A stretch of 64,000 nucleotides of DNA from Pseudomonas sp. gcc21. GTDB taxonomy: Bacteria > Pseudomonadota > Gammaproteobacteria > Pseudomonadales > Pseudomonadaceae. The stretch lies in the NCBI RefSeq assembly GCF_012844345.1, contig NZ_CP051625.1, positions 3,038,001 to 3,102,000 of the forward strand, in the 5' to 3' direction. The translations under genes were made by a program, and so were the position numbers. Positions within the stretch are counted from its first letter, which is position 1, and every line of letters begins with the position of its first letter. Shown here piece by piece: positions 1 to 64,000 of this stretch. The notes beneath the pieces are model-generated. The model ran no database searches. It saw only the letters and a program-made list of their open reading frames with translations, and was not told where the DNA came from.

Positions 1-793
1 CGTTGTTTGAAGGTGTCTGCCAGTGGCTATTACGACTGGCAAGATCGTGAGCCAAGCCCACGCGCTCAGGATAATGCGCGCCTGATAAAGCGTATTCGTG
101 AGATCCATGAGGATAGCCGCGGTGCAATAGGTGCGCCTCGCATGCACGAGGATCTCCTATTCGAAGGTGAAACCGCCAGCCTGAACCGTGTTGCTCGCTT
201 GATGGCCGCAGAGCAAATTCAAGGTTGGCCGCGCAGGAAGAGACGTGGCTTTGGCCGAGTAACGTCTGGCCGCCCAGCAGGTGTGGAAAATCTACTGGAA
301 CGCGACTTCAATGCCTTGGAGCCGGAGCGCAAATGGGTCACGGATATCACGGAGATAGCCACGCTGGAGGGCAAGCTCTTCCTGTGTGTAGTGCTGGATC
401 TGTACAGCAAGCTAGTGATTGGCTGGTCGATGCATCATCGCCAAGATAGGCAGATGGTCATCCGGGCAGTGGAGATGGCGATTTGACAGCGTCAGGGTAA
501 CTGGTCGGTCATTTTACATTCTGACAGGGGAAGCCAATTTACCAGCGTCGACTATCAGCGCTTTCTGAGCCGAAACACGCTGGTTTGCAGCATGAGTGCC
601 GTTGGCCATTGTGGCGATAACGCGGCTTGTGAGGGCTTCTTCGGGCCAACTCAAGCGCGAGCGTGTTGCTCATCAATCGTACCGGACACTTGATGAAGCG
701 CGAGCGGATCTGTTCGACTATATTGAGCGGTTTCATAACCCACGAATGCGTCGTAGAGTTGCTCAGCAAGATCTGAAGTTTTCGGCTCTTTAA
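1..793 (+). pseudogene. IS3-family transposase (OrfB) remnant
   Basis: This is a DDE integrase-type transposase of the IS3 family, cut by the left window edge. The N-terminal HTH_21-like part and the first catalytic stretch (WVTDITEI, then [13 protein letters not shown]) are read from position 7. The frame is stopped by TGA at 484-486, where the family normally has a Trp codon (ALWQR-type motif). The protein then continues as HSDRGSQFTS and shifts frame near 640 to give GQLKRERV...FDYIERFHNP, ending at 793. With a nonsense codon and a frameshift it cannot make active transposase. No partner orfA is visible because of the window edge. The family call is firm; the IS name is not determined. Confidence 0.85.
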
Positions 794-1109
794 AACCGTC
801 CGTGGAAGCGGGGTAGAACCCTTTTCACGTAGTGATTCACATGAAATAATTCCTGCCAGATGTCTTCGTGCCCAGTCTGAGGCGGTACTCAAATAAGCCG
901 CGTATACACTCATCACTAAAACCAGGTGGGCGCGATTTGGGCACAATCTGGGCACAGACGGTTTTTAAGAGTTCGCTCGTGATTTGAGCTAGATGTCATG
1001 CTTTTCAGCATTCGCGCGACGGGTAATTGAGTGCCGGTTGGGTGTGGCAAGAATCAATGTTTGATCTTGCCGACTTTGTTATCGTGCAAGTTATTGATTT
1101 TAAATAAGA
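794..1109. other. intergenic, probable element end with integrase arm-type repeats
   Basis: No convincing gene lies in this stretch between the IS3 relic and the tRNA. It contains two direct copies of TGGGCACA (938-945 and 949-956) about 40 bp after the sequence enters a non-coding spacer. Similar short direct repeats near tRNA genes are commonly the arm-type binding sites of tyrosine integrases, so this is likely the end of a mobile element that extends left, out of the window. That reading is inference. Confidence 0.4.
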
Positions 1110-1186
1110 TGGCGCACCCGACTGGATTCGAACCAGTGACCCCCGCCTTCGGAGGGCGGTACTCTATCCAGCTGAGCTACGGGTGC
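1110..1186 (-). tRNA. tRNA-Arg(CCG), copy 1
   Basis: On the minus strand the sequence folds as a full cloverleaf: acceptor GCACCCG/CGGGTGC, D arm GCTC...GAGT, anticodon stem CCGCC/GGCGG with loop CTCCGAA (anticodon CCG, reading CGG), and T arm ACTGG-TTCGAAT-CCAGT. CCA is encoded at the 3' end (TGG at 1110-1112). It differs from copy 2 at 49511-49587 only in the T stem (ACTGG against ACAGG pairs), which shows the two genes are not a simple recent duplication. It lies at the left end of the 48-kb accessory block. Confidence 0.95.
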
Positions 1187-1197
1187 GTTATAGAAAT

Positions 1198-1210
1198 GCC
1201 TTCGGAGGGC
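1198..1210. repeat. copy of tRNA-Arg anticodon-arm sequence (attachment-core-like)
   Basis: GCCTTCGGAGGGC, identical to the anticodon arm inside the tRNA at 1145-1157, is repeated here 41 bp beyond it, and again inside tRNA copy 2 (49546-49558) and in the tRNA half at 49650-49662. Four identical 13-mers at the two borders of the accessory block suggest att core sequences for integration at the anticodon loop. Confidence 0.6.
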
Positions 1211-1749
1211 AAAAATTAATGCATGTATGCGAAAGGTTTTAATTGATATAGATAGTTTTTAAGCGTGGATATCTCGCATAACACATTGATTAATAACTAA
1301 AAATAAGAACCACATTTTGTGCCATTTTAAGCCCATTTTGGTGGGCGCTTAATACACACAGGTACGTTTGGCACAAAATATGGCACATACTCTGAAGCGG
1401 CTTTTGACATAAAGCTTTTCGTGGGTACGCCGTTGTAAGAACGCGAGCTTAACTGGAACGCTCGCAGCAAGCCGTTCCGGAAAGTCTCGGTCAGGCAGCG
1501 TCAAAGGGGTCCGCGGGTTACGCTCTTTAGACGCTGAACGCCTGCAGTCGGCCACGACCTGCCGCTCAATTCCTCGACTGAACTACAGGAAAAGGATGAT
1601 CTGAGTCATTCACGACCGATCTCGCGAATGACCGCTTCGGTCGGGGTCGGCCTGACTTCGTTTCAGAACAGCGTTTGATGAATAAGAGGCATCTAGCTTC
1701 TAGTGCTGGACGCCCCGGGTTATGCTGAAGTAGCTCCCTTGGTACTAAG
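1211..1749. other. intergenic, island end with inverted TGTGCC/GGCACA repeats
   Basis: No supported gene. Between 1316 and 1386 there are TTGTGCCATTTT on one side and TTTGGCACAAAATATGGCACA on the other, separated by a small inverted repeat around GCCCATTTTGGTGGGC. They resemble the repeats at 938-956 and 49324-49353 and may be integrase arm sites of the element that runs rightward from here. The rest, up to the large STAND gene, shows no clear promoter or ribosome site. Confidence 0.4.
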
Positions 1750-1776
1750 TTGGCGTCAACTACCAAATCCATTTTC

Positions 1777-4700
1777 ATGGTTCCGAAAATGCCTAAGAAA
1801 CCGAATCCATCCAACACTGCAGCTCCCGCAACTGCACCGGCGGAAGGCGAACGTCGAGCACTCCGTGGATACATTGGCCAGTACGAGCGGGCGGGCGCTG
1901 CCATTTATGCTGCGCTCGAGCGCGACGAGCTGCTCTGGATCGGCGTCGCAGACCGCAACGCGGGTATTGCCGACGACTTGGTGCTCGGTTTCGATGGGGT
2001 GGTGGTCGGTCACCAGTTCAAGACGTCCAAGTTCCCAGGCACTTTCACTGTTGAGACGCTGTTTATTGGTGCCAACGGCCTGTTGAGGCCCCTGGTTCAT
2101 GCTTGGCAGTGCCTGCGCAAGGACAACCCGGGAAGCCGGGTCGAGATTCGCCTGGTTGTTAATGACTTTCCGTCGATTACTGACAAGCCAGGCGATGGCA
2201 CGCCGCCCCACAGCGCGGCATTTCTTGAGGAACTCCAACAGCATCCAAATCGGCCGCTAGCGGATTGGTACACGCAGGAATGGAGTCGACTGATCAACCA
2301 CCTGCGCCGTGAAGCCGGCCTGGGCGATGACGACTTCGATTTTTTTTTGCACAGCCTCCGTGTGGTGTGCGGAGCTGCGGCGGACTTCATCCAGTCGCAC
2401 AAATTGAACGCCGAGCAGGCGCGGCAGGCATCCGAGATTTCAAGCGTACTGCCCAAGCTGGTCGCCGATGCCCGCGACAAAGACAGGTGGACGCGTGACG
2501 AGCTGCTTCGTGAGCTTGGCTGGCGCGATCCCTCTAAGACGCTGCTCATCCAACGGTTCCCAGTCGGCGCCTATGTTCAGCGCAACCGTGACACTGAGGC
2601 CAAGCTGCTAGCCGCGCTGCATGCCGCCGACCAGGGCTACGTCTCACTCATAGGACCGCCTGGCTCCGGGAAGTCCACTCTCCTGCAGGTTGCGCTGGCC
2701 ACTGAGGCTAATATCCGGCTCGTTCGCTACTTGGCGTACGTGCCAGGTGCTGCTCAAGGCGTGGGTCGCGGGGAGGCCGACAACTTCCTGACTGACGTCG
2801 GCACGCAGTTACGCAACAGCGGTTTGGTTGGACTGCGTCTTCGCGACGACTCGCTGCATGAGCGCCGAGAGCAGTTCGGCGTCCTGGTACAGCAGGCTGG
2901 TGAACGCTTCGACCGCGACGGGATCCGAACAATCATCGTCGTCGACGGGCTCGACCATGTGCCTCGCGAAGAGCGGCCGACCAATTCGCTTCTGGGCGAG
3001 CTGCCTCTTCCCGCTGCCATCCCCAACGGGGTTGTGTTCATCCTCGGCACGCAGCGGCTGGATCTCGCGAATCTGAAGCCCGCAGTAAGAGAGCAAGCGG
3101 AGAAAAGCGAGCGACAGGTTCTCATGGGACCTCTCGGCCGCGAGGAGGTCGCCCGGATGGCAGATGCGCTTGGCCTGCCTGCCGAGATTCCAAGATTGGA
3201 TCTAAGCAATCTATCGCATGGCCACCCGCTGGCAACGCGCTACTTAATTCATGCGCTGTTGCACGCGGACGAAGCCGGCCGTAAGCACCTTCTCAGCGGT
3301 GGGATGCCGTTCGACGGCGATATTGAGACCGTGTACACCGCTGCTTGGCGCGAGATCGCAAGCGATGTCGATGCCATGGACGTGCTGGGCTACATCGCTC
3401 GTGCTGAGGCACCTGTGGACCTGCGGCTGCTGGCCACAATGGTCAAGGAGTCCGCGATTGAACGCGCTCTGATCGTTGCACGGCACCTGCTCCGTAGTTC
3501 ATCCCAGGGGTGGAGCGTCTTCCACAACAGCTTTCGGCTGTTCGTCATCGCTCAACCTCGAACCCGCCTCGGAAGCGTCGATGCCGAATACTCGCAGCGC
3601 GTGTACCGCGACCTCGCCCAGTTGGCGAAGAACGCGCCGCCCGAATCGGCGCAGTACTGGCTTGAGTTGCGCTACCGCGCCCGTGCCGGCGACGGTGCCG
3701 ATGTACTTGCGCTGGCGATGCCCGCTCGCTTCAGGCAGCAACTGGCTGACGGGCGTTCTATCGCCGAGATCCACGCCGATATCCGCCTGGCTCTGCTGGC
3801 AGTGCGTGGAACGCACGATGCGACCGCCTTCTCACGGCTGCTGCTGTGTCGTGACGAAGTGGGGCGGCGGGAAACTGCCCTTGAGTACGCCAACCAGCTT
3901 CCGCTGGCGATGCTAGCGGTTGGGGACATTGATGCAGCCCTGGCCTTCGTGCAGTACTTCCCCAGCCAGGGCTACGAGGTCGTCGACGCCCTGTTAGCGC
4001 GAGGGGACTTCGAGCGGGCGAAGGAACTGTTTGAAAGCCTCGAGCCACTGTCGCAGCTCCATACGTCCAAGTTCCAGAACCACGGGCACGACCACAACAT
4101 AACGGAATTCGAGAGGTGGGCAAGGCGCGCCGTCCACTTCCGAGACACCGAGCAGATCCAGATAGCGATTGACCACCTCGCCGCAGAGGGGCTACGCCAG
4201 CCCGAAAAGGTGGATCCGCAAACTGTCGCCGCGCTGCAACTGCATCTGAGGAGGGAAGCCGCAGAGGCGATGCTCCTTCAGAAGGTTGGCGCCGATCCAC
4301 AAGACCTCTGCAGCAAGCTCGGGGTAGCCAACGAAGACAAACCTTCGGTGATGGTTCACGCAGGTCTTGTGGCCAGTCGGCGTGGCGACGTTGCGCAAGC
4401 GCTTGCCCTGTTTGATGCTGCCGCCGCCCTTCCTGGCTTCGTAGAGGTACCCAACGGCTACCGACGCCGGATGGCACTAATTGCATTCGAAGCTGACCGT
4501 CGTGACCTAGCCGAGGCCCTGTTCGACAAGCTGGTCGCACCGATGATCTCTATGTGCGACGACGAGACGGACCTGGCTGGGCTGGGTAATCTGGTCGGTG
4601 CGGTGATGCATCACGCGAGGCTTTGCACGCTGCTCAATAAGCCGCTGCCAAGCGCGACACCGTCGAAGCACACCTTCCTTCATCCGTTCCAGCAGCACGC

Positions 4701-7700
4701 CTCGACGATAGGCGTGCTTCTAGGTCGCGCCGCCGTCGACAACGCGTCCGTGCCGGCCGGCAGCATCCAGGACGAAGCCCGCATTGCCCTTGGGTACGTC
4801 CTACGTCTGACATCAGAAGGCGGCAGCGAGTCATATCGCATCCAGCAGGCCTTCAAAGCGGTCCCCATGCTCGTGCCAGCGCTGCTGAGGCTCGGCGCCA
4901 AGCGCGGCGAGACTGAGTACCGTGCGGTACTTCGGGAAATTGACGCAGCCATCGCCTCATCGACGCTGGGGGGCACTGCGTACCTGCGACGCAGATTGGC
5001 CGTCGATGCGTATAGGGTTGACGGTGACCGGGTGGCGGCCGTCGATCGACTCAACGCACTCGTGGCGGAGCTTCAGGAGAGCACGCCGAGCGAGCAGATC
5101 GACGGGTTGGCCGATCTGGCCATCGCGTTGGCTGTGGTCGGGGACTTAGAGCGGGCCAAACAGTTGCTGGCGACGGTTCCCGAGCAATGCCTTGGCTACG
5201 CGTTGGCCCCCAAGAAAGACCCGCAGTACGCAATCTGGCGAGACATCCTGGTCCTTGCGAACGCCGCTGACCCGGAGAACCGTGTCAAGCGAGTATCGAC
5301 CTTAATGCGCCAAGTCGGCGGCATGAATGAAACGGAAGGGTCGTCGGCCGCGCATCGTTTGACGATGTCGCTAATCGAGGAAGCGACGCAGGTCGCACCT
5401 CGCTTCGGCTTCGAGGTGTCAAAAACACTGGCGGATTGGAATCTGATTGGCTGGCCGAACCGTGTTGACCTGCTCATGACGGGGATGGTGCGGCGAAGCC
5501 CTGAACTCGTCTTGGCTTGCGCGACGGTCTGGTGCGGTCTGTGTCTGCCGTTCTACATGGAACCGTACTACCGGGACCCGCACCACGTCGGTGACTTCAT
5601 CGACACCGCCGCCGACGCCGCAGGACCTATACAGATTGAACCGCTCGCGCGGATGTTTTTGGCGGTGATCGAGGTAGCCAGCAGGGCACACGAGAGGGTC
5701 GGACTGCTCCAGCGCCTTCGCACCTCTGCCGGAAGACATGGGTTTTCATCTGCCGAGCTCGACGCCGCCGTAGCCCGGTGGACGTCAGAAGCGCCGGAAC
5801 CTCGACACTCGTATACGCCAAGCAAGTACGACTCGGAGACCACTCTCGAGCAGCTTGAGCGCGCGTTTGAAGCGGATGGCGACGAACTGAACTACAACGC
5901 CCCGTACCGTTTCAGAGATCTGGCCGAGACGGCCCCGCTTCATCTGGTGCGGAGGATATTTGAGCGCTGGCAGGTCTTGCAGGACGACGCGCGCTGCCGC
6001 TTCCTGATGGTTAAAAGGTTGGCTGCGGCGGGGGAGGTCGAGTACGCCAAGAAGCTGATGCAAGGCTACGAGTCAAGCAAGGACCCCTGGAGTTCCTGGA
6101 GCCAGTGGATGGGTGGCGGTAAGTTCTTCTACTTTGAGGCGAAGAAGCTCTTGCAGGGACCATCCACATGCCCAGCCGCCTTCGAGAACATTGTCGATTC
6201 AGTAACGGCGGGCCAGGAGAACACCCAGTCACTGCTGACAGAGCTGGATTCGATACTGCCGGTAATCAGCGCGACGCCGGATTGGCCGGCCATCTGGTCG
6301 CTACTTGAGGAGCAGATGGCCTGCACTCGCGAGTTCCAGCTGGGGCGACCCTTCCAGCCGAGCGAGCTACCGCTCAGCGACACGGAACTTTTGGAGGATC
6401 TGCTGCACTTTGCCTATCGGCTGCCCGTTGCAGAAGTTCAGCGACACGCACGCAATTGCACGTTCAGCCTGGCAAGGCAAGCCGGACTCGGCCAAGCTTT
6501 GTTCAAGTCCCTTATGCGGCGACTTATAGCCGGCGAATTAGATGCCCCCTTGCATGCGCTCGGAACACTGCTGGCTGCTGACAGCGCGGACCTTGCCCCC
6601 GAGTTGGGCAGCGCCGTGGCTGCGTTGGTCAGTCACCGTGACATCGCAGTGGCAGAGTCAGCCGCGCTCTTGTCGCATCGTTGGAGGCAGGCTGTCCCCT
6701 TGGACGCGATACCACTGCCGCTTTTCTATCGCCTTGAACTCGAGCACCCGCCAGAGGGTGACCAGGCATTCACGGACGAAAGAACTGGTGCAATGCGCGT
6801 CGAGTCGCCGCTTGGCTGGACCGAGATGTTGCGCTCGACGGCACGTCACATCGCGAAGGCGGCAGGCATTGAGGAGATGACAGTCCGCCGACGCGCGGCG
6901 ATGTTCATCCAGGATTGGGGTGGACTTGAGGCATTCGGGCCCTCTGGCACCAAAAGGCTTGAGACTCAGCTTCGCGTGCTCGACATGCAGATCACTTACC
7001 TGAAGCCCCACGCCTACATTGCCCTTGCCGCACTTCGCCACGTCGCAGGAGAACTGCGGCTGGCCGGCAAAGTGAAAGGCAGCGACATGCCCACGCTTTT
7101 GGAACGTTTGGGCTGCCCGCTTCCGCCTCGACCGCTGAAGCTCCCGCAAGTGCGCCCCGAATGGATCCGAATGCCGCTGTTGGACCGACATGCGGGTTGG
7201 TCCGGACGAGAGAAGAAGTGGGTTGAGGAGGTCGACAGCGACGTTGCGCCTTTCCCGGCACATCACGATGGCCAAGTCGTGGCTGAGGTGTCGCGTATCA
7301 AGATCTTCAAGCCACGCCTGTCAGAGCATCACCTCTACCGATTTCGAGCACCCTCGGCACGAACCGATGGAGAGGACTTCGACCAGTGCTATGCCACCTT
7401 GCCAATCGCTGTGTGGCTAGGCCAGCACGTCGCCCTCGACAATGAATTGGCTCCAACGCTGGTAAGGCGAGTTGTTTGCTCCGTGGACATGGGCTTCGAC
7501 GCAGCAGCCTATTCACTCGTATTGTGCCCGAACTGGGTGATGAGGCTCCGCTGGCGCGCGCATGACAACGAACCGAGCGTCTTCCTCGACCCGAGCGGAG
7601 ACGTGGTCGCACAGCTGCATTGGTGGCGCGACGCCGGCCCAGTTGATATCGATACGGAGTCTCTGTGGGGCGAGGGTTGCTACATCGTTCTGACGCCGGT

Positions 7701-7836
7701 AGGCATCGAAGAGATCACCACTGCCCGTGGGAAGCTGGACCTGGACATCAACGTGGTCGCAAGCAGGCAGATCAAGCAACCGAGCAGCTACGGGCAATCT
7801 CTCTTGAAAACAGCGAAGAACGGCTACTCGCTCTAA
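1777..7836 (+). CDS. Avs-like STAND NTPase with N-terminal Cap4/DUF4297-like nuclease domain
   Basis: A protein of about 2,019 residues with three parts. Residues about 25-200 look like a PD-(D/E)xK nuclease of the Cap4/DUF4297 type: acidic pair D66/D67 followed by HQFK at 79-82, after a YERAGAAIYAAL helix. A STAND/NACHT-like NTPase follows, with Walker A GPPGSGKST (293-301) and Walker B IIVVDGLDHV (D390). The remaining 1,500 residues are helical, with Ala/Leu-rich repeat-like segments suited to a sensor. This is the architecture of antiviral Avs proteins, which bind a phage protein and then cut DNA. The frame is open to a TTG at 1750; ATG at 1777 or 1789 is more likely, but neither has a good ribosome site. 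It stands alone as the first gene of the island. The Avs subtype is not determined. Confidence 0.7.
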   Translation: MVPKMPKKPNPSNTAAPATAPAEGERRALRGYIGQYERAGAAIYAALERDELLWIGVADRNAGIADDLVLGFDGVVVGHQFKTSKFPGTFTVETLFIGANGLLRPLVHAWQCLRKDNPGSRVEIRLVVNDFPSITDKPGDGTPPHSAAFLEELQQHPNRPLADWYTQEWSRLINHLRREAGLGDDDFDFFLHSLRVVCGAAADFIQSHKLNAEQARQASEISSVLPKLVADARDKDRWTRDELLRELGWRDPSKTLLIQRFPVGAYVQRNRDTEAKLLAALHAADQGYVSLIGPPGSGKSTLLQVALATEANIRLVRYLAYVPGAAQGVGRGEADNFLTDVGTQLRNSGLVGLRLRDDSLHERREQFGVLVQQAGERFDRDGIRTIIVVDGLDHVPREERPTNSLLGELPLPAAIPNGVVFILGTQRLDLANLKPAVREQAEKSERQVLMGPLGREEVARMADALGLPAEIPRLDLSNLSHGHPLATRYLIHALLHADEAGRKHLLSGGMPFDGDIETVYTAAWREIASDVDAMDVLGYIARAEAPVDLRLLATMVKESAIERALIVARHLLRSSSQGWSVFHNSFRLFVIAQPRTRLGSVDAEYSQRVYRDLAQLAKNAPPESAQYWLELRYRARAGDGADVLALAMPARFRQQLADGRSIAEIHADIRLALLAVRGTHDATAFSRLLLCRDEVGRRETALEYANQLPLAMLAVGDIDAALAFVQYFPSQGYEVVDALLARGDFERAKELFESLEPLSQLHTSKFQNHGHDHNITEFERWARRAVHFRDTEQIQIAIDHLAAEGLRQPEKVDPQTVAALQLHLRREAAEAMLLQKVGADPQDLCSKLGVANEDKPSVMVHAGLVASRRGDVAQALALFDAAAALPGFVEVPNGYRRRMALIAFEADRRDLAEALFDKLVAPMISMCDDETDLAGLGNLVGAVMHHARLCTLLNKPLPSATPSKHTFLHPFQQHASTIGVLLGRAAVDNASVPAGSIQDEARIALGYVLRLTSEGGSESYRIQQAFKAVPMLVPALLRLGAKRGETEYRAVLREIDAAIASSTLGGTAYLRRRLAVDAYRVDGDRVAAVDRLNALVAELQESTPSEQIDGLADLAIALAVVGDLERAKQLLATVPEQCLGYALAPKKDPQYAIWRDILVLANAADPENRVKRVSTLMRQVGGMNETEGSSAAHRLTMSLIEEATQVAPRFGFEVSKTLADWNLIGWPNRVDLLMTGMVRRSPELVLACATVWCGLCLPFYMEPYYRDPHHVGDFIDTAADAAGPIQIEPLARMFLAVIEVASRAHERVGLLQRLRTSAGRHGFSSAELDAAVARWTSEAPEPRHSYTPSKYDSETTLEQLERAFEADGDELNYNAPYRFRDLAETAPLHLVRRIFERWQVLQDDARCRFLMVKRLAAAGEVEYAKKLMQGYESSKDPWSSWSQWMGGGKFFYFEAKKLLQGPSTCPAAFENIVDSVTAGQENTQSLLTELDSILPVISATPDWPAIWSLLEEQMACTREFQLGRPFQPSELPLSDTELLEDLLHFAYRLPVAEVQRHARNCTFSLARQAGLGQALFKSLMRRLIAGELDAPLHALGTLLAADSADLAPELGSAVAALVSHRDIAVAESAALLSHRWRQAVPLDAIPLPLFYRLELEHPPEGDQAFTDERTGAMRVESPLGWTEMLRSTARHIAKAAGIEEMTVRRRAAMFIQDWGGLEAFGPSGTKRLETQLRVLDMQITYLKPHAYIALAALRHVAGELRLAGKVKGSDMPTLLERLGCPLPPRPLKLPQVRPEWIRMPLLDRHAGWSGREKKWVEEVDSDVAPFPAHHDGQVVAEVSRIKIFKPRLSEHHLYRFRAPSARTDGEDFDQCYATLPIAVWLGQHVALDNELAPTLVRRVVCSVDMGFDAAAYSLVLCPNWVMRLRWRAHDNEPSVFLDPSGDVVAQLHWWRDAGPVDIDTESLWGEGCYIVLTPVGIEEITTARGKLDLDINVVASRQIKQPSSYGQSLLKTAKNGYSL

Positions 7837-8169
7837 TCCATGCAGATTCAGCGGCGATGCCAAGCGAGAGGGACTACGCTGGCTCCAGCTGTCGGTCCCG
7901 GAGGACTGCTTCCGGCCGGTGGCTAGCGTTCGTAGTGTCCCAACGACCGCTCCAGGCGGACGCTGCTAGAGCATGATGCACACTCCCCTATACCAGCGAG
8001 CGCTCTGGAGGTCCCACTACTTCGAATGCTTAGAGTTGCCGTAGTAGCCAGTGTCGGGATTACCGAGTTTGTGTACGACTGCGCCAAGGAGGCCTTCATG
8101 CTCAGTATGCATGCCGATCTGGGCTAGACCGGTAGCAGTTGCGTTAGGCGTGGCGGAGCCTGCCTTAGA
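7837..8169. other. intergenic, no gene seen
   Basis: About 330 bp between the STAND gene and a hairpin. Frames are open on the plus strand for up to 100 codons but have no start with a ribosome site and no recognisable product. I see nothing functional apart from the terminator at its right end. Confidence 0.4.
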
Positions 8170-8192
8170 AAAGGCGGCCAGTGGCCGCCTTT
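8170..8192. terminator. bidirectional hairpin terminator candidate
   Basis: AAAGGCGGCC-AGT-GGCCGCCTTT is a perfect 10-bp stem with a 3-nt loop, flanked by A/T on both sides. It would end transcripts of the small minus-strand gene (its stop codon is inside the stem) and any read-through from the STAND gene. Confidence 0.7.
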
Positions 8193-8331
8193 AACTACTT
8201 TTAGGCTTTGGCGGAGCCTTCGGCGCTGCTGGCCGAACGTTAGTGGGGCTCGGTGGATTAACGTTTGCTTTTTCGCGGCCACCACTCGGTTGCTGCCTAG
8301 ATGGCATTGGTTGAGGTGCTTTACTAGTCAT
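8191..8331 (-). CDS. small Pro-rich protein (46 aa), partner of the DUF6338-like gene
   Basis: ATG at 8331 opens a 46-codon frame ending TAA at 8191. The product starts MTSKAPQPMPSRQQPSGG and ends PKAPPKPKSS. It is rich in Pro, Ala and Lys with no membrane segment, so probably disordered and basic. The ribosome site (TGGTG) overlaps the stop codon of the upstream gene at 8336, so the two are translationally coupled. Function unknown; the coupling suggests an accessory to the membrane protein upstream. It is followed directly by a terminator, which marks the end of a two-gene operon. Confidence 0.55.
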   Translation of the reverse strand: MTSKAPQPMPSRQQPSGGREKANVNPPSPTNVRPAAPKAPPKPKSS

Positions 8332-8335
8332 TTTT

Positions 8336-8938
8336 TCACCAAGTTTTCTTACTGAGCTCTACCCATTGTACCTGCGTGGCGTCGATTACAAATGCATCCA
8401 CACCAAGCGGATACTCGTTCCCATCTTCATCCAGCCAAGCGGGGTCAAGGATAACAAACTGACCGCTATTTGGTTCTGATGGCCACTCCTCCGGCCAACC
8501 ATAAATACGACGATCATATTTTAGATGTAGAACCACAAATCTCTTATACCGGTTGAACGCACTAAACCATTCATTTGGGCAAGAGGTCTTAACGGTGATC
8601 CCCGCAAATCGAAGAAAAGCATGTAAATAGCCTTTATTGACCAAGAAGCACGTGAGCAACCCAAGCAGGACCGCGATCACAGCTGACCAAGTTGCGATTG
8701 CTTTCTGATCCCACACTCCCCACACCCACACGGCATTACCGACGGCAATCAGCAGTTCACCAATGCCTGTAACGATTCCGTGGATGAAGAACGTAAATAT
8801 CAGAGCCTGAACTATTTGCCCAAAAGTATCTGGCCGCTTGAATGAGGTGAGCGTGTAAAAAATCCAGGTCGCAACAAAGCCAGGAATCAAATATTGAAGT
8901 AGCGGAATTACTTCTTTAACTAGCTCATCCATTCCCAA
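8336..8938 (-). CDS. DUF6338-like membrane protein
   Basis: A 200-residue protein with three hydrophobic helices: residues about 10-27 (LLQYLIPGFVATWIFYTL), 41-70 (ALIFTFFIHGIVTGIGELL), and 85-105 (VIAVLLGLLTCFLV). A soluble C-terminal half of about 95 residues follows, containing WPEEWPSE and a predicted beta-rich end. The N-terminal LIPGF...FYTLTSFKRPD pattern is what I recall for the DUF6338 family, which is frequent in defence islands but has no proven activity. It is the first gene of a two-gene minus-strand unit with the 46-residue protein. Family assignment is moderate; function unknown. Confidence 0.6.
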   Translation of the reverse strand: MGMDELVKEVIPLLQYLIPGFVATWIFYTLTSFKRPDTFGQIVQALIFTFFIHGIVTGIGELLIAVGNAVWVWGVWDQKAIATWSAVIAVLLGLLTCFLVNKGYLHAFLRFAGITVKTSCPNEWFSAFNRYKRFVVLHLKYDRRIYGWPEEWPSEPNSGQFVILDPAWLDEDGNEYPLGVDAFVIDATQVQWVELSKKTW

Positions 8939-9367
8939 TCGTTCCCTCGAAGTCTGCGCCGAATATAACGCTCCTCAGAGACTCTTACCACTCAGAACAG
9001 AGAAAAATAATGCCCACCATCTACACCGCTGCCCCCTACTGGGTGCCGGATCGGGCAGCTATTGCCCGTAATATCGAGCCCGCCGGCCGTACGTCTGCAC
9101 CCTGGGCCAGTTCCCGATCACCCCCTCATGAAAACGGCCCAGAAGCGGTCATTGCGTATTTATAAATGCAGGGGGCAGTATGATGGCCGCATAGTACGAG
9201 AACAGCGAGCGCGAACGCAGCAGAATAAGATATTGACATCAGCGTGCCGGCTTTGGCCTACTCGTAAGCTCTGTATATGCCTGCCAAGTGATGTGAGAAC
9301 AGCCGTCTTCTAGCGTTGAATTCACTTAAATGGGTAGATCTCAAATGCTAGGAAGGGAGTTCTTTGC
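8939..9367. other. intergenic before qatA; possible short relic frame
   Basis: 429 bp with no firm gene. A 51-codon frame at 9010-9165 (+) starts MPTIYTAAPYWVPDR and ends AVIAYL; it lacks a ribosome site and looks like the N-terminal piece of a decayed gene. At the right end, GGGAG at 9356-9360 is the ribosome site for qatA. The promoter for the qat operon should be in 9240-9350 but no strong -35/-10 pair stands out. Confidence 0.35.
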
Positions 9368-11317
9368 ATGTTCTTGAACGACCAGGAAACGGCTACCGAC
9401 CTGCTGTATTACACCCCCATCGCTAAAACAGTGGAGCGTTTACTTCGCGAATCACGGGGGGCGCCGGTCACCATTGGCGTTCACGGTGACTGGGGTGCCG
9501 GTAAATCCAGCGTTCTGAAAATGACCCAGCAGATCCTCAACTCTGATGATCGCGTCTGCTGTATCTGGTTCAACGGGTGGACATTCGAAGGTTTTGAGGA
9601 CGCGAAAACTGTCGTCATCCAGACGATTGTCGATGAGTTGAGGCGTGCGCGCCCTGGCTCAGCGAAGGTTGCTGAGGCCGCAAAGAAGGTCTTACGCCGA
9701 GTTGATTGGTTCAAACTGGCCAAGCAAGCAGGTGGGTTAGGCATTACCGCGTTCACAGGCATCCCCAACCTCAATCAGTTAAGAGGAGCTGTGGAATCGA
9801 TTTCTTCCTTTGTGCAGAACCCCGGTGAACATCTGAGCCTTGAACGGCTCAATGACCTTGCTAAAGAGGCTGGAGGTTTCATCAAAGATGCTGATATCGA
9901 GTCTGAGCAGCTTCCCGAGCACATGCATGAGTTCAGAGCCGAGTTCGAAGAGCTCTTAACGGCTGCCGACATTGACCAGTTGGTGGTCATCGTTGATGAC
10001 CTTGATCGATGCTTGCCGAAGACAGCAATTGCCACGCTTGAGGCCATCCGCCTCTTCCTCTTCGTAGACCGGACAGCATTCGTGGTCGGGGCTGACGAGG
10101 CGATGATCGAGTACGCGGTACGCGAACACTTTCCAGACCTCCCGCAAGGCGCGGGGCCTGTGACGTACGCGCGTAACTACCTCGAAAAGCTCATCCAAGT
10201 ACCGTTCCGCATCCCGGCTCTAGGGCTGGCGGAAACCCGTAGTTACATCACGCTGCTGCAGTTGGAGAGCTTCGTCAAAACGGATGACGATCGATTCAAG
10301 GCGCTCTTGAATACCGCCCAGCAGGATATGCTCCGTCCTTGGAAGAGCACCGGCCTCGACCGCAAAGCCGTAGCTGGCGCTTTCGGCAGCCCGCTTCCCG
10401 ACTATGCCCAGGAAGCATTGGATACCAGTGCCTTGTTGGCCCGAATCTTGAGCGAAGGAACCCGGGGCAACCCCCGGCAGATCAAACGCTTCCTTAACTC
10501 CATGATGCTGCGTTACGCCATCGCCGAAGCTCGTGGATTTGCTGAGGACATCCGGCGTCCAATACTTGCGAAAATCATGCTGGCTGAGCGTTTTCACCCT
10601 GACTTTTACGAGCAGTTGGCCCGGATCGCGAGCCTGGATGCGGGCGGTACGGTGCCGGCAATCACCGAACTGGAAAAACGTGCCAAGAAGTCCAAGGGTA
10701 CCGATTCAGAGCCGAATGAGGAAAAGGGCTCTGGGAAGCTCAAGGCAGTGGCCAACTCTGGAGATGTGAACGACTGGGAGAAGAGCGATTGGATCAGCAA
10801 ATGGGCGGCGATCGATCCCGCGCTGACTGGCGTGGATCTGCGCCCCTATATCTTCGTGACTCGCGACAAACGCAGTTCCTTGATGGGGCAGGTTGCGGTA
10901 AGTCATCTCGAAGCGCTTGTCGACAAGCTCATGGGCCCACCATTACAGATCCGGCAAGCGACCACGAAGAAAGAAATTGTGGGATTGGCGGAGGTTGATG
11001 CCGAGAATGTTTTTGACGCACTCCGCGATCAGATAATCCAGGCGGATGATTTTGCGAATCAACCCAAAGGTGTCGCGGGGTTGATCGAGCTTGTCAAACA
11101 ACGCCCCGCGCTGCAGAAGCGCCTGATCGAATTTATCCGATCTCTGCCCACGGCAAAACTCGGCATGTGGGCTCCCGCCCCATGGCATGAATGCCTTAAG
11201 GATACAAATGCTATCCAAGCGTTCGAGCGAATTCTGAGGGGCTGGAGCCAACAAGTCGAGAACGAGAATCTTCAGAAGGCGGCCAATCGCGTACTGGCCT
11301 TCAGCGGCAAATCATAA
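9368..11317 (+). CDS. qatA: QatA, KAP-type P-loop ATPase of the Qat defence system
   Basis: A 649-residue KAP-family NTPase. Walker A GDWGAGKSS is at about 40-48, Walker B VVIVDDLDRC at about 203-212, and the KAP-typical insertion between them carries a hydrophobic patch (GLGITAFTGI). An RQIKRFLNSMMLRYAIA sensor-like helix follows near 380. KAP proteins are often membrane-linked ATPases; in Qat, QatA is the ATPase of a four-gene antiphage operon whose exact mechanism is not settled. ATG at 9368 follows GGGAG by 7 nt. It is the first gene of an operon with qatB (8-bp gap), qatC and qatD (ATGA overlaps). The order A-B-C-D makes the identification strong. Confidence 0.88.
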   Translation: MFLNDQETATDLLYYTPIAKTVERLLRESRGAPVTIGVHGDWGAGKSSVLKMTQQILNSDDRVCCIWFNGWTFEGFEDAKTVVIQTIVDELRRARPGSAKVAEAAKKVLRRVDWFKLAKQAGGLGITAFTGIPNLNQLRGAVESISSFVQNPGEHLSLERLNDLAKEAGGFIKDADIESEQLPEHMHEFRAEFEELLTAADIDQLVVIVDDLDRCLPKTAIATLEAIRLFLFVDRTAFVVGADEAMIEYAVREHFPDLPQGAGPVTYARNYLEKLIQVPFRIPALGLAETRSYITLLQLESFVKTDDDRFKALLNTAQQDMLRPWKSTGLDRKAVAGAFGSPLPDYAQEALDTSALLARILSEGTRGNPRQIKRFLNSMMLRYAIAEARGFAEDIRRPILAKIMLAERFHPDFYEQLARIASLDAGGTVPAITELEKRAKKSKGTDSEPNEEKGSGKLKAVANSGDVNDWEKSDWISKWAAIDPALTGVDLRPYIFVTRDKRSSLMGQVAVSHLEALVDKLMGPPLQIRQATTKKEIVGLAEVDAENVFDALRDQIIQADDFANQPKGVAGLIELVKQRPALQKRLIEFIRSLPTAKLGMWAPAPWHECLKDTNAIQAFERILRGWSQQVENENLQKAANRVLAFSGKS

Positions 11318-11325
11318 GGATTGAT

Positions 11326-12168
11326 ATGGGTACCTCCAAAGGATATGGAGGCCCGAGCTCCGGCTTGGTGCCCTCCTGGATTGATGATGTGGCACAGCCA
11401 GCTGCCCCGGCTGCTCAACCGAACGGGTCAGGCCAAGCTAACCCATCTCAGCCTAGCTCAGCTCCGTCAGGGCCGGTAAACAATGACGGTACAGGCTCAC
11501 TTCGGGGGGCTCGCAGCAGCTTCACCCGGTTCGCCCGCACTGGAAGCCCCAGCGATTTGGGAAACGCCCTGTCTTCATATGTGCGTAAAGGCGTAGGGGG
11601 ATCGTCGAGAGGCGCACGCCGCATGGGGGCATCCCGAGCTACCGCGGCAAAGTTGCTCAGTATCTTCGGAGATGTTCAGCGCAACGGGGCCGCGGAGACA
11701 CTGCGGCGGTTGCAGCTCACCGTGGCACCAGGGCAACCGGCCTCCCAGGTGCTGCTCACGCTGCTGGAGTTCATTTGCCCGCCTGGCGGCGCGATTGACG
11801 AAGGTGTTGCTCGCCAGGCTGCGCTGAATACGATCGCCGAACAGGACGAGGCAGGCAGTGGTAGCTTCGAGGACATGACTCAAGCTGATCGGCAGAACTT
11901 CTTCCTCGACTTTGTAGCGAACTCGATTGAGAGCATGATCATGGCTGACTTGGGCGGTAGGGGCATCACCATGCCGGATGATGTGGAAGCGGTTGAGCAC
12001 ATTCAATCTCAGTTGAGTTCTTTCATCACGGGTTGTACAAGGGGGCAGCTTGCCAACCGGCTGGAGCAATGGCCGGCTCCTACAGACCAAGAGGTCAATC
12101 AGGTCACGTCTGCGATTTATGAGGCGGCATTCGATCTTATCGCGACTGCAGCGGAGGGGCTGGAATGA
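11326..12168 (+). CDS. qatB: QatB, Qat defence system protein
   Basis: A 280-residue protein. The first 75 residues are low-complexity, rich in Pro, Gly, Ser, Ala and Gln (VPSWIDDVAQPAAPAAQ near the start), and are probably disordered. Residues about 80-280 are a helical domain with RKGVGGSSRGARRMG, then LTLLEFICPPGGAIDEG, then a C-terminal acidic helix bundle. The start motif GTSKGYGGPSSGLVPSW is characteristic of QatB. It lies 8 bp after qatA and its TGA overlaps the qatC ATG. No enzymatic motif is seen. Its role in Qat is not established; the call rests on position and the N-terminal signature. Confidence 0.85.
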   Translation: MGTSKGYGGPSSGLVPSWIDDVAQPAAPAAQPNGSGQANPSQPSSAPSGPVNNDGTGSLRGARSSFTRFARTGSPSDLGNALSSYVRKGVGGSSRGARRMGASRATAAKLLSIFGDVQRNGAAETLRRLQLTVAPGQPASQVLLTLLEFICPPGGAIDEGVARQAALNTIAEQDEAGSGSFEDMTQADRQNFFLDFVANSIESMIMADLGGRGITMPDDVEAVEHIQSQLSSFITGCTRGQLANRLEQWPAPTDQEVNQVTSAIYEAAFDLIATAAEGLE

Positions 12169-13541
12169 GGCACCACAGCATCATCTGCAGACTTGGCGAA
12201 ACGGATGACCAGGATCTGGCGCTGCTGGAGCCAGGCAGTGTCATCACCAACATCCAATTCCTCGACGGGTTCGGGCGACTACAGTTTGGGATTGGCCAAG
12301 CCATTGAGCAATTGGCTGATCTGGGTCTGAGCCCGGGAGAGACTGTCGTAGACCTGGCACTATTGGCGGCAACTCTTACCGCTGCGGATACCAGAATCTC
12401 ACGGGACACCGAGTCGGAAAATGCCTGGACGAGAGAGATCGACCTCTACGTCCCTGTCGCTGATACCACACTGTGGATAGCAACGTCCGACATGTTGGCC
12501 TCGACATTGAAATTCCTCACTGGTGATCGCTGGCGTGTGGTCTTCCGCGAGCGGCCCACAGGTATCGGTGAGCTATCTCCCGCTCCGGAGAGCTTGAGAA
12601 CAGATGAGTCGGACAGCGTCTGCCTGTTCTCAGGGGGGATGGACAGCTTCATTGGGGCGATCGATCTACTCAGTGGCGGCGCGAAGCCATTGCTTGTGAG
12701 CCATTACTGGGACACCAACAGCACCAGCACCTACCAGAACGACTGCCGGGCAGCGCTGCAGGCGAGGTTTTCCCAAACGTCGATCAATCACGTCCAGGCC
12801 CGTGTGGGGTTCCCACACGATCTCGTGGAGGATGGTGGCAGTGAGGATACACTTCGCGCGCGCTCATTCCTGTTCTTCGCGCTGGCGGCGATGGCTGCGG
12901 AAGCGATCGGCGACTCGATTACCATCCATGTGCCTGAAAATGGCCTCATTTCTCTGAACGTCCCCTTGGATCCGCGCCGCCTGGGTGCATGTAGCACGCG
13001 CACGACGCATCCATACTACATGGCGCGCGTGAATGAGCTTTTTGAGCGTTTGGGCCTGAGCACGAGGCTGTTCAACATGTTCAGCCATCGCACCAAGGGG
13101 CAGATGGCTGAGCAGTGCGCAGACCAAGTGTTCCTAGCGGATCATGTACATCTGACGATGTCGTGCTCGTCGCCTGGAAAGGCTAGGTACCATCCCGATC
13201 CCTTGAATCGAACACCCAAGCACTGTGGTTTCTGCGTTCCCTGTATCATCAGGCGGGCAGCGATTCACCGCGGGTGCGGGCCAGATCAGACCCGCTATGT
13301 CATAGCGGATCTGCATGCGCAAGCGTTGGACACGAACAAATCTGATGGCGAACATGTGCGCTCTTTTCAACTGGCCATCGCTCGCCTCAAGCGTGCTCCA
13401 CACCGCGTCAAATTCGCAATTCATGAGCCAGGGCCTTTGATCGACCATCCTGACAGACTGAATGACTTCGAACAGGTTTATCGAGATGGGTTGCTGGAAG
13501 TCGACTATTACCTTGAGGGTGTGATAGCCATACCACTATGA
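12165..13541 (+). CDS. qatC: QatC, QueC-like PP-loop ATPase
   Basis: A 458-residue protein with a QueC-like adenine nucleotide alpha-hydrolase core. The PP-loop SGGMDSFIGA begins near residue 156, and a Cys cluster CGFCVPCIIRR near 358-368 matches the zinc-binding end of QueC. QueC makes 7-cyano-7-deazaguanine in tRNA/DNA modification; in Qat the homologue is a required component, possibly acting on a nucleobase or protein. About 150 N-terminal residues precede the QueC core and are specific to this family. It overlaps qatB (ATGA) and qatD (ATGA), so expression is coupled. Confidence 0.88.
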   Translation: MRHHSIICRLGETDDQDLALLEPGSVITNIQFLDGFGRLQFGIGQAIEQLADLGLSPGETVVDLALLAATLTAADTRISRDTESENAWTREIDLYVPVADTTLWIATSDMLASTLKFLTGDRWRVVFRERPTGIGELSPAPESLRTDESDSVCLFSGGMDSFIGAIDLLSGGAKPLLVSHYWDTNSTSTYQNDCRAALQARFSQTSINHVQARVGFPHDLVEDGGSEDTLRARSFLFFALAAMAAEAIGDSITIHVPENGLISLNVPLDPRRLGACSTRTTHPYYMARVNELFERLGLSTRLFNMFSHRTKGQMAEQCADQVFLADHVHLTMSCSSPGKARYHPDPLNRTPKHCGFCVPCIIRRAAIHRGCGPDQTRYVIADLHAQALDTNKSDGEHVRSFQLAIARLKRAPHRVKFAIHEPGPLIDHPDRLNDFEQVYRDGLLEVDYYLEGVIAIPL

Positions 13542-14305
13542 AGCCGCAGAACAGCACAAGTCCCAAATGGGTAGATTTCCACTGCCACCTTGATCTTTAT
13601 CCCGATCACGAGCGTCTAATAGTGGAATGCGATCAGGCTGAGGTTGCCACCTTGGCCGTGACCACGACACCGAAAGCATGGCGGCGCAATTGTGAGCTTG
13701 CGGCCTCGGCTCGGCATGTCCGGGTGGCATTGGGGCTACATCCCCAACTGGTAGCAGAGCGCGAATCCGAGCTTCCGCTCTTGGAACGTTTGCTTGAGGA
13801 GACTCGATACGTCGGAGAGGTAGGGCTGGATGCCGGGCCCAGATTCTATCGAAGCTTTGATGCTCAGGAGCGGGTATTCAAAAGGGTGCTCGAGGCTTGC
13901 GCGGAGCAGGGCGGGAAAATCCTGACCGTCCACAGTGTCCGGAGTGTAGGCAAGGTGCTATCCCACATTGAGCGCCTGCTTCCGAGCGACCGTGGGACGG
14001 TGGTTCTCCACTGGTTCACCGGTTCAGCTAACGAGGCCAAGAGGGCCGTGGAGCTTGGATGCTATTTCTCTATCAACTCGCAGATGCTGGCCTCCACCAA
14101 GCATCGCAACCTCGTCGCCTCGCTTCCGTCCGACCGGCTTCTCACCGAGACCGATGGCCCGTTCGTGCAACGTGAGGGGCGATCAACCAGGCCTGCTGTA
14201 GATATCCCGAAAACTGTACAAGCTTTGGCAATGCTTCGAGAGCAATCACCAGAGCAAGCAGCTGAGCAGATCGTCAGTAATCTGCGTGTTTTAGTGTCCA
14301 GCTAG
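13538..14305 (+). CDS. qatD: QatD, TatD-family metal-dependent nuclease
   Basis: A 255-residue TatD-type TIM-barrel hydrolase. All metal-site motifs are present: DFHCHLD near 12-18 (HxH), LGLHPQ, GEVGLDAG, TVHSVRS, LHWFTGS, and LTETDGPF near the C-terminus with the catalytic Asp. TatD proteins are DNases/3'-exonucleases, so QatD is the likely nucleic-acid-degrading effector of the Qat operon. Its ATG overlaps the qatC stop (ATGA). It is the last gene; about 200 bp without a gene follow before a umuC relic. Confidence 0.88.
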   Translation: MKPQNSTSPKWVDFHCHLDLYPDHERLIVECDQAEVATLAVTTTPKAWRRNCELAASARHVRVALGLHPQLVAERESELPLLERLLEETRYVGEVGLDAGPRFYRSFDAQERVFKRVLEACAEQGGKILTVHSVRSVGKVLSHIERLLPSDRGTVVLHWFTGSANEAKRAVELGCYFSINSQMLASTKHRNLVASLPSDRLLTETDGPFVQREGRSTRPAVDIPKTVQALAMLREQSPEQAAEQIVSNLRVLVSS

Positions 14306-14514
14306 TGCAAGGGTGGATAGCTTTCAAGATGGTTTTCAGGTCAGTGAGCAAGTCGTCAGGGATGCTGGCTTCTCTCCGACTGGCATTGAACTGCGCCTGG
14401 TTTCGTTGGCAATTCTGATGTGCTGCTTTTGGCCGACTACTGCCCTTCATAAAAGCCCTACCGGGCTGGCGGCAGTCAATGTAGTTGGTTGAATGGGAGC
14501 TGGTTTGCTGAACC

Positions 14515-14886
14515 CAGCGAGCGCTACGGGCGCACCCTGACGATCTCAACGCCTTCCCCTACTGCTGATACCGAATGATGACGCACGTCGCCCAGGATGC
14601 GCTGCGGTCGACGTACCGGGAGGGTTATGGCTACGCCAAGGCCGGAGTCATCCTCACGCACATTGTGGATGCCGAGGGCTATACCGCCGATATGTTCTGT
14701 CCGGGGGACTCAGCACCAAGCCAGACAGTCATGAGTCTGGTGGACCAGATAAACCGCAAGTGGGGCCGTGGCAGTGTCAGATTCGCCCGCACCGCTGCAC
14801 AGCCGGGCTGGGCCATGAAACGGCAATACCTTTCTCCGTCGTACATGACGGAATGGAGCCAGCTGAAGAAGGTGCGTCTAGGGTGA
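14515..14886 (+). pseudogene. umuC C-terminal remnant (DUF4113 end)
   Basis: The frame from 14575 encodes STYREGYGYAKAGVILTHI...NRKWGRGSVRFARTA...WAMKRQYLSPSYMTEW, the C-terminal end of UmuC, the catalytic subunit of DNA polymerase V, including the DUF4113 part. Just upstream, in another frame, RTLTISTPSPTADTE continues the family sequence and ends at a TGA at 14574, so a frameshift separates the two. The polymerase domain is absent. It is a decayed fragment left by an earlier mobile element. Confidence 0.8.
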
Positions 14887-14996
14887 TCCGGCGCGGGCCA
14901 GGCAAACAAAGGCAAGGTTTCTTTGCTTTAACCGCATATTTGACGGTCTAGGGAAGGTTTTCTTTACCTTAGATGCTCAATTCCTGCCTTGTGCTA

Positions 14997-15464
14997 TCAA
15001 TCACGCACTAGAAACATGCGGTCGTCGTAGCTGAAGTCCAGCACATCAACTATCTGCACCTCCTCCATCGCCGGGTGGAGGGGGTTGAGCATGATGTTTC
15101 GCTCTAATGGCATAACGGCGGACGGCAGGATCAGGCCCAACTGTTCACCCCGGTTCAGCCAGTCAGTACCAAAGCCCATGCTGGGTCTGTCTGCCGGTAA
15201 CGCGTTCCAACCGTTAGGTAGATCACCCAGGGCAGGCTCAAGGTACAGCGCCGGGTCGTCGGGCAACTCAAGCACCGTGATCTTCATTGGAATGATGGGG
15301 CGTAGGTTCTGATGCACAAAGGTTTCCAGGCAGCAGATACCAGGAGACAGCCCCAGGTATAAAGCGCGTATCTCCGAATCGTTCCAGCGCCCGCCCTCAA
15401 AGGCAGCGCCTTGGCCACTCAAGTCCTTGGCGCGCTTGGCCTTGGAAATACGCCAGGCGCGCAT
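14997..15464 (-). CDS. RES-domain toxin (NAD+-degrading type)
   Basis: A 155-residue RES-family protein, toxin of a type II toxin-antitoxin pair; characterised members degrade NAD+ or use it to modify targets. The conserved Arg/Glu/Ser pattern is visible: MRAWRIS, GGRWN, ALYLGLSPGICCLETFVH, and a C-terminal block with LLNPxHP-like MLNPLHPAM. The start at 15464 is chosen because it forms a TGATG overlap with the antitoxin stop; a frame to 15482 exists but would overlap it. Usual RES toxins have about 150-160 residues, so it is complete. Confidence 0.85.
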   Translation of the reverse strand: MRAWRISKAKRAKDLSGQGAAFEGGRWNDSEIRALYLGLSPGICCLETFVHQNLRPIIPMKITVLELPDDPALYLEPALGDLPNGWNALPADRPSMGFGTDWLNRGEQLGLILPSAVMPLERNIMLNPLHPAMEEVQIVDVLDFSYDDRMFLVRD

Positions 15465-16015
15465 CAGGCTGCACTGCCCCATTCAATCCCATGTAGCACG
15501 CGGCGAACCTGACGGGCTCCCAGTTCGGTTTCGCACAGGGACAGGGGCGTCACACCGCCTAACAGATCATGCGGCCTGGACATCCACTGCGCGGCCACGC
15601 TCTCATCTTCAAAGACTTCAGCGGCCAGCATCGCCACCTGCGCAACGCGGTCAATGCGCTCGGATGCCACTTGGCTTAGTACCATGCCGCTCTTGATCCG
15701 CCCAAGCGTTGTTGTAGATACGTTGGCGATAGTTGCGAGGGTCTCTTGGCTCAGATTGAAGGCTGACTTCAACGCCATAAGCCACGTTTCTTCAAAGCCT
15801 GCGGTGATCTGCTCGATGCGTTCGCGCTCAGTGCGCAATGATTGTCTAGCGGCCATTTCAAAAAACAGAGCAACGTCTTTTGGGTCGAGGTCCATTGTAC
15901 GACCGCGCCGGGCAACGCGCCTCGTTTTGATGGTTCCCTCAAAGCCCTTAGCCTTTGCTTCAACACGCTTGCTGGTTGCAGGCTTTCCAGCACTTGCTTC
16001 TTTCGTAGCGTTCAT
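15464..16015 (-). CDS. Xre/MbcA/ParS-type antitoxin
   Basis: A 183-residue antitoxin for the RES toxin. The N-terminal 50 residues are basic and probably disordered (KGFEGTIKTRRVARRGR). An Xre-like helix-turn-helix lies near 95-125 (LSQETLATIANVSTTTLGRIKSG), and a C-terminal DUF2384-like toxin-binding part near 135-183 (AAEVFEDESVAAQWMSRP...LGGVTPLSLCET). Antitoxin-first order and a TGATG junction with the toxin are typical. ATG at 16015 is preferred to the frame's earlier ATG at 16051. It should repress its own promoter just upstream. Confidence 0.85.
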   Translation of the reverse strand: MNATKEASAGKPATSKRVEAKAKGFEGTIKTRRVARRGRTMDLDPKDVALFFEMAARQSLRTERERIEQITAGFEETWLMALKSAFNLSQETLATIANVSTTTLGRIKSGMVLSQVASERIDRVAQVAMLAAEVFEDESVAAQWMSRPHDLLGGVTPLSLCETELGARQVRRVLHGIEWGSAA

Positions 16016-16085
16016 CCTAATCACCCCAAATGGGTTTCTGTAATACGTCAAATGATAGCATAGTCCAGTCGTTCGGATCTCGCTA

Positions 16086-16247
16086 CTACACCCGGCAAAT
16101 AGCTGAACGGGCCTCAGACCCGCTTGAACTGGATGTCATTGTGCGGGCGGTGATGGCGTTGCGTTCTGCTTCGATCAGGACCTTGCACTCGGCCACCAGC
16201 GCTGCGGCCTCATCCTGAACAGCCAGGTTAGCCTTAGAGTTCTTCAT
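16086..16247 (-). CDS. short unknown ORF, possibly truncated gene start
   Basis: ATG at 16247 gives 53 codons, beginning MKNSKANLAVQDEAAALVAE and reading as a helical, coding-like stretch for about 35 residues before drifting into Ser-rich sequence and a TAG at 16086. The IS3 relic at 16255 begins directly upstream, so the promoter is probably lost. It may be the 5' piece of a broken gene. Family not recognised. Confidence 0.3.
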   Translation of the reverse strand: MKNSKANLAVQDEAAALVAECKVLIEAERNAITARTMTSSSSGSEARSAICRV

Positions 16248-16254
16248 CTGAGCC

Positions 16255-16765
16255 AAACCGACGCTGGGTGGGTGATATCATTTTTATCTCCACCGCTGAA
16301 GATGGCTGTATCTGGCAGTTTTCATGGACCTGTACTCGAGAATGATCGTAGGTTGGGCGATGAATGAAAGTCTAATCGAAGCCCGGTAACAGATGCCTTG
16401 TAAATGGCATTAGGTCGACGCGGCAAACCTTCCGAACTGTTGATCCACACCGATCAAGGGGTGCAGTACCGGACTGGCCAGTATCAAGCAATCCTAGCCA
16501 GAAACGGTATCGAGCCTAGCATGAGCCGCAAGGGGAAATACCTGGATAACGCAGCGATGGAGAGCTTCTTCCACACCCTGAAGACTGAGCATGTGAGGCA
16601 CCACCGCTACCGGACTCGTGAGCAGGCTAGGCAAAACTTATTTGATTACATCGAGATTTTTTACAACCGACAGCGCCGGCACTCATACTTGGATTACATG
16701 ACGCCATTCGAATATGAGCAACGAAACGCTGTCTCTTAACAAGGTGTCCACACAACCGGGGCTAG
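16255..16765 (+). pseudogene. IS3-family transposase C-terminal remnant
   Basis: A 5'-truncated OrfB. The reading frame starts RRWVGDIIFISTAEDG, breaks near 16320 and again near 16390, and is open from 16404 to 16739: HTDQGVQYRTGQY...MSRKGKYLDNAAMESFF...FDYIEIFYNRQRRHSYL, ending at TAA. This includes the second and third catalytic acidic residues of the DDE domain. TGTCCACACAACCGGGGC shortly after the stop (16744-16761) looks like the right inverted repeat. It is inactive. It is a different IS3 subgroup from the relic at 1-793. Confidence 0.85.
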
Positions 16766-16850
16766 TTCAGATTTATTTACCTCGTAGCGACTGTGCGCTT
16801 CTGGCCGACAGCAGCCCGTCATGAGGGACTGCCGGTGGTCAACTGCTGTC

Positions 16851-17015
16851 TCAGGATTTTTCCTCAGCATGCCGGATTGGTCTGAGCACTATCGCGCCGT
16901 CAATCATATCGATACTTAGTGAATCACCGAGACCGACGTCCATTTCTGCCAGGATGTTTGGTGGGAGCTCGACAATAACATCCCCTGTGTCATCGCCGGC
17001 ATGTTGGCATTTCAC
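16851..17015 (-). CDS. AbrB/SpoVT-like protein, possibly 5'-altered by ISL3 insertion
   Basis: A 54-codon frame from GTG at 17015, too short to be obvious. It reads VIVELPPNILAEMDVGLGDSLSIDMIDGAIVLRPI, the swapped-hairpin AbrB/MazE DNA-binding fold (antitoxin-like). The open frame continues upstream into the end of the ISL3 element (IRIPTVRTIVK) without an ATG, so the insertion has probably replaced the native start and promoter. No toxin gene is next to it: downstream is the IS3 relic. Likely a solitary or orphaned antitoxin. Confidence 0.55.
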   Translation of the reverse strand: MKCQHAGDDTGDVIVELPPNILAEMDVGLGDSLSIDMIDGAIVLRPIRHAEEKS

Positions 17016-17032
17016 AATCGTCCGTACTGTGG

Positions 17033-18434
17033 GTATCCGGATTAAGTGGTTGATGATCCCCTCTGATCCACCAAAACCTTAATCCTCCCAGAAGGTTGAT
17101 AGATCGACGCCGTAGTTCTTCTCGGCCTCGGGGAGACCCATGCTGTAGGTCATGGTGGCCTTGCCCAGGAACGGAGATTCCTTGGTCTGTGGCGTCTTCT
17201 TCTTGTGCTTGGTGGTGTAGAGCATCCGGGCCCGCATCACCTCGAATGAATAGCCCCGGCCATCGCGGTTCTTGTCCTTGGCCAGCCGGTTGATCGACTC
17301 CGTGAAGGCGTTGGTGATTGGGATGTCGGTCTCGAAGTAGGTCAGCACCTCCTCACGCCAGCCACTGACGGCGCTAACGAGATCCTTCCAGACCTCCTTC
17401 TGCCCCTGCGGGATGCCGTCAACCCAGGCAGCCAACGCCTTCTCAGCATCCCGCCGGGTGGCACAGCCCCAGATGTGGTAGAACCGCTCCTTGTGCTCAT
17501 AGGCTGCCAGGAGCTGGGGGAAGGCCCCTGTCCAGGTTTCCATGATGAGACGCTCGCGGTCTGAGACGTCGTGAGCCCGCTTCAGCAGGATCTTCCGGTC
17601 GCCCTTAAGGGTTCGTCGCTGGTTGGCCGTCAACTCCTTCCTGAGCCCCTTGCGGACCTTCTCCAGGGCTTCGTTGGCCATACGCACCACATGGAACTTA
17701 TCGACCACAATGCGGGCCTGTGGCAGCACCGCCTGAACGGCACGGCGGTAGGGCTTCCACATGTCCATGCTGACGATCTCGACCTTGTCGCGCTCAGTCA
17801 TGCTCATGAGCCGCTTCGTCACCGCGTCCTGCTGACGACCGGGCAGCAGGTCTAACAGAGTACGCTCCTCCAAGTTGGTCAGGATGCAGCGGTAGCGGCG
17901 ATTCAGGTACAGCTCGTCGATGCCCAGGCAACGAGGAGTCTCGAAGCGGTGCCAAATCGCCAGGAACTCAGCCTTTTTCTTGAAGATTTCGCGTATGGTC
18001 TTCTCATCGAGGCCCGTGGTATCGGCTACATAGGCGTAGGGGTGGTTGAAGGCCTCCTTTTCAACATGGCTGTAAAGCCTCCGCGTCATGCGATGAGTGT
18101 CCACCATCTCGGGGAGCGTCGGACGGAATGTCTTTCCGCAGGCTCGACATGTGTACCGGCGACGGACCACCCAGAGGGTGACCCGCTTGCCGTGGATGGG
18201 TAGGTCACGATAGGCCACATCGCGCTTGCCGAACCTGACAAACTCATTCTCAACGCCGCATTCCTCGCAAGCTAGAGGCTCAGGAGCTTCGATCTGGTAG
18301 TGGAGATCATGCTCTTCCACCTTGGTGCCCAGGACGTGGTATTCCGGCAGGTGGAGAATGTTGTCAGAAAAGTGCGTCATATCTTGGGCGTTTTCGTGGC
18401 AAGTATGTTTATCGGGATAGTGCCTGTTTGGCAT
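17033..18434 (-). mobile_element. ISL3-family insertion sequence, right end unclear
   Basis: The transposase gene (17079-18380, minus) is followed by an end starting GGGTATCCGGATTAAGTGG at 17033, which resembles ISL3-family terminal repeats as I remember them. A matching inverted end beyond the gene start was not found: the sequence after 18434 carries a gene relic instead. The element is therefore probably truncated on that side or its other end is too diverged to see by eye. Confidence 0.55.
17079..18380 (-). CDS. tnpA: ISL3-family transposase
   Basis: A 433-residue transposase. An N-terminal zinc-binding block has CEECG near 36-40 and CRACG near 78-82 (YTCRACGKTF). The DDE catalytic core begins at LGIDELYLNR (D about 152), with VSMDMWKPYR and VVDKFHVVRMANEA, and ends with NAFTESINRLAKDKNRDGRGYSF, all typical of DDE_Tnp_ISL3. 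The frame opens at 18434, but ATG at 18380 (MTHFSDNILHL) is the usual family start. The frame is intact, so the protein could be active even if the element has lost an end. Confidence 0.9.
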   Translation of the reverse strand: MTHFSDNILHLPEYHVLGTKVEEHDLHYQIEAPEPLACEECGVENEFVRFGKRDVAYRDLPIHGKRVTLWVVRRRYTCRACGKTFRPTLPEMVDTHRMTRRLYSHVEKEAFNHPYAYVADTTGLDEKTIREIFKKKAEFLAIWHRFETPRCLGIDELYLNRRYRCILTNLEERTLLDLLPGRQQDAVTKRLMSMTERDKVEIVSMDMWKPYRRAVQAVLPQARIVVDKFHVVRMANEALEKVRKGLRKELTANQRRTLKGDRKILLKRAHDVSDRERLIMETWTGAFPQLLAAYEHKERFYHIWGCATRRDAEKALAAWVDGIPQGQKEVWKDLVSAVSGWREEVLTYFETDIPITNAFTESINRLAKDKNRDGRGYSFEVMRARMLYTTKHKKKTPQTKESPFLGKATMTYSMGLPEAEKNYGVDLSTFWED

Positions 18435-18449
18435 TGAGGACGATGCCAG

Positions 18450-18632
18450 CTACATGGTGACGAGAATGCCGCCACTGACCTTGAGGCCGTGGATGATCCC
18501 CTGGTTGAGGGGACCGTTGAGCACGGCGGCGCCCAGCGCGAACAGCGACGGTAGAGCCTGCGTCGTGTGCTTCCCTTGTACTAGTTGACCACTACAACAT
18601 TCCCCACAGATAATCCCCGCATAACAGAACAC
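18450..18632 (-). pseudogene. membrane-protein C-terminal relic
   Basis: A 60-codon minus-strand frame with a coding-like hydrophobic end, LPSLFALGAAVLNGPLNQG then IIHGLKVSGGILVTM. The first 25 residues look non-coding. It is bordered by the ISL3 copy, suggesting the tail of a transporter-like gene. Family not recognised; low certainty. Confidence 0.25.
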
Positions 18633-18681
18633 ACCTCCCCCTCCCCGACGTCATCGTGACCATCATCCAAGGAGGCAAGAC

Positions 18682-19950
18682 ATGAAAGTGCTGAAACCCG
18701 GGCAGGCCGTGGGCATCACGGTCGCCATCAGTTTCCTGCTGGTGCTGTGGGAAGTACCCGTATCCACCTGGGCCACGTCGGCCACCCTGAGCCTGGCGGC
18801 GGGGGTGGCTGCCCTGGCGTTGATGGCCACCTCGGCCATTCTGGCCAGCCGATGGGCCTGGGTCGAGCGGCTGCTGGGCGGGCTGGACCGGGTCTACCTC
18901 GCCCATAAGTGGATGGGTGTGTGGGCGCTGGGCCTGGCCTCGTACCACCTGGTGTTCAAGGCCGGTCTCGACGCCTGGGACGTGGCGCCGATCCTCGAGG
19001 TCAGCAAGTACTGGACCCGCCTGCTGCGCCAACTTAGCTTCGTGGCGCTGATGTTCATCATCCTGCTGGCGCTCAACCGCAAGATTCCCTACCACCTGTG
19101 GCGGAGCTGGCACAAGCTCTCCGGCCCGCTGTTCGTGGTGGTTATCCTGCACTGGCTGACCTTCGAGTCACCCATCGCCCTGAGCGAGCCCGCCGGCCTC
19201 TGGCTGGGTATCCTCTCGGTGCTCGGCGTGGCGGCGGCCGCCTGGAAGCTGCTGCTCTATCCGCGCCTCGCCCGCCATGGCGAATATGAGGTGGTAGAGG
19301 TTTCGCCCGGCGCCGGAGCGGTTCGCCTGCGCCTGGCACCGGTGGGCAGCGGCGTGGCCTTCCAGCCCGGCCAGTTCGGCTTCCTGCGGCTGAAGGAGGA
19401 GGGACTGCGCGAGCCGCACCCCTTCACCATCGCCTCGGCCAGCCAGGAGAACGGCGCGGTGGAGTTCTTCATCCGCGGGCTGGGCGACTTCACCCGCAAG
19501 CTGGTCAGCGAGAGCCGGGTGGGCATGCGCGCGGATATCTACGCACCTCACGGGCACTTCACGCGGCCCGAGCGGGCCGGCCATGAAGTGTGGGTCGCCG
19601 GCGGGGTGGGGATCTCGCCGTTCATCTCCTGGCTGCAGGATCCCGAGGCCGAGTCGCTGGAGCGGGTCACGCTCTTCTACTGCTACACCCCGGGGCGGGA
19701 GTTCCCCGACGTCGAAGCCCTGCAGGCCCAGGCCGACGCGCGCGGCGTGGAGTTGGTGCCGGTACCCGCCGGGCCGAACAGTGTCGCCTTCCGCGAGCGC
19801 CTGGCCGAGATCGCCCACGAAGTGCCGGCCGACAGCGTGGAGATCCGCTTCTGCGGTCCCCAGGGGTTGAAGGAAGCGGTGCGCCAGCAGATGGAGGCGC
19901 TGGATATTCCGCGCCACAACCTGGCCTACGAGTACTTCGATTTTCGCTAA
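18682..19950 (+). CDS. ferric-reductase-like flavocytochrome (FRE/NOX type)
   Basis: A 422-residue membrane oxidoreductase. Six hydrophobic helices in residues 1-195 carry two His pairs, H75/H89 and H144/H157, spaced as in bis-heme ferric reductase/NADPH oxidase domains. The FAD domain has HPFTIAS near 250, and the NAD(P) domain has GGVGISPF near 310 and FCGPQGLKEAV near 392. It would pass electrons from NAD(P)H through FAD and two hemes across the membrane. ATG follows AGGAGG by 6 nt. It stands next to, and faces, the ars operon (convergent with arsJ), so a link to arsenic is only positional. Complete. Confidence 0.85.
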   Translation: MKVLKPGQAVGITVAISFLLVLWEVPVSTWATSATLSLAAGVAALALMATSAILASRWAWVERLLGGLDRVYLAHKWMGVWALGLASYHLVFKAGLDAWDVAPILEVSKYWTRLLRQLSFVALMFIILLALNRKIPYHLWRSWHKLSGPLFVVVILHWLTFESPIALSEPAGLWLGILSVLGVAAAAWKLLLYPRLARHGEYEVVEVSPGAGAVRLRLAPVGSGVAFQPGQFGFLRLKEEGLREPHPFTIASASQENGAVEFFIRGLGDFTRKLVSESRVGMRADIYAPHGHFTRPERAGHEVWVAGGVGISPFISWLQDPEAESLERVTLFYCYTPGREFPDVEALQAQADARGVELVPVPAGPNSVAFRERLAEIAHEVPADSVEIRFCGPQGLKEAVRQQMEALDIPRHNLAYEYFDFR

Positions 19951-20056
19951 TCACGGAGGGCAGGCCCCCTTGCGCTCCATCGAATGCAGCATGGGGTAGA
20001 GGGTCCTGGGGCTCAGTCGATAGCCGTGGGGCAAGGTCAGCGTCGGGTACCCCACA

Positions 20057-21292
20057 TCATTCCCCAGACGCCTCCTGTGGCAGCGCAAGAGCCATCAGGG
20101 CGCTGGCCGCCACCAGAGCGGCCGAGATCCACAGGCAGGCGGCCAGGCCATACACCTGGTACACCCAACCGGAGAGTAGTGTGCCGGCGAGGCGGCCCAT
20201 GGCGTTGGCCATGTAATAGAAGCCCACGTCCATGGAGACGCCATCGGCGCGGGCATAGTGCACGATCAGGTAGCTGTGCCAGCTGGAGTTGACGGCGAAG
20301 AGCACGCCGAAGGCCAAAAGCCCCGTCACCAACCAGCCCACTTCGGCCAGGGGCAGCAGGGCCAGCAGCGCTGGCAAGCCGGCCAGGGCCAACGCCCAGA
20401 ACACGGTGACGGCCCGCGCCCCGCCCTTGACCAGGCCGGTGAGGCGCGGCGCCTGGGTCTGCACCCCACCATAGCCGATCACCCAGATAGCCAGCAGGCC
20501 GCCCACCGTCCAATGGCTCCAGCCGTGCTGGTCGTAGAGGAACACCGGCAACGCCACCACGAACCACACGTCCCGGGAGGCGAACAGGCATAGCCGCGCC
20601 GCCGAGAGCACGTTGATGGCCCGGGACTTGGAGAACACCTCGGTGAACTTGGGCTTGCGCTTCTGGCGACCCAGGTCAGCCTTGAGCCTTATCAGCGACA
20701 GCGTCAACACCGCGACGAGCATCAATGCCATGGCGATGACCGCACCGCGGAAGCCGATCAGAGTCAGCAGCAGGCCGCCGAGGAAGAAACCGGCCCCCTT
20801 CAGCGCGTTCTTGGAACCGGTGAGGATCGCTACCCAGCGGTAGAGGGCACTGCCGGCACTAGGGCTGTCCTTGGGCACCAGCACCTTGACCGCGCTCTTG
20901 GCGCTCATCTTGTTGAGGTCCTTGGCGATGCCCGAGAGCGCTTGGGCGGCCATCACCCAGGGCACGGTTAGCGCCGCGGCGGGCACCATCAGCATGACCA
21001 GCGCGACGATCTGCAGGCCGAGGCCCACGTTCATGGTGCGGTTGAGGCCCAGGCGTGCCCCCAGCCAGCCCCCCACCAGGTTGGTGACTACGCCGAAGGC
21101 CTCGTAGAAGAGGAACAGCAGCGCCACCTCCAGCGGTGAGTAGCCCAACTGATGGAAGTAGAGCACCACCAACATGCGCAGGGCACCGTCGGTGAGGGTG
21201 AAGGCCCAGTAGTTGCCGGTGATCAGCAGGTACTGGCGCACCTCGAAGGGCAGCCCCTTCAAGCGGATCCCGAGCTTCCCTGCCTCAGACAT
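20057..21292 (-). CDS. arsJ: ArsJ, organoarsenical efflux MFS transporter
   Basis: A 411-residue MFS permease with 10-12 membrane segments. The N-terminal [19 protein letters not shown] and [19 protein letters not shown] are the ArsJ signature. Known ArsJ exports 1-arseno-3-phosphoglycerate, made by the neighbouring GAPDH from arsenate and glyceraldehyde-3-phosphate, giving arsenate resistance. ATG at 21292 is preferred: it overlaps the stop of the upstream GAPDH gene by 8 bp (ATGTCTGA). It is the last gene of arsC-gapdh-arsJ. Since the GAPDH gene is frameshifted, ArsJ may lack its substrate here. Confidence 0.92.
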
Positions 21293-22315
21293 GGCCCACC
21301 TGCTCACTCCCCACCTTCATCGCCAGCTCGGCGGTCCGGTTGGCGTAGCCCCACTCGTTGTCATACCAGGCGTAGAGCTTGAGCTGGGTGCCGTTGACCA
21401 CCATGGTCGAAAGCGCGTCGATGATCGAGCTGCGCGGATCGGTACGGTAGTCGATGGAGACCAGCGGGCGCTCCTCGTAGCCCAGGATGCCGGCTAGCGG
21501 GCCCTCGGCGGCGGCCTTCAGAGCAGCATTGACCTCGTCCACCGTCACCTCGCGTTCGAGTTCGAAGACCATGTCGGTGAGCGAGGCGTTGGCCAGGGGC
21601 ACCCGCACGGCGTGGCCGTTCAGCTTGCCCTCGAGCTCGGGAAAGATGGCGGTGATCGCCTTGGCCGAGCCGGTGGTGGTGGGAATCAGGCTCATGCCGC
21701 AGGCACGGGCTCGGCGCAAGTCCTTGTGGGGGGCGTCGAGGATGGTCTGGGTATTGGTGATATCGTGGACGGTGGTCATGGAGCCGTGCGGATGCCATAG
21801 GTCTCGTGGATAACCTTGACCACCGGCGCCAGGCAGTTGGTGGTGCAGCTCGCCGCGGTGACGATGCGGTGTGTCTCAGGATCGTAGCGGTCGTCATTGA
21901 CCCCCATCACCACGTTCAGCACGCCCTCTTCCTTCACCGGCGCGCTTACCACCACCCGACCGACGCCCTGGTCCAGGTAGGCCTGCAGTTTCTCGCGGGT
22001 CTTGATCTTGCCCGAACACTCGATGACAACGTCGCAGCCCGACCAGACGCTGTCGGCCGTGGCGACCTTGGAGGTAAAAGCCAGGCGCCGACCGTCGATG
22101 AGGATGTCCGCCTCGGTGGCGTCGATTCCCTTTCCCGGTGCCCAGTGGCCATGCACCGAGTCGAACTCCAGCAGGTGGGCGAAGGTGGCAGCGTCACCGC
22201 CCGGATCGTTGATCAAGCCGATCTCGACCTCGCCCGATTCGACGGAGCGCCAGAGGCTGCGCAGCGTCAATCTGCCAATGCGTCCGAAGCCATTGATACC
22301 AATACGCAGAGTCAT
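21285..22315 (-). pseudogene. ArsJ-associated glyceraldehyde-3-phosphate dehydrogenase, frameshifted
   Basis: The N-terminal frame (22315-21776) reads GINGFGRIGRLTLRSLW (NAD fold) and reaches the active-site [15 protein letters not shown]. The C-terminal frame (21779-21285) continues [15 protein letters not shown] to [12 protein letters not shown]. At the junction the family has [12 protein letters not shown]; here one C is missing (CGCACGGC where CGCCACGGC is expected), giving GIRTAP and a stop. Together the parts have normal GAPDH length. The gene supplies ArsJ with its substrate, so the break should disable organoarsenical efflux, unless it is a sequencing error or is suppressed by slippage. 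Ribosome site GAGGT precedes ATG 22315. Confidence 0.9.
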
Positions 22316-22361
22316 AGTTACCTCGCTTTGAATTTAGTCGTGGGTCTCGATGGATCGAGGT

Positions 22362-22787
22362 TCAGCGCTCGATGTCGTCGCGCTCCTGGATCTCCAGCCA
22401 GAGCAATAGCCGATGACGGATTTCGGCCAGCGCCTGCTCGTAGGCATCCGACCGCTCGATAAGGCGAGGATCGCGGATATCCCAGTAGAGATACTCATCA
22501 CTGCTGCCCTGCCAGTCACGGCATGCCTGCTGGGCCTTGTCACAAAGCACGATCACCGAATCGAAATGCTCACCGGCGAAATCGCCCAGGGACTTGCTGG
22601 CGAGCCCCTGAGTGTCGATACCTAGCTTGCTCAAGGTAGCCAAGGTGATCTCATGGGGGCGATCCGGCTCGGAACCAGCGCTGAACGCCTCAAAGCGGTC
22701 TCCCGCCAGGTGACGTAACAGGGCTTCGCCCATCAGGGACCTGGCCGAGTTGGCATTGCACAGGAACAGAACACGTCGCTGTCTCAT
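22362..22787 (-). CDS. arsC: ArsC, low-molecular-weight phosphatase-type arsenate reductase
   Basis: A 141-residue protein of the LMW protein tyrosine phosphatase family. The P-loop C-x5-R is LCNANSARS near residues 9-17, the usual second Cys region IVLCDKAQQAC is near 89-100, and the general-acid loop is YWDIRDPRL. Such proteins reduce arsenate to arsenite with thioredoxin or glutaredoxin-like partners. ATG at 22787 is preferred over the earlier frame start at 22817 since the conserved part begins RRVLFLCNANSARS. First gene of the minus-strand ars operon, divergent from arsR. A second, unrelated ArsC lies at 23276. Confidence 0.88.
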   Translation of the reverse strand: MRQRRVLFLCNANSARSLMGEALLRHLAGDRFEAFSAGSEPDRPHEITLATLSKLGIDTQGLASKSLGDFAGEHFDSVIVLCDKAQQACRDWQGSSDEYLYWDIRDPRLIERSDAYEQALAEIRHRLLLWLEIQERDDIER

Positions 22788-22882
22788 CAGTGGGCCCTCA
22801 TTAATGCGGTTTTGCATATATGCGGATAGAGAGATGTTGTGTGCTGCTAGGACGTTCTACGCTTCTACCTTGAGTGCAGGAC

Positions 22883-22924
22883 TTGACGCACCCCCAATAA
22901 TTCCATATTTTTAGAAATATGGAA
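22883..22924 (+). promoter_or_regulatory. arsR promoter and ArsR operator
   Basis: A -35 TTGACG (22883-22888), a 17-bp spacer and TATTTT (22906-22911) form a plausible promoter for arsR. Overlapping it is a perfect inverted repeat, TTCCATATTT-TTAG-AAATATGGAA (22901-22924), which covers the -10 and the arsR start codon at 22919. ArsR proteins bind AT-rich dyads at their own promoter, so this should be the autoregulatory operator; it could also act on the divergent arsC-gapdh-arsJ unit. The predicted transcription start nearly coincides with the ATG, which suggests a leaderless message. Confidence 0.7.
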
Positions 22925-23269
22925 ATATCAAACGTAATCGAGAGCTTTTCCGCTCTGGCCCAGGAGACACGCCTGGCGATCTTTCGCCTGCTGGTACGCC
23001 AGGAACCGGATGGGCTCGCCGCCGGTGAGCTCGCACGGCAGCTATCGGTGCCCCATGCCACGATGTCGGCGCACCTAGCTGTTCTGTCGCGGGCAGGTCT
23101 GGTGGTATCCCGTCGCCAGGGGCGCTCGATCATCTATCGTGCGAATCTAAACCACATGCAGGAAGCCATCCGCTTCTTGGTGCGCGACTGCTGCGCGGGG
23201 CATCCGGAGGTGTGTGGCCCCTTGGCGGAGTCCCTAATCGGTTGCACTCCGAATCAAGATAGGAAGTGA
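22919..23269 (+). CDS. arsR: ArsR, arsenite-responsive repressor
   Basis: A 116-residue winged-helix regulator of the SmtB/ArsR family. The HTH is LARQLSVPHATMSAHLAVLSRAGLV (38-62), followed by the wing RRQGRSIIYR. The metal site is not the classical CVC in the recognition helix but a C-terminal CCAGHPEVCG (C91, C92, C99), like the As(III) site described for the Acidithiobacillus-type ArsR. ATG at 22919 is inside the operator and has no ribosome site. It opens the plus-strand operon arsR-arsC-arsH-acr3 with tight spacing (6 bp to arsC). Confidence 0.92.
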   Translation: MEISNVIESFSALAQETRLAIFRLLVRQEPDGLAAGELARQLSVPHATMSAHLAVLSRAGLVVSRRQGRSIIYRANLNHMQEAIRFLVRDCCAGHPEVCGPLAESLIGCTPNQDRK

Positions 23270-23275
23270 GACGGT

Positions 23276-23689
23276 ATGCTCCCCCAGATCTATCACAACC
23301 CGAACTGTGGCACATCGCGCAATACCTTAGCGATGATGAAGGCCTCTGGTGAATCCCCCGAGATCATCGAATACCTCAAGACGCCTCCAAGCCGGGAACG
23401 GCTTGTGGAGCTGCTGGCGATGATGGGTATCTGCCCTCGGGATCTGCTGCGGCGCAAGGGAACCCCCTACGAGTCATTGGGGCTGGACGACCCGGCTTTG
23501 ACGGATGAGCAGCTGATCGATGCCATGCTGGCGGAACCAATTCTGATCAACCGGCCGATCGTGGTGACACGGAAGGGCACCAGGTTATGCCGACCCTCGG
23601 AGACGGTGCTGGATCTCCTTGACCATCCAGTAGCGCACTTCGTCAAGGAAGATGGTGAAGTCATCCATTACCCAGGAATCGCGCCATGA
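23276..23689 (+). CDS. arsC: ArsC, glutaredoxin-coupled arsenate reductase
   Basis: A 137-residue protein of the ArsC/Spx thioredoxin-fold family. Catalytic Cys is in [12 protein letters not shown] (C11). Conserved Arg residues occur in LLRRKGTPY and in [20 protein letters not shown]. The family reduces arsenate to arsenite using glutathione and glutaredoxin. It lies 6 bp after arsR, and its last codons overlap the arsH start (ATGA). Length is normal (about 140). Confidence 0.92.
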
Positions 23690-24414
23690 GCGACATCAAG
23701 ATGTTGGCAGACCTCCCCCATATTGATCCTTCGCAGTTGCGTTCCATCGACACGACACTGTTAGCAGGCCCCGAGGCCCCCCAGCATGCGCCACGTATTT
23801 TAGTGCTCTACGGATCCCTGCGTGAACGCTCCTACTCACGTTTGGTTGCCGAAGAAGCCGGGCGGCTGCTGCGTTGGTTCGGATGCGAGGTGCGAACTTT
23901 CAACCCCAGCGGCCTGCCCTTGCCGGATGATGCGGGGGCCGACCACTCCAAGGTTCAGGAGTTACGCGAGTTGGCCGAGTGGTCGGAAGGCATGCTGTGG
24001 GTCAGTCCCGAACGCCATGGTGCCATGACGGCCATCATGAAGGCCCAGATCGACTGGATTCCGTTGTCGCTGGGCGGTATTCGCCCGACCCAAGGCAAGA
24101 CCCTGGCCGTGATGCAAGTTTCAGGTGGTAGCCAGAGCTTCAATGCAGTCAACCAGATGCGCATCCTTGGTCGCTGGATGCGCATGGTGACGATCCCCAA
24201 TCAATCTTCGGTGCCGAAAGCTTTTACCGAATTCGACGACGATGGGCGCATGAAGCCCTCCCCCCTGTACCTTCGCATAGTGGATGTTTGCGAGGAGCTG
24301 ACCAAGTTCACCCTGATGATCCGGGGACGAAGCGACTACTTGACAGACCGCTACTCTGAGCGAGTGGAAAGCGCAGAAGACGTTTCCCGGCGCGTGAACC
24401 AATGTGCCATCTGA
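23686..24414 (+). CDS. arsH: ArsH, NADPH-dependent organoarsenical oxidase
   Basis: A 242-residue flavodoxin-fold FMN protein. Conserved blocks: [16 protein letters not shown] (FMN phosphate site near 44-60), [16 protein letters not shown], and [21 protein letters not shown]. ArsH oxidises trivalent methylarsenicals and aromatic arsenicals with NADPH. The start overlaps the arsC stop by ATGA; a 13-bp gap follows before acr3. Complete. Confidence 0.93.
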
Positions 24415-24427
24415 CAGGAGTCACACT

Positions 24428-25495
24428 ATGACCGTACTCCAGGAATCCCAGGCCCCCAGCGCCTCCGAGGGCATGGGTCTCTTCGAGCGCTATCTCTCGG
24501 TGTGGGTGGCGTTGGCTATCGTCGTCGGGGTGCTGCTCGGCCAGTTTGCCCCGGCGGTACCTGAGACGCTGTCACGCTTCGAATATGCCCAGGTATCGAT
24601 CCCGGTGGCGATCCTGATCTGGGCGATGATCTTTCCTATGATGGCGGAAATCGACTTCGCCGCCGTACTCGGTGTGCGCCGCCAGCCCAAGGGGCTGGTC
24701 ATTACCACCTCGGTGAACTGGCTGATCAAGCCTTTCACCATGTTCGCCATCGCCTGGTTCTTCCTGATGGTGGTGTTCCGTCCGCTGATTCCGGAGCACT
24801 TGGCGAGCCAATACCTGGCCGGCGCCATTCTGCTGGGGGCCGCCCCCTGCACCGCCATGGTCTTCGTGTGGAGCTACCTGACCCGCGGCGACGCCGCCTA
24901 CACCCTGGTGCAGGTGGCCCTCAACGACCTGATCATGCTATTCGCCTTCGCGCCCATCGTGGTCTTCCTGCTCGGCGTGTCGAACATCCAGGTGCCCTGG
25001 GACACCGTGGCGCTATCGGTCTTTCTCTATATCGTGATTCCGCTGGCGGCCGGCTACCTGACCCGGCGTACCCTGATCGCCCGCCGCGGCAGCGAGTGGT
25101 ATGACAACGTCTTCATGAAGAAGGTGGGGCCGATCACCCCCATCGGGCTGATCATTACTCTGGTGCTGTTGTTCGCCTTCCAGGGCGACGTGATCTTGGC
25201 TAACCCGCTGCATATCGTGCTGATCGCCATCCCGCTGATCATCCAGACCTTCCTGATCTTCTTCATCGCCTACGGCTGGGCCAAGGCGTGGAAGGTGCCC
25301 CACAACGTGGCGGCCCCCGGGGCGATGATCGGTGCCAGCAACTTCTTCGAGCTGGCCGTGGCCGCTGCCATCGCCCTATTTGGCCTGCATTCCGGCGCGG
25401 CGTTAGCCACTGTGGTAGGGGTGCTGGTGGAGGTGCCAATCATGCTCATGCTGGTCAGAATCGCCAACAACACACGGGACAGATTCCCCGAATAA
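24428..25495 (+). CDS. acr3: Acr3-type arsenite efflux permease
   Basis: A 355-residue integral membrane protein of the BART superfamily with ten hydrophobic segments. The family Cys lies in GAAPCTAMVFVW (near residue 141), a residue needed for arsenite transport in characterised Acr3. RYLSVWVALAIVVGVLLG opens the first helix. It exports As(III) using the proton gradient. ATG at 24428 follows AGGAG by 8 nt; an earlier in-frame ATG at 24404 lies inside arsH and is unlikely. It ends the operon and is followed by a terminator hairpin. Confidence 0.92.
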   Translation: MTVLQESQAPSASEGMGLFERYLSVWVALAIVVGVLLGQFAPAVPETLSRFEYAQVSIPVAILIWAMIFPMMAEIDFAAVLGVRRQPKGLVITTSVNWLIKPFTMFAIAWFFLMVVFRPLIPEHLASQYLAGAILLGAAPCTAMVFVWSYLTRGDAAYTLVQVALNDLIMLFAFAPIVVFLLGVSNIQVPWDTVALSVFLYIVIPLAAGYLTRRTLIARRGSEWYDNVFMKKVGPITPIGLIITLVLLFAFQGDVILANPLHIVLIAIPLIIQTFLIFFIAYGWAKAWKVPHNVAAPGAMIGASNFFELAVAAAIALFGLHSGAALATVVGVLVEVPIMLMLVRIANNTRDRFPE

Positions 25496-25502
25496 TAAAA
25501 TC

Positions 25503-25527
25503 GGCCCGTGTTCCTGTAACACGGGCC
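25503..25527 (+). terminator. hairpin terminator after acr3
   Basis: GGCCCGTGTT-CCTGT-AACACGGGCC is a perfect 10-bp stem 8 bp after the acr3 stop. No T run follows, so termination strength is uncertain, but position and stem quality fit the end of the ars operon. Confidence 0.7.
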
Positions 25528-26034
25528 TCAATGCGTGATCTGAAAGTCAACGCCTAGCCGAGAAGCTACGTGATCAGGGTAGCCTGGCGAGCCATCACCC
25601 AGCGTAGTCCCTCTTGTCCTGGCCAATTCCACAGCTTCCCGAGCATGAACCAGGTAGTCCGGTTCTCCTTCGCTTTATCAACGGCGGCCAAGTAAGCGGC
25701 TATGGCTTCAAGTGTGGTTATGTAGGGCCTATCAACCAGTTAATCCGTTGTGAGTTTTGCTTGTCGCCCACCTTTCAATTTCGCATAGCAACCAGATAAT
25801 CCGGATACCCCGTACTGTTCCGCTCATGGGAAGTTAGCCTCAATCTTGACCAAAGCTTGTTGTTTACCGAAATCGATATCCTACGTCAGGGGGCAGGCGA
25901 TCAACAGCCTTTGGCCGTATCCAGCCTCTTGCAACGATTCGGTGGATCGTATCTAGGATGATGAAAGCCAGTGACAGCACATAGCCAGCTTGTTAGCCTC
26001 ACCAGATGACGGAGGTTACGAGTCCTGGTGATCG
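25528..26034. other. intergenic with a relic C-terminus on the minus strand
   Basis: About 500 bp without an intact gene. On the minus strand, a frame ending with TAG at 25566-25568 reads TTLEAIAAYLAAVDKAK then WFMLGKLWNWPGQEGLRW over 55 codons, with a stop upstream and no start. It looks like the tail of a decayed gene of unknown family. The last 200 bp upstream of 26035 show no clear promoter. Confidence 0.35.
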
Positions 26035-27570
26035 ATGCATGCAAATAAGCTGAACGCAGAGAACGACGGTGACACTGGCGGTGTGCTTACGGAGATAGTG
26101 GGCAGTTCGCCGTGCGCGACCACCGTGCAACAGATTGAACGAATACTCGGGATCGATCGCGATTTCCCTGCGGCGTTGAATCTGGTTGAGAAGCTGCTGG
26201 GTATTCTTCAAGTAATACCTGTTAAAGATGGATCCGTGTTGGAGTGGGTTCGAGCGCTCGAGTCCGTCCAAGACGCCGGTAAGCTTAGGAAATATGATCT
26301 GTCCTGGACGCGGCTAGCGGCCACCAGCCTTGCAGGCAACCCCCTGGGTGGGAAATTCAAGCGCTATCCCTTGCCAGCGTTTTTGCTGCAGGAGCCCCTG
26401 GCCGAACTTGGTGAACAAGCCAACCTGATACATCGCCTCTTTCTGGAAGTTGCGATTCAACAGAAAACCTTTAGGGGTATTCAAGCGATTGCGGATGAGC
26501 TGCGGAAGTTGATCGCTATCAGCACTCCAAAATCCAGCATGGGTCGATTGCCTACAGACGTGTCTACTGACTGGTCCGCTTGGGCAGAATATCTTGCAAA
26601 TCTGCCTGCTAACGATGCCCTTTCAGGAATGCTCAACAAGCTTTTGAGACTGCGTACCTCCAGTAGCTCTCCGACATCCAGGCAAACGCCTCCAGTTTCG
26701 CTTATCTCTCAAACCGACTCTAATCCGCCCTCTGGTGTTGGTATCAGTGTTGGTCCTACGTACCGCACTCTGGTCACCGAGCCTGGCGACAGTCAAACGG
26801 CTGAACCTCCAAAATATGTGGATTTGCACCTGACTCCACAAGAGGAAGAAGAGGATGAGCCGACGTCTGAACAGGAGGTTGATGCCCAGTGCCGCGAGAC
26901 ACGTCATTGGATTTCCCGTCATCAACGCCTAACGCCAAACGATTCCGGTCGGTTAACCCCAATCGAGCGTCGCTGGCTCGCATCCCGGCTACGAGAGCTC
27001 ACGGTAAGCGAGGATGTCGGCCTGCGATCAGGCGCTGGCATTGTGGCGCTCATGTATGTCACCGGAATGCCCCTAGATGACGTGCTGCAGGCTGCTGTTG
27101 GGCCAGAAGGAACTTTTGACGTCGGCGGAGCGTATCGACGGACGATTCGCCTGCCGAGCAATGCTTACACTCCGAATGCTGATGTGGCGGAGCAGTTTCT
27201 GCCCAGAGAAACGACGTTAGTACTCCAGTTGCCCGATATGGTGACGAACTGGATGAACGCGAACGTTCAGCATCAAGACTGTGCGTTGGCGCAAGCTTTG
27301 GGTGTTGAGCTGAATAAGGCAAAAGAAGATGTCGATAAGGTCATGGAATGCCTTCGTGCTGGGGGCCGTTACACACGGATCCGCCGCGAACGCATTCCTG
27401 CAGCGTTGGCCATTGAACTGAACCTGCGGTATCGCGATTTTGGAGTTGTTCACCATTTGGCGTCCGGCCCTGATCAGGTTGCGCCGATGATCAGTTATTA
27501 CGTGGTGCATTTCATTGACGATTTGAAGCACCGATACACGGAGGTTACTGAGGATATGCTGCGAGTCTAA
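26035..27570 (+). CDS. large protein with degenerate tyrosine-recombinase-like C-terminus
   Basis: A 511-residue protein of no family I can name. Residues 1-210 are helical and Leu-rich. Residues 215-300 are a low-complexity linker (Ser/Thr/Pro, then EEEEDEP). Residues 310-505 have the outline of a tyrosine-recombinase catalytic domain: LMYVTGMPLDDVLQAAV sits where TGxRxxE should be, and RRERIPAALAIELN...VVHHLASG...PMISYYV resembles the HxLRH/GH/Y region, but the catalytic residues are not conserved. Its TAA overlaps the next ATG (TAATG), so it is translated together with the 1258-residue recombinase-like protein, perhaps as a subunit. Ribosome site is weak (GGTG). Confidence 0.6.
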   Translation: MHANKLNAENDGDTGGVLTEIVGSSPCATTVQQIERILGIDRDFPAALNLVEKLLGILQVIPVKDGSVLEWVRALESVQDAGKLRKYDLSWTRLAATSLAGNPLGGKFKRYPLPAFLLQEPLAELGEQANLIHRLFLEVAIQQKTFRGIQAIADELRKLIAISTPKSSMGRLPTDVSTDWSAWAEYLANLPANDALSGMLNKLLRLRTSSSSPTSRQTPPVSLISQTDSNPPSGVGISVGPTYRTLVTEPGDSQTAEPPKYVDLHLTPQEEEEDEPTSEQEVDAQCRETRHWISRHQRLTPNDSGRLTPIERRWLASRLRELTVSEDVGLRSGAGIVALMYVTGMPLDDVLQAAVGPEGTFDVGGAYRRTIRLPSNAYTPNADVAEQFLPRETTLVLQLPDMVTNWMNANVQHQDCALAQALGVELNKAKEDVDKVMECLRAGGRYTRIRRERIPAALAIELNLRYRDFGVVHHLASGPDQVAPMISYYVVHFIDDLKHRYTEVTEDMLRV

Positions 27571-30500
27571 TGAGTACGTCAACGGTTACGGGTTTCTTTC
27601 CGGAGTCTCAGGTGATTTCCAGCTTACCTGAGATCAGTCTGACGCGTTTGCAGTCAGCCATTCATGGTAACGGGAGCCTTGCGGAACGGCATAACGCATT
27701 CACTGACTATTGCCTTGCGCTGCTTTTTTGCTGCACAGGACATCGTGCAGTTAAAGACCCCTTCAGCGAGCTAAAACACTTTGATTTTGACCGAGGGTTA
27801 CTACTTATTTGCGATAAGGTCAGCGATGAGTCGCGGGCTTGGCGGCTGGTTTCCCTACCAGATACGGCGGTAGAACAAGTAAGTGTTTATCGTAATTATT
27901 TGCGCCTGTTGGCATCTCAACTTGAGGGGGGCTCGCCTCTTGGTGAATTGCCGGCGCTGATCTGGGATGTATCTCAGGGCAACGCGCGGATACCGTTCTT
28001 TTTCTATCTGCAGGAAAGTTGTGACGGTTGGGAGGCGGTCACGCCGGCAACTCTCTCAAAGCGCTGGCAAGACCGCTGGACATTGCCGGTGAATTTTCTT
28101 CGCCATGTGATGGCAGACACGCTGTTGCATCTTACTCGTCGGGCTGACTGGGTCAGCATCCAGCTAGGGCATGCCGACGGAGTCGATCATCCATTTGGAG
28201 CGACATCGACAAAACCAGCGTTAAATACCTTGGGCCAGATCCGTCCTTACTTGGAAGAGGGGTTAAAGAAAATTGGATGGACAGTGGCCCGATCACCGTT
28301 GCATGGCTCTCGAGTCAGACACCGGCCTGTAAAGCGGTCACGGCTTAATACCTCTTCAGAAGCGTTGTTTGGCTACCAGCGACGTGAAGCTGTGCGTAAG
28401 GGAAAACGTTCAATCGCTGCAACATTCTTCAGAGAGCTGTGGAGTGAGCAGTTTCCCACAGGTGCTGCTGTGAACCGGACAGCGGTCCAGCGCATAGTTG
28501 AACAGATTATTATTCAGGCACCAACTAGAGGACACTCGGTAAATTGGTGTCTCAGGCTTCTCTACAGTCACCTGCGTTCCCGTCCAGGTGGGCTAGCAAT
28601 ACTCCGCCAAATTGCGCGATATCGTCAGATAGAAATTGAGCCCTCGCCATTTCATGCCGGTTCACTCATCGACTATCAGGCAGGTCAGGGAATTAGAGCC
28701 GCATATTTGGGCTACCTAGAGCAACAGGGGAAGAATCAGGCCTCATTCGATGTGCATGTTCGGCTTGCGGAGATTGTGGTCAGCGCGGCTATGTTTAGTG
28801 GAATCGCTAATGCGGACAGGCTGAAAGTCCTGGGGAGCGCTCTGCTGGCGCAAACCTACCTTCTTAAGCGCTCCGTGTTTGTCGATGTGCCCTTAGGTCA
28901 TGGAGCAGTCTTCAGGTGGTTTCCTGATCCGGTATCGCAAAAACTCATCTATGGTTTGTTCCGAGCCGAAACCGCAGGCCAGAAGATACAAGAAACCAAG
29001 ACGAGAAAAGCTTTGAACTCGCTGGTTTGCGAGCTTGCGGGTTCAGCTGGCGGGTGTCCTTATGATCGTTTGGTCCGTGTCTCGAGAGCGGTCTCGGGAA
29101 TAGAAATGCCGGGCTACATTTCGTCTTGTCTCAGTGGTGTTATACCGGCCGTATCGCTTCCGTTGCCTCAATGGGTGCGAGTGGTAACGGGTAAATCGTT
29201 AACGTCTGGCGACGAACCAGCCGCAAATCAGCCAGCCAAGTCCGATAACTGGACACCCGTTATAAAAAATTCGAAACGGCAACACACTGCCGGGGAGGGA
29301 CGGGCTTTTTTACGGGAGTTTCGTCGCCTGATTTCTGCTGCCCGGAACACTAAGCGTACTGGTAACCAGCTAGCGCGTACCCGTAGCAAGCGTGAGCTCG
29401 TGAAGACGTTGCAGCTAGCCTGCGAAAGTTCAGGCTGGTCCGCCCTTCAGATGATGCTCGCAGGCTGGACGGTCCATCTATGTCGGCATGGAACGCGGAG
29501 CAAAAAAGGTCTGGCCTATTCCACAGTGGAAAAATACTCCGTGCTCGTCGCATCAAGGCTGATTCCTGTGAGTGCAGATCTTGATGTCTATGCCCTGGAT
29601 GAGGTGGCGTACGAAGAGCTATATCTGCGTGCTGTTGAACGTGAAGAGCCCAAGCGCCGATTTGAATTAGCCTGCCGATTACGCGAAATGCATGCTTTCT
29701 TTCAAGAAGTTTATTTGATGGAAGATCTGGACTGGTCCGCCATTATGGGAGCCGCTGGTGGCCGTGCCCAGACCCGTTTTGCGGAAGCAAATATCATCAC
29801 CTCTGCGGAATATCGGCGTGCATTGACTGCGTTAGTCGACGACGCGTCTCTGGGGGAGCGTCGCCGATGGCAGTATGCTGGGCTTTTACTTCTTGGGTTT
29901 CGGTTCAACCTGCGTTTTGGAGAGGCGCTACGATTGCGTTTTACCGACGTGCAGCGCGACGGGGAACAGGTTTATGTTTGGGTGCACAACTCTGTTTTCG
30001 CTGAGACAAAATCACATGCGGGTGTTCGGGTTGTACCTCTGATAGAACGACTGGATGCGCTGGAAACACGCGTTTTGGACCGGTTATTGGCTGCAGGCGA
30101 ATCCGACTTTGATGATAATCCCGCTGCTATGCTGATGGCTGAGCATTCTGGGGCAGCGGAGCTGATTGATCGAGCGGAGGCTGGGCGTGTTCTAAACGGT
30201 TTGCTCCGCCGAGTGACGGGTGATAGCAGTAGCCGCTTTCATCATCTGCGCCATGGTTGGGCGACACGAGCGGTGGCGTCTCACATCGGCTTGGTAACCC
30301 CCGGTTTTTGTGAGCAGCTATCCGAAGCTGTCTGGCCAGAATTTTATGGTAGTGACGCGGGGTTTCCGCTGCGCAGTATTGCCGTGGCTGCTGGTCATGC
30401 CAATGAGAGCACTACGCTGGGTAGTTACACACACTGCGCTGATCAATTGGTGTCAGATTATTTACCCGAGCCCCAGCTCTCGGATCACACGGTGGCTTAT

Positions 30501-31346
30501 GCAGAGCAGATAGCCTACGCCACAGTCCGGACACGGCGCCGAGGCTCGGGTAGGGCATCTGAGGGACGCCTGCCTGCGATACCGAAGCCTGCGGTTGCTA
30601 CTGGGACGCCCCAGGTTGCCACCCTCTCAGGCCTCTTATGTGAGTCGCTGAAGGCTGGGCCTCTTAGTCTAACGGATGTTGACATGCTGCTGCGCAGACT
30701 CCGGAATAGCGGGCAGCCCGTAGATGTAGTAGCGAGAACGTTGGGCCTGAACATACCAGCGTCTAGGTGCGCGGTAGACCGCGCGTTGAGCTTGGAGGTT
30801 CGAACCGGATATGACGGCTATCGGCTGGCAACGCGTTCTGACGATTTTTTAGCTTGGGCCGTTAGCGACAGAAAAGCTCGGCAATTCAAGCGTGAGGATA
30901 ACAATGTAATCGAGCGCCTTAGAGTACTTGATCGCCAGATAAGAATGTCTTCGCTACCAGAGTTGGATGAATTATTGTCTGGATTGCGCGCATTGGAGGA
31001 GACAATTGATGCCAAGAGTGGTGACTACTATGTGGTCCGGGTAGAGCAGTTGAGCTCAATAGCAAAGCTCGCAGCACTACTTGATGCCCGCGTCAGCGCG
31101 GCAGTATCAGCCGTGATAGACACCTGTGAGCTGCGAGAATTGTTGCAGGTCAATGGTGTGGAATGGCGTCATTGGAACACTAGGCGGGCCGGACTAAGGC
31201 TCAGCCTGACCCCTACCAGCGGGCCGAAGCGTACGTTGCAGCGCCTGCTACTGATAATTGCGTTGGCGATTCCCGATAAGTATCAAACAGCTGCTGTTGT
31301 GGATCTCAAGTCTGATGACAGTGCTGCTAGCTCTGCCGTTTCCTGA
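27570..31346 (+). CDS. giant tyrosine recombinase with two catalytic-like domains
   Basis: A 1258-residue protein. The second domain (about 640-970) has a full tyrosine-recombinase set: R782 in NLRFGEALRLRF, H891/R894 in FHHLRHGWAT, H943 in AAGHANESTTL, and Y953 in GSYTH. The first domain (about 40-215) looks like a decayed copy: TGHRAV (R59), FLRHVMADTLLHL (R178), IQLGHADG, but no Tyr. The C-terminal 270 residues are helical and Arg/Leu-rich with no known motif. Ordinary integrases have 300-450 residues, so this is about three times normal size. It is translationally coupled to the 511-residue gene, suggesting a complex. Probably recombines its own element; a defence role cannot be excluded. 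Confidence 0.7.
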   Translation: MSTSTVTGFFPESQVISSLPEISLTRLQSAIHGNGSLAERHNAFTDYCLALLFCCTGHRAVKDPFSELKHFDFDRGLLLICDKVSDESRAWRLVSLPDTAVEQVSVYRNYLRLLASQLEGGSPLGELPALIWDVSQGNARIPFFFYLQESCDGWEAVTPATLSKRWQDRWTLPVNFLRHVMADTLLHLTRRADWVSIQLGHADGVDHPFGATSTKPALNTLGQIRPYLEEGLKKIGWTVARSPLHGSRVRHRPVKRSRLNTSSEALFGYQRREAVRKGKRSIAATFFRELWSEQFPTGAAVNRTAVQRIVEQIIIQAPTRGHSVNWCLRLLYSHLRSRPGGLAILRQIARYRQIEIEPSPFHAGSLIDYQAGQGIRAAYLGYLEQQGKNQASFDVHVRLAEIVVSAAMFSGIANADRLKVLGSALLAQTYLLKRSVFVDVPLGHGAVFRWFPDPVSQKLIYGLFRAETAGQKIQETKTRKALNSLVCELAGSAGGCPYDRLVRVSRAVSGIEMPGYISSCLSGVIPAVSLPLPQWVRVVTGKSLTSGDEPAANQPAKSDNWTPVIKNSKRQHTAGEGRAFLREFRRLISAARNTKRTGNQLARTRSKRELVKTLQLACESSGWSALQMMLAGWTVHLCRHGTRSKKGLAYSTVEKYSVLVASRLIPVSADLDVYALDEVAYEELYLRAVEREEPKRRFELACRLREMHAFFQEVYLMEDLDWSAIMGAAGGRAQTRFAEANIITSAEYRRALTALVDDASLGERRRWQYAGLLLLGFRFNLRFGEALRLRFTDVQRDGEQVYVWVHNSVFAETKSHAGVRVVPLIERLDALETRVLDRLLAAGESDFDDNPAAMLMAEHSGAAELIDRAEAGRVLNGLLRRVTGDSSSRFHHLRHGWATRAVASHIGLVTPGFCEQLSEAVWPEFYGSDAGFPLRSIAVAAGHANESTTLGSYTHCADQLVSDYLPEPQLSDHTVAYAEQIAYATVRTRRRGSGRASEGRLPAIPKPAVATGTPQVATLSGLLCESLKAGPLSLTDVDMLLRRLRNSGQPVDVVARTLGLNIPASRCAVDRALSLEVRTGYDGYRLATRSDDFLAWAVSDRKARQFKREDNNVIERLRVLDRQIRMSSLPELDELLSGLRALEETIDAKSGDYYVVRVEQLSSIAKLAALLDARVSAAVSAVIDTCELRELLQVNGVEWRHWNTRRAGLRLSLTPTSGPKRTLQRLLLIIALAIPDKYQTAAVVDLKSDDSAASSAVS

Positions 31347-31417
31347 GAACGTTAGTGCATAGTTGATAACAGCTTGATCTTGAGGTGCTGGAATTGCAAC
31401 TGTATGCACAGTGATGG

Positions 31418-32233
31418 CTAGTCAACCAGCGAGCGTTGGACAGGAATGTCTATTGTTCGGATTATCTCTTGCAGCGTTCCGCCCCGCATTTTGCGTGCCC
31501 CGTTCTCTAGCTGGTATGAAGGAGTCACACGCAGCTCGACAGATTTGCGGTATAACTGAGCCTCAAGCAATCGTTCCCTGAAATGTTCACTCAGCGGAAT
31601 GTGCAGCTGGCTGCACTGACCGTCAGGCCCGCGGAGCAGCATGGTCCTGGTCTTATCATTTACCGCTAATACCTCTCCGCTTAGCACTAGGTCCTGGCTG
31701 TCCTCAAGGATCTCACTAGATCCGCGCTTCGGGACGAAGCTGAAGCTGGTAGCGTCGTCCGCCCCAGCCCTTAATTCACACGGTGGCAAGTGGGTTCTCA
31801 AAAGGGTTGCTAGTTCAGCTATCTTTTCTGGAGCTCGGAAGATAGATTCGGAGCTCTGTGCTGGATCGCCTGAGCTGATTGAGATTAGCTCCGCAGGGGC
31901 AGGAGACGCTTCGAGTTCTCTTAGGACCTGAAGCGCGGCGTTAATCTGTTGCAGGATCTCGTTAGCACTGCTTGATCCCAAGGGCAATTCGGGATGTTCG
32001 AAGATTGCAAAAAGGGCGATTTCTACCCGTTTTCCATCGGTTCGCTCCAGAGCCTCTAGGCGAACCTGGTTGCCTACTTTGTGTTGAAGCTTCGCCGCTA
32101 CAGTCTCAAAACTTTTTAAATAACTGCGCTTTTCCGCATTAGACACCGGCCAAGTGATGTGCGAATCCTGCTTTTCAGTCTTAGCGATAAAACCATAGAA
32201 AAGTTCGACCCTATTAATACTATTAGTTTTCAT
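31418..32233 (-). CDS. unknown protein (271 aa) convergent with the giant recombinase
   Basis: A soluble 271-residue protein. Residues 1-90 have a mixed alpha/beta composition, 95-165 are an Ala/Leu helix region (IFRAPEKIAELATLLRTHL), and 170-260 are beta-rich (LVLSGEVLAVNDKTRTMLL, then SVELRVTPSYQ), possibly an OB- or barrel-like fold. ATG 32233 has AAGGAC upstream. It ends 72 bp from the recombinase stop, and its AT-rich upstream region differs from its neighbours. No catalytic motif recognised; function unknown. Frequent pairing with the recombinase genes would be worth testing. Confidence 0.55.
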   Translation of the reverse strand: MKTNSINRVELFYGFIAKTEKQDSHITWPVSNAEKRSYLKSFETVAAKLQHKVGNQVRLEALERTDGKRVEIALFAIFEHPELPLGSSSANEILQQINAALQVLRELEASPAPAELISISSGDPAQSSESIFRAPEKIAELATLLRTHLPPCELRAGADDATSFSFVPKRGSSEILEDSQDLVLSGEVLAVNDKTRTMLLRGPDGQCSQLHIPLSEHFRERLLEAQLYRKSVELRVTPSYQLENGARKMRGGTLQEIIRTIDIPVQRSLVD

Positions 32234-32767
32234 CGGAAGTCCTTGTCATGAAGCCAGTTGATAACTTATTCCTCTGTTTGGAAATGTTCAAATGTTTGTT
32301 TTGTATCATTAAATCGAATGTTTATTGATTGTTTGTGTTTCGCGTTTTTATAACGTTATGAATTTTAAGCCGTTTTGTATTGCGCTGTTGCGAGATTTTT
32401 TTGTTTGCTATCGTATAATGATATTCGATGATATGTCTTTCGAGTGTTTTTATAGGGTTTTGTTTATTTCGGAATCCAAAATAGGGAAATATCGCCTCAC
32501 TGAGGATTTCCAGTCAGGGGGAGTGTTAAGTATCAAGAAGGGAAGGTGGTGCTGGTTCTTTACTCAGACGCCGGTGTTGTAGGCAAATTTTCTGAACAAT
32601 AGCGAGACGCGCTGTTGCTGTTCGCCATGAAGTATGTGCGTACCTTGCCGGCTACCACTGGCGTTCAGTACTAGCGAGACAACAGCGCACTCTGATTCGC
32701 TGTATCAATGACGCTGCGCTGGCTTGGGCGTCGTCTACTATGAAAAATGGATGGGGGTTAGGATCGA
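32234..32767. other. AT-rich intergenic region
   Basis: About 530 bp, clearly AT-rich from 32270 to 32480 against a GC-rich background. An 85-codon plus-strand frame (32325-32582) is Phe- and Cys-rich without a ribosome site and does not look coding. The left part must hold the promoter of the 271-residue gene (minus strand). The composition would suit a replication or recombination region, together with the repeat at 32768, but this is inference. Confidence 0.35.
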
Positions 32768-32820
32768 ATGTATAGCGATGTATAGCGGATTTTGCTATAC
32801 ATCGCTATACATCGCTATAC
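32768..32820. repeat. 10-bp-periodic inverted repeat (TATAGCGATG units)
   Basis: A 19-bp arm ATGTATAGCGATGTATAGC (32768-32786) and its perfect complement (32794-32812) are separated by 7 bp, and a fifth GCTATAC follows at 32814-32820. The basic GTATAGC unit recurs every 10 bp, one helical turn. More TATAGC-like copies continue into 32832-32838. It is downstream of the minus-strand gene at 32825. It may be an iteron array, operator or cruciform; no T run suggests a terminator. Confidence 0.7.
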
Positions 32821-32824
32821 TTTA

Positions 32825-32989
32825 CTATATTTGGCTATAAACCGGCGGCGAGATGTCGTCTGTTAAAAGATCGTAAAGGGGGCAGTGTTGGGTCTGGCTC
32901 GCCAAGAAAGGGCGGTAGCGCATCACCTGACCGGTTATCGTTTCAAAATCCGCTAGCAGCGACCCCGCCAAACCATTACGAATCTCCAT
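32825..32989 (-). CDS. small unknown protein (54 aa)
   Basis: ATG 32989 has a good ribosome site (GGGAGTGAGG, about 4 nt away) and runs 54 codons to TAG. The product begins MEIRNGLAGSLLADFETITG, then QVMRYRPFLASQTQ and ends DDISPPVYSQI. It has no signal or membrane segment. It overlaps the end of the 20-codon frame upstream. Not a family I recognise. The stop codon lies at the edge of the TATAGC repeat array. Confidence 0.4.
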   Translation of the reverse strand: MEIRNGLAGSLLADFETITGQVMRYRPFLASQTQHCPLYDLLTDDISPPVYSQI

Positions 32990-33038
32990 GAAACCTCACT
33001 CCCTGGCTAACGGCGTTTTTGGCGGCCATGTCTGTCAT
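32976..33038 (-). CDS. possible 20-codon leader peptide
   Basis: ATG 33038 follows AAGGAG by 7 nt, an excellent ribosome site, and reads MTDMAAKNAVSQGVRFHGDS before TAA at 32976, overlapping the start of the next small gene by 14 bp. It may be a leader that couples translation to the 54-residue frame, or the start of a gene now frameshifted into it. Confidence 0.3.
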   Translation of the reverse strand: MTDMAAKNAVSQGVRFHGDS

Positions 33039-33146
33039 AGGGTTCTCCTTAACTCGTCGCGTCCCGATCGGTAGAGTGGCGAGCTAATCGTTGCCGCCAT
33101 CCGCGTCACTAAGAAGATCGTGGGGCATACCGACATGTCTCTCGCC

Positions 33147-33545
33147 TTAACAGATGCTCATGATGGTCTGTAGTGAGGTGGTTTTGCGCTTTCCTTCTCC
33201 GACCAGTATGTAAACAGTGTTAGTTGTCTCGAAGATGCAGGGCGGGGTGAACCTTAGCAGCGGCGTGGTTCTTACCCAGTTGCCTGGCGCGAAGCGATGA
33301 GTGCTATCGAACATGACATCGTGGGCATACACCATGACTGGTTTGAGATCCTGCTGTTGAAGATCGTCGGCAATTTTCTCGGCCACATTCAGCTCAGCCC
33401 AGATCCAATCGCGGACAATCCGGAACGGCTTGTAGTCGGTGTGGGCCCTAACCAGCATTTTGGCTTCTTCCAGCGTCAGATTGCCCCCTTGCATGGGCTC
33501 GCCCTCGCCGTACAGCAGATCAGTCAGTTCGTTCAGCTCGTTCAT
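33147..33545 (-). CDS. DUF6957-like protein
   Basis: A 132-residue soluble protein starting MNELNELTDLLYGEGEPMQG, with ALVRAH-type helix (EEAKMLVRAHTDYKPFRIV), a strand-rich centre (PVMVYAHDVMFDSTHRF), then GNWVRTTPLLRF and TNTVYILVGEGKR. This matches what I remember of the DUF6957 family found on pseudomonad islands. ATG at 33545 has AAGGAAA about 6 nt upstream; the longer frame to 33587 is less likely. Function unknown. Confidence 0.6.
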   Translation of the reverse strand: MNELNELTDLLYGEGEPMQGGNLTLEEAKMLVRAHTDYKPFRIVRDWIWAELNVAEKIADDLQQQDLKPVMVYAHDVMFDSTHRFAPGNWVRTTPLLRFTPPCIFETTNTVYILVGEGKRKTTSLQTIMSIC

Positions 33546-33731
33546 ATTGGTTTCCTTTTGAGTTCTTAGCGACCAGCGGAGGCTCAAAGGCCTACCTATG
33601 CTGTACGTATATCCAGTATATGTACTGGCTAGCCGGGTTGTCTGTCAATGCTGGGCCGAAGCCCTGGCCAGTACGTGTGGGCATAAAGAGTGGCTCAGGG
33701 CTTGCTTAGTAAGCCCTGAGCATCGACGGGT

Positions 33732-34661
33732 TCATGGAGGTCCGGGCAACCAGTAGGTGCAGCCGGGGCCCGCACCTTCGAAGCGGGCGAAAGAGTGCCA
33801 GTCCGGTTTTCCACCGAAAGCCTGCTGCCGATTGTTGGCCGATGCGCTCATGACATCGGCTTGTTTTATCGTAAGGGCGATCGGCATCATGGGCCGTTGC
33901 TGGCGAGGACGTATCATCCAGTCAAACAGATAGCGTAGCGCATTCGCACCATCGGCCCAGACGCGGTCCAGGCGAGTTAAGGCTGGGACGATTAGCTCCA
34001 TCCCAAGCAGCTCATGGCTGATTAGGTAGCCTGTTTCAGTGCGACGCCCGTCCGCAGAAAAGCAGCACACCTTACCTAGGTCATGCAGCAAGCCAGCGAC
34101 AGCCGCTAGCCAGCGTTCATGCTCGGCAAAACTACTGCTAACCGCATACACCGATCGCGCCACTTCCAGGCTGTGCTGAGCTAGTCCTCCGGTATGACTG
34201 TGGTGATGATCGCGGCTAGCAGGAAGACTGAAAAATTTGCAGCCAATAGAGGGTTGCCCCAGTACCTGATATACAAAGGCCTTAAGCGAAGGATAGGGAC
34301 AGGGTTGAAGCCATTGCTCCAAAGCCATCACGTTTTCCACCGAGCCGACGAGGCTGGCCGGCAAATGGGCTAGCGATTGAAAGCCGTCCGCAGTGATTAT
34401 TTGGCCGTCGGAACCGAACAGGTAATCGCCGTGGCGGTTCACCAGAATGGAGACAGCAATCAGGTCGCCAACAGGCCATTTTCCAGGATGATCCTGAAGT
34501 TCCAGCAGCACTTCATGGCGGCCGTCCAGGTTCTCGATGCTGAGAAAGATTGCCGAGCCAAGCGGCGATACCTGATACGCCTGCTGAGGCATCAGGCAGC
34601 CAGTCAGCCTGAAGAGCTCAGGCGTTTTGCTCTGCTTTACAGCGGGCATTGGGTGAATCAT
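33732..34661 (-). CDS. HD-domain TraI_2-like protein
   Basis: A 309-residue protein of the TraI_2/HD group found at the integrase end of integrative elements. HD motifs: SRDHHHSHTGGLAQHSLEVA near 160-180 and LLHDLGKVC with H193/D194. The N-terminal 110 residues are beta-rich, with an OB-like look (EVLLELQDHPGKW...VSILVNRHGDYLFG). Full conjugative relaxases of MOBH type are longer, so this is a stand-alone HD hydrolase-like version. Start ATG 34661 overlaps the upstream TGA (ATGA). It is third in a minus-strand set: excisionase, integrase, 82-residue protein, this gene. Confidence 0.7.
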   Translation of the reverse strand: MIHPMPAVKQSKTPELFRLTGCLMPQQAYQVSPLGSAIFLSIENLDGRHEVLLELQDHPGKWPVGDLIAVSILVNRHGDYLFGSDGQIITADGFQSLAHLPASLVGSVENVMALEQWLQPCPYPSLKAFVYQVLGQPSIGCKFFSLPASRDHHHSHTGGLAQHSLEVARSVYAVSSSFAEHERWLAAVAGLLHDLGKVCCFSADGRRTETGYLISHELLGMELIVPALTRLDRVWADGANALRYLFDWMIRPRQQRPMMPIALTIKQADVMSASANNRQQAFGGKPDWHSFARFEGAGPGCTYWLPGPP

Positions 34662-34906
34662 GAGGCGGCCCCCCATTGATTGAGCGTGCGCTCCAGCAGC
34701 TCCAGGAGATGTGGCAATACAGCGTGGCCGCACTCTTCTTCGAATTGCGGCAGGGTTTCTCTTACCCAGGTTTCCAGTGCCGCCAGATTGCTCGATTCAG
34801 TTCCCCGACCAATTAGAAATACGAGTGCATCGCCCTCGGGGATTTGCAGGGCTGCCTGCATCGCACTGGCCAGTCGGCGGCAGGTGTTGCGCGAGAACTC
34901 ATGCAT
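34658..34906 (-). CDS. small protein (82 aa) between integrase and HD protein
   Basis: An 82-residue helical protein, MHEFSRNTCRRLASAMQAAL to LLELLERTLNQWGAAS. It overlaps the integrase stop by 8 bp (ATGCATGA) and the next gene by ATGA, so it is translationally coupled on both sides and very probably real. Small genes in this place are common in integrase-TraI_2 modules, but I know of no function. Confidence 0.65.
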   Translation of the reverse strand: MHEFSRNTCRRLASAMQAALQIPEGDALVFLIGRGTESSNLAALETWVRETLPQFEEECGHAVLPHLLELLERTLNQWGAAS

Positions 34907-36101
34907 GGCTGTGCTCCTCGTCTGATGGCAGGGGAGTGTTCAGTGTCTGAATCAGCAGGCGTTCCATTGCTGACCCATCGCGCCTGGTCAGGTTAGGGAC
35001 GTAGCGGGAATAGACCCGAAAAAGCATTTCAGTGGTGGTGTGGCCCATTTGTCTGGCAATCCATTCCGGAGCCTCACCGGCGGCCAACCACAGCGTGGCC
35101 GCTGTATGCCGCGTCTGATAGGGCCTGCGTTTGCGTAGCCCCAGATGCCGGAGCAGTGGATACCAAATTCGCTGGGTGACGTTGCGGTGCACGAGCGGTG
35201 TGCCGTTGCGACTGCAGAAAACATACTCACAATCGCCGGTGGCCTGCTTCTGCGCCTGCAAAGCTTCAAATACTGGTCCGGACATATCGATGCTACGGAA
35301 CGAGCCATCGTTTTTGGTGTAGACCAGCTCCTCCTTCACAAGCGACTGGCGAACCAGGATCTGCCGTCGCTCAAAATCCACGTATTGCCACTGCAGTCCG
35401 TCGATCTCGCCGGTACGCATTCCGGTGAAAAACCGCACGGTGTAATAGTTGCGGTAGTCCTCGCGTACCGTTTGAAGGATCAGGCGCACCTCTTCCACTG
35501 TAAACGGTTCTACATCGGTTCTTGGCACCTTGAGAGACTTGATGCCCTGATAGGGTGAGGTAAACTCATGACGGTCGGCTGCTTCGTTAAGGATCATGCG
35601 CAAAGGCGTCATGATGTGGTTGATTCGCTCTGCTGACAGAGGTTTGCCTTTACCGTTTCTGACTTTGGCGAGCTGGGAACGGAACGACAAAATATCTGCC
35701 TTGGTGATGGAGCCGACCTCCTTTTCACCAAACTCTGGTTTCAAATAGGCGCGCAGGGTGGCTGCCACCGTGTCGATGTGCGAACGTCGCCACTGAGTCT
35801 GCATTTCCCCAAACCAGGTATCGGCGAAATCGTTGAATAGCGGCGTTGCGGGTTGTTTTACAACTGTCTTGAGCGCATCGACCTCGCTGAACTTGCGAGC
35901 ATTGTTACTCCCGGGGAAGTAGCGCGCGTACTCAAACGAGCCAAGGGTGATTTCGGCCTCAATCTTTTTCAGGATTGTCTCAAGCTTGCGGCGGTTGGCA
36001 GGAGTGTCATCTAGCGCTGTTTGCTCTCGACAACGTTTGCTCCTATATCGGAAGTCGAAGAACAATTTCCCGGTCTCCGGCCGGGCTACGATCCTACCCA
36101 T
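34899..36101 (-). CDS. tyrosine site-specific integrase (DUF3596 arm-binding type)
   Basis: A 400-residue phage/island integrase. An N-terminal arm-binding part (GRIVARPETGKLFFDFRYRSKRC, DUF3596-like) is followed by a SAM-like core-binding domain and a catalytic domain with FFTGMRTGEIDGLQW, YQTRHTAATLWLAAG, QMGHTTTEMLFRVYSRYV. All catalytic positions (R, HxxR replaced by TRH, GH, Y) are in place. ATG at 36101 is chosen since the domain starts there; the frame to 36167 overlaps the excisionase-like gene. It is probably the integrase that moves all or part of the block at the tRNA-Arg, but it lies 13 kb from tRNA copy 2, so later insertions or accretion are implied. Confidence 0.88.
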   Translation of the reverse strand: MGRIVARPETGKLFFDFRYRSKRCREQTALDDTPANRRKLETILKKIEAEITLGSFEYARYFPGSNNARKFSEVDALKTVVKQPATPLFNDFADTWFGEMQTQWRRSHIDTVAATLRAYLKPEFGEKEVGSITKADILSFRSQLAKVRNGKGKPLSAERINHIMTPLRMILNEAADRHEFTSPYQGIKSLKVPRTDVEPFTVEEVRLILQTVREDYRNYYTVRFFTGMRTGEIDGLQWQYVDFERRQILVRQSLVKEELVYTKNDGSFRSIDMSGPVFEALQAQKQATGDCEYVFCSRNGTPLVHRNVTQRIWYPLLRHLGLRKRRPYQTRHTAATLWLAAGEAPEWIARQMGHTTTEMLFRVYSRYVPNLTRRDGSAMERLLIQTLNTPLPSDEEHSHA

Positions 36102-36330
36102 TGCACACCCCTCCGCGTGCCATCGGCACTTTGAGGTTGTTTTCATCCGAATACCCGCCCATGTCACGTTCTATGGCGTCCCAGATGTACAAAATCTTGC
36201 GTCCCCCAAAGGGCCGGATGTAGTGAGTGCCTTCAAGCAGGACGCTGTCCTTGAGTCGTTCGCGGATAGTTCGCGAATCGTATTTGATGCGTGCAGCCAA
36301 CTCGTCAGTAGTAAGGTATAGAGTATTCAT
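36094..36330 (-). CDS. AlpA/excisionase-like DNA-binding protein
   Basis: A 78-residue protein with an N-terminal winged-helix of the MerR/AlpA kind: YLTTDELAARIKYDSRTIRERL, then LLEGTHYIRPFGGRKILYIWDAI. It overlaps the integrase start by 8 bp, so the two are coupled, as expected for a recombination directionality factor. It is divergent from the Xre gene at 36465, with about 130 bp of AT-rich DNA between that should hold both promoters. Confidence 0.75.
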   Translation of the reverse strand: MNTLYLTTDELAARIKYDSRTIRERLKDSVLLEGTHYIRPFGGRKILYIWDAIERDMGGYSDENNLKVPMARGGVCNG

Positions 36331-36464
36331 AAATTGTCCCTCGGTTTCATATGTAGCAATTTGGCTACATTCGTATATGTATAGCTTCGACTAAAGGTCT
36401 ATGCAAGCTTTTTTTGCAGCGGATTGCTAACATTTGCAAGACACAGGTAACGGATGTAGCCCAT

Positions 36465-36713
36465 ATGCTTCGTTTTAAGATCAAAGAAATGATCGCTCGC
36501 AGAGAGTTTGAGGAGGGGCGACGCATTACCATCGCGGAGGTCGCGGAGGGGGCGGGCATCCATCGAGTGACACTGTCGAAAATGATCAATCGGCGCGGAT
36601 TCAGTACCAGCACAGAGCACATCAACGGGCTGTGTCGATACTTCGACTGTAAGGTTGAGGAGCTGGTTGAATATGTGCCCGATAACCTGGTGCGGGACGT
36701 TGATGAGTCGTAA
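36465..36713 (+). CDS. Xre-family transcriptional regulator
   Basis: An 82-residue Cro/C1-type HTH protein: MLRFKIKEMIARREFEEGRR, then ITIAEVAEGAGIHRVTLSKM as the HTH, then TEHINGLCRYFDCKVEELVEYV. ATG 36465 is preferred over the frame's ATG at 36414. Divergent from the excisionase-integrase genes and upstream of the restriction operon, it could control either; the divergent layout favours control of excision. Confidence 0.75.
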   Translation: MLRFKIKEMIARREFEEGRRITIAEVAEGAGIHRVTLSKMINRRGFSTSTEHINGLCRYFDCKVEELVEYVPDNLVRDVDES

Positions 36714-36840
36714 TTAATTGCTCAGCTTGCTCTTTTGAAAACAAGCCTCGTCCCTTCGACGGCAAATAGTATCGACGTCGTAGAGGCAAGGTGTATGGAA
36801 GAGCCACCCAGACAACCAGAATCGAAGGAAGGACGTCTGT

Positions 36841-38334
36841 TTGAACAACCGAAAAATCACCCTCAGCCAACTCGAAGGCCACCTCTGGGAATCCGCCAAC
36901 ATCCTGCGCGGCCCGGTGGATGCGGCCGACTTTAAGACCTACATCTTCCCGCTGCTGTTCTTCAAGCGCATCTGCGACGTCTGGGACGAGGAGTACCAGG
37001 AGATTGTTGATGAGACCGGCGACGAGCAACTGGCCTGGTTTCCGGAGTCGCACCGCTTCCAGATCCCGGAAGACTGTCACTGGAACGACGTTCGCACCAA
37101 GGCCAGCAATGTCGGGACGGCCCTTCAGCGCGCGATGCGCGAGATTGAGAAAGCCAACCCCGACACCCTGTACGGCGTGTTCGGCGATGCCCAGTGGTCG
37201 AACAAGGATCGGCTGTCTGATGCCTTGCTCAAGGACCTGATCGAGCACTTCTCCAAGCTGCCGTTTGGCAACAAGAACGTCAACTCGGACCTGCTTGGCG
37301 ACGCCTACGAATACCTGATCAAGAAGTTCGCCGACGCCACCAACAAGAAGGCCGGCGAGTTCTACACCCCGCGCAGCGTCGTGCGGCTGATGATCGACAT
37401 GCTCGACCCCCAAGAAGCCGAGACCATCTACGACCCGGCCTGCGGTACCGGCGGCATGTTGCTGGCCGCCGTGCAGCACGTGAAGGAGCAGCATGGCGAC
37501 GTGAAGCGGCTGTGGGGCAAGCTGTACGGACAAGAGAAGAACCTCACCACCTCATCCATCGCACGGATGAACCTGTTCCTTCACGGCATTGAAGATTTCC
37601 AGGTGGTGCGTGGCGACACCCTGCGTAACCCGGCCTTCTTCGAGGGCGACAGGCTCGCCACGTTCGACTGCGTGATCGCCAATCCGCCGTTCTCGCTGGA
37701 AAAGTGGGGAGAGGATCTGTGGATGAACGACCCCTTCGGTCGCAACTTTGCCGGCCTGCCGCCCTCATCCAGTGGTGACTTTGCCTGGGTGCAGCACATG
37801 GCCAAATCGATGGCTGATGTCACTGGCCGTATGGCTGTGGTGTTGCCCCAGGGGGCTTTATTCCGTAAAGGTGCGGAGGGCAATATCCGTCAGAAACTGC
37901 TGGAGATGGATCTGGTAGAGGCTGTGATCGGCCTGGCGCCCAATCTGTTTTATGGCACCGGCCTCGCTGCGTGCATTCTTGTGTTACGTAAACGTAAGCC
38001 TGCCAAGAAAAAGAAGAAGGTATTGATCGTTGACGCTTCGCGCCTGTTCCGGAAGGGGCGAGCCCAAAACTATCTGGAGCCTGAGCATGCCGCCGAGATC
38101 CTCGGCTGGTATCGCAGCTTTGCCGACGTACAAGACGCAGCCCGCGTGGTCGGCCTCGACGAGATCAAAGCCGAGGACTGGACGCTGAACATTTCGCGCT
38201 ATGTCCTGCCTTTGCAGGAAGACATCCCACCGCTGCCCGATGCTATCGCGGCATTCAAGGACGCGCTCACCCGCTGCCGTGAAGCCGAAGAGCGGCTCGC
38301 GCAGGTCATGACTGAAGGGGGATGGCTGAAATGA
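36841..38334 (+). CDS. hsdM: type I restriction-modification methyltransferase HsdM (first copy)
   Basis: A 497-residue N6-adenine methyltransferase subunit. HsdM_N domain (QLEGHLWESANILRGPVDAADF), then SAM-binding motif I DPACGTGGML (near 198-207) and catalytic NPPF (near 281-284). Start is TTG at 36841, preceded by GGAAGG about 7 nt away; no ATG fits. The stop overlaps the second hsdM by ATGA. It opens a seven-gene operon. HsdM works with HsdS to methylate the recognition site. Having a second full-length HsdM next door is unusual. Confidence 0.93.
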   Translation: MNNRKITLSQLEGHLWESANILRGPVDAADFKTYIFPLLFFKRICDVWDEEYQEIVDETGDEQLAWFPESHRFQIPEDCHWNDVRTKASNVGTALQRAMREIEKANPDTLYGVFGDAQWSNKDRLSDALLKDLIEHFSKLPFGNKNVNSDLLGDAYEYLIKKFADATNKKAGEFYTPRSVVRLMIDMLDPQEAETIYDPACGTGGMLLAAVQHVKEQHGDVKRLWGKLYGQEKNLTTSSIARMNLFLHGIEDFQVVRGDTLRNPAFFEGDRLATFDCVIANPPFSLEKWGEDLWMNDPFGRNFAGLPPSSSGDFAWVQHMAKSMADVTGRMAVVLPQGALFRKGAEGNIRQKLLEMDLVEAVIGLAPNLFYGTGLAACILVLRKRKPAKKKKKVLIVDASRLFRKGRAQNYLEPEHAAEILGWYRSFADVQDAARVVGLDEIKAEDWTLNISRYVLPLQEDIPPLPDAIAAFKDALTRCREAEERLAQVMTEGGWLK

Positions 38335-39857
38335 GTCACCCAAGCAAACGCATCACCCAACAAGAACTCGAAAGCTATCTGTGGGGCGCCGCCGTATTGC
38401 TGCGCGGTCTCATCGACGCGGGTGACTACAAGCAGTTCATCTTCCCGCTGCTGTTCTACAAGCGTATCTCGGACGTATGGGAAGAAGAGTACCAGGTGGC
38501 GCTAGCCAACTCAGGCGGCGACCTCTCCTACGCGCAGTTCGCGGAGAACCACCGCTTCCAGATTCCTGAGGGCGCGCACTGGAACGATGTACGCCAAGCA
38601 CCCAAGAACGTCGGCGCGGCCATTCAGAAGGCCATGCGCGCTATCGAGACCGCCAACCCGGATCTGCTCGACGGCATCTTCGGCGATGCCCCTTGGACCA
38701 ACCGCGAGCGCCTGCCCGATGAAACGCTGAAGAACCTGATCGAGCACTTCTCGACGCAGACACTCTCGGTGGCCAACGTGCCCGAGGACGAGCTGGGTAA
38801 CGCCTACGAATACCTGATCAAGAAGTTCGCAGACGATTCCGGCCACACTGCAGCGGAGTTTTACACCAACCGCACCGTCGTCCATCTGATGACACAGCTC
38901 CTGGCACCGCAAGCGGGTGAGTCGATTTACGACCCCACCTGCGGCACCGGTGGCATGCTGATTTCAGCGCTGGACGAAGTGAAGCGCTCGGGCGGCGAGT
39001 ACCGCACACTCAAACTCTACGGGCAAGAGCGCAACCTCATTACCTCATCCATCGCCCGTATGAACCTGTTCCTGCACGGCGTGGAGGACTTCGAAATCAT
39101 CCGCGGTGACACCCTGGCCGAACCCAAGCACATCGAAGGCGATCGCCTGCGCCAGTTCGACGTGATCCTGGCCAACCCGCCGTACTCCATCAAGCAGTGG
39201 AGCCGCGAGGCCTGGAGCAGTGACAAGTGGGGCCGTAACTCCCTGGGTACGCCGCCACAGGGCCGGGCCGACTACGCCTTCCAGCAGCACATCCTGACCA
39301 GCCTCACCGCCAAGGGGCGTAGTGCAGTGCTCTGGCCTCACGGCGTACTGTTCCGTAACGAAGAACAGGCCATGCGCGCCAAGATGGTCGAGCAAGACTG
39401 GGTAGAGGCAGTCATCGGCCTGGGCCCCAACCTGTTCTACAACTCCCCGATGGAGTCGTGCATCGTCATCTGCAACCGCAAGAAGGCCGCCGCTCGCAAG
39501 GGCAAGGTGATCTTCATCGACGCGGTGGCCGAAGTCACCCGGGAAAGGGCGCAGAGCTTTCTCAAGCCTGAGCACCAGCAGCGCATCCTGGCCGCCTACA
39601 AGACGTTTACCGATGTGCCCGGTTTCGCCAAGGTCGCCACCCTGGCCGAAATCGGCGCCAATGCGGGCAACCTGTCGATCCCGCTGTACGTGAAGCGCAT
39701 TGCCGCCGCCATCGCCACCGACAGCAATGGCGACGCAGTATCGCTGCGCTCAGCCTGGGACCAATGGCAAGCCGGTGGCCGTGCGTTTTGGCAACAGATG
39801 GATGCGCTGGTCGAGACTCTCGATGGCCTCGTCGCTCAGGAGGTTGCCGATGCGTAG
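38331..39857 (+). CDS. hsdM: type I methyltransferase HsdM (second copy)
   Basis: A 508-residue paralogue of the preceding HsdM, clearly homologous throughout: QELESYLWGAAVLLRGLIDA, DPTCGTGGML near 201-210, NPPY near 282-285. Both keep the SAM and catalytic motifs, so neither is a dead copy. The family consensus NPPY is kept here while the first copy has NPPF. ATG at 38331 overlaps the upstream TGA. Downstream, its stop overlaps the ATPase start by 8 bp. The pair may form a heterodimeric methyltransferase with the single HsdS, or one may serve another role. Confidence 0.92.
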   Translation: MSHPSKRITQQELESYLWGAAVLLRGLIDAGDYKQFIFPLLFYKRISDVWEEEYQVALANSGGDLSYAQFAENHRFQIPEGAHWNDVRQAPKNVGAAIQKAMRAIETANPDLLDGIFGDAPWTNRERLPDETLKNLIEHFSTQTLSVANVPEDELGNAYEYLIKKFADDSGHTAAEFYTNRTVVHLMTQLLAPQAGESIYDPTCGTGGMLISALDEVKRSGGEYRTLKLYGQERNLITSSIARMNLFLHGVEDFEIIRGDTLAEPKHIEGDRLRQFDVILANPPYSIKQWSREAWSSDKWGRNSLGTPPQGRADYAFQQHILTSLTAKGRSAVLWPHGVLFRNEEQAMRAKMVEQDWVEAVIGLGPNLFYNSPMESCIVICNRKKAAARKGKVIFIDAVAEVTRERAQSFLKPEHQQRILAAYKTFTDVPGFAKVATLAEIGANAGNLSIPLYVKRIAAAIATDSNGDAVSLRSAWDQWQAGGRAFWQQMDALVETLDGLVAQEVADA

Positions 39858-41748
39858 CGCTACCGATCTACTGGATGAACTCAATGCGGTAGACGAGTCC
39901 GCCTGCATTGAAGCCAAGCGTGCCAGCGACATTGGCAAGTCGGTGATGGAAACGGTCATCGCCTTTGCCAACGAGCCCGGCTTAGATGGTGGCTACCTGC
40001 TACTGGGCGTGGATTGGGCGATCAACAACAAGGGCGATACCGTGTACCGGCCGGTGGGGTTGCCCGATCCGGACAAGGTGCAACGTGATCTTGCCAGCCA
40101 GTGTGCCAGCATGCTCAGCGTCGCTCTGCGGCCAGAGATGCAGTTGGAGCAGGTGGGTGGCAAGACGCTGCTTGTGGTGTATGTCCCCGAGGCCGACGTC
40201 ACCCACAAACCCATCTATAAAAAAGCGACGGGCTTACCGGGCGGTGCTTATCGCCGCATTGGCTCAAGCGACCAGCGCTGCGTCGATGAAGACCTCTGGG
40301 TGTTGCGCGGTGAAAGCCAGCCCTTGCATGGCCCTGATTCGAGCATTCTTTCTGATGCCCGTGCCGACGATTTTGACCCGACCGCCATTGCCGCGTATCG
40401 GCGTGAGCGTGCCCGCATCAACCCCCAGGCTGAAGAGCTGGACTATGGCGACGAAGACATGCTCGAAGCGCTGGGGGCACTGAGGCGTGTGGATGGTGCT
40501 TTGCAGCCAACATTGGCTGGCATCGTTTTGTTCGGTAAACCGCTAGCTTTGCGCAGATTGCTGCCCATGGTGCGTATTGACTACATACGTGTGCCGGGCA
40601 ACGAATGGGTCGAAGATCCAGAAAATCGCTTCCAATCCATCGATATCCGCAAGCCCCTGATACTGGCATTGCCGCTCGCCGAAGCCAGCATTATTGATGA
40701 GTTACCTAAAGGCTTTCGCCTGCCGGAGGGCCAGCTACAGAGCGTGCAAGAGCCCATTCTGCCGCGCAAGGTGATCCGCGAGGCGCTGGCCAATGCCGCT
40801 ATGCACCGCAACTACACCCTACACAGCCCGACGCAGATCATTCGCTACAGCAACCGCATCGAAATTCGTAACGTCGGCTACTCCCTTAAGGAGCCAGCGC
40901 AGCTGGGCTTACCGGGTTCACGCCTGCGCAATCCAGCCATTGCAGCAGTGCTGCATGATCTGCATCTGGCCGAGGCCAAGGGTACAGGGATTCGTGCCAT
41001 GCGTCGCCTGGCTGCGGATGCAGGCTTGCCCCTGCCAGAGTTCCACTCAGACCGGCAGGCGAATGAATTTAAGCTCACCCTGTTTCTGCACAACCTGCTC
41101 ACCGAAGAGGACCACACCTGGCTGCGCGATTATGCCGGCAGCACACTTGGCCCCGACGAAGCCAAGGTGCTGATCTATGTGCGGGCAACCGGCGCGGTGG
41201 ATAATACCGCCTGCCGCGACTTCTGTGGCTCGGATACCCTGGCCGCCAGCATGGTACTGCGCCGGCTGCGCGACCGGGGCCTGCTTGAAAAGCAGGGTGC
41301 AGGCAGTCGCACCTATTACACCCTGGCTGGCAACGAGCCTCGACCTGTTCTGGAAGGTGGGCAGTCAGAGCTGCCGTTGGATGTCCCAGCAGACAACCCT
41401 CCTGTTGGCCAGCCTCAGCCTGCAGAGGCAGCAGCGGGCCAGCAAGCATGCAACCCTCAGCTTGCAACCTTACTTGCAACCTTGCCGCCTGAGCTTGCAA
41501 CCTTACTTGCAACCTTGCGGGGGCGGATCAGCGGCGAAGCCTTGCGTGACGGCATCCGCCGCCTTTGCCAGTGGGCGCCCCAGAGCGGTGATCAACTTGC
41601 AACCTTGCTTGGCAAAGATCGCGACTACTTGCGCAATAAACACCTGGCACCCATGGTGCGTGATGGCCAATTACGTTTCCGCTACCCGGAAAGCGCCAAG
41701 CATCCACACCAGGCGTATGTTGCCCCAGAGGACAAGCGTAATGATTGA
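39850..41748 (+). CDS. AlbA_2-domain putative ATP-binding transcriptional regulator
   Basis: A 632-residue protein of the COG2865 type often found inside type I loci. The N-terminal AlbA_2 (Schlafen-like) domain reads ESACIEAKRASDIGKSVMET and GGYLLLGVD in residues 15-60. An HATPase_c_4-like domain near 310-400 has REALANAAMHRNY and GTGIRAMRR. A C-terminal winged-helix part follows (TYYTLAG), then a linker with repeats of QLATLLATL and a final helical domain. ATG 39850 follows AGGAGG. It overlaps hsdM by 8 bp and hsdS by 8 bp. Role in restriction is not established; the fold suggests regulation or a nuclease/ATPase accessory. Confidence 0.82.
   Translation: MRSATDLLDELNAVDESACIEAKRASDIGKSVMETVIAFANEPGLDGGYLLLGVDWAINNKGDTVYRPVGLPDPDKVQRDLASQCASMLSVALRPEMQLEQVGGKTLLVVYVPEADVTHKPIYKKATGLPGGAYRRIGSSDQRCVDEDLWVLRGESQPLHGPDSSILSDARADDFDPTAIAAYRRERARINPQAEELDYGDEDMLEALGALRRVDGALQPTLAGIVLFGKPLALRRLLPMVRIDYIRVPGNEWVEDPENRFQSIDIRKPLILALPLAEASIIDELPKGFRLPEGQLQSVQEPILPRKVIREALANAAMHRNYTLHSPTQIIRYSNRIEIRNVGYSLKEPAQLGLPGSRLRNPAIAAVLHDLHLAEAKGTGIRAMRRLAADAGLPLPEFHSDRQANEFKLTLFLHNLLTEEDHTWLRDYAGSTLGPDEAKVLIYVRATGAVDNTACRDFCGSDTLAASMVLRRLRDRGLLEKQGAGSRTYYTLAGNEPRPVLEGGQSELPLDVPADNPPVGQPQPAEAAAGQQACNPQLATLLATLPPELATLLATLRGRISGEALRDGIRRLCQWAPQSGDQLATLLGKDRDYLRNKHLAPMVRDGQLRFRYPESAKHPHQAYVAPEDKRND
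41461..41517 (+). repeat. perfect 24-bp direct repeat within the AlbA_2 gene
   Basis: CTTGCAACCTTACTTGCAAC plus CTTG occurs at 41461-41484 and again at 41494-41517, each itself made of two 12-bp units; a further unit occurs at 41596-41607. In frame they encode LATLLATL twice. The unit length is a multiple of three, so slippage would change repeat number without breaking the frame. Confidence 0.85.
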
Positions 41749-42865
41749 AAGGGATTTGAAGCCCGGCTGGCGTCGAGTGAAGTTTGGCGATGTGGTACGG
41801 CTGTGCAAGGCGCGTAGCAAAGACCCGCTGGCCGATGGCATTGAACGCTACGTCGGTCTGGAACATCTCGAACCAGGTGACTTGCGCATCCGCAGTTGGG
41901 GCAGCGTCGCTGACGGCGTGACCTTCACCAGCGTGTTTCAACCTGGACAGGTGCTGTTCGGCAAGCGACGCGCTTACCAGCGCAAGGTGGCTGTGGCGGA
42001 TTTCTCCGGTGTGTGTTCCGGCGACATCTATGTGCTGGAGACCAAGGACGCGCAGGTCTTGCTGGCGGAGTTGCTGCCATTCATTTGCCAGACCGACGCC
42101 TTCTTCGATCACGCCGTGGGCACGTCGGCGGGATCGCTGAGCCCTCGCACGAACTGGACGAGTTTGGCGGACTTTGAGTTTTCGCTACCGCCAATCGAAG
42201 AACAACGTCGGGTATCAGCCCTCCTGGCCGCTGGCCTAGGCGCTGCTGACGAACTCCAAGCTGCTCTATTCGCGCTCCCGATACTTCGACGTTCGATGGA
42301 GATGCGTTTGCTCTCAATGGACGGCGTGCCGCGACAAAAAGTGGGGGACGTCGCCAAATTTACGAGCGGCAAAAGTATTCGGGTATCTGACCTCCCAAAG
42401 AGTCCATCGGATAGGCATCCCGTTCCAGTATTTGGAGGCAACGGAATTTCGGGGTACACAGACACCGTCATGCCAGGGACATCGGAGCCGACAGTTGTGA
42501 TTGGGCGTGTTGGGCAATTTTGCGGAGTTACGTCAATGACGGCGGGACCCTGCTGGATAACTGACAACGCGCTCTATCCAGCCAAAGTTAGCCAAGACAT
42601 TCATCCAGCATTTCTGGCCGTTTGTTTACGCGCCTCAAATTTAAACCGGAACAAGTTGGGTGAGTACCTGCCTCTGATCACCCAAGAAGTCGTGCACAAG
42701 ATCGAAATTCCAATTCCACCTACGACAGATCAATCTGCTGCAGTTACCGAGTTTGAGCAGATTGAGGCCGCAGAAGTGTCGCTGAAGAGTCGTCTATTTG
42801 GAACGCGTTCTCTCGTGATGCATGTGGCCGGCCAGATGCTTGAAGGGGGCGCAAATGGCATTTAA
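41741..42865 (+). CDS. hsdS: type I specificity subunit HsdS
   Basis: A 374-residue HsdS with two target-recognition domains. The first (about 10-150) includes GDVVRLCKARSKDP and VGLEHLEPGDL and ends with LPPIEEQRRVSALL, the conserved helix. The second (about 195-345) includes VGDVAKFTSGKSI and VFGGNGISGYTDTV and ends PIPPTTDQSAAVTEFEQI. ATG 41741 overlaps the upstream stop (ATGATTGA); frames further upstream run inside that gene. It is rather short for HsdS but both halves and both conserved helices are present. It sets the recognition site, which cannot be read from sequence. Confidence 0.9.
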   Translation: MIERDLKPGWRRVKFGDVVRLCKARSKDPLADGIERYVGLEHLEPGDLRIRSWGSVADGVTFTSVFQPGQVLFGKRRAYQRKVAVADFSGVCSGDIYVLETKDAQVLLAELLPFICQTDAFFDHAVGTSAGSLSPRTNWTSLADFEFSLPPIEEQRRVSALLAAGLGAADELQAALFALPILRRSMEMRLLSMDGVPRQKVGDVAKFTSGKSIRVSDLPKSPSDRHPVPVFGGNGISGYTDTVMPGTSEPTVVIGRVGQFCGVTSMTAGPCWITDNALYPAKVSQDIHPAFLAVCLRASNLNRNKLGEYLPLITQEVVHKIEIPIPPTTDQSAAVTEFEQIEAAEVSLKSRLFGTRSLVMHVAGQMLEGGANGI

Positions 42866-45845
42866 CGAGTCCAACACCGTCGAAGCCTACGTCCGCGACC
42901 TTCTCGCAGGCCCAATCAAGGCTGTCCCGGCCAACACCGCCCATGAACCTCAAGGCAGCTACGGCCCCAGCCCTAAGGGCATCGGCTGGCGCTACGCCGC
43001 CCCGGCTGAGGTGCCGCGCCAGATCCAGGAAGTGCTTGTCGAACCCTGGCTGCGTGAGGCGCTGATCCGCCTGAACCCCGAGATTGCCGCCCAGCCCGAC
43101 CGCGCCGATGAAGTGCTCTATAAGCTGCGCGCCATCGTGCTGTCGGTGCGTTCGGATGGTCTGATCCGCGCCAACGAGGAAATGACCGCGTGGATGCGTG
43201 GTGAGCGCTCGATGCCCTTCGGCCACAACAATGAGCATGTGCCGGTGCGGTTGATCGACTTGGATGACCTGGCGCAGAACCAATACATCGTCACCCAGCA
43301 GTTCACCTACCGCGCAGGCCCCACCGAGCGCCGTGCCGATCTGGTGTTGTTGGTCAACGGGCTGCCGCTGGTGCTGATCGAGGCCAAGACGCCAGTCAAG
43401 AAGTGCATCAGTTGGGTCGATGGCGCGGTGCAGGTGCACGACGACTACGAGAAGTTCGTACCCGAGCTCTTTGTCTGCAACGTGTTCTCGGTGGCCACCG
43501 AGGGTAAGGCTTACCACTACGGGTCCATCGGCCTGCCGGTCAAGGACTGGGGGCCGTGGCATCTGGATGGCAATGGGGAGGATGGTCAGCACCATCCGCT
43601 GAAATCGCTCAAACTGTCAGCCGAGAGCATGCTGCGCCCGCACGTGGTGCTGGATATCCTCGGCAGCTTCACCCTGTTCGCCACCAACAAGAAAAAGCAG
43701 CGCATCAAGATCATTTGCCGCTACCAGCAGTTTGAAGCGGCCAACAAGATCGTCGAGCGCGTGCTGGCGGGTTACCCCAGGAAAGGGCTGATCTGGCACT
43801 TCCAGGGTTCGGGCAAGTCACTGCTGATGGTGTTTGCCGCGCAGAAGCTGCGCATGCACTCAGGATTGAAGAATCCCACCGTGCTGATCGTGGTGGATCG
43901 GATCGATCTCGACAGCCAGATCACCGGCACATTCACCGGAGCGGACATTCCAAATCTGGAAAAGGCAGACACGCGCGAGAAGCTCCAGCAACTGCTGGCG
44001 CAGGACGTGCGCAAGATCATCATCACCACGATCTTCAAGTTTGGCGAGGCCACAGGCAGTCTGAACGACCGCAGCAACATCATCGCGCTGGTGGACGAAG
44101 CCCACCGCACGCAAGAAGGCGACCTCGGTCGCAAGATGCGCGAGGCCCTGCCCAACGCGTTTCTGTTCGGCCTGACCGGCACGCCGATCAACCGCGCCGA
44201 CCGCAACACCTTCTACGCCTTTGGTGCCGACGAGGACGAAAAAGGCTACATGAGCCGGTACGGCTTCGAGGAGTCGATCCGCGACGGCGCCACGCTGAAG
44301 CTGCACTTCGAACCGCGCTTGATCGATCTGCACATCGACAAGGCCGCGCTGGATTCCGCCTACAAAAAGCTGACCGGGGATCTGTCAGATCTCGACAAGG
44401 ATAACCTCGCCAAGACCGCCGCCAAGATGGCCGTGCTGGTGAAGACGCCTGAGCGTATCCGCAAGGTGTGCGAGGACATCGTCGAGCACTTCCAGACCAA
44501 GGTGGAGCCCAATGGCTTCAAGGGCCAGATCGTCACCTTCGACCGGGAGTCCTGCCTGCTGTTCAAGGCCGAGCTGGACAAGCTGCTGCCGCCCGAGGCT
44601 ACAGACATCGTCATGTCGGTGCAGGCGTCCGACAAGAAGGAGCATCCAGAGTATGCGACCTATGACCGTTCACGCGATGAGGAAGAACGGCTGCTCGATC
44701 GCTTCCGCGACCCGGCCGACCCTCTGAAGCTGATCATCGTCACGGCCAAACTGCTGACGGGCTTCGACGCGCCTATCCTGCAGGCCATGTACCTGGACAA
44801 GCCGCTGCGCGACCACACGCTGCTGCAGGCCATCTGCCGGGTGAACCGCACCTACTCCGAGCAGAAGACCCACGGCCTGATCGTCGACTACCTCGGCATC
44901 TTCGATGATGTGGCAGCAGCGCTGGAATTCGACGACCAGAGCGTCAAGCAGGTGGTCAGCAACATTCAGGAGCTGAAGGACAAGCTGCCCGAAGCCATGC
45001 AGAAGTGCCTGGCGTTCTTCGCCGGCTGCGACCGGAGCGTGCAGGGCTATGAGGGCCTGATCGCCGCGCAGCAGTGTCTGCCCAACAATGAGGTGCGGGA
45101 CAACTTTGCTGCTGAGTACAGCGTGCTCAACAAGATCTGGGAGGCGCTGTCACCGGACACCGTTCTGGGCCCCTTCGAAAAGGACTACAAGTGGTTGTCG
45201 CAGGTGTACCAGTCGGTGCAGCCCTCCAGTGGCCACGGCAAGCTGATCTGGCACTCGCTGGGCGCCAAGACCATCGAGCTGATCCACCAGAACGTGCATG
45301 TGGACGCCGTGCGGGATGACCTCGACACCCTGGTGCTGGACGCTGATCTGCTGGAGGCCGTGCTGTCGAACCCCGACCCGAAGAAGGCCAAGGAGATCGA
45401 GATCAAGCTCAAGCGCCGGCTGCGCGGGCATGGCGGCAACCCCAAGTTCAAGAAGCTGTCGGAGCGGCTTGATGCGCTGAAAGACCGGTTCGAGTCTGGC
45501 CAGATCAACAGTGTCGAATTTCTGAAGCAGCTACTGGAAATCGCCAAGGAGACGCTGCAAGCCGAGAAGGAGGTCCCGCCCGAAGAGGACGAGGATCGCG
45601 GCAAGGCGGCGCTCACCGAACTATTCAACGAGGTCAAGACGGCCGAGACGCCCATCATGGTCGAACGCGTGGTCGCGGACATCGACGAGATTGTGCGACT
45701 GGTCCGTTTCCCGGGCTGGCAAGGCACGCAGGCCGGTGAGCGTGAAGTCAAGAAGGCCCTGCGCAAAGCCCTCTTCAAATACAAGCTGCATGCGGATGAA
45801 GAGCTGTTCGAGAAGGCCTACAGCTACATCCGGCAGTATTACTAA
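42855..45845 (+). CDS. hsdR: type I restriction endonuclease subunit HsdR
   Basis: A 996-residue HsdR. The N-terminal PD-(D/E)xK nuclease is ADLVLLVNGLPLVLIEAKTP near 161-180. The SF2 translocase has HFQGSGKSLLM near 316-326, LVDEAHRTQ near 412, and later motifs TGFDAP and QAICRVNR. A helical C-terminus binds the M2S core. It cuts DNA away from unmethylated sites after translocation. ATG 42855 follows AAGGGGG and overlaps the hsdS stop by 11 bp. All key motifs are intact, so the system should restrict. It is 12 bp upstream of mcrB. Confidence 0.93.
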   Translation: MAFNESNTVEAYVRDLLAGPIKAVPANTAHEPQGSYGPSPKGIGWRYAAPAEVPRQIQEVLVEPWLREALIRLNPEIAAQPDRADEVLYKLRAIVLSVRSDGLIRANEEMTAWMRGERSMPFGHNNEHVPVRLIDLDDLAQNQYIVTQQFTYRAGPTERRADLVLLVNGLPLVLIEAKTPVKKCISWVDGAVQVHDDYEKFVPELFVCNVFSVATEGKAYHYGSIGLPVKDWGPWHLDGNGEDGQHHPLKSLKLSAESMLRPHVVLDILGSFTLFATNKKKQRIKIICRYQQFEAANKIVERVLAGYPRKGLIWHFQGSGKSLLMVFAAQKLRMHSGLKNPTVLIVVDRIDLDSQITGTFTGADIPNLEKADTREKLQQLLAQDVRKIIITTIFKFGEATGSLNDRSNIIALVDEAHRTQEGDLGRKMREALPNAFLFGLTGTPINRADRNTFYAFGADEDEKGYMSRYGFEESIRDGATLKLHFEPRLIDLHIDKAALDSAYKKLTGDLSDLDKDNLAKTAAKMAVLVKTPERIRKVCEDIVEHFQTKVEPNGFKGQIVTFDRESCLLFKAELDKLLPPEATDIVMSVQASDKKEHPEYATYDRSRDEEERLLDRFRDPADPLKLIIVTAKLLTGFDAPILQAMYLDKPLRDHTLLQAICRVNRTYSEQKTHGLIVDYLGIFDDVAAALEFDDQSVKQVVSNIQELKDKLPEAMQKCLAFFAGCDRSVQGYEGLIAAQQCLPNNEVRDNFAAEYSVLNKIWEALSPDTVLGPFEKDYKWLSQVYQSVQPSSGHGKLIWHSLGAKTIELIHQNVHVDAVRDDLDTLVLDADLLEAVLSNPDPKKAKEIEIKLKRRLRGHGGNPKFKKLSERLDALKDRFESGQINSVEFLKQLLEIAKETLQAEKEVPPEEDEDRGKAALTELFNEVKTAETPIMVERVVADIDEIVRLVRFPGWQGTQAGEREVKKALRKALFKYKLHADEELFEKAYSYIRQYY

Positions 45846-45857
45846 AGGGGGCGGGGG

Positions 45858-48080
45858 ATGACCACTCAGACGATAGATAGTGCACCGCATGCAACCTGGT
45901 TTGTCGGCGCCAGCTACGGCGGCACCGATGATCAGATGCCGCGATTTCTTGCAGAAGGAATTTGGGAGAACGGCTACGACGACAAGCTCCTCGATGTGGT
46001 GCGTTCCATGCGCCCGGGAGAGCGGATCGCCATCAAGTCGTCTTACACGCGAAAGCACGGTCTGCCTTTCGATAGCCGAGGCCGAGCGGTTTCGGTTATG
46101 GGCATCAAAGCGGTCGGCACGATCACCGAAAACCTGAACGACGGGAAGCGGGTGAAGGTGGACTGGGCCAAGGTCGAGCCGGTACGGGAGTGGTACTTCT
46201 ACACTCACCGAGCAACGATCTGGCGTGTGCTGCCCGGCGAATGGATGAACGATGCGCTGATTGCATTTGCGTTTGACGGCAAGCCGCAGGATGTAGATCG
46301 CTTTCGCAACGAGCCCTTTTGGCGGGAGCGTTACGGCACGACTTCGCCAGAAAAGCAGCGCTTCGAGTGGACGGACTTCTACGAGGCAGTGGCCGAAAAG
46401 CTGCTGGCCCACGCAGACGATCGAACTCCGCTCGTCGAGGGCATCCACGAGATCGCGTCCCGGGTGCCGGGGCTGACATATCTCCAGGATAAGTTTCCCG
46501 ATGGAACCAGTGGTCCGCTGCGGGACATTTGCCCGTTCACCACGATGGGCACCTTTAACCGATCCATGACCGATGCCAACCGCAAGACCATCGCGGGTGA
46601 ACTTGCCAAGTTGCTGGGTGTGACGGTGCCGGTCCCGCCTTCATTCGAAGGCATCCCCGTTCTCAACAACCAACGTTCCTGGTTTTTCGCCTATGCCGAC
46701 AAGCGTGGTGCGGGCGACATCGACGCGCTATGGAAGGTATTCGTTGCCGCGAGCAAGATGGTCGATGGCGACCAGTTGGACACTCGCGATGCCTTCATCC
46801 GGGCTTATAACGAGGCAACCCAAGTGTGGGGTGTCGCATGGAACCTTTCGACAGGTCTCTACTGGGCGCATCCGTGGGAATTCCTGACCTTGGATAGCCA
46901 GTCGCGCCACTACATCAACAAGCGGCTCGGCCTGAATGTCGCCATCAGTGGTCAGCAAGGCCCATGTGATGGTCGGGCCTATCTGAAGCTGCTGGACGAT
47001 TTGCGTTCGCGCTTCGGCGAAGACGGCTATCCGGTCCACAGTTTCCCGGACTTGTCGCTTGCGTACTGGATGTACAAAGACCTGGTTGACGAGCCTGTGC
47101 CGGCTGGCGATATCGGTACCAATGCCGGAGCAGAACAGGAAACTGAAGGTGAAGTTCGCGAAGCCTTTCAGGTGGCAGCGCCAATCGTTCCCTACTCGGT
47201 GGAGGACATCCTCAAGGACGGCTGTTTCCTGGAGCGGGCCGAGATTGACCGCTTGCTCGATCGTCTCCGCACAAAAAAGAACCTCATCCTTCAGGGGCCT
47301 CCGGGCACGGGCAAGACCTGGCTAGCCAAACGGCTCGCGTTCGCGCTGATGGGGCAGAAGGACGACAGCAAGGTCCGCGCAGTGCAGTTCCACCCCAACC
47401 TGTCCTACGAGGACTTTGTTCGAGGATGGCGCCCCACTGGCGAAGGCAAGTTGTCGCTGGCGGACGGCGTCTTCATGGAAGCCATTAAGGCCGCATCAAA
47501 GGACCCTTCGTCGAAGTTTGTCGTGGTGATCGAGGAGATCAACCGTGGAAACCCAGCGCAGATCTTCGGCGAGTTGCTGACGCTGCTTGAGGCCGGCAAG
47601 CGGACACCCAACGAAGCGCTGGAACTCTGCTACCCAGATGCAGACGGCAAACGACGTCCCGTCCATATTCCCGAGAATCTCTATGTGGTCGGCACCATGA
47701 ATATCGCCGACCGATCACTTGCACTGGTCGATCTGGCATTGCGTCGCCGCTTTGCTTTCGTTGGGCTGGAGCCAAGACTGGGCCAGGTTTGGCGGGAGTG
47801 GGTGGTCAAGGAGTGTGCTGTCGATCCGGGCTTGGTCGCGGATATTGAACGCCGTATCGCCGATCTGAACGAACAGATCGCGGCGGATGCACGCCTTGGC
47901 AAGCAATTCCGGATTGGTCACAGCTATGTGACACCCGCACATCGACTGGAGGCGGGAGACACGAAGAAGTGGTTCCAGCAGGTCGTGGAGACGGAGATCG
48001 GCCCGTTGCTGGATGAATACTGGTTCGACGCGCCCGACGAAGCACAAAAGGCGATTGCACGGCTGACGCAGGGCTGGTGA
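45858..48080 (+). CDS. mcrB: McrB-type AAA+ GTPase with EVE/YTH-like N-terminal domain
   Basis: A 740-residue McrB homologue. Residues 10-115 (ATWFVGASYGGTDDQMPRF...GIWENGY, IAIKSSYTRK, GTITENL...WYFYTHRATIWRV) look like an EVE-like modified-base reader domain. A helical middle domain follows to about 440. The AAA+ core has Walker A GPPGTGKTW near 480, FVVVIEEINRGN and the McrB signature GTMNIADRSLALVDLALRRRF near 612. McrBC cleaves modified DNA using GTP. It follows hsdR by 12 bp and overlaps mcrC (TGATG), so type I and type IV restriction are in one transcription unit. Confidence 0.88.
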   Translation: MTTQTIDSAPHATWFVGASYGGTDDQMPRFLAEGIWENGYDDKLLDVVRSMRPGERIAIKSSYTRKHGLPFDSRGRAVSVMGIKAVGTITENLNDGKRVKVDWAKVEPVREWYFYTHRATIWRVLPGEWMNDALIAFAFDGKPQDVDRFRNEPFWRERYGTTSPEKQRFEWTDFYEAVAEKLLAHADDRTPLVEGIHEIASRVPGLTYLQDKFPDGTSGPLRDICPFTTMGTFNRSMTDANRKTIAGELAKLLGVTVPVPPSFEGIPVLNNQRSWFFAYADKRGAGDIDALWKVFVAASKMVDGDQLDTRDAFIRAYNEATQVWGVAWNLSTGLYWAHPWEFLTLDSQSRHYINKRLGLNVAISGQQGPCDGRAYLKLLDDLRSRFGEDGYPVHSFPDLSLAYWMYKDLVDEPVPAGDIGTNAGAEQETEGEVREAFQVAAPIVPYSVEDILKDGCFLERAEIDRLLDRLRTKKNLILQGPPGTGKTWLAKRLAFALMGQKDDSKVRAVQFHPNLSYEDFVRGWRPTGEGKLSLADGVFMEAIKAASKDPSSKFVVVIEEINRGNPAQIFGELLTLLEAGKRTPNEALELCYPDADGKRRPVHIPENLYVVGTMNIADRSLALVDLALRRRFAFVGLEPRLGQVWREWVVKECAVDPGLVADIERRIADLNEQIAADARLGKQFRIGHSYVTPAHRLEAGDTKKWFQQVVETEIGPLLDEYWFDAPDEAQKAIARLTQGW

Positions 48081-49219
48081 TGACCGCCGTCGCAGAACAG
48101 GTGGAAAGTGCATCCATGAGCGCTGAGGGGTTCATCGGACGCATTCCGGTGCGCAACCTCTGGCTGCTGATGCTCTACGCCTCTGACCTGTTCCGCACTC
48201 GCGGCATCGGCAAGATCGGCTTGGAAGACAGCCCGGACGATCTACCGGATCTAGTTGCGGAGATCCTTGCCCACTCGGTTGAAGTGCGACAGCGTCGCCG
48301 CTTGAGTCTTGGATATCGATCTCGTGACGCAGTCATCAATCGCGTGCGTGGCCGGATCGACGTCTTGACCACCGAACGCCATCAGTTAATGGATAGAGGC
48401 CTGGTGGCGTGCCGGTTCGACGAACTCATCATCGACACCCCACGCAATCGTTTCGTACGAGCAGCCTTGGAGTCCATCTCCAGGATCGTTCAGAGGAAGG
48501 ACGTTGCCCATCGGTGCCGCGCACTTGCGGGTGGCATGAAGGCAATGGGTGTATCAGGGGACGCACCGACCCGCGCCCAAATGAGCACCGATCGTTTCGG
48601 CCGTAACGATGCGGACGACCGGTTCATGGTGGCAGCCGCAAAGCTGGCGTTCGACCTAGTGCTACCTACGGAGGCGTCGGGTGCGAATGTGCTCTCTCTG
48701 CCGGACAGAGAAGCGACGTGGGTACGCCGTTTGTTCGAGCGGGCGGTGGGCGGCTTCTACGAAGTCGTATTGAGTCCGCAGGGCTGGCGGGTGCTATGCG
48801 GCGGGACGATGGGCTGGCAGATCGAGCAGAAGACGGCGGGGATCGACAAGATCCTGCCGACGATGCGAACTGATGTCGTGCTCGACCACCCGTCAACCGG
48901 GCAGAGGATCGTCATCGATACCAAGTTCACCTCGATTGTGACGAGCGGTTGGTACCGTGAGGAAACCCTACGCAGCGGATACGTGTACCAGATCTACGCC
49001 TATCTGCGCTCCCAGGTTGGGTGCGGTGATGCGCTTGCGGATCACGCGAGTGGATTGTTGTTGCATCCCGCGATCGGCCAGATGGTCGACGAGACAGTGC
49101 TGATCCAGGGGCACGCCATTCGATTTGCCACTGTGGATTTGACGGCAACTCCTGCGGACATCCGAGCGCAACTACTTCGGTTCTGCGTGCCAGGCCATAC
49201 AATTCAGAAAGAATCGTGA
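48080..49219 (+). CDS. mcrC: McrC, nuclease subunit of McrBC
   Basis: A 379-residue McrC. The N-terminal part begins IPVRNLWLLMLYASDL (McrC family signature), and the C-terminal PD-(D/E)xK nuclease has TMRTDVVLDHPSTGQRIVID followed by TKF (near 262-284). McrC joins the McrB ring and supplies the cutting site. ATG 48080 overlaps the mcrB stop (TGATG). It is the last gene of the operon; the island border repeats and tRNA copy 2 follow within 300 bp. Confidence 0.9.
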   Translation: MTAVAEQVESASMSAEGFIGRIPVRNLWLLMLYASDLFRTRGIGKIGLEDSPDDLPDLVAEILAHSVEVRQRRRLSLGYRSRDAVINRVRGRIDVLTTERHQLMDRGLVACRFDELIIDTPRNRFVRAALESISRIVQRKDVAHRCRALAGGMKAMGVSGDAPTRAQMSTDRFGRNDADDRFMVAAAKLAFDLVLPTEASGANVLSLPDREATWVRRLFERAVGGFYEVVLSPQGWRVLCGGTMGWQIEQKTAGIDKILPTMRTDVVLDHPSTGQRIVIDTKFTSIVTSGWYREETLRSGYVYQIYAYLRSQVGCGDALADHASGLLLHPAIGQMVDETVLIQGHAIRFATVDLTATPADIRAQLLRFCVPGHTIQKES

Positions 49220-49323
49220 ATTAGCAGACTCAACTTGATGCTTGAGCAGCAGGCCCTAGAAGGGCTTGGGCACAGAGGGCAGTACTCAAAGCTCGACGGC
49301 GTCTTGATGGAGCAAAAAATCCC

Positions 49324-49353
49324 TGGACACATAACGGACACAGAATGGACACA
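49324..49353. repeat. 11-bp-spaced direct repeats, likely integrase arm sites
   Basis: TGGACACA, CGGACACA and TGGACACA begin at 49324, 49335 and 49346, an exact 11-bp period in the 290-bp gap between mcrC and the tRNA. Position next to a tRNA border and helical phasing fit arm-type integrase sites. They resemble the GGGCACA repeats at 938-956. Confidence 0.6.
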
Positions 49354-49510
49354 GAGCGATTTTCGAGCAGTTTTTTCGCTCTCAGGGCAGATGTTATTCC
49401 AGCAAGCGGCGAGAATCAGTGACAGAAGTAAGCGCAGAGAAAGGAATGCAGCTCAGGAAAACCAAGACCAGTCGCTTGGCTTGGATAAAGTGCTGAATTT
49501 ACAAGGGAAA

Positions 49511-49587
49511 TGGCGCACCCGACAGGATTCGAACCTGTGACCCCCGCCTTCGGAGGGCGGTACTCTATCCAGCTGAGCTACGGGTGC
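49511..49587 (-). tRNA. tRNA-Arg(CCG), copy 2
   Basis: A complete cloverleaf on the minus strand with the same acceptor, D and anticodon arms as copy 1 (anticodon CCG, loop CTCCGAA), encoded CCA (TGG at 49511-49513), and T arm ACAGG/CCTGT in place of ACTGG/CCAGT. It lies at the right end of the accessory block. Its own 5' flank has no obvious promoter, but one exists upstream of the tRNA half at 49650-49691, from which it could be read through. Confidence 0.95.
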
Positions 49588-49649
49588 ATATTGGTAAAGC
49601 GAGGCCATTCTGACCTTTAGCCGCATCGTGGCACAAGAGGCTGAGTATT

Positions 49650-49691
49650 GCCTTCGGAGGGCGGTACTCTATCCAGCTGAGCTACGGGTGC
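49650..49691 (-). pseudogene. 5' half of tRNA-Arg(CCG), displaced
   Basis: 42 bp identical to the 5' half of the two tRNA genes (acceptor 5' strand, D arm, anticodon arm), ending exactly at the anticodon stem sequence GCCTTCGGAGGGC. The 3' half is missing. It is what remains of a tRNA gene after integration at the anticodon loop. Confidence 0.9.
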
Positions 49692-49705
49692 GTTGCAGGG
49701 TGGCA

Positions 49706-49734
49706 ATAATACGCATTGATGCGGCTGGCGTCCA
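49706..49734 (-). promoter_or_regulatory. probable native tRNA-Arg promoter
   Basis: On the minus strand, TGGACG (49734-49729), a 17-bp spacer and TATTAT (49711-49706) lie 14 bp upstream of the tRNA half. This is good tRNA promoter spacing. It would transcribe the half and then the intact copy 2, 62 bp further on. Confidence 0.55.
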
Positions 49735-49885
49735 TGCCCTGCGGCAAGCCTTTTGCTCGGGCGCGACGCATTGTCCCGATTGTGCGGCGGCTATTTTAAC
49801 GGCCGGGGGTTTACCGGTATACTCGCGCACATTGTCCGGGCATGGTACTTGGGCTGAACCTATGGTCATGATGAGGATGTATAAG

Positions 49886-50356
49886 GTGACGACTTTGAAA
49901 AAACTCCTGGCGGCCTCTGCGGCCATGCTTGCTCTGACCGCCGGCAATGCCTTTGCTGCAATGGATGACGAATCTATCGCCGAGCGTATCAAGCCCTACG
50001 GTGAAGTGTGTGTTGCTGGTGATGAGTGCGCAGAAGCCGCTGCAGCGGCCGCCCCCGCCCCCGCTGCTGGAGGTGAGGCTGTTGCCGATGCCGGTTCAGC
50101 CGGTGGTAGCGAGGGCGAAGCGCTGTTCAAGTCCAAGCCCTGTGGTGCCTGCCACAGCGTAGACAACAAGCTGGTGGGTCCTGCGCTGAAAGAAGTGGGC
50201 GCCAAGTACGCCGGTCAGGATGATGCCGTTGCTACCTTGGTGGCCAGCATCACTCAGGGTTCCAGTGGCAAGTGGGGCGCGATTCCCATGCCGCCGAACG
50301 CGGTAAGCGAGGAAGAGGCCACGACTCTGGCCGAGTGGATTATCTCGCTCAACTGA
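49886..50356 (+). CDS. periplasmic cytochrome c5-type protein
   Basis: A 156-residue exported c-type cytochrome. Signal peptide is [19 protein letters not shown] ending AFA. An Ala/Pro-rich linker (residues about 55-75) leads to one heme site, CGACH, in [20 protein letters not shown], with the axial Met in [10 protein letters not shown]. It carries electrons in the periplasm. GTG 49886 is preferred because AGGA lies 8 nt upstream; ATG at 49877 is in frame but has no well-placed ribosome site. A -10-like TATACT at 49818 may be its promoter. A strong terminator follows. Confidence 0.88.
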
Positions 50357-50370
50357 GTTGAGTCGTTGCG

Positions 50371-50398
50371 AAAAGCCACTCCTCGGGGTGGCTTTTTT
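50371..50398 (+). terminator. rho-independent terminator
   Basis: AAAAGCCAC (50371-50379) pairs with GTGGCTTTT (50388-50396), followed by more T. It sits 15 bp after the cytochrome stop and before the convergent rep gene, which it could serve from the other side as well (A-rich 5' flank). Confidence 0.85.
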
Positions 50399-50417
50399 GT
50401 GTCTGTGCGCTCCGTGT

Positions 50418-52424
50418 TTACCGCCCGAGCAAGCTGCGGATGTCCGAAAGCGCCGTATTGCCTCGCGCTTGTTTCTGTTCTACCGGCACGTCTTCCGTCC
50501 CTTCCCACTCCAGGTCTTCGCTGGGCAATTCATCCAGGAAGCGGCTTGGCAGACAATCGATAATCTCGCCGAACTGGCGGCGGCGTGCAGCGAAGCTGAA
50601 GGTCAGATTTTTTCGGGCGCGAGTGATGCCGACGTAGGCCAGGCGGCGCTCTTCCTCGACGCTGTCTGCTTCGATGCTGGAGCGATGCGGGAGGATCTCT
50701 TCTTCCATGCCCATGATATAGACGTGGGGGTATTCCAGACCCTTTGAGGCGTGCAGCGTCATGAGCTGGACCCGATCGGTGTCTTCTTCCTCTTCATGGC
50801 GCTCCAGCATGTCACGTAACACCAGTTTGGCGATGGCATCCTCGAATGTGGTTTCGCCGGTTTCATCGCGCTCGATGGTGCTTTTCAGTGCATCGAGCAG
50901 AAACCACACGTTGCCCATGCGCTTGGCGGCAATTTCATCGCTGGAGCAGTTCTGGCGTATCCAGTTCTCATAATCCAGATCGACGATCATGCGGTGCAGG
51001 GCCTCGATCGGGTTGCCTTCCATACACTGCTGTCGCACGTTATCCAGCCAGCGGCTGAAGCGCTGGAGTCGCTCGTGATAGCGCGGCTCCATCTGCTCGG
51101 CCAAGCCAATCTCGTCACACGCCTTGAACAGGCTGATACCACGGTCGTTGGCGTAGTTACCGAGCTTTTCCAGGGTCGCCGGGCCTATCTCACGGCGGGG
51201 TACATTGACTACCCGCAGCAGGGCGTTGTCATCGTCCAGATTCACCAGCAAGCGGAAGTAAGCCATCAGATCCTTTACTTCCTGACGGGCAAAGAAGCTG
51301 GTGCCGCCGGACAGGTGATAAGGGATCTGGTGGTGCTGTAGTTTGAGTTCGATCAGTCGTGACTGGTGATTGCCGCGATACAGAATGGCAAATTCCTTCC
51401 AGGCGCGTTTGTACTTGAGGTTCTGGGTTTGGATATCGGTGGCGACGCGTTCGGCTTCGGCTTCCTCGTTGCGGCAACGGATGACGCGGATCGGGTCGCC
51501 ATACCCCAGCTCGCTCCACAACTGCTTCTCGAATACGTGCGGGTTGTTGGCGATCAGTGTGTTGGCCGCGCGCAGGATGCGGCTGGTGGAGCGATAGTTC
51601 TGCTCAAGCATGACCACCTTCAAGCCGGGAAAGTCATCCTTGAGCTGGGCCAGGTTTTCAGGGCGCGCGCCACGCCAGGCGTAAATGGACTGGTCGTCGT
51701 CACCCACGACAGTGAACCGCGCTTCGCGGCCGACCAGCATCTTCACTAGCAAATATTGCGTAGCGTTGGTGTCCTGATATTCATCGACCAGCATGTAGCG
51801 GATGCGGAATTGCCACTTCTCCAGCACGTCGGGGTGGTCACGGAACAGGATCACCGGAATCAGGATCAAGTCATCGAAATCGACCGCGTTGTAGGCTTTC
51901 AGCGTACGGTTGTAGTGCATGTAGACGCTGGCTGCGGTTTGTTCCTGCGGGCTCTTGGCCTTGGCCAGGGCTTCCTCCGGGGTGATGAGGTCGTTCTTCC
52001 AGGCGGATATCATCGCCTGAATGCCTTCGATTCCATCATCCGCGCCGTAGTCCCGGTGCATCAGGTCGGTAATCAGCGCCTGGGCATCCTGCTGGTCGAA
52101 GATGGAAAACCCCGGTTTGTAGCCCAGCCGCTTGTGTTCCGTGCGGATGATATTCAGGCCCAGGTTATGGAAGGTCGACACGGTCAGGCCGCGGGCCTCG
52201 CTGCCCTGAATCAGCTGGCCAACACGCTCTTTCATTTCCCGTGCGGCCTTGTTGGTAAAGGTCACGGCGACGATGTTCTTTGCGCGTATGCCGCATTCCT
52301 TGACCAGATAGGCAATCTTGCGTGTGATCACACTGGTCTTCCCGCTCCCCGCACCGGCGAGCACCAGCATGGGTCCGCTGATGTAGCGGACGGCTTCGTT
52401 TTGACGAGGGTTGAGTGTGGCCAC
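50418..52424 (-). CDS. rep: ATP-dependent DNA helicase Rep
   Basis: A 668-residue SF1A 3'-5' helicase. Motifs in order: NPRQNEAVRYI (Q motif), AGAGSGKTSV (Walker A, near 23-32), TFTNKAAREM, VDEYQDTNATQY (Walker B), VGDDDQSIYAWRGA, LEQNYRST, and LMTLHASKGLEY then VGITRARKNL. It clears proteins ahead of replication forks. Start is GTG at 52424 with AGGAG 6-8 nt upstream; the frame runs on to 52646 but that part is not coding and would overlap the divergent gene. Length matches Pseudomonas Rep (about 670). Core gene. Confidence 0.95.
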   Translation of the reverse strand: MATLNPRQNEAVRYISGPMLVLAGAGSGKTSVITRKIAYLVKECGIRAKNIVAVTFTNKAAREMKERVGQLIQGSEARGLTVSTFHNLGLNIIRTEHKRLGYKPGFSIFDQQDAQALITDLMHRDYGADDGIEGIQAMISAWKNDLITPEEALAKAKSPQEQTAASVYMHYNRTLKAYNAVDFDDLILIPVILFRDHPDVLEKWQFRIRYMLVDEYQDTNATQYLLVKMLVGREARFTVVGDDDQSIYAWRGARPENLAQLKDDFPGLKVVMLEQNYRSTSRILRAANTLIANNPHVFEKQLWSELGYGDPIRVIRCRNEEAEAERVATDIQTQNLKYKRAWKEFAILYRGNHQSRLIELKLQHHQIPYHLSGGTSFFARQEVKDLMAYFRLLVNLDDDNALLRVVNVPRREIGPATLEKLGNYANDRGISLFKACDEIGLAEQMEPRYHERLQRFSRWLDNVRQQCMEGNPIEALHRMIVDLDYENWIRQNCSSDEIAAKRMGNVWFLLDALKSTIERDETGETTFEDAIAKLVLRDMLERHEEEEDTDRVQLMTLHASKGLEYPHVYIMGMEEEILPHRSSIEADSVEEERRLAYVGITRARKNLTFSFAARRRQFGEIIDCLPSRFLDELPSEDLEWEGTEDVPVEQKQARGNTALSDIRSLLGR

Positions 52425-52602
52425 CGGTGGTCTCCTGCAATGGGCGAGCATTCTACCAGCCCACGCGGGACTCGACAGCGCTGTGGCCGCCAGATAGTCT
52501 TGCTGGACTCGGTTTCTGATAATGCCGAACGGCCATGATAGGCTTCGGACCGCTCGAAGCTCTTGAATTACATGTAGAAATCCGGGATCCAGGGAGGATC
52601 GC

Positions 52603-54285
52603 TTGCTCGCCGACCGCAGTACCCAGCTAATAGTAGTGCTGGACAAGGACGACGAAGTGTTCGCGCAGCTATGCCGGACGCTATCGGCTACGCATAACTT
52701 CGCGTTGCGGCGCTGCAGCAGTTGGCGTCAAGCCTATGCCATGTTCGAGACAGATTCCGTCGCGGCCGTGATGGCGCGCGGTGATCTGCTCGATCCCCCC
52801 GATGGATGCACTGTACCGCTCGTCCAGCTAACCGATGCGCAGCACGTTGAGGCGTTGCCTGAAGGCGTGGATGACAGCATCTGGATACAGGTCAGCGCCA
52901 GTGAAATGATCCGCTGCCTGGAGTATTCGATCGAACGCCATAGCTTGCAGACTGCGCTTGATCGCGCTGCAAGCTACGACCCGCTTACCGGAAGCTGTAA
53001 CCGTCAATTGCTCAATGATCGCCTGCGGCAAGGCTTGCACCGCGCCTCACGAAACAAGCAACCGCTTGCCGTATTGGTCATCGATCTCGACAACTTCCGC
53101 CACGTCAACGATACGCTGGGCCACTCGGCGGGTGATCGGATCATTCGTGATGTGTCAGAGCGACTGCGTCGTGTCTTGCGCAGCACCGATACCGTAGGGC
53201 GTATGGGCAGCGATGAGTTCGGAGTGGTAGTCGAAGACTACAACGATCCGGGCAATTTATTGCTGATTGCCCAGAAGATTACCAATGAGCTGGCCGAGCC
53301 GTTCAATATCGACGGCGAAAGCCTGTTGCTGGGCTGCAGCATCGGCATCGCCAGTTACCCGGAATGCGGGGTTACGGTGGACGGTTTGCTGTTGCATGCG
53401 CATATGGCCATGCAACAAGCGAAGGGGCAGCGCGGGTGTAACTTTCACTTCTATGACGACCGGGTCAATCTGCATGCGAGCAACTTGATCGAATTTGAGG
53501 CTGCCCTGCGTCTGGCCTTGCGCCGCAATCAGTTCGAGCTGCATTACCAGCCGCGGGTGGACCTGCGCAGCGGGCAGATAGTCGGTCTGGAGGGGCTGAT
53601 ACGCTGGCGTCATCCGGAACGTGGATTGCTGGGGCCGAACGAGTTCATTCCCCTAGCCGAAGAGACGGGCCTGATCGTGCCGATGGGCTACTGGGTCATG
53701 GCCCGTGCCTGCCACGATCTGAATCAGCTTAGCCGTCGCGGCTTCGCCGATATTCACATTGCGGTGAATGTGTCCTTTCGCCAATTCCAGGACAGCCAGT
53801 TGCTGGGCAATGTCCGCAGGGTGCTGAGAACCACGGGTATCGATCCGCACCGTCTCGAATTCGAATTGACTGAAACCGCCATCATGCAGCGTTCCGAGCA
53901 GGTACTGGCGGCGATGCAGGGCATTACCGAACTGGGGGTGCGCTTCTCGCTGGATGACTTCGGAACCGGTTACTCCTCCTTCGTGCATCTGCACAGCCTA
54001 CCCATCAGCCTGCTGAAGATTGATCGCAGTTTCGTCAGGAAAATCAGCGAGATCGAAGGCGACCGAAAGCTGGTGAATGCTGTGGTGGACATGGGCCACA
54101 GCCTTGGGCTGGCGGTCGTGGCAGAGGGTGTGGAAGAGCGCAGTCAGCTGGATGCGCTGACCGCGATGGGTTGCGATCAGGTGCAGGGTTACTTCATCAG
54201 TCCGGCGTTACCCTTTGAGGAGTTGTGCTATTTCCTGGATGCCTACCGGATGGGCCGCGAAGACGACCTGCTCTGCAGGCTTTGA
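52603..54285 (+). CDS. GGDEF-EAL protein with degenerate GGDEF (ProE-like)
   Basis: A 560-residue cyclic-di-GMP protein. Residues 1-115 resemble a receiver-like domain (LIVVLDKDDEVFAQLCRTL) without a clear phosphorylation site. The diguanylate cyclase domain is degenerate: MGSDEFG replaces GGDEF. The phosphodiesterase domain keeps its key residues: EGLIRW (EAL-type E), NVSFRQF, ELTETAIM, DDFGTGYSS, KIDRSFV, EGVEE. It probably degrades c-di-GMP. TTG 52603 follows AGGGAGG by 7 nt. It is divergent from rep, the arrangement I recall for the phosphodiesterase ProE of P. aeruginosa. Confidence 0.88.
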   Translation: MLADRSTQLIVVLDKDDEVFAQLCRTLSATHNFALRRCSSWRQAYAMFETDSVAAVMARGDLLDPPDGCTVPLVQLTDAQHVEALPEGVDDSIWIQVSASEMIRCLEYSIERHSLQTALDRAASYDPLTGSCNRQLLNDRLRQGLHRASRNKQPLAVLVIDLDNFRHVNDTLGHSAGDRIIRDVSERLRRVLRSTDTVGRMGSDEFGVVVEDYNDPGNLLLIAQKITNELAEPFNIDGESLLLGCSIGIASYPECGVTVDGLLLHAHMAMQQAKGQRGCNFHFYDDRVNLHASNLIEFEAALRLALRRNQFELHYQPRVDLRSGQIVGLEGLIRWRHPERGLLGPNEFIPLAEETGLIVPMGYWVMARACHDLNQLSRRGFADIHIAVNVSFRQFQDSQLLGNVRRVLRTTGIDPHRLEFELTETAIMQRSEQVLAAMQGITELGVRFSLDDFGTGYSSFVHLHSLPISLLKIDRSFVRKISEIEGDRKLVNAVVDMGHSLGLAVVAEGVEERSQLDALTAMGCDQVQGYFISPALPFEELCYFLDAYRMGREDDLLCRL

Positions 54286-54293
54286 GCCAGACC

Positions 54294-54890
54294 CTAACCT
54301 GGCCTTCTATCCAGTTGCCGGTATTGCAGAGCCTCCGCCAGATGTGCGCGGCCGATAGCGGCCTGGTTATCCAGATCAGCCAATGTACGCGCTACCTTGA
54401 GCGCCCGATGGCTGGCGCGGTGGGATAGACCCAGCTGCTCGATAGCGCGCTCCATCCAGCGCGCATCCTCCTCCTTCAATGGACAATGATCACGCAATCC
54501 CGCCAGGTCCAGATGTGCGTTCAGTCTGCCCTGGCGTTGCTGCTGCCGTTGACGCGCAGCGGCTACCTGAGCTGTGGCTTCAGCGCTGTTGGGTTTGCCG
54601 GGCTCTTTGTTGGCAAGGCTGAAGGCTTCATTGTGCATGCCGACGTGCAGGTCGATCCGGTCCAGCAGCGGGCCGGACAGTTTGCCGCGGTAGCGTTCCA
54701 CTTGTTCTGCAGAGCAGCGACAGCGCCCGGATGGATCGCCCTGATAGCCGCAGGGGCATGGGTTCATCGCGGCAATCAGTTGGAAGCGCGCGGGGAAACT
54801 CAGTTGTTCGCGGGCGCGAGCAATGTGTATCTCGCCGGACTCCATTGGCTCACGCAGCATCTCGAGTACCTTGCGATCAAACTCGGGTAA
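54294..54890 (-). pseudogene. comM: comM (yifB) 3' part, interrupted by island insertion
   Basis: The C-terminal 198 residues of the Mg-chelatase-like AAA+ protein ComM, a branch-migration helicase used in natural transformation: LPEFDRKVLEMLREPMESGE, MNPCPCGYQGDPSGRCRCS, LSGPLLDRIDLHV, SHRASHRALKVARTLADL. The normal FLDELPEFDRK Walker B block is cut just before LPEFDRK, where the AT-rich element begins. The N-terminal 300 residues are not in the window. ComM is a recurrent integration site for resistance islands in several genera. Confidence 0.92.
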
Positions 54891-55039
54891 ATCACTACCC
54901 AAACCGATTAGCCAACTTTTTCTGTCAGGAAAATGTTAGTGCCTACTATCTCCAAAGGCACTGATAAAAGCGACTCCAAGTTATTTTCTTGGTCAAATTG
55001 GAAAGTTTGGTAGCCTAAAAGCACCAATAGGATCGGAAG

Positions 55040-56146
55040 ATGGACATGTATCAAGTTGCAAAGGTCAGGGTGCCGTATGGCGCCTCTACATTACAGGTAT
55101 GGGCTATTTTTGACAGGGAGACGAAGCAGATCTCCTTGGAACCTACCACATTTTTGGTTAGTCGAATCATATACAACGGGCTGCAAAATGAAACAGCTCG
55201 GGGGAACGCATATTTGCTCACAAGCTTTCTAAACACATTAAAGAAGAATAGCAAACGTTGGGACAAGATCACCGATTCAGAAATGCGGAAGTATCTTGAA
55301 GGCGTGCTCTTCAAACACAGAAACTTGACAGCACAGTCGATACACAACCACATATCCGTTCTGAAAACATTTTATTCATGGGCCCACGCCAGACACCTTT
55401 GCGAAAATGCAGACGTTTTTAGCTTCAATATGTCAAATGAGATTCTTGAAGAGCTCGAATTAGCTAACGCAGATAAAAACAGCAAGACACCGAACAATCT
55501 CTCTACAAAGTGGATCTCGAAACCCGAATTCGACAACCTTTTGAATCATAACCCAGCACGCAACCTATTTGAAATTCAACGCAACGAAATAATCCTTTTA
55601 CTGGGCTATCTCTGCGGATGTAGAGCCCAGGAGGTAACCTCCAAACATAACTTCAAAATTAAAGACATAAATCTAGCAATAAAGCGCGCTGACTTTAAAA
55701 ATTCACTCAATGAGGGTTTCGAGTTAAAAATAATTGGGAAAGGGAGCAGCGGAGGCAAAGTGAGGACCATCTGGGTGCCTGATGAATTGTCTCAAAAAAT
55801 ACAGCTCTTTCTAAAGAATCCAAAACTTAGCTCGTCAAGACACTTGATATGCAGCAAGCAAGGAAACCCGTTAAACAAGCAATTTGCGTCCACTCTCTTC
55901 AGTAATTTTAAGCGCAATCTCGTTATCAATGGAGACTCTACTGAGAAATGGCGAAATTCAAATAGGTCCTTTCATGCCTTGCGCCATTCATATGCTACCA
56001 ACTTCGTCATAGACAAGGGTGAAGATGAAGCAGCAAAGGAACTACTTAGAACACGAATGGGACACGAAAACTTCGAAACAACGCGGATTTACATAACGTT
56101 CGCAGCAATAATCCAACAAAAAACCAAGATGCAAGAGACAGATTAA
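55040..56146 (+). CDS. ginA: GinA-like tyrosine recombinase
   Basis: A 368-residue tyrosine recombinase with an intact catalytic domain: LLGYLCGCRAQEVTS (R), FHALRHSYATNF (HxLRH), MGHENFETTRIYI (GH and Tyr). N-terminal SAM-like core-binding domain at about 40-130. It is the first and smallest of three coupled recombinases, in an AT-rich block unlike the chromosome. ATG follows GGATCGGAAG. It should catalyse insertion and excision together with the next two proteins. The name is by analogy of size and order with GInt islands. Confidence 0.75.
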   Translation: MDMYQVAKVRVPYGASTLQVWAIFDRETKQISLEPTTFLVSRIIYNGLQNETARGNAYLLTSFLNTLKKNSKRWDKITDSEMRKYLEGVLFKHRNLTAQSIHNHISVLKTFYSWAHARHLCENADVFSFNMSNEILEELELANADKNSKTPNNLSTKWISKPEFDNLLNHNPARNLFEIQRNEIILLLGYLCGCRAQEVTSKHNFKIKDINLAIKRADFKNSLNEGFELKIIGKGSSGGKVRTIWVPDELSQKIQLFLKNPKLSSSRHLICSKQGNPLNKQFASTLFSNFKRNLVINGDSTEKWRNSNRSFHALRHSYATNFVIDKGEDEAAKELLRTRMGHENFETTRIYITFAAIIQQKTKMQETD

Positions 56147-56149
56147 ATT

Positions 56150-58360
56150 ATGCGCCGAGATATAATTAATTCTGAAGACCCTCTGTTCGACGAAATTCAT
56201 TTCAACGATCCTGCAGATTTTCCGGCGCAGAGCGACACAATCGTTTTTACTTACAGCCCAAAGTCAGGGAACATTCATAACGCATCTTTATCACTTCCAG
56301 ATCCGCTCAAAAGTAATGAGGTGATGATAGAGTTCGTCAGATTCTTTTATAGCCGTGATTTTAAGAAGCTGGGTTTACAGACGAAATCGCAATGGTTCAC
56401 ATATCTAAAACGATTTTTTGGTTTCCTCGAAAGCCTCACACAACCAATATCGATAAACCTTGGTCAACTATTTTTAACGTATTTGAAGAGGCAACCTTTA
56501 AAAGAACACGGCCTATATGACACGATGAGATGCACTCGCTGGGCATTTATCAAAGCAAGAGAGAACCTGGAAGCTACGTCGACGCCCTCAATAAAAAACT
56601 TTTCGTCTGAAAAATATAAAACATTAGTTGGCATCTGTGAAGCCTGGCCAACACTCCGTGTACCTCCAAGACGACCGCGCAAGTCCATGCGTGAAAAAAC
56701 ATACGACGATGCAAAGGATCCAACATTTAAAGACGGTGACTTTTTGCACTCGCTGAGATTTACCCTCTTGCATTACTTAAATGAAATGCAAAAAATTAGA
56801 AGCACGCTTCACCTCAATCACCCAGAACTCATCCAAACTTCAGAGGATTTTCTGAAGAGTAATGAAGCCTCTGAAAAAATCAGGCCTCAGGACAGTGAAA
56901 TCCTTTCAAAAGTCTATTATTTGCTGATTGAAGCCGCATATGAGATGGAAGATTCTTTGCTGATCGACTTGCTTTTTTTTGACCAGGTCGTGAACAGGAG
57001 AAAGCACCAAAACATTCTGGATTGTGATGCTCTGAGTTATGACAAAATACTTGATAAAGAAAGTAAAGCAAAAATATTAAGAGCTTGCTTCTCAGATAAT
57101 AAAATGATTTATCACTATCCATCCGTAAGTTTTTTTGGCGCAAGGGGACAGGTTCCTGTTGCCAACTTTTCTACGAAGGTTGAGGATATTTTCACACCTT
57201 CACTAGCAGAACATGCTGCATTCGCGATGTTATTAGCCTCTGATCGGATACAACCCTCCAATCAGAGTAAAATGACTTCAAGAAACTTCATCTTCGATAG
57301 TAGCAGATTAGAAATCTCCAGCTTCAAGAAAAGAACAGGGAAAACTGATCGCATATTTTATCCTCGAACCAAGTTACAATTTTCTGTCTACCAGAATTTT
57401 ATTAAAAGCAAAATCGATTATAAAACCAATCTATTCGGAACCGACTACGATTCCGCGTTGAGAGAGCCCATTTTTTCCAAAAACATTAGCTACACGCCGA
57501 TACTCAGCACAAAGAGTGTAAGGCCCATAAATCTCATATGCATAAAAAATTCTGTATGGAACCATCATTTAAACAAACTAACTGGCCAAGAGCCTAGACT
57601 CGTGGACTCATTTGTCGAATATTGGAGCACTATAGTTCGAGACAACTCAGTGAAGCCAGGCTCTTCCTATCTGAGTTTAGACGGTATTGCACGTTCAAGA
57701 ATAAATTTTATTGAGGAAATCGAGCCTGAATCTAAGCCTTCTCCCTTAGGATTCAACAATAACAAAGAAACCAAAGATGATCGAACACTACATGACATGA
57801 CTGGGCTCCACCATAGTGCCAGAACACACTACGAGATTTACAGGCGGCGCTCTAAAATCTCGCTACAAAAGCAAGATAGGTTTGCCGCATTGGTAGGAGA
57901 CGAAATGCACAAATCCGCAATTGAGCTTGAGAGCTTGGTCAGGGAGACCTCTGAGCAAATGATTCCCTTGACGCCAGAGGCCGCTCGTAAGCGCCTTGGC
58001 CTTGACATCACTTTAATCGCTTCAGAATCTGATAGCGATAAAATCAAAGAACTAATCGAACACGAGAAAGTGAAAGACTACGTTGATGGTATATTTAACG
58101 AAATCAAAATAGGCGAAAAGTCAATAATACTTATCACGCCTTTGGTTTCTGAATTAATTCGGCAGTACATAACGCATATTGACAATCAGATTGAGAACGT
58201 TGCAGCCAACAGCATTGAGCGAGCAAATAGATGCGCGATAAGAGCACTTACTTTGAATGAAATACTTAGCCGGTTCCCCAAGAAGATCGTATCTCAAGGG
58301 CGAAAGCTATACGGACACTTTAACTTTCCATTTCCAGATTTAATGGTGACAATACAATGA
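56150..58360 (+). CDS. ginB: GinB-like recombinase with altered catalytic motifs
   Basis: A 736-residue protein, 3 bp after ginA, AT-rich. Its middle and C-terminal parts suggest a tyrosine-recombinase fold, with TGLHHSARTHYEIYRRRSK at the place of the HxLRH box and VGDEMHKSAIELESLV near the GH position, but the usual catalytic residues cannot be matched with certainty. The N-terminal 110 residues include a core-binding-like segment (SKSQWFTYLKRFFGFLESLT-like). Its stop overlaps ginC (ATGA). Likely a structural subunit of the three-recombinase complex. Confidence 0.7.
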   Translation: MRRDIINSEDPLFDEIHFNDPADFPAQSDTIVFTYSPKSGNIHNASLSLPDPLKSNEVMIEFVRFFYSRDFKKLGLQTKSQWFTYLKRFFGFLESLTQPISINLGQLFLTYLKRQPLKEHGLYDTMRCTRWAFIKARENLEATSTPSIKNFSSEKYKTLVGICEAWPTLRVPPRRPRKSMREKTYDDAKDPTFKDGDFLHSLRFTLLHYLNEMQKIRSTLHLNHPELIQTSEDFLKSNEASEKIRPQDSEILSKVYYLLIEAAYEMEDSLLIDLLFFDQVVNRRKHQNILDCDALSYDKILDKESKAKILRACFSDNKMIYHYPSVSFFGARGQVPVANFSTKVEDIFTPSLAEHAAFAMLLASDRIQPSNQSKMTSRNFIFDSSRLEISSFKKRTGKTDRIFYPRTKLQFSVYQNFIKSKIDYKTNLFGTDYDSALREPIFSKNISYTPILSTKSVRPINLICIKNSVWNHHLNKLTGQEPRLVDSFVEYWSTIVRDNSVKPGSSYLSLDGIARSRINFIEEIEPESKPSPLGFNNNKETKDDRTLHDMTGLHHSARTHYEIYRRRSKISLQKQDRFAALVGDEMHKSAIELESLVRETSEQMIPLTPEAARKRLGLDITLIASESDSDKIKELIEHEKVKDYVDGIFNEIKIGEKSIILITPLVSELIRQYITHIDNQIENVAANSIERANRCAIRALTLNEILSRFPKKIVSQGRKLYGHFNFPFPDLMVTIQ

Positions 58361-60336
58361 TTGGAGCATCTCAGCAGATTACAACAACTATCGACCTAAC
58401 GAAAAGCCGGAAACATAATCATTTATCGGAGGATAAATGGGTCTTCGTGTCGAGAAAAGATGACCAGGTCTTTTATTTTGATTTTTGTCCTGAAAAATTG
58501 GGACTTCACCCTAAGTCGGTTTTTTGGCTGAAATTGGCTATACGCCATGAATTCAAATCACTTTCTGACGGTTCTCTATTATTGAATGAAAGTGAGCTTA
58601 GGAAATTTTTTATCTTTAATCAAAAACTCCTGACTTATGCAGAGCAGCATCATCCAGGCATGAGACTCGATGAATGGGCACAGTGGGACATAGATAATTT
58701 TATTATGGCGCTTCTGTTTTCAAAGTCTGATAGTGCGACTCGCACAATCAAAGCAGCTGGCTCAAAACTAATTTCAAAGAAGGTTTTCGATCGTTATCTA
58801 CTTGAGATAGACAGAAACCATAAAAGATTTACTAAAGGTATTATGGACGGCTTCCAGTTTCCTGTTCATCGAAACCGCGTGTTTTCTGATGCACAGAAGC
58901 TAATTCTTGAGACTAATGACGACTATGCTGACTGGCTCGACGGTGGCACCTGGGGGCGTGTTCCATTAGAAGTAGCGATGCTTTTGTTGCAGCATTGCAT
59001 CTCGATAATACGTTCACCAGAGACTATTCTTCTTTTGACGATGTATGAGGTTTCAAGAGAGTGTGAAAATGCACCTTACCCGCCGAGCATGGCAAATGTT
59101 TTGTCTGATCATTTGTCTTTTCGCGTTAAAAATGGTGCATTCAAACATGAATTACAGCCCCACTTTAGAATAAATATACACGTTAATCAACCGAAGCTAC
59201 TTTCAGCGCTCGACATGAAACTTAAGGAATTTAGTTCGCAGGGAGTCGAATTAAAGGACTGGCCTTTCCTTAGCCAAGGTGAGTATGTATCACATTTCAA
59301 GAGGGTATATACAGCAAGTTTTGTAATATTTCTAACTATTACAGGCGCACGCTGGAGTGAGCTCATACAGCTTTCCGCAGACTCGATTGTTAAAGAGCCC
59401 GATGGAAAATACGTTTTTATAAGTGGCATAGAGAAAACTAATCATGGAATTGAAACTGTTCGAGATATTACAGGATTAGCAGCCGAGGCAACAGATATCC
59501 TTCTAGCTATGAGCACTTCTGATAAGGTGAAAGGTGGGGATAGATTATTCACTGGCCAGATGGTTTTCTCAAATAAAGAGTTTGAGCCAAGAACCTGGTC
59601 TCTTGTCGGCTCGCATACCACCACAAAGAACAATCTGAATAGTTTGTTCTCTGAGTTCTTGTCGGCTTATCCTCTCTTTGAAGAGATACATTCTAACATT
59701 AGCCCGCACCAGTTCCGTCATTCTTTTGCAGAGTTCGCACTCCGAAGATTTGACGGAAACGTCATTGCCGCAATTAGGGATCATTTCCGGCACTCTATCG
59801 GCAGTTATATGACTCGACGTTACACAGATAGAAAAGTAATTGAAAAAGATTTTCCGGTTAATCTTAACAGGGAGTATATTGGTGAAATTATCATGCGGTA
59901 CATCGAGGACAAAGAGGTACTTCATGGACCCGTTGGCAAATTTATTAGGCAAAGAATCAACGAAATTGACATAGCCAGTCCTCAGGACGTTCAAGATCTG
60001 ATTGACGAGTTTGAAGATGATTTGGTGGTTCATGAATATGGAATTTGCCTGATTCGGCATAAAACAAAAGCACTAAGTAAGTGCTGGAATCCGAAAACGG
60101 CTACTCCAGAAACTACAAACTCTAACTTTCGACTATGCTCCGGATGTGCTAACCGGCTGACCTTGGGCTGCCAAAAAGAGACCATTGAGAGGTTGGGCTT
60201 TAGCGCTCAGGGCCATCTCGACTTTTTTGAAAAGTCCGGTATTCCCATGAACCCAAGTTATAAGGCTGCCATATTAGGCACCATAAAAAATGCTGCTTCA
60301 GCCTTAAATGATTGGAAAAAACCAGATGACAAATAA
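58357..60336 (+). CDS. ginC: GinC-like tyrosine recombinase with Cys-rich end
   Basis: A 659-residue tyrosine recombinase. Catalytic motifs: TGARWSELIQLSADS (R), SPHQFRHSFAEFALRR (HxxR), FRHSIGSYMTRRYTD (H and Tyr). The last 90 residues hold CWNPKT, CSGCANRLTLGC, which looks like a zinc-binding module. The N-terminal half is unassigned. It overlaps ginB by ATGA and ginD by 11 bp. The third recombinase of the trio; architecture fits GInt GinC. Confidence 0.75.
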   Translation: MIGASQQITTTIDLTKSRKHNHLSEDKWVFVSRKDDQVFYFDFCPEKLGLHPKSVFWLKLAIRHEFKSLSDGSLLLNESELRKFFIFNQKLLTYAEQHHPGMRLDEWAQWDIDNFIMALLFSKSDSATRTIKAAGSKLISKKVFDRYLLEIDRNHKRFTKGIMDGFQFPVHRNRVFSDAQKLILETNDDYADWLDGGTWGRVPLEVAMLLLQHCISIIRSPETILLLTMYEVSRECENAPYPPSMANVLSDHLSFRVKNGAFKHELQPHFRINIHVNQPKLLSALDMKLKEFSSQGVELKDWPFLSQGEYVSHFKRVYTASFVIFLTITGARWSELIQLSADSIVKEPDGKYVFISGIEKTNHGIETVRDITGLAAEATDILLAMSTSDKVKGGDRLFTGQMVFSNKEFEPRTWSLVGSHTTTKNNLNSLFSEFLSAYPLFEEIHSNISPHQFRHSFAEFALRRFDGNVIAAIRDHFRHSIGSYMTRRYTDRKVIEKDFPVNLNREYIGEIIMRYIEDKEVLHGPVGKFIRQRINEIDIASPQDVQDLIDEFEDDLVVHEYGICLIRHKTKALSKCWNPKTATPETTNSNFRLCSGCANRLTLGCQKETIERLGFSAQGHLDFFEKSGIPMNPSYKAAILGTIKNAASALNDWKKPDDK

Positions 60337-61009
60337 GACAATTTTTAAGATCCCAGATGCGCCTCAGGAAACTCCAAAGACTGAGGATCTCGATATTGAA
60401 TTTACCAATCAAAAAGAAAAATGGCTTTATGATGAGATAATAAAAGAAGCTGCATATATTGAGAATAAAATTAGGTCTGGAGAGCAGCTTTCAAAAAAAG
60501 AGCGAAAAATTGTGAGGAGTCAGATAAGCAATAGACTTAACTTAAACGATTCGTATATTACGCATCGTAGATTTCCTTGCGTCCACCAAGAAATCGAATC
60601 ACAGAACGCACGACTTGAAGAATTATATTGTACCATACAAAAGGTGAGAAATGATAAGAATCACAAAAAATCTCTGACTCAGATGACAAAAGCGGACCTA
60701 ATTTCCGAAGTTAGACGGCTTCAGAAGCAGATATCCGATTTCGATCACGAGTTAATAGCGCTCCAGGTCACCAAAATAATTGATTCTGGTTTAGTTTCAA
60801 TTCAGCACAGGGCTGGTTTGAATACGCTAAATCAACGTCTTGAAAATGAAAAGCTTATTCGACAAATTGCGGACTTGATCGAAGTTCGGCATGCGTTGGA
60901 AGAGGAGCTAAGTCAGGAAATTGACCGAAGACGAATGCTAGAGATTGAGTTAATCAAACTTCGAGGCAAAAGTCAGGTATCGACTTTATATCCACCTGAG
61001 GTGGACTAG
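60326..61009 (+). CDS. ginD: GinD-like coiled-coil protein
   Basis: A 227-residue charged helical protein with heptad-like runs (SEVRRLQKQISDFDHELIAL; EELSQEIDRRRMLEIELIKL) and an N-terminal basic segment (KKERKIVRSQISNRL). No catalytic motif. It overlaps the ginC stop (ATGACAAATAA); ATG 60308 is also possible. Position as the last small gene after three recombinases matches ginD, a gene reported as needed for GInt movement and thought to bind DNA. Confidence 0.65.
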   Translation: MTNKTIFKIPDAPQETPKTEDLDIEFTNQKEKWLYDEIIKEAAYIENKIRSGEQLSKKERKIVRSQISNRLNLNDSYITHRRFPCVHQEIESQNARLEELYCTIQKVRNDKNHKKSLTQMTKADLISEVRRLQKQISDFDHELIALQVTKIIDSGLVSIQHRAGLNTLNQRLENEKLIRQIADLIEVRHALEEELSQEIDRRRMLEIELIKLRGKSQVSTLYPPEVD

Positions 61010-61034
61010 CGGCCTTCTGCACGGCACCTCACCT

Positions 61035-61178
61035 TTAAGGATCATCCGCTCTTGTTAGATCTTTATCGACTTGGCGCCACAGATCATCGATACTTACTTC
61101 GTCCTTGATCTTGTAACACTCTGCCAAAAGTGAAATAGGATGGATTCCAATAGTGGAAGCAAGGGTCTCGTAACGCGC
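61035..61178 (-). pseudogene. truncated regulator C-terminus (Xre-like)
   Basis: A 47-codon relic ending TAA at 61035: LARYETLASTIGIHPISLLA followed by AECYKIKDEVSIDDLWRQVD. It lacks a start and has a stop just upstream. The pattern (helix ending after an HTH, hydrophobic helix) recalls the tail of small Xre regulators, as found near dcm/vsr loci. It lies at the end of the recombinase module. Confidence 0.5.
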
Positions 61179-61407
61179 TAGTTACTTGTCTATTTGTATT
61201 GGCGTCGACCCCTGTGCAAGGGCGAACTGAGCACGGATCCCAATATCCCCGGAGTGGGAGATGAAACAGGAGCTGAAAAATCCCAGCTATACAACTTGTT
61301 GGTATGATTTGTGGCGCATAAATTGCCGGTAATTAGTATGCCGTGGGAAGAACTGGATGGTCGATATCATCGAAACCGATCTGCCGCCCCAGCGTATGCT
61401 CCTGAGT
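61179..61407. other. intergenic, no gene seen
   Basis: No supported gene between the regulator relic and vsr. Short plus-strand frames (for example MPWEELDGRYHRNR near 61340) are not long enough to assign and overlap vsr antisense. Nothing else stands out. Confidence 0.3.
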
Positions 61408-61839
61408 CTATGTACCTTCAGCGCATATCCAGTTTTCAATCCGGTCTACAAGCGGGATATAGCCAAATTTTTTGCTAGCGCGAAGATCACACTCCCAGAC
61501 CTCAAGGACTCTCCAGCTTTGCGCCTGAAGGGCCTCACGCACCTCGATATCTCTCTGCCGGTTTCGGTTGATCTTGGCAAGCCAAAAATCCACCCTAGTG
61601 CCCGGTAATTTGAAGAGATGGCAATCGTGGCCATGCCAAAAGCAGCCGTGTACCATAACCACACACCGGTAGCGCGGGAAAACAAGATCAGGTTTACCCG
61701 GCAGTTCCTTTGCATGCAGACGGTACCGAAAGCCGCGAGCATGCAGTTCGCGGCGAACAATCATCTCCGGGCCCGTGTTCTTTGAGCGGATGCCAGACAT
61801 CATCTGGCTCCGCTTTTCAGAACTCACAACGTCAGTCAT
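61408..61839 (-). CDS. vsr: Vsr-type very short patch repair endonuclease
   Basis: A 143-residue Vsr endonuclease: RSQMMSGIRSKNTGPEMIVR, then KPDLVFPRYRCVVMVHGCFW with catalytic Asp, and HGHDCHLFKLPGTR with zinc ligands. It nicks T:G mismatches produced by deamination of methylcytosine, protecting the sites made by the adjacent Dcm. Its ATG overlaps the dcm stop (ATGA). Complete. Confidence 0.93.
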   Translation of the reverse strand: MTDVVSSEKRSQMMSGIRSKNTGPEMIVRRELHARGFRYRLHAKELPGKPDLVFPRYRCVVMVHGCFWHGHDCHLFKLPGTRVDFWLAKINRNRQRDIEVREALQAQSWRVLEVWECDLRASKKFGYIPLVDRIENWICAEGT

Positions 61840-63131
61840 ACCACCGCTGTCTTCGCTTCATGAAAATCTTTAACAACCAAGCCCGAGTCACCCTTCCTGT
61901 TTTCCTGGATAATACTTTCTACGTGCGGACGCATGAGCTCAGCAATAGCTTTAACTTTTGGAACAACTACAGCATTACCAAACTGCATATACGCCTGGGT
62001 ATCCGAAACAGGAATTTCGAACAGCGGCACACCCGGCATATCAAATCCCATCAGGCGTGCGCATTCACGGGGTGTGAGACGTCTTGGGCGTTTGCCAGCT
62101 TGGTGGACAAGGATTTCAGAGCCATCCTTGTAGTACCTAGCCGACAGAGTGCGTGTTACATCGTCCCGTCCGTTTATCCCAAAGCCAAATCCATTGCCTG
62201 CAGCTTTATGCTTGTCAGCGTAAGCTTGAAGGTACTCCCAGAGGTTTTCGGTCAGGGTGTACTTGTCCGCCACCAAAGCTCCATCACCCACTGTGAATGG
62301 GATCTCAGCCTCTTCATCACCGTTTTGAGGATGCAAAATATCGCCTAGTACTGGAGACTTTTTAGGGTATACCAGCTGATCAAAATCAAAAGGAACACGA
62401 TCCCTGAAGCCGACGATGAAGATCCGTTCTCGACTCTGAGGCACCCAGTGTCGCGCATTAATAACCTGGTAGTGAACGTGGTATCCCAGATCATCCTGCA
62501 AGGTTTCCATGATTGTTCTGAAAGTACGTCCTTTGTCATGGCTTTTAAGGTTCTTGACGTTTTCCAGCAAGAAAGCGGCTGGGCGATGATGAGCAATAAT
62601 GCGAGCCACATCGAAGAATAGAGTTCCCTGTGTCTTGTCTTCGAAGCCGTGTGCACGACCCAGAGAGTTTTTCTTGGACACACCGGCAATAGAGAATGGC
62701 TGGCAGGGAAACCCCGCCACAAGCAGATCATGCTTAGGGATTGCGCTAGCTTCAATCTTGGTTATATCCCCTGCGACATCATGCGAACATTCGAAGTTTG
62801 CGTGATAAGTCATACGCGCGTACTTGTTCCATTCACTTGTAAAAACGCAGCGACCGCCAGCAGCATCAAATGCCTTGCGCATTCCTCCAATACCAGCGAA
62901 CAGGTCTATAAAGCGAAAAGATGCGTCTGGCTGGCTTTGCTGACCTCGGATCGCGTAGGCAATGCGTTCGTTTATTACCTTCAGCGCAAGCCGGTCTGCC
63001 TGTATCTGACCCTTTTCCCACCGATAAACAGTACTCTTGGATTTTCCGGTCAGCTCCATCACATCTTCAATTGTCATCCCCGCTTTTTCGCGTAGCAAAG
63101 AGAAATCAGTGTGGTGGTAATGGGATGTCAT
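61836..63131 (-). CDS. dcm: DNA cytosine-5 methyltransferase with N-terminal HTH
   Basis: A 431-residue C5-methyltransferase. An N-terminal HTH (LREKAGMTIEDVMELTGKSK, STVYRWEKGQ) probably represses its own gene. Motif I FIDLFAGIGGMRKAF near 73-87, catalytic PCQPFS near 137-142, ENVKNL, and QSRERIFIVGF follow, then the target region and motif X (FGNAVVVP). It makes 5-methylcytosine; its site cannot be inferred. It and vsr form a minus-strand unit divergent from the 185-residue gene. Such dcm-vsr pairs often accompany GHKL ATPase/Z1/AIPR defence genes, as begins here at 63906. Confidence 0.93.
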   Translation of the reverse strand: MTSHYHHTDFSLLREKAGMTIEDVMELTGKSKSTVYRWEKGQIQADRLALKVINERIAYAIRGQQSQPDASFRFIDLFAGIGGMRKAFDAAGGRCVFTSEWNKYARMTYHANFECSHDVAGDITKIEASAIPKHDLLVAGFPCQPFSIAGVSKKNSLGRAHGFEDKTQGTLFFDVARIIAHHRPAAFLLENVKNLKSHDKGRTFRTIMETLQDDLGYHVHYQVINARHWVPQSRERIFIVGFRDRVPFDFDQLVYPKKSPVLGDILHPQNGDEEAEIPFTVGDGALVADKYTLTENLWEYLQAYADKHKAAGNGFGFGINGRDDVTRTLSARYYKDGSEILVHQAGKRPRRLTPRECARLMGFDMPGVPLFEIPVSDTQAYMQFGNAVVVPKVKAIAELMRPHVESIIQENRKGDSGLVVKDFHEAKTAVV

Positions 63132-63235
63132 CTTCTAACCTCTGGGAATGATTTTCGCATTTTGAACATTCTGAGGGTTGTTAATCTATAAGGCAACCGG
63201 GCATCATTAAATTTGGTAAAGAGTGGAGGTTGCGC

Positions 63236-63787
63236 ATGGTGGAAGATCTGGACAAGGCACGGATGGCTCGCTTGCAACAGCAAATGCAGGCAGCGGGCTG
63301 GAATCCGGATGCCGGGAGCCTTGCTTCCAACCCGGTGAAAATATGGCTCTACAGTGTTAGCTTCCACAGTGGAACCCGCATGGTTGCGCAAGTGGGGGCT
63401 CAACTCTATAGGGACATGCTGTCAGGTGATGGTTTGATAAAAAGCCTCATTGCAGATGTTCCCAACCCTGTCGATGCGCTCTCCTCAGCCTTGCATGTTT
63501 ATGACGGCTTGGGCAGTCCGGGTTCCTGCGAGCGCCAGATGCTGACAGCATGCCTTGCCCTCTATGCCCAGAGCACACGCACATGGGAGATGATAAAGCC
63601 CTTGAATGAGGTCGAAGGGGCTCACTTTTTTGTGTTTGACTGGATCGCGAGGGATGGTAAAACAAGAGTGCTGCGCCCAGCTCATCACCACCAGAAGGGC
63701 CCGATGAATGAAACGGATATCGTCGGGTTTTTTAGCTATGTAATGGATGCCCATTTACAACGCCATCCAAACGATGCTCCAAGGTAA
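63236..63787 (+). CDS. unknown protein (183 aa) between dcm and the GHKL gene
   Basis: A 183-residue protein. Helical N-terminus (LDKARMARLQQQMQAAGW), a strand region (VKIWLYSVSFHSGTRMVAQV), then helices (SCERQMLTACLALYAQSTRT) and ends DIVGFFSYVMDAHLQRHPND. ATG 63236 follows GGAGG by 7 nt; the frame's TTG at 63230 is less likely. It is plausibly complete. No known family recognised. Its composition resembles a type I-E Cse2-like small helical subunit only vaguely, and no Cas genes are near, so I do not assign that. Confidence 0.6.
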   Translation: MVEDLDKARMARLQQQMQAAGWNPDAGSLASNPVKIWLYSVSFHSGTRMVAQVGAQLYRDMLSGDGLIKSLIADVPNPVDALSSALHVYDGLGSPGSCERQMLTACLALYAQSTRTWEMIKPLNEVEGAHFFVFDWIARDGKTRVLRPAHHHQKGPMNETDIVGFFSYVMDAHLQRHPNDAPR

Positions 63788-63826
63788 TGACGTGCGGCCA
63801 ATGAGCACAGAACTGTACAGGAAAAC

Positions 63827-63855
63827 GCCATCCTATCGTGGTACCGTGGGATGGC
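63827..63855. terminator. hairpin between the unknown gene and the GHKL gene
   Basis: GCCATCC (63827-63833) pairs with GGATGGC (63849-63855) around a 15-nt loop that contains the palindrome GGTACC. It lies 40 bp after the upstream stop and 50 bp before the next gene. No T run; a terminator or attenuator is possible. Confidence 0.4.
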
Positions 63856-63905
63856 TATTAGCCATTAATATTGTAATGCAACGATGAAAATGGAGTTTAT
63901 GCTGT

Positions 63906-64000
63906 ATGCAGATGAACACTAGCCTGATCAATAACCCTGATGCCTCCCGCCTTATTTTCGGTCTTCGGGATACCGGCTATAACTTCCGTACGGCTGCTTC
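63906..64000 (+). CDS. start of a GHKL ATPase (MutL/paraMORC-type), cut by window end
   Basis: Only the first 31 codons are visible: MQMNTSLINNPDASRLIFGL, then RDTGYNFRTAA. The SRLIxGLRDTGYxxxTA pattern is, as I recall, the opening of GHKL ATPases (followed by AxADIIDNSIxA) in MZA-like defence operons next to dcm, vsr, Z1 and AIPR genes. ATG 63906 has GGAG about 10 nt upstream; ATG 63912 is an alternative. The remaining gene lies outside. Confidence 0.6.
   Translation, partial: MQMNTSLINNPDASRLIFGLRDTGYNFRTAA

Follow-up and report, generated by a model that had tools for sequence, protein, structure and literature searches.

The question raised by this locus is what two coupled genes encoding three recombinase-like domains do, and whether they act as one system. 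The genes lie in a 64,000-nucleotide stretch of the genome of Pseudomonas sp. gcc21 (contig NZ_CP051625.1), which is referred to here as the window. An earlier note on this DNA had proposed that the 511- and 1258-residue products (ORF511 and ORF1258) together hold three recombinase-like domains, and this proposal was borne out: the domains, denoted B1, B2 and C, were all identified, with one complete active site among them. The features on which the analysis draws are as follows.

1110..1186, minus strand: tRNA-Arg(CCG) copy, at the end of an adjoining 9.2-kb insert
1198..1560: island left end, with the anticodon-loop core GCCTTCGGAGGGC at 1198-1210 and an end sequence in common with the G208 island
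17031..25810: ISL3-family insertion (transposase PF01610, E 2.9e-66), with 8-base target copies CGTACTGT at 17023-17030 and 25811-25818
26035..27570, plus strand: ORF511, a helical N-terminal region (about 1-210), then the degenerate recombinase-like domain B1 (about 295-511), with Tyr489 retained
27570..31346, plus strand: ORF1258, comprising B2 (1-240; R59, K83, R178 and H201 retained, without Tyr), MID (about 265-560), the catalytic domain C (about 575-985) and a C-terminal region (1025-1258)
31418..32233, minus strand: convergent accessory gene (271 aa), conserved at 70% identity next to the nearest copy
32234..32520: AT-rich tract, 34.5% GC; the block in common with the nearest copy stops within it at 32318
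32767..32839: copies of the decamer GCTATACATC, some inverted and some direct, outside the block in common with the nearest copy
33147..33587, minus strand: DUF6957 gene (PF22275, E 2.6e-40), also beside the nearest copy (shared block 33148-36321)
33732..34733, minus strand: HD-domain protein (PF01966, E 1e-7)
34899..36167, minus strand: conventional tyrosine integrase with arm-binding, central and catalytic domains (PF12167, E 4.1e-24; PF00589, E 2.2e-17)
49511..49662: island right end, with an intact tRNA-Arg(CCG) at 49511-49587, a spacer, the core at 49650-49662 and then the 5' half of the native tRNA gene

Domain C of the array matches Pfam PF00589, and B2 is recombinase-like by profile (XerA, E 3.9e-4; XerD, E 2.6e-3). 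Fold comparison gave B1 of ORF511 a recombinase-like fold and not an unrelated one, which the earlier note had named as the outcome that would count against it. B1 and B2 match each other at E 1.3e-4 in profile comparison with a clean B2 alignment and at E 0.14 once that alignment contained one full-length row; window-type rows alone gave nothing. Residues 1-213 of ORF511 had no match in profile comparison, and a PDB sequence search with the ORF511 family returned nothing at E values up to 10. A profile of MID (265-560) matched designed helical repeats only and had no link to the B1, B2 or C profiles, and the structure-match list was filled by domain C. MID was also considered as a fourth recombinase fold, for which its secondary structure looked suggestive but the profiles gave no support. 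NCBIfam and Pfam gave the array proteins no name beyond Xer/PF00589. Gamma-mobile-trio islands are characterised by GmtX, GmtY and GmtZ, and none of these names occurred among the NCBIfam matches of the array, although NCBIfam may hold no such models.

Residue roles were assigned by alignment with the catalytic domain and from knowledge of the family, and only C has a complete active site, its catalytic R-K-H-R-H-Y set being present at all six positions in 17 of 17 aligned rows. B1 and B2 are both incomplete. In B2, none of the 22 aligned rows departs from Arg I (R59), Lys (K83), Arg II (R178) or His III (H201); 21 rows carry Asn at the second His position and one carries Ser, and the best candidate for the Tyr position holds Tyr in seven, Phe in five and other residues in ten, with no Tyr in any of the five window-type rows. 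B1 of the window is without Arg I and His III, and Tyr489 is the sole strictly invariant column among the diverged rows (17/17), being seen by eye in the three left-out rows as well. These losses are complementary, the pocket having gone from B1 with its Tyr kept and the R-K-R-H set having been kept in B2 with its Tyr gone, and they raise the possibility that B1 and B2 are halves of one active site, with the Tyr of B1 donated in trans to the B2 pocket. Flp monomers donate tyrosine in trans to one another. The shared site is a doubtful proposition; if it were true, the array would have two working sites (B1+B2 and C), with asymmetry built in, and each of the two window-type genes would encode one part of the shared site, which would account for how strictly they are coupled.

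When the fetched loci were scanned with profiles, the array appeared in three gene partitions. The window type, with B1 in one gene and B2-MID-C in the next, was found at five distinct loci (the window, L005, L006, L007 and L008), and the homologues of the pair adjoin each other at all five, contrary to the second outcome that the earlier note had set against its proposal, namely homologues that are never neighbours. A further 14 loci are split into B1-B2 and MID-C, with a first gene of 738-856 aa and a second of 972-1137 aa, and at three loci the array is a single chain of 1804, 1826 or 1852 aa. At two loci (L004 and L052) the array is shorter, C being preceded by B2 only. L046 has the C part only yet clusters with the single chains in a C-domain tree, and is thus probably a broken or rearranged copy. 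In this tree (36 rows), a branch supported at 100/100 separates the 15 window-type rows from the others, and the single-chain rows, with L046 among them, cluster at 96/92; the duplicates L035, L036 and L044, rows of less than 800 aa, and P0001, P0005, P0008, P0009 and P0011 were omitted. Row set A6 omitted L041, L043 and L044, and row set A4 omitted L044, L045 and L046. B1 of ORF511 aligns collinearly with the split proteins (296-494 with 307-489; E 1.4e-5) and matches the single chains at E 1.7e-3 only, its homology across families resting on profile comparison. Two families of proteins of about 190-230 aa account for the gene immediately upstream in 10 of the 14 split loci. The idea that a recombinase trio had been rearranged into two polypeptides thus stands in part: the gene borders within the array vary among relatives, as though they had moved, but a three-gene ancestor was not seen.

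The domain order was also recovered in sequences outside profile building, namely plasmid trios from Vibrio cyclitrophicus, Acinetobacter towneri, Acinetobacter sp. ANC 7974 and Dinoroseobacter shibae, in which B1 (E 1.4e-23 to 5.2e-6), B2 and C follow one another in four of four. A plasmid search with ORF1258 gave three weak matches, one with the short-B2 type gave none, and one with the split-type C protein gave 224 records, 218 of them from Acinetobacter; the phage records searched for the array contained no match. Many mobilizable Acinetobacter plasmids (these 218 records, for example L103 and L104) carry a related giant recombinase that is annotated only as an integrase or as hypothetical. 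The arm-type integrase adjoining the trio of L104 had no BLAST match to the window integrase at 1e-5.

Against the nearest copy (HGW-Gammaproteobacteria-11, L005; 95% protein identity), dN/dS was 0.54 for ORF511, 0.28 for ORF1258 and 0.41 for the 271-aa gene. By part, the values from the same pair were 0.20 for B2, 0.46 for MID, 0.12 for C, which is the lowest, and 0.53 for the C-terminal part. With dN/dS below 1 throughout in this one pair, the parts of the array are under purifying selection.

The island that contains the window copy spans 48.4 kb (window 1198-49650), sits at tRNA-Arg(CCG) and carries defence cargo; cores occur in the window at 1145, 1198, 49546 and 49650. The right end has the split tRNA end and the empty site in a relative by which tRNA-targeting islands are recognized. 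Of 37 genus genomes, 36 contain partial matches to the chromosomal sequence beyond the junction at 49650, and in G181 the site is empty, an intact tRNA-Arg gene joining both flanks (89% over 1354 bases from window 49649 onward; 85% over 649 bases at genome 3025554-3026199). Between the flanks defined in this way lie 3.8 kb of unexplained sequence, the 9.2-kb insert (3030015-3039198) and the 48.4-kb island. The left end matches that of the G208 island (L074) at 88% over 357 bases and is present in 2 of 37 genus genomes. In both the window and G208 the operon is about 24-25 kb inside the left end, so that the window alone does not show the array to serve that end, which the integrase could serve instead. 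Compared with the left end of L007, that of the window is only marginally similar (score 65, with up to 59 in 100 shuffles), whereas the left end of the array-free 9.2-kb neighbour (G000 3030015-3039198, L082) is similar with a higher score of 96. By reading, the frames of this neighbour comprise an IS3 transposase and otherwise no recombinase; it may be moved in trans.

The 48.4-kb setting, with the integrase and HD gene beside the array, also speaks against the suggestion that the pair, the 271-residue gene, the AT-rich tract and the repeat form one small element, as does the position of the repeat outside the shared block; a programmed DNA rearrangement system, proposed as the other option, was not supported. 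The only match of the 271-aa family was to the C-terminus of a 299-aa gene of L008 (E 5e-4); neither the small genes upstream of the split forms nor the convergent 283-292-aa genes of the single-chain forms were linked to it. A further near-copy of the decamer GCTATACATC is located at 36376, upstream of the integrase gene. The island cargo includes a complete QatABCD defence system (window 9368-14305). A 2028-aa NTPase (window 1750-7836) matches Avs1b in part, over residues 288-605 (E 1.3e-18), and a Type I restriction methyltransferase (window 36841-38334) is followed by large frames to about 49.2 kb. The ISL3 insertion carries arsenic-type genes, named by reading. At L034, a cargo gene (16690-17895) encodes a metallophosphatase joined to a permuted YpsA SLOG domain.

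Junctions of the same kind recur in relatives. An anticodon-loop core lies upstream of the operon in 15 of the 22 operon starts read, and in 12 of the 22 the operon is flanked by one half of a tRNA gene interrupted at its anticodon loop: part of tRNA-Asp(GTC) at L003, L040, L042, L043, L045 and L047, of tRNA-Arg(CCG) at L007, L038 (a short piece), L044 and L050, and of tRNA-Met(CAT) at L048 and L049. At L039 the operon start is preceded by an intact tRNA-Arg followed by a spacer. A core-like motif that has one mismatch and is not joined to a tRNA half is present at L006 and L051, and the pattern used found no core at the operon starts of L005, L008, L037 and L052; the search covered the operon starts other than those of L002, L041 and L053. 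ARAGORN found intact tRNA genes at right ends (L083-L087, L099 and L101) and none in the left ends scanned (L088-L092, L094 and L100). Both ends lie on one contig in G065 (27.0 kb), G018 (26.8 kb), G153 (71.1 kb), G066 (77.0 kb), G034 (26.0 kb) and G169 (121.7 kb), the last of which may contain more than one island. Array and integrase are both inside all seven end-paired islands, that is, these six and the window island.

The association with the integrase extends across the family. Among 398 family genomes, with the array counted by profile and the integrase clade at E 1e-100 or better, the array occurs in 35, the clade in 36 and both in 31 (Fisher p 1.3e-36, kinship ignored). An array signal without the integrase was found in G123, where the match is a doubtful 321-aa frame, and in G073, G165 and G202; the integrase without an array signal was found in G037, G045, G118, G180 and G190. 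The two are within 10 kb of each other in 22 of 26 same-contig pairs, a count that 33 array places entered and from which four integrase-free genomes were omitted. The HD protein is present in 18 of the 398 genomes, with the integrase in all 18 and the array in 15.

On this evidence, ORF511 and ORF1258 probably form one functional array (B1, B2 and C) that serves as a recombination module of islands at tRNA anticodon loops, a reading of moderate confidence. The array would assemble into an asymmetric complex before binding the attachment site, with C as the cleaving domain and B1 and B2 at the partner half-sites, and would act with the integrase in excision or integration. The exchange might perhaps involve a single strand, a possible outcome as in the strand-biased circularizing elements (SEs) described in PMC10214605.

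The array might instead be a separate element that has nested, as cargo, within or close to integrase islands and has no part in their movement. The block in common with G208 (16797-17030 plus 25810-32318) is 94% identical and the integrase block 76%, which points to separate histories of the two parts, and the array is 62 kb from the integrase in G153 and 26 kb from it in G169. Such nesting is nevertheless unlikely in view of the integrase being present in 31 of the 35 array genomes, the 12 operon starts, of 22, at which the array adjoins a left end cut within a tRNA gene and the location of both modules inside every paired island (7/7). It is more improbable still that the array controls the island, as a DNA-binding regulator or directionality factor made of recombinase folds: two of its three domains are without a complete active site and the phage repressor SroF is present among its fold matches, whereas C keeps its six catalytic residues in 17 of 17 rows and has the lowest dN/dS. 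Least probable is a decaying remnant without present function, since the ISL3 insertion that splits the operon left flank in the window (the site is uninterrupted in L005) and the shortened second gene of L007 are set against dN/dS below 1 throughout, reading frames that are open in both the window and L005, and a conserved gene overlap.

As a recombination module, the array has its nearest described counterparts, among the systems compared, in GInts and SEs. GInts are ginABCD mobile islands with three tyrosine-recombinase-like units encoded by separate genes plus ginD, the full motif in two units, the operon at one end, variable cargo and insertion in a pseudomonad ABC-transporter gene (PMC5385486). 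The array resembles them in its three units, the incomplete motif in some, the operon at an island end and the variable cargo. By this description it is set apart in having, instead of consecutive ginA, ginB and ginC, two genes in the window and two recombinase genes in the split relatives, the RHRHY motif complete in C only, tRNA anticodon loops as sites and a partner integrase. The genes of SEs are intA, tfp, intB and srap; two of the recombinases are complete, Tfp is without the motif and exchange of one strand is reported (PMC10214605). SEs share with the array several recombinase-fold proteins in a coupled operon, some without the full motif, and differ, as described there, in this gene layout and in their second complete recombinase. 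Recombinase-in-trio (RIT) elements likewise have three recombinase units side by side, but in three separate genes in a row, each a recombinase (PMC10214605 and PMC8138268), where the array has two. The tRNA-gene islands of Islander carry one tyrosine integrase and split the target tRNA, the gene being regenerated by island sequence (PMC4383910); the array islands follow the same pattern and additionally carry the giant array. No paper on giant or fused tyrosine recombinases or on such an array was found by phrase search in the open-access literature, which, together with the NCBIfam and Pfam names, is consistent with the earlier view that no family with this layout has been described. The array layout is real and rare, and is best placed with the multi-recombinase islands.

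Tyrosine recombinases work as tetramers of like subunits. In a natural fused array, whose domains keep a fixed order and include a single complete site, the asymmetry of the synapse is built in, and the roles of active and inactive subunits would become testable; the shifting gene borders of the array, with two cut places or one chain, are natural experiments. Current annotation leaves such array proteins as hypothetical. Their co-occurrence with the integrase clade points to a class of islands with two recombination modules and with defence and metal-resistance cargo.
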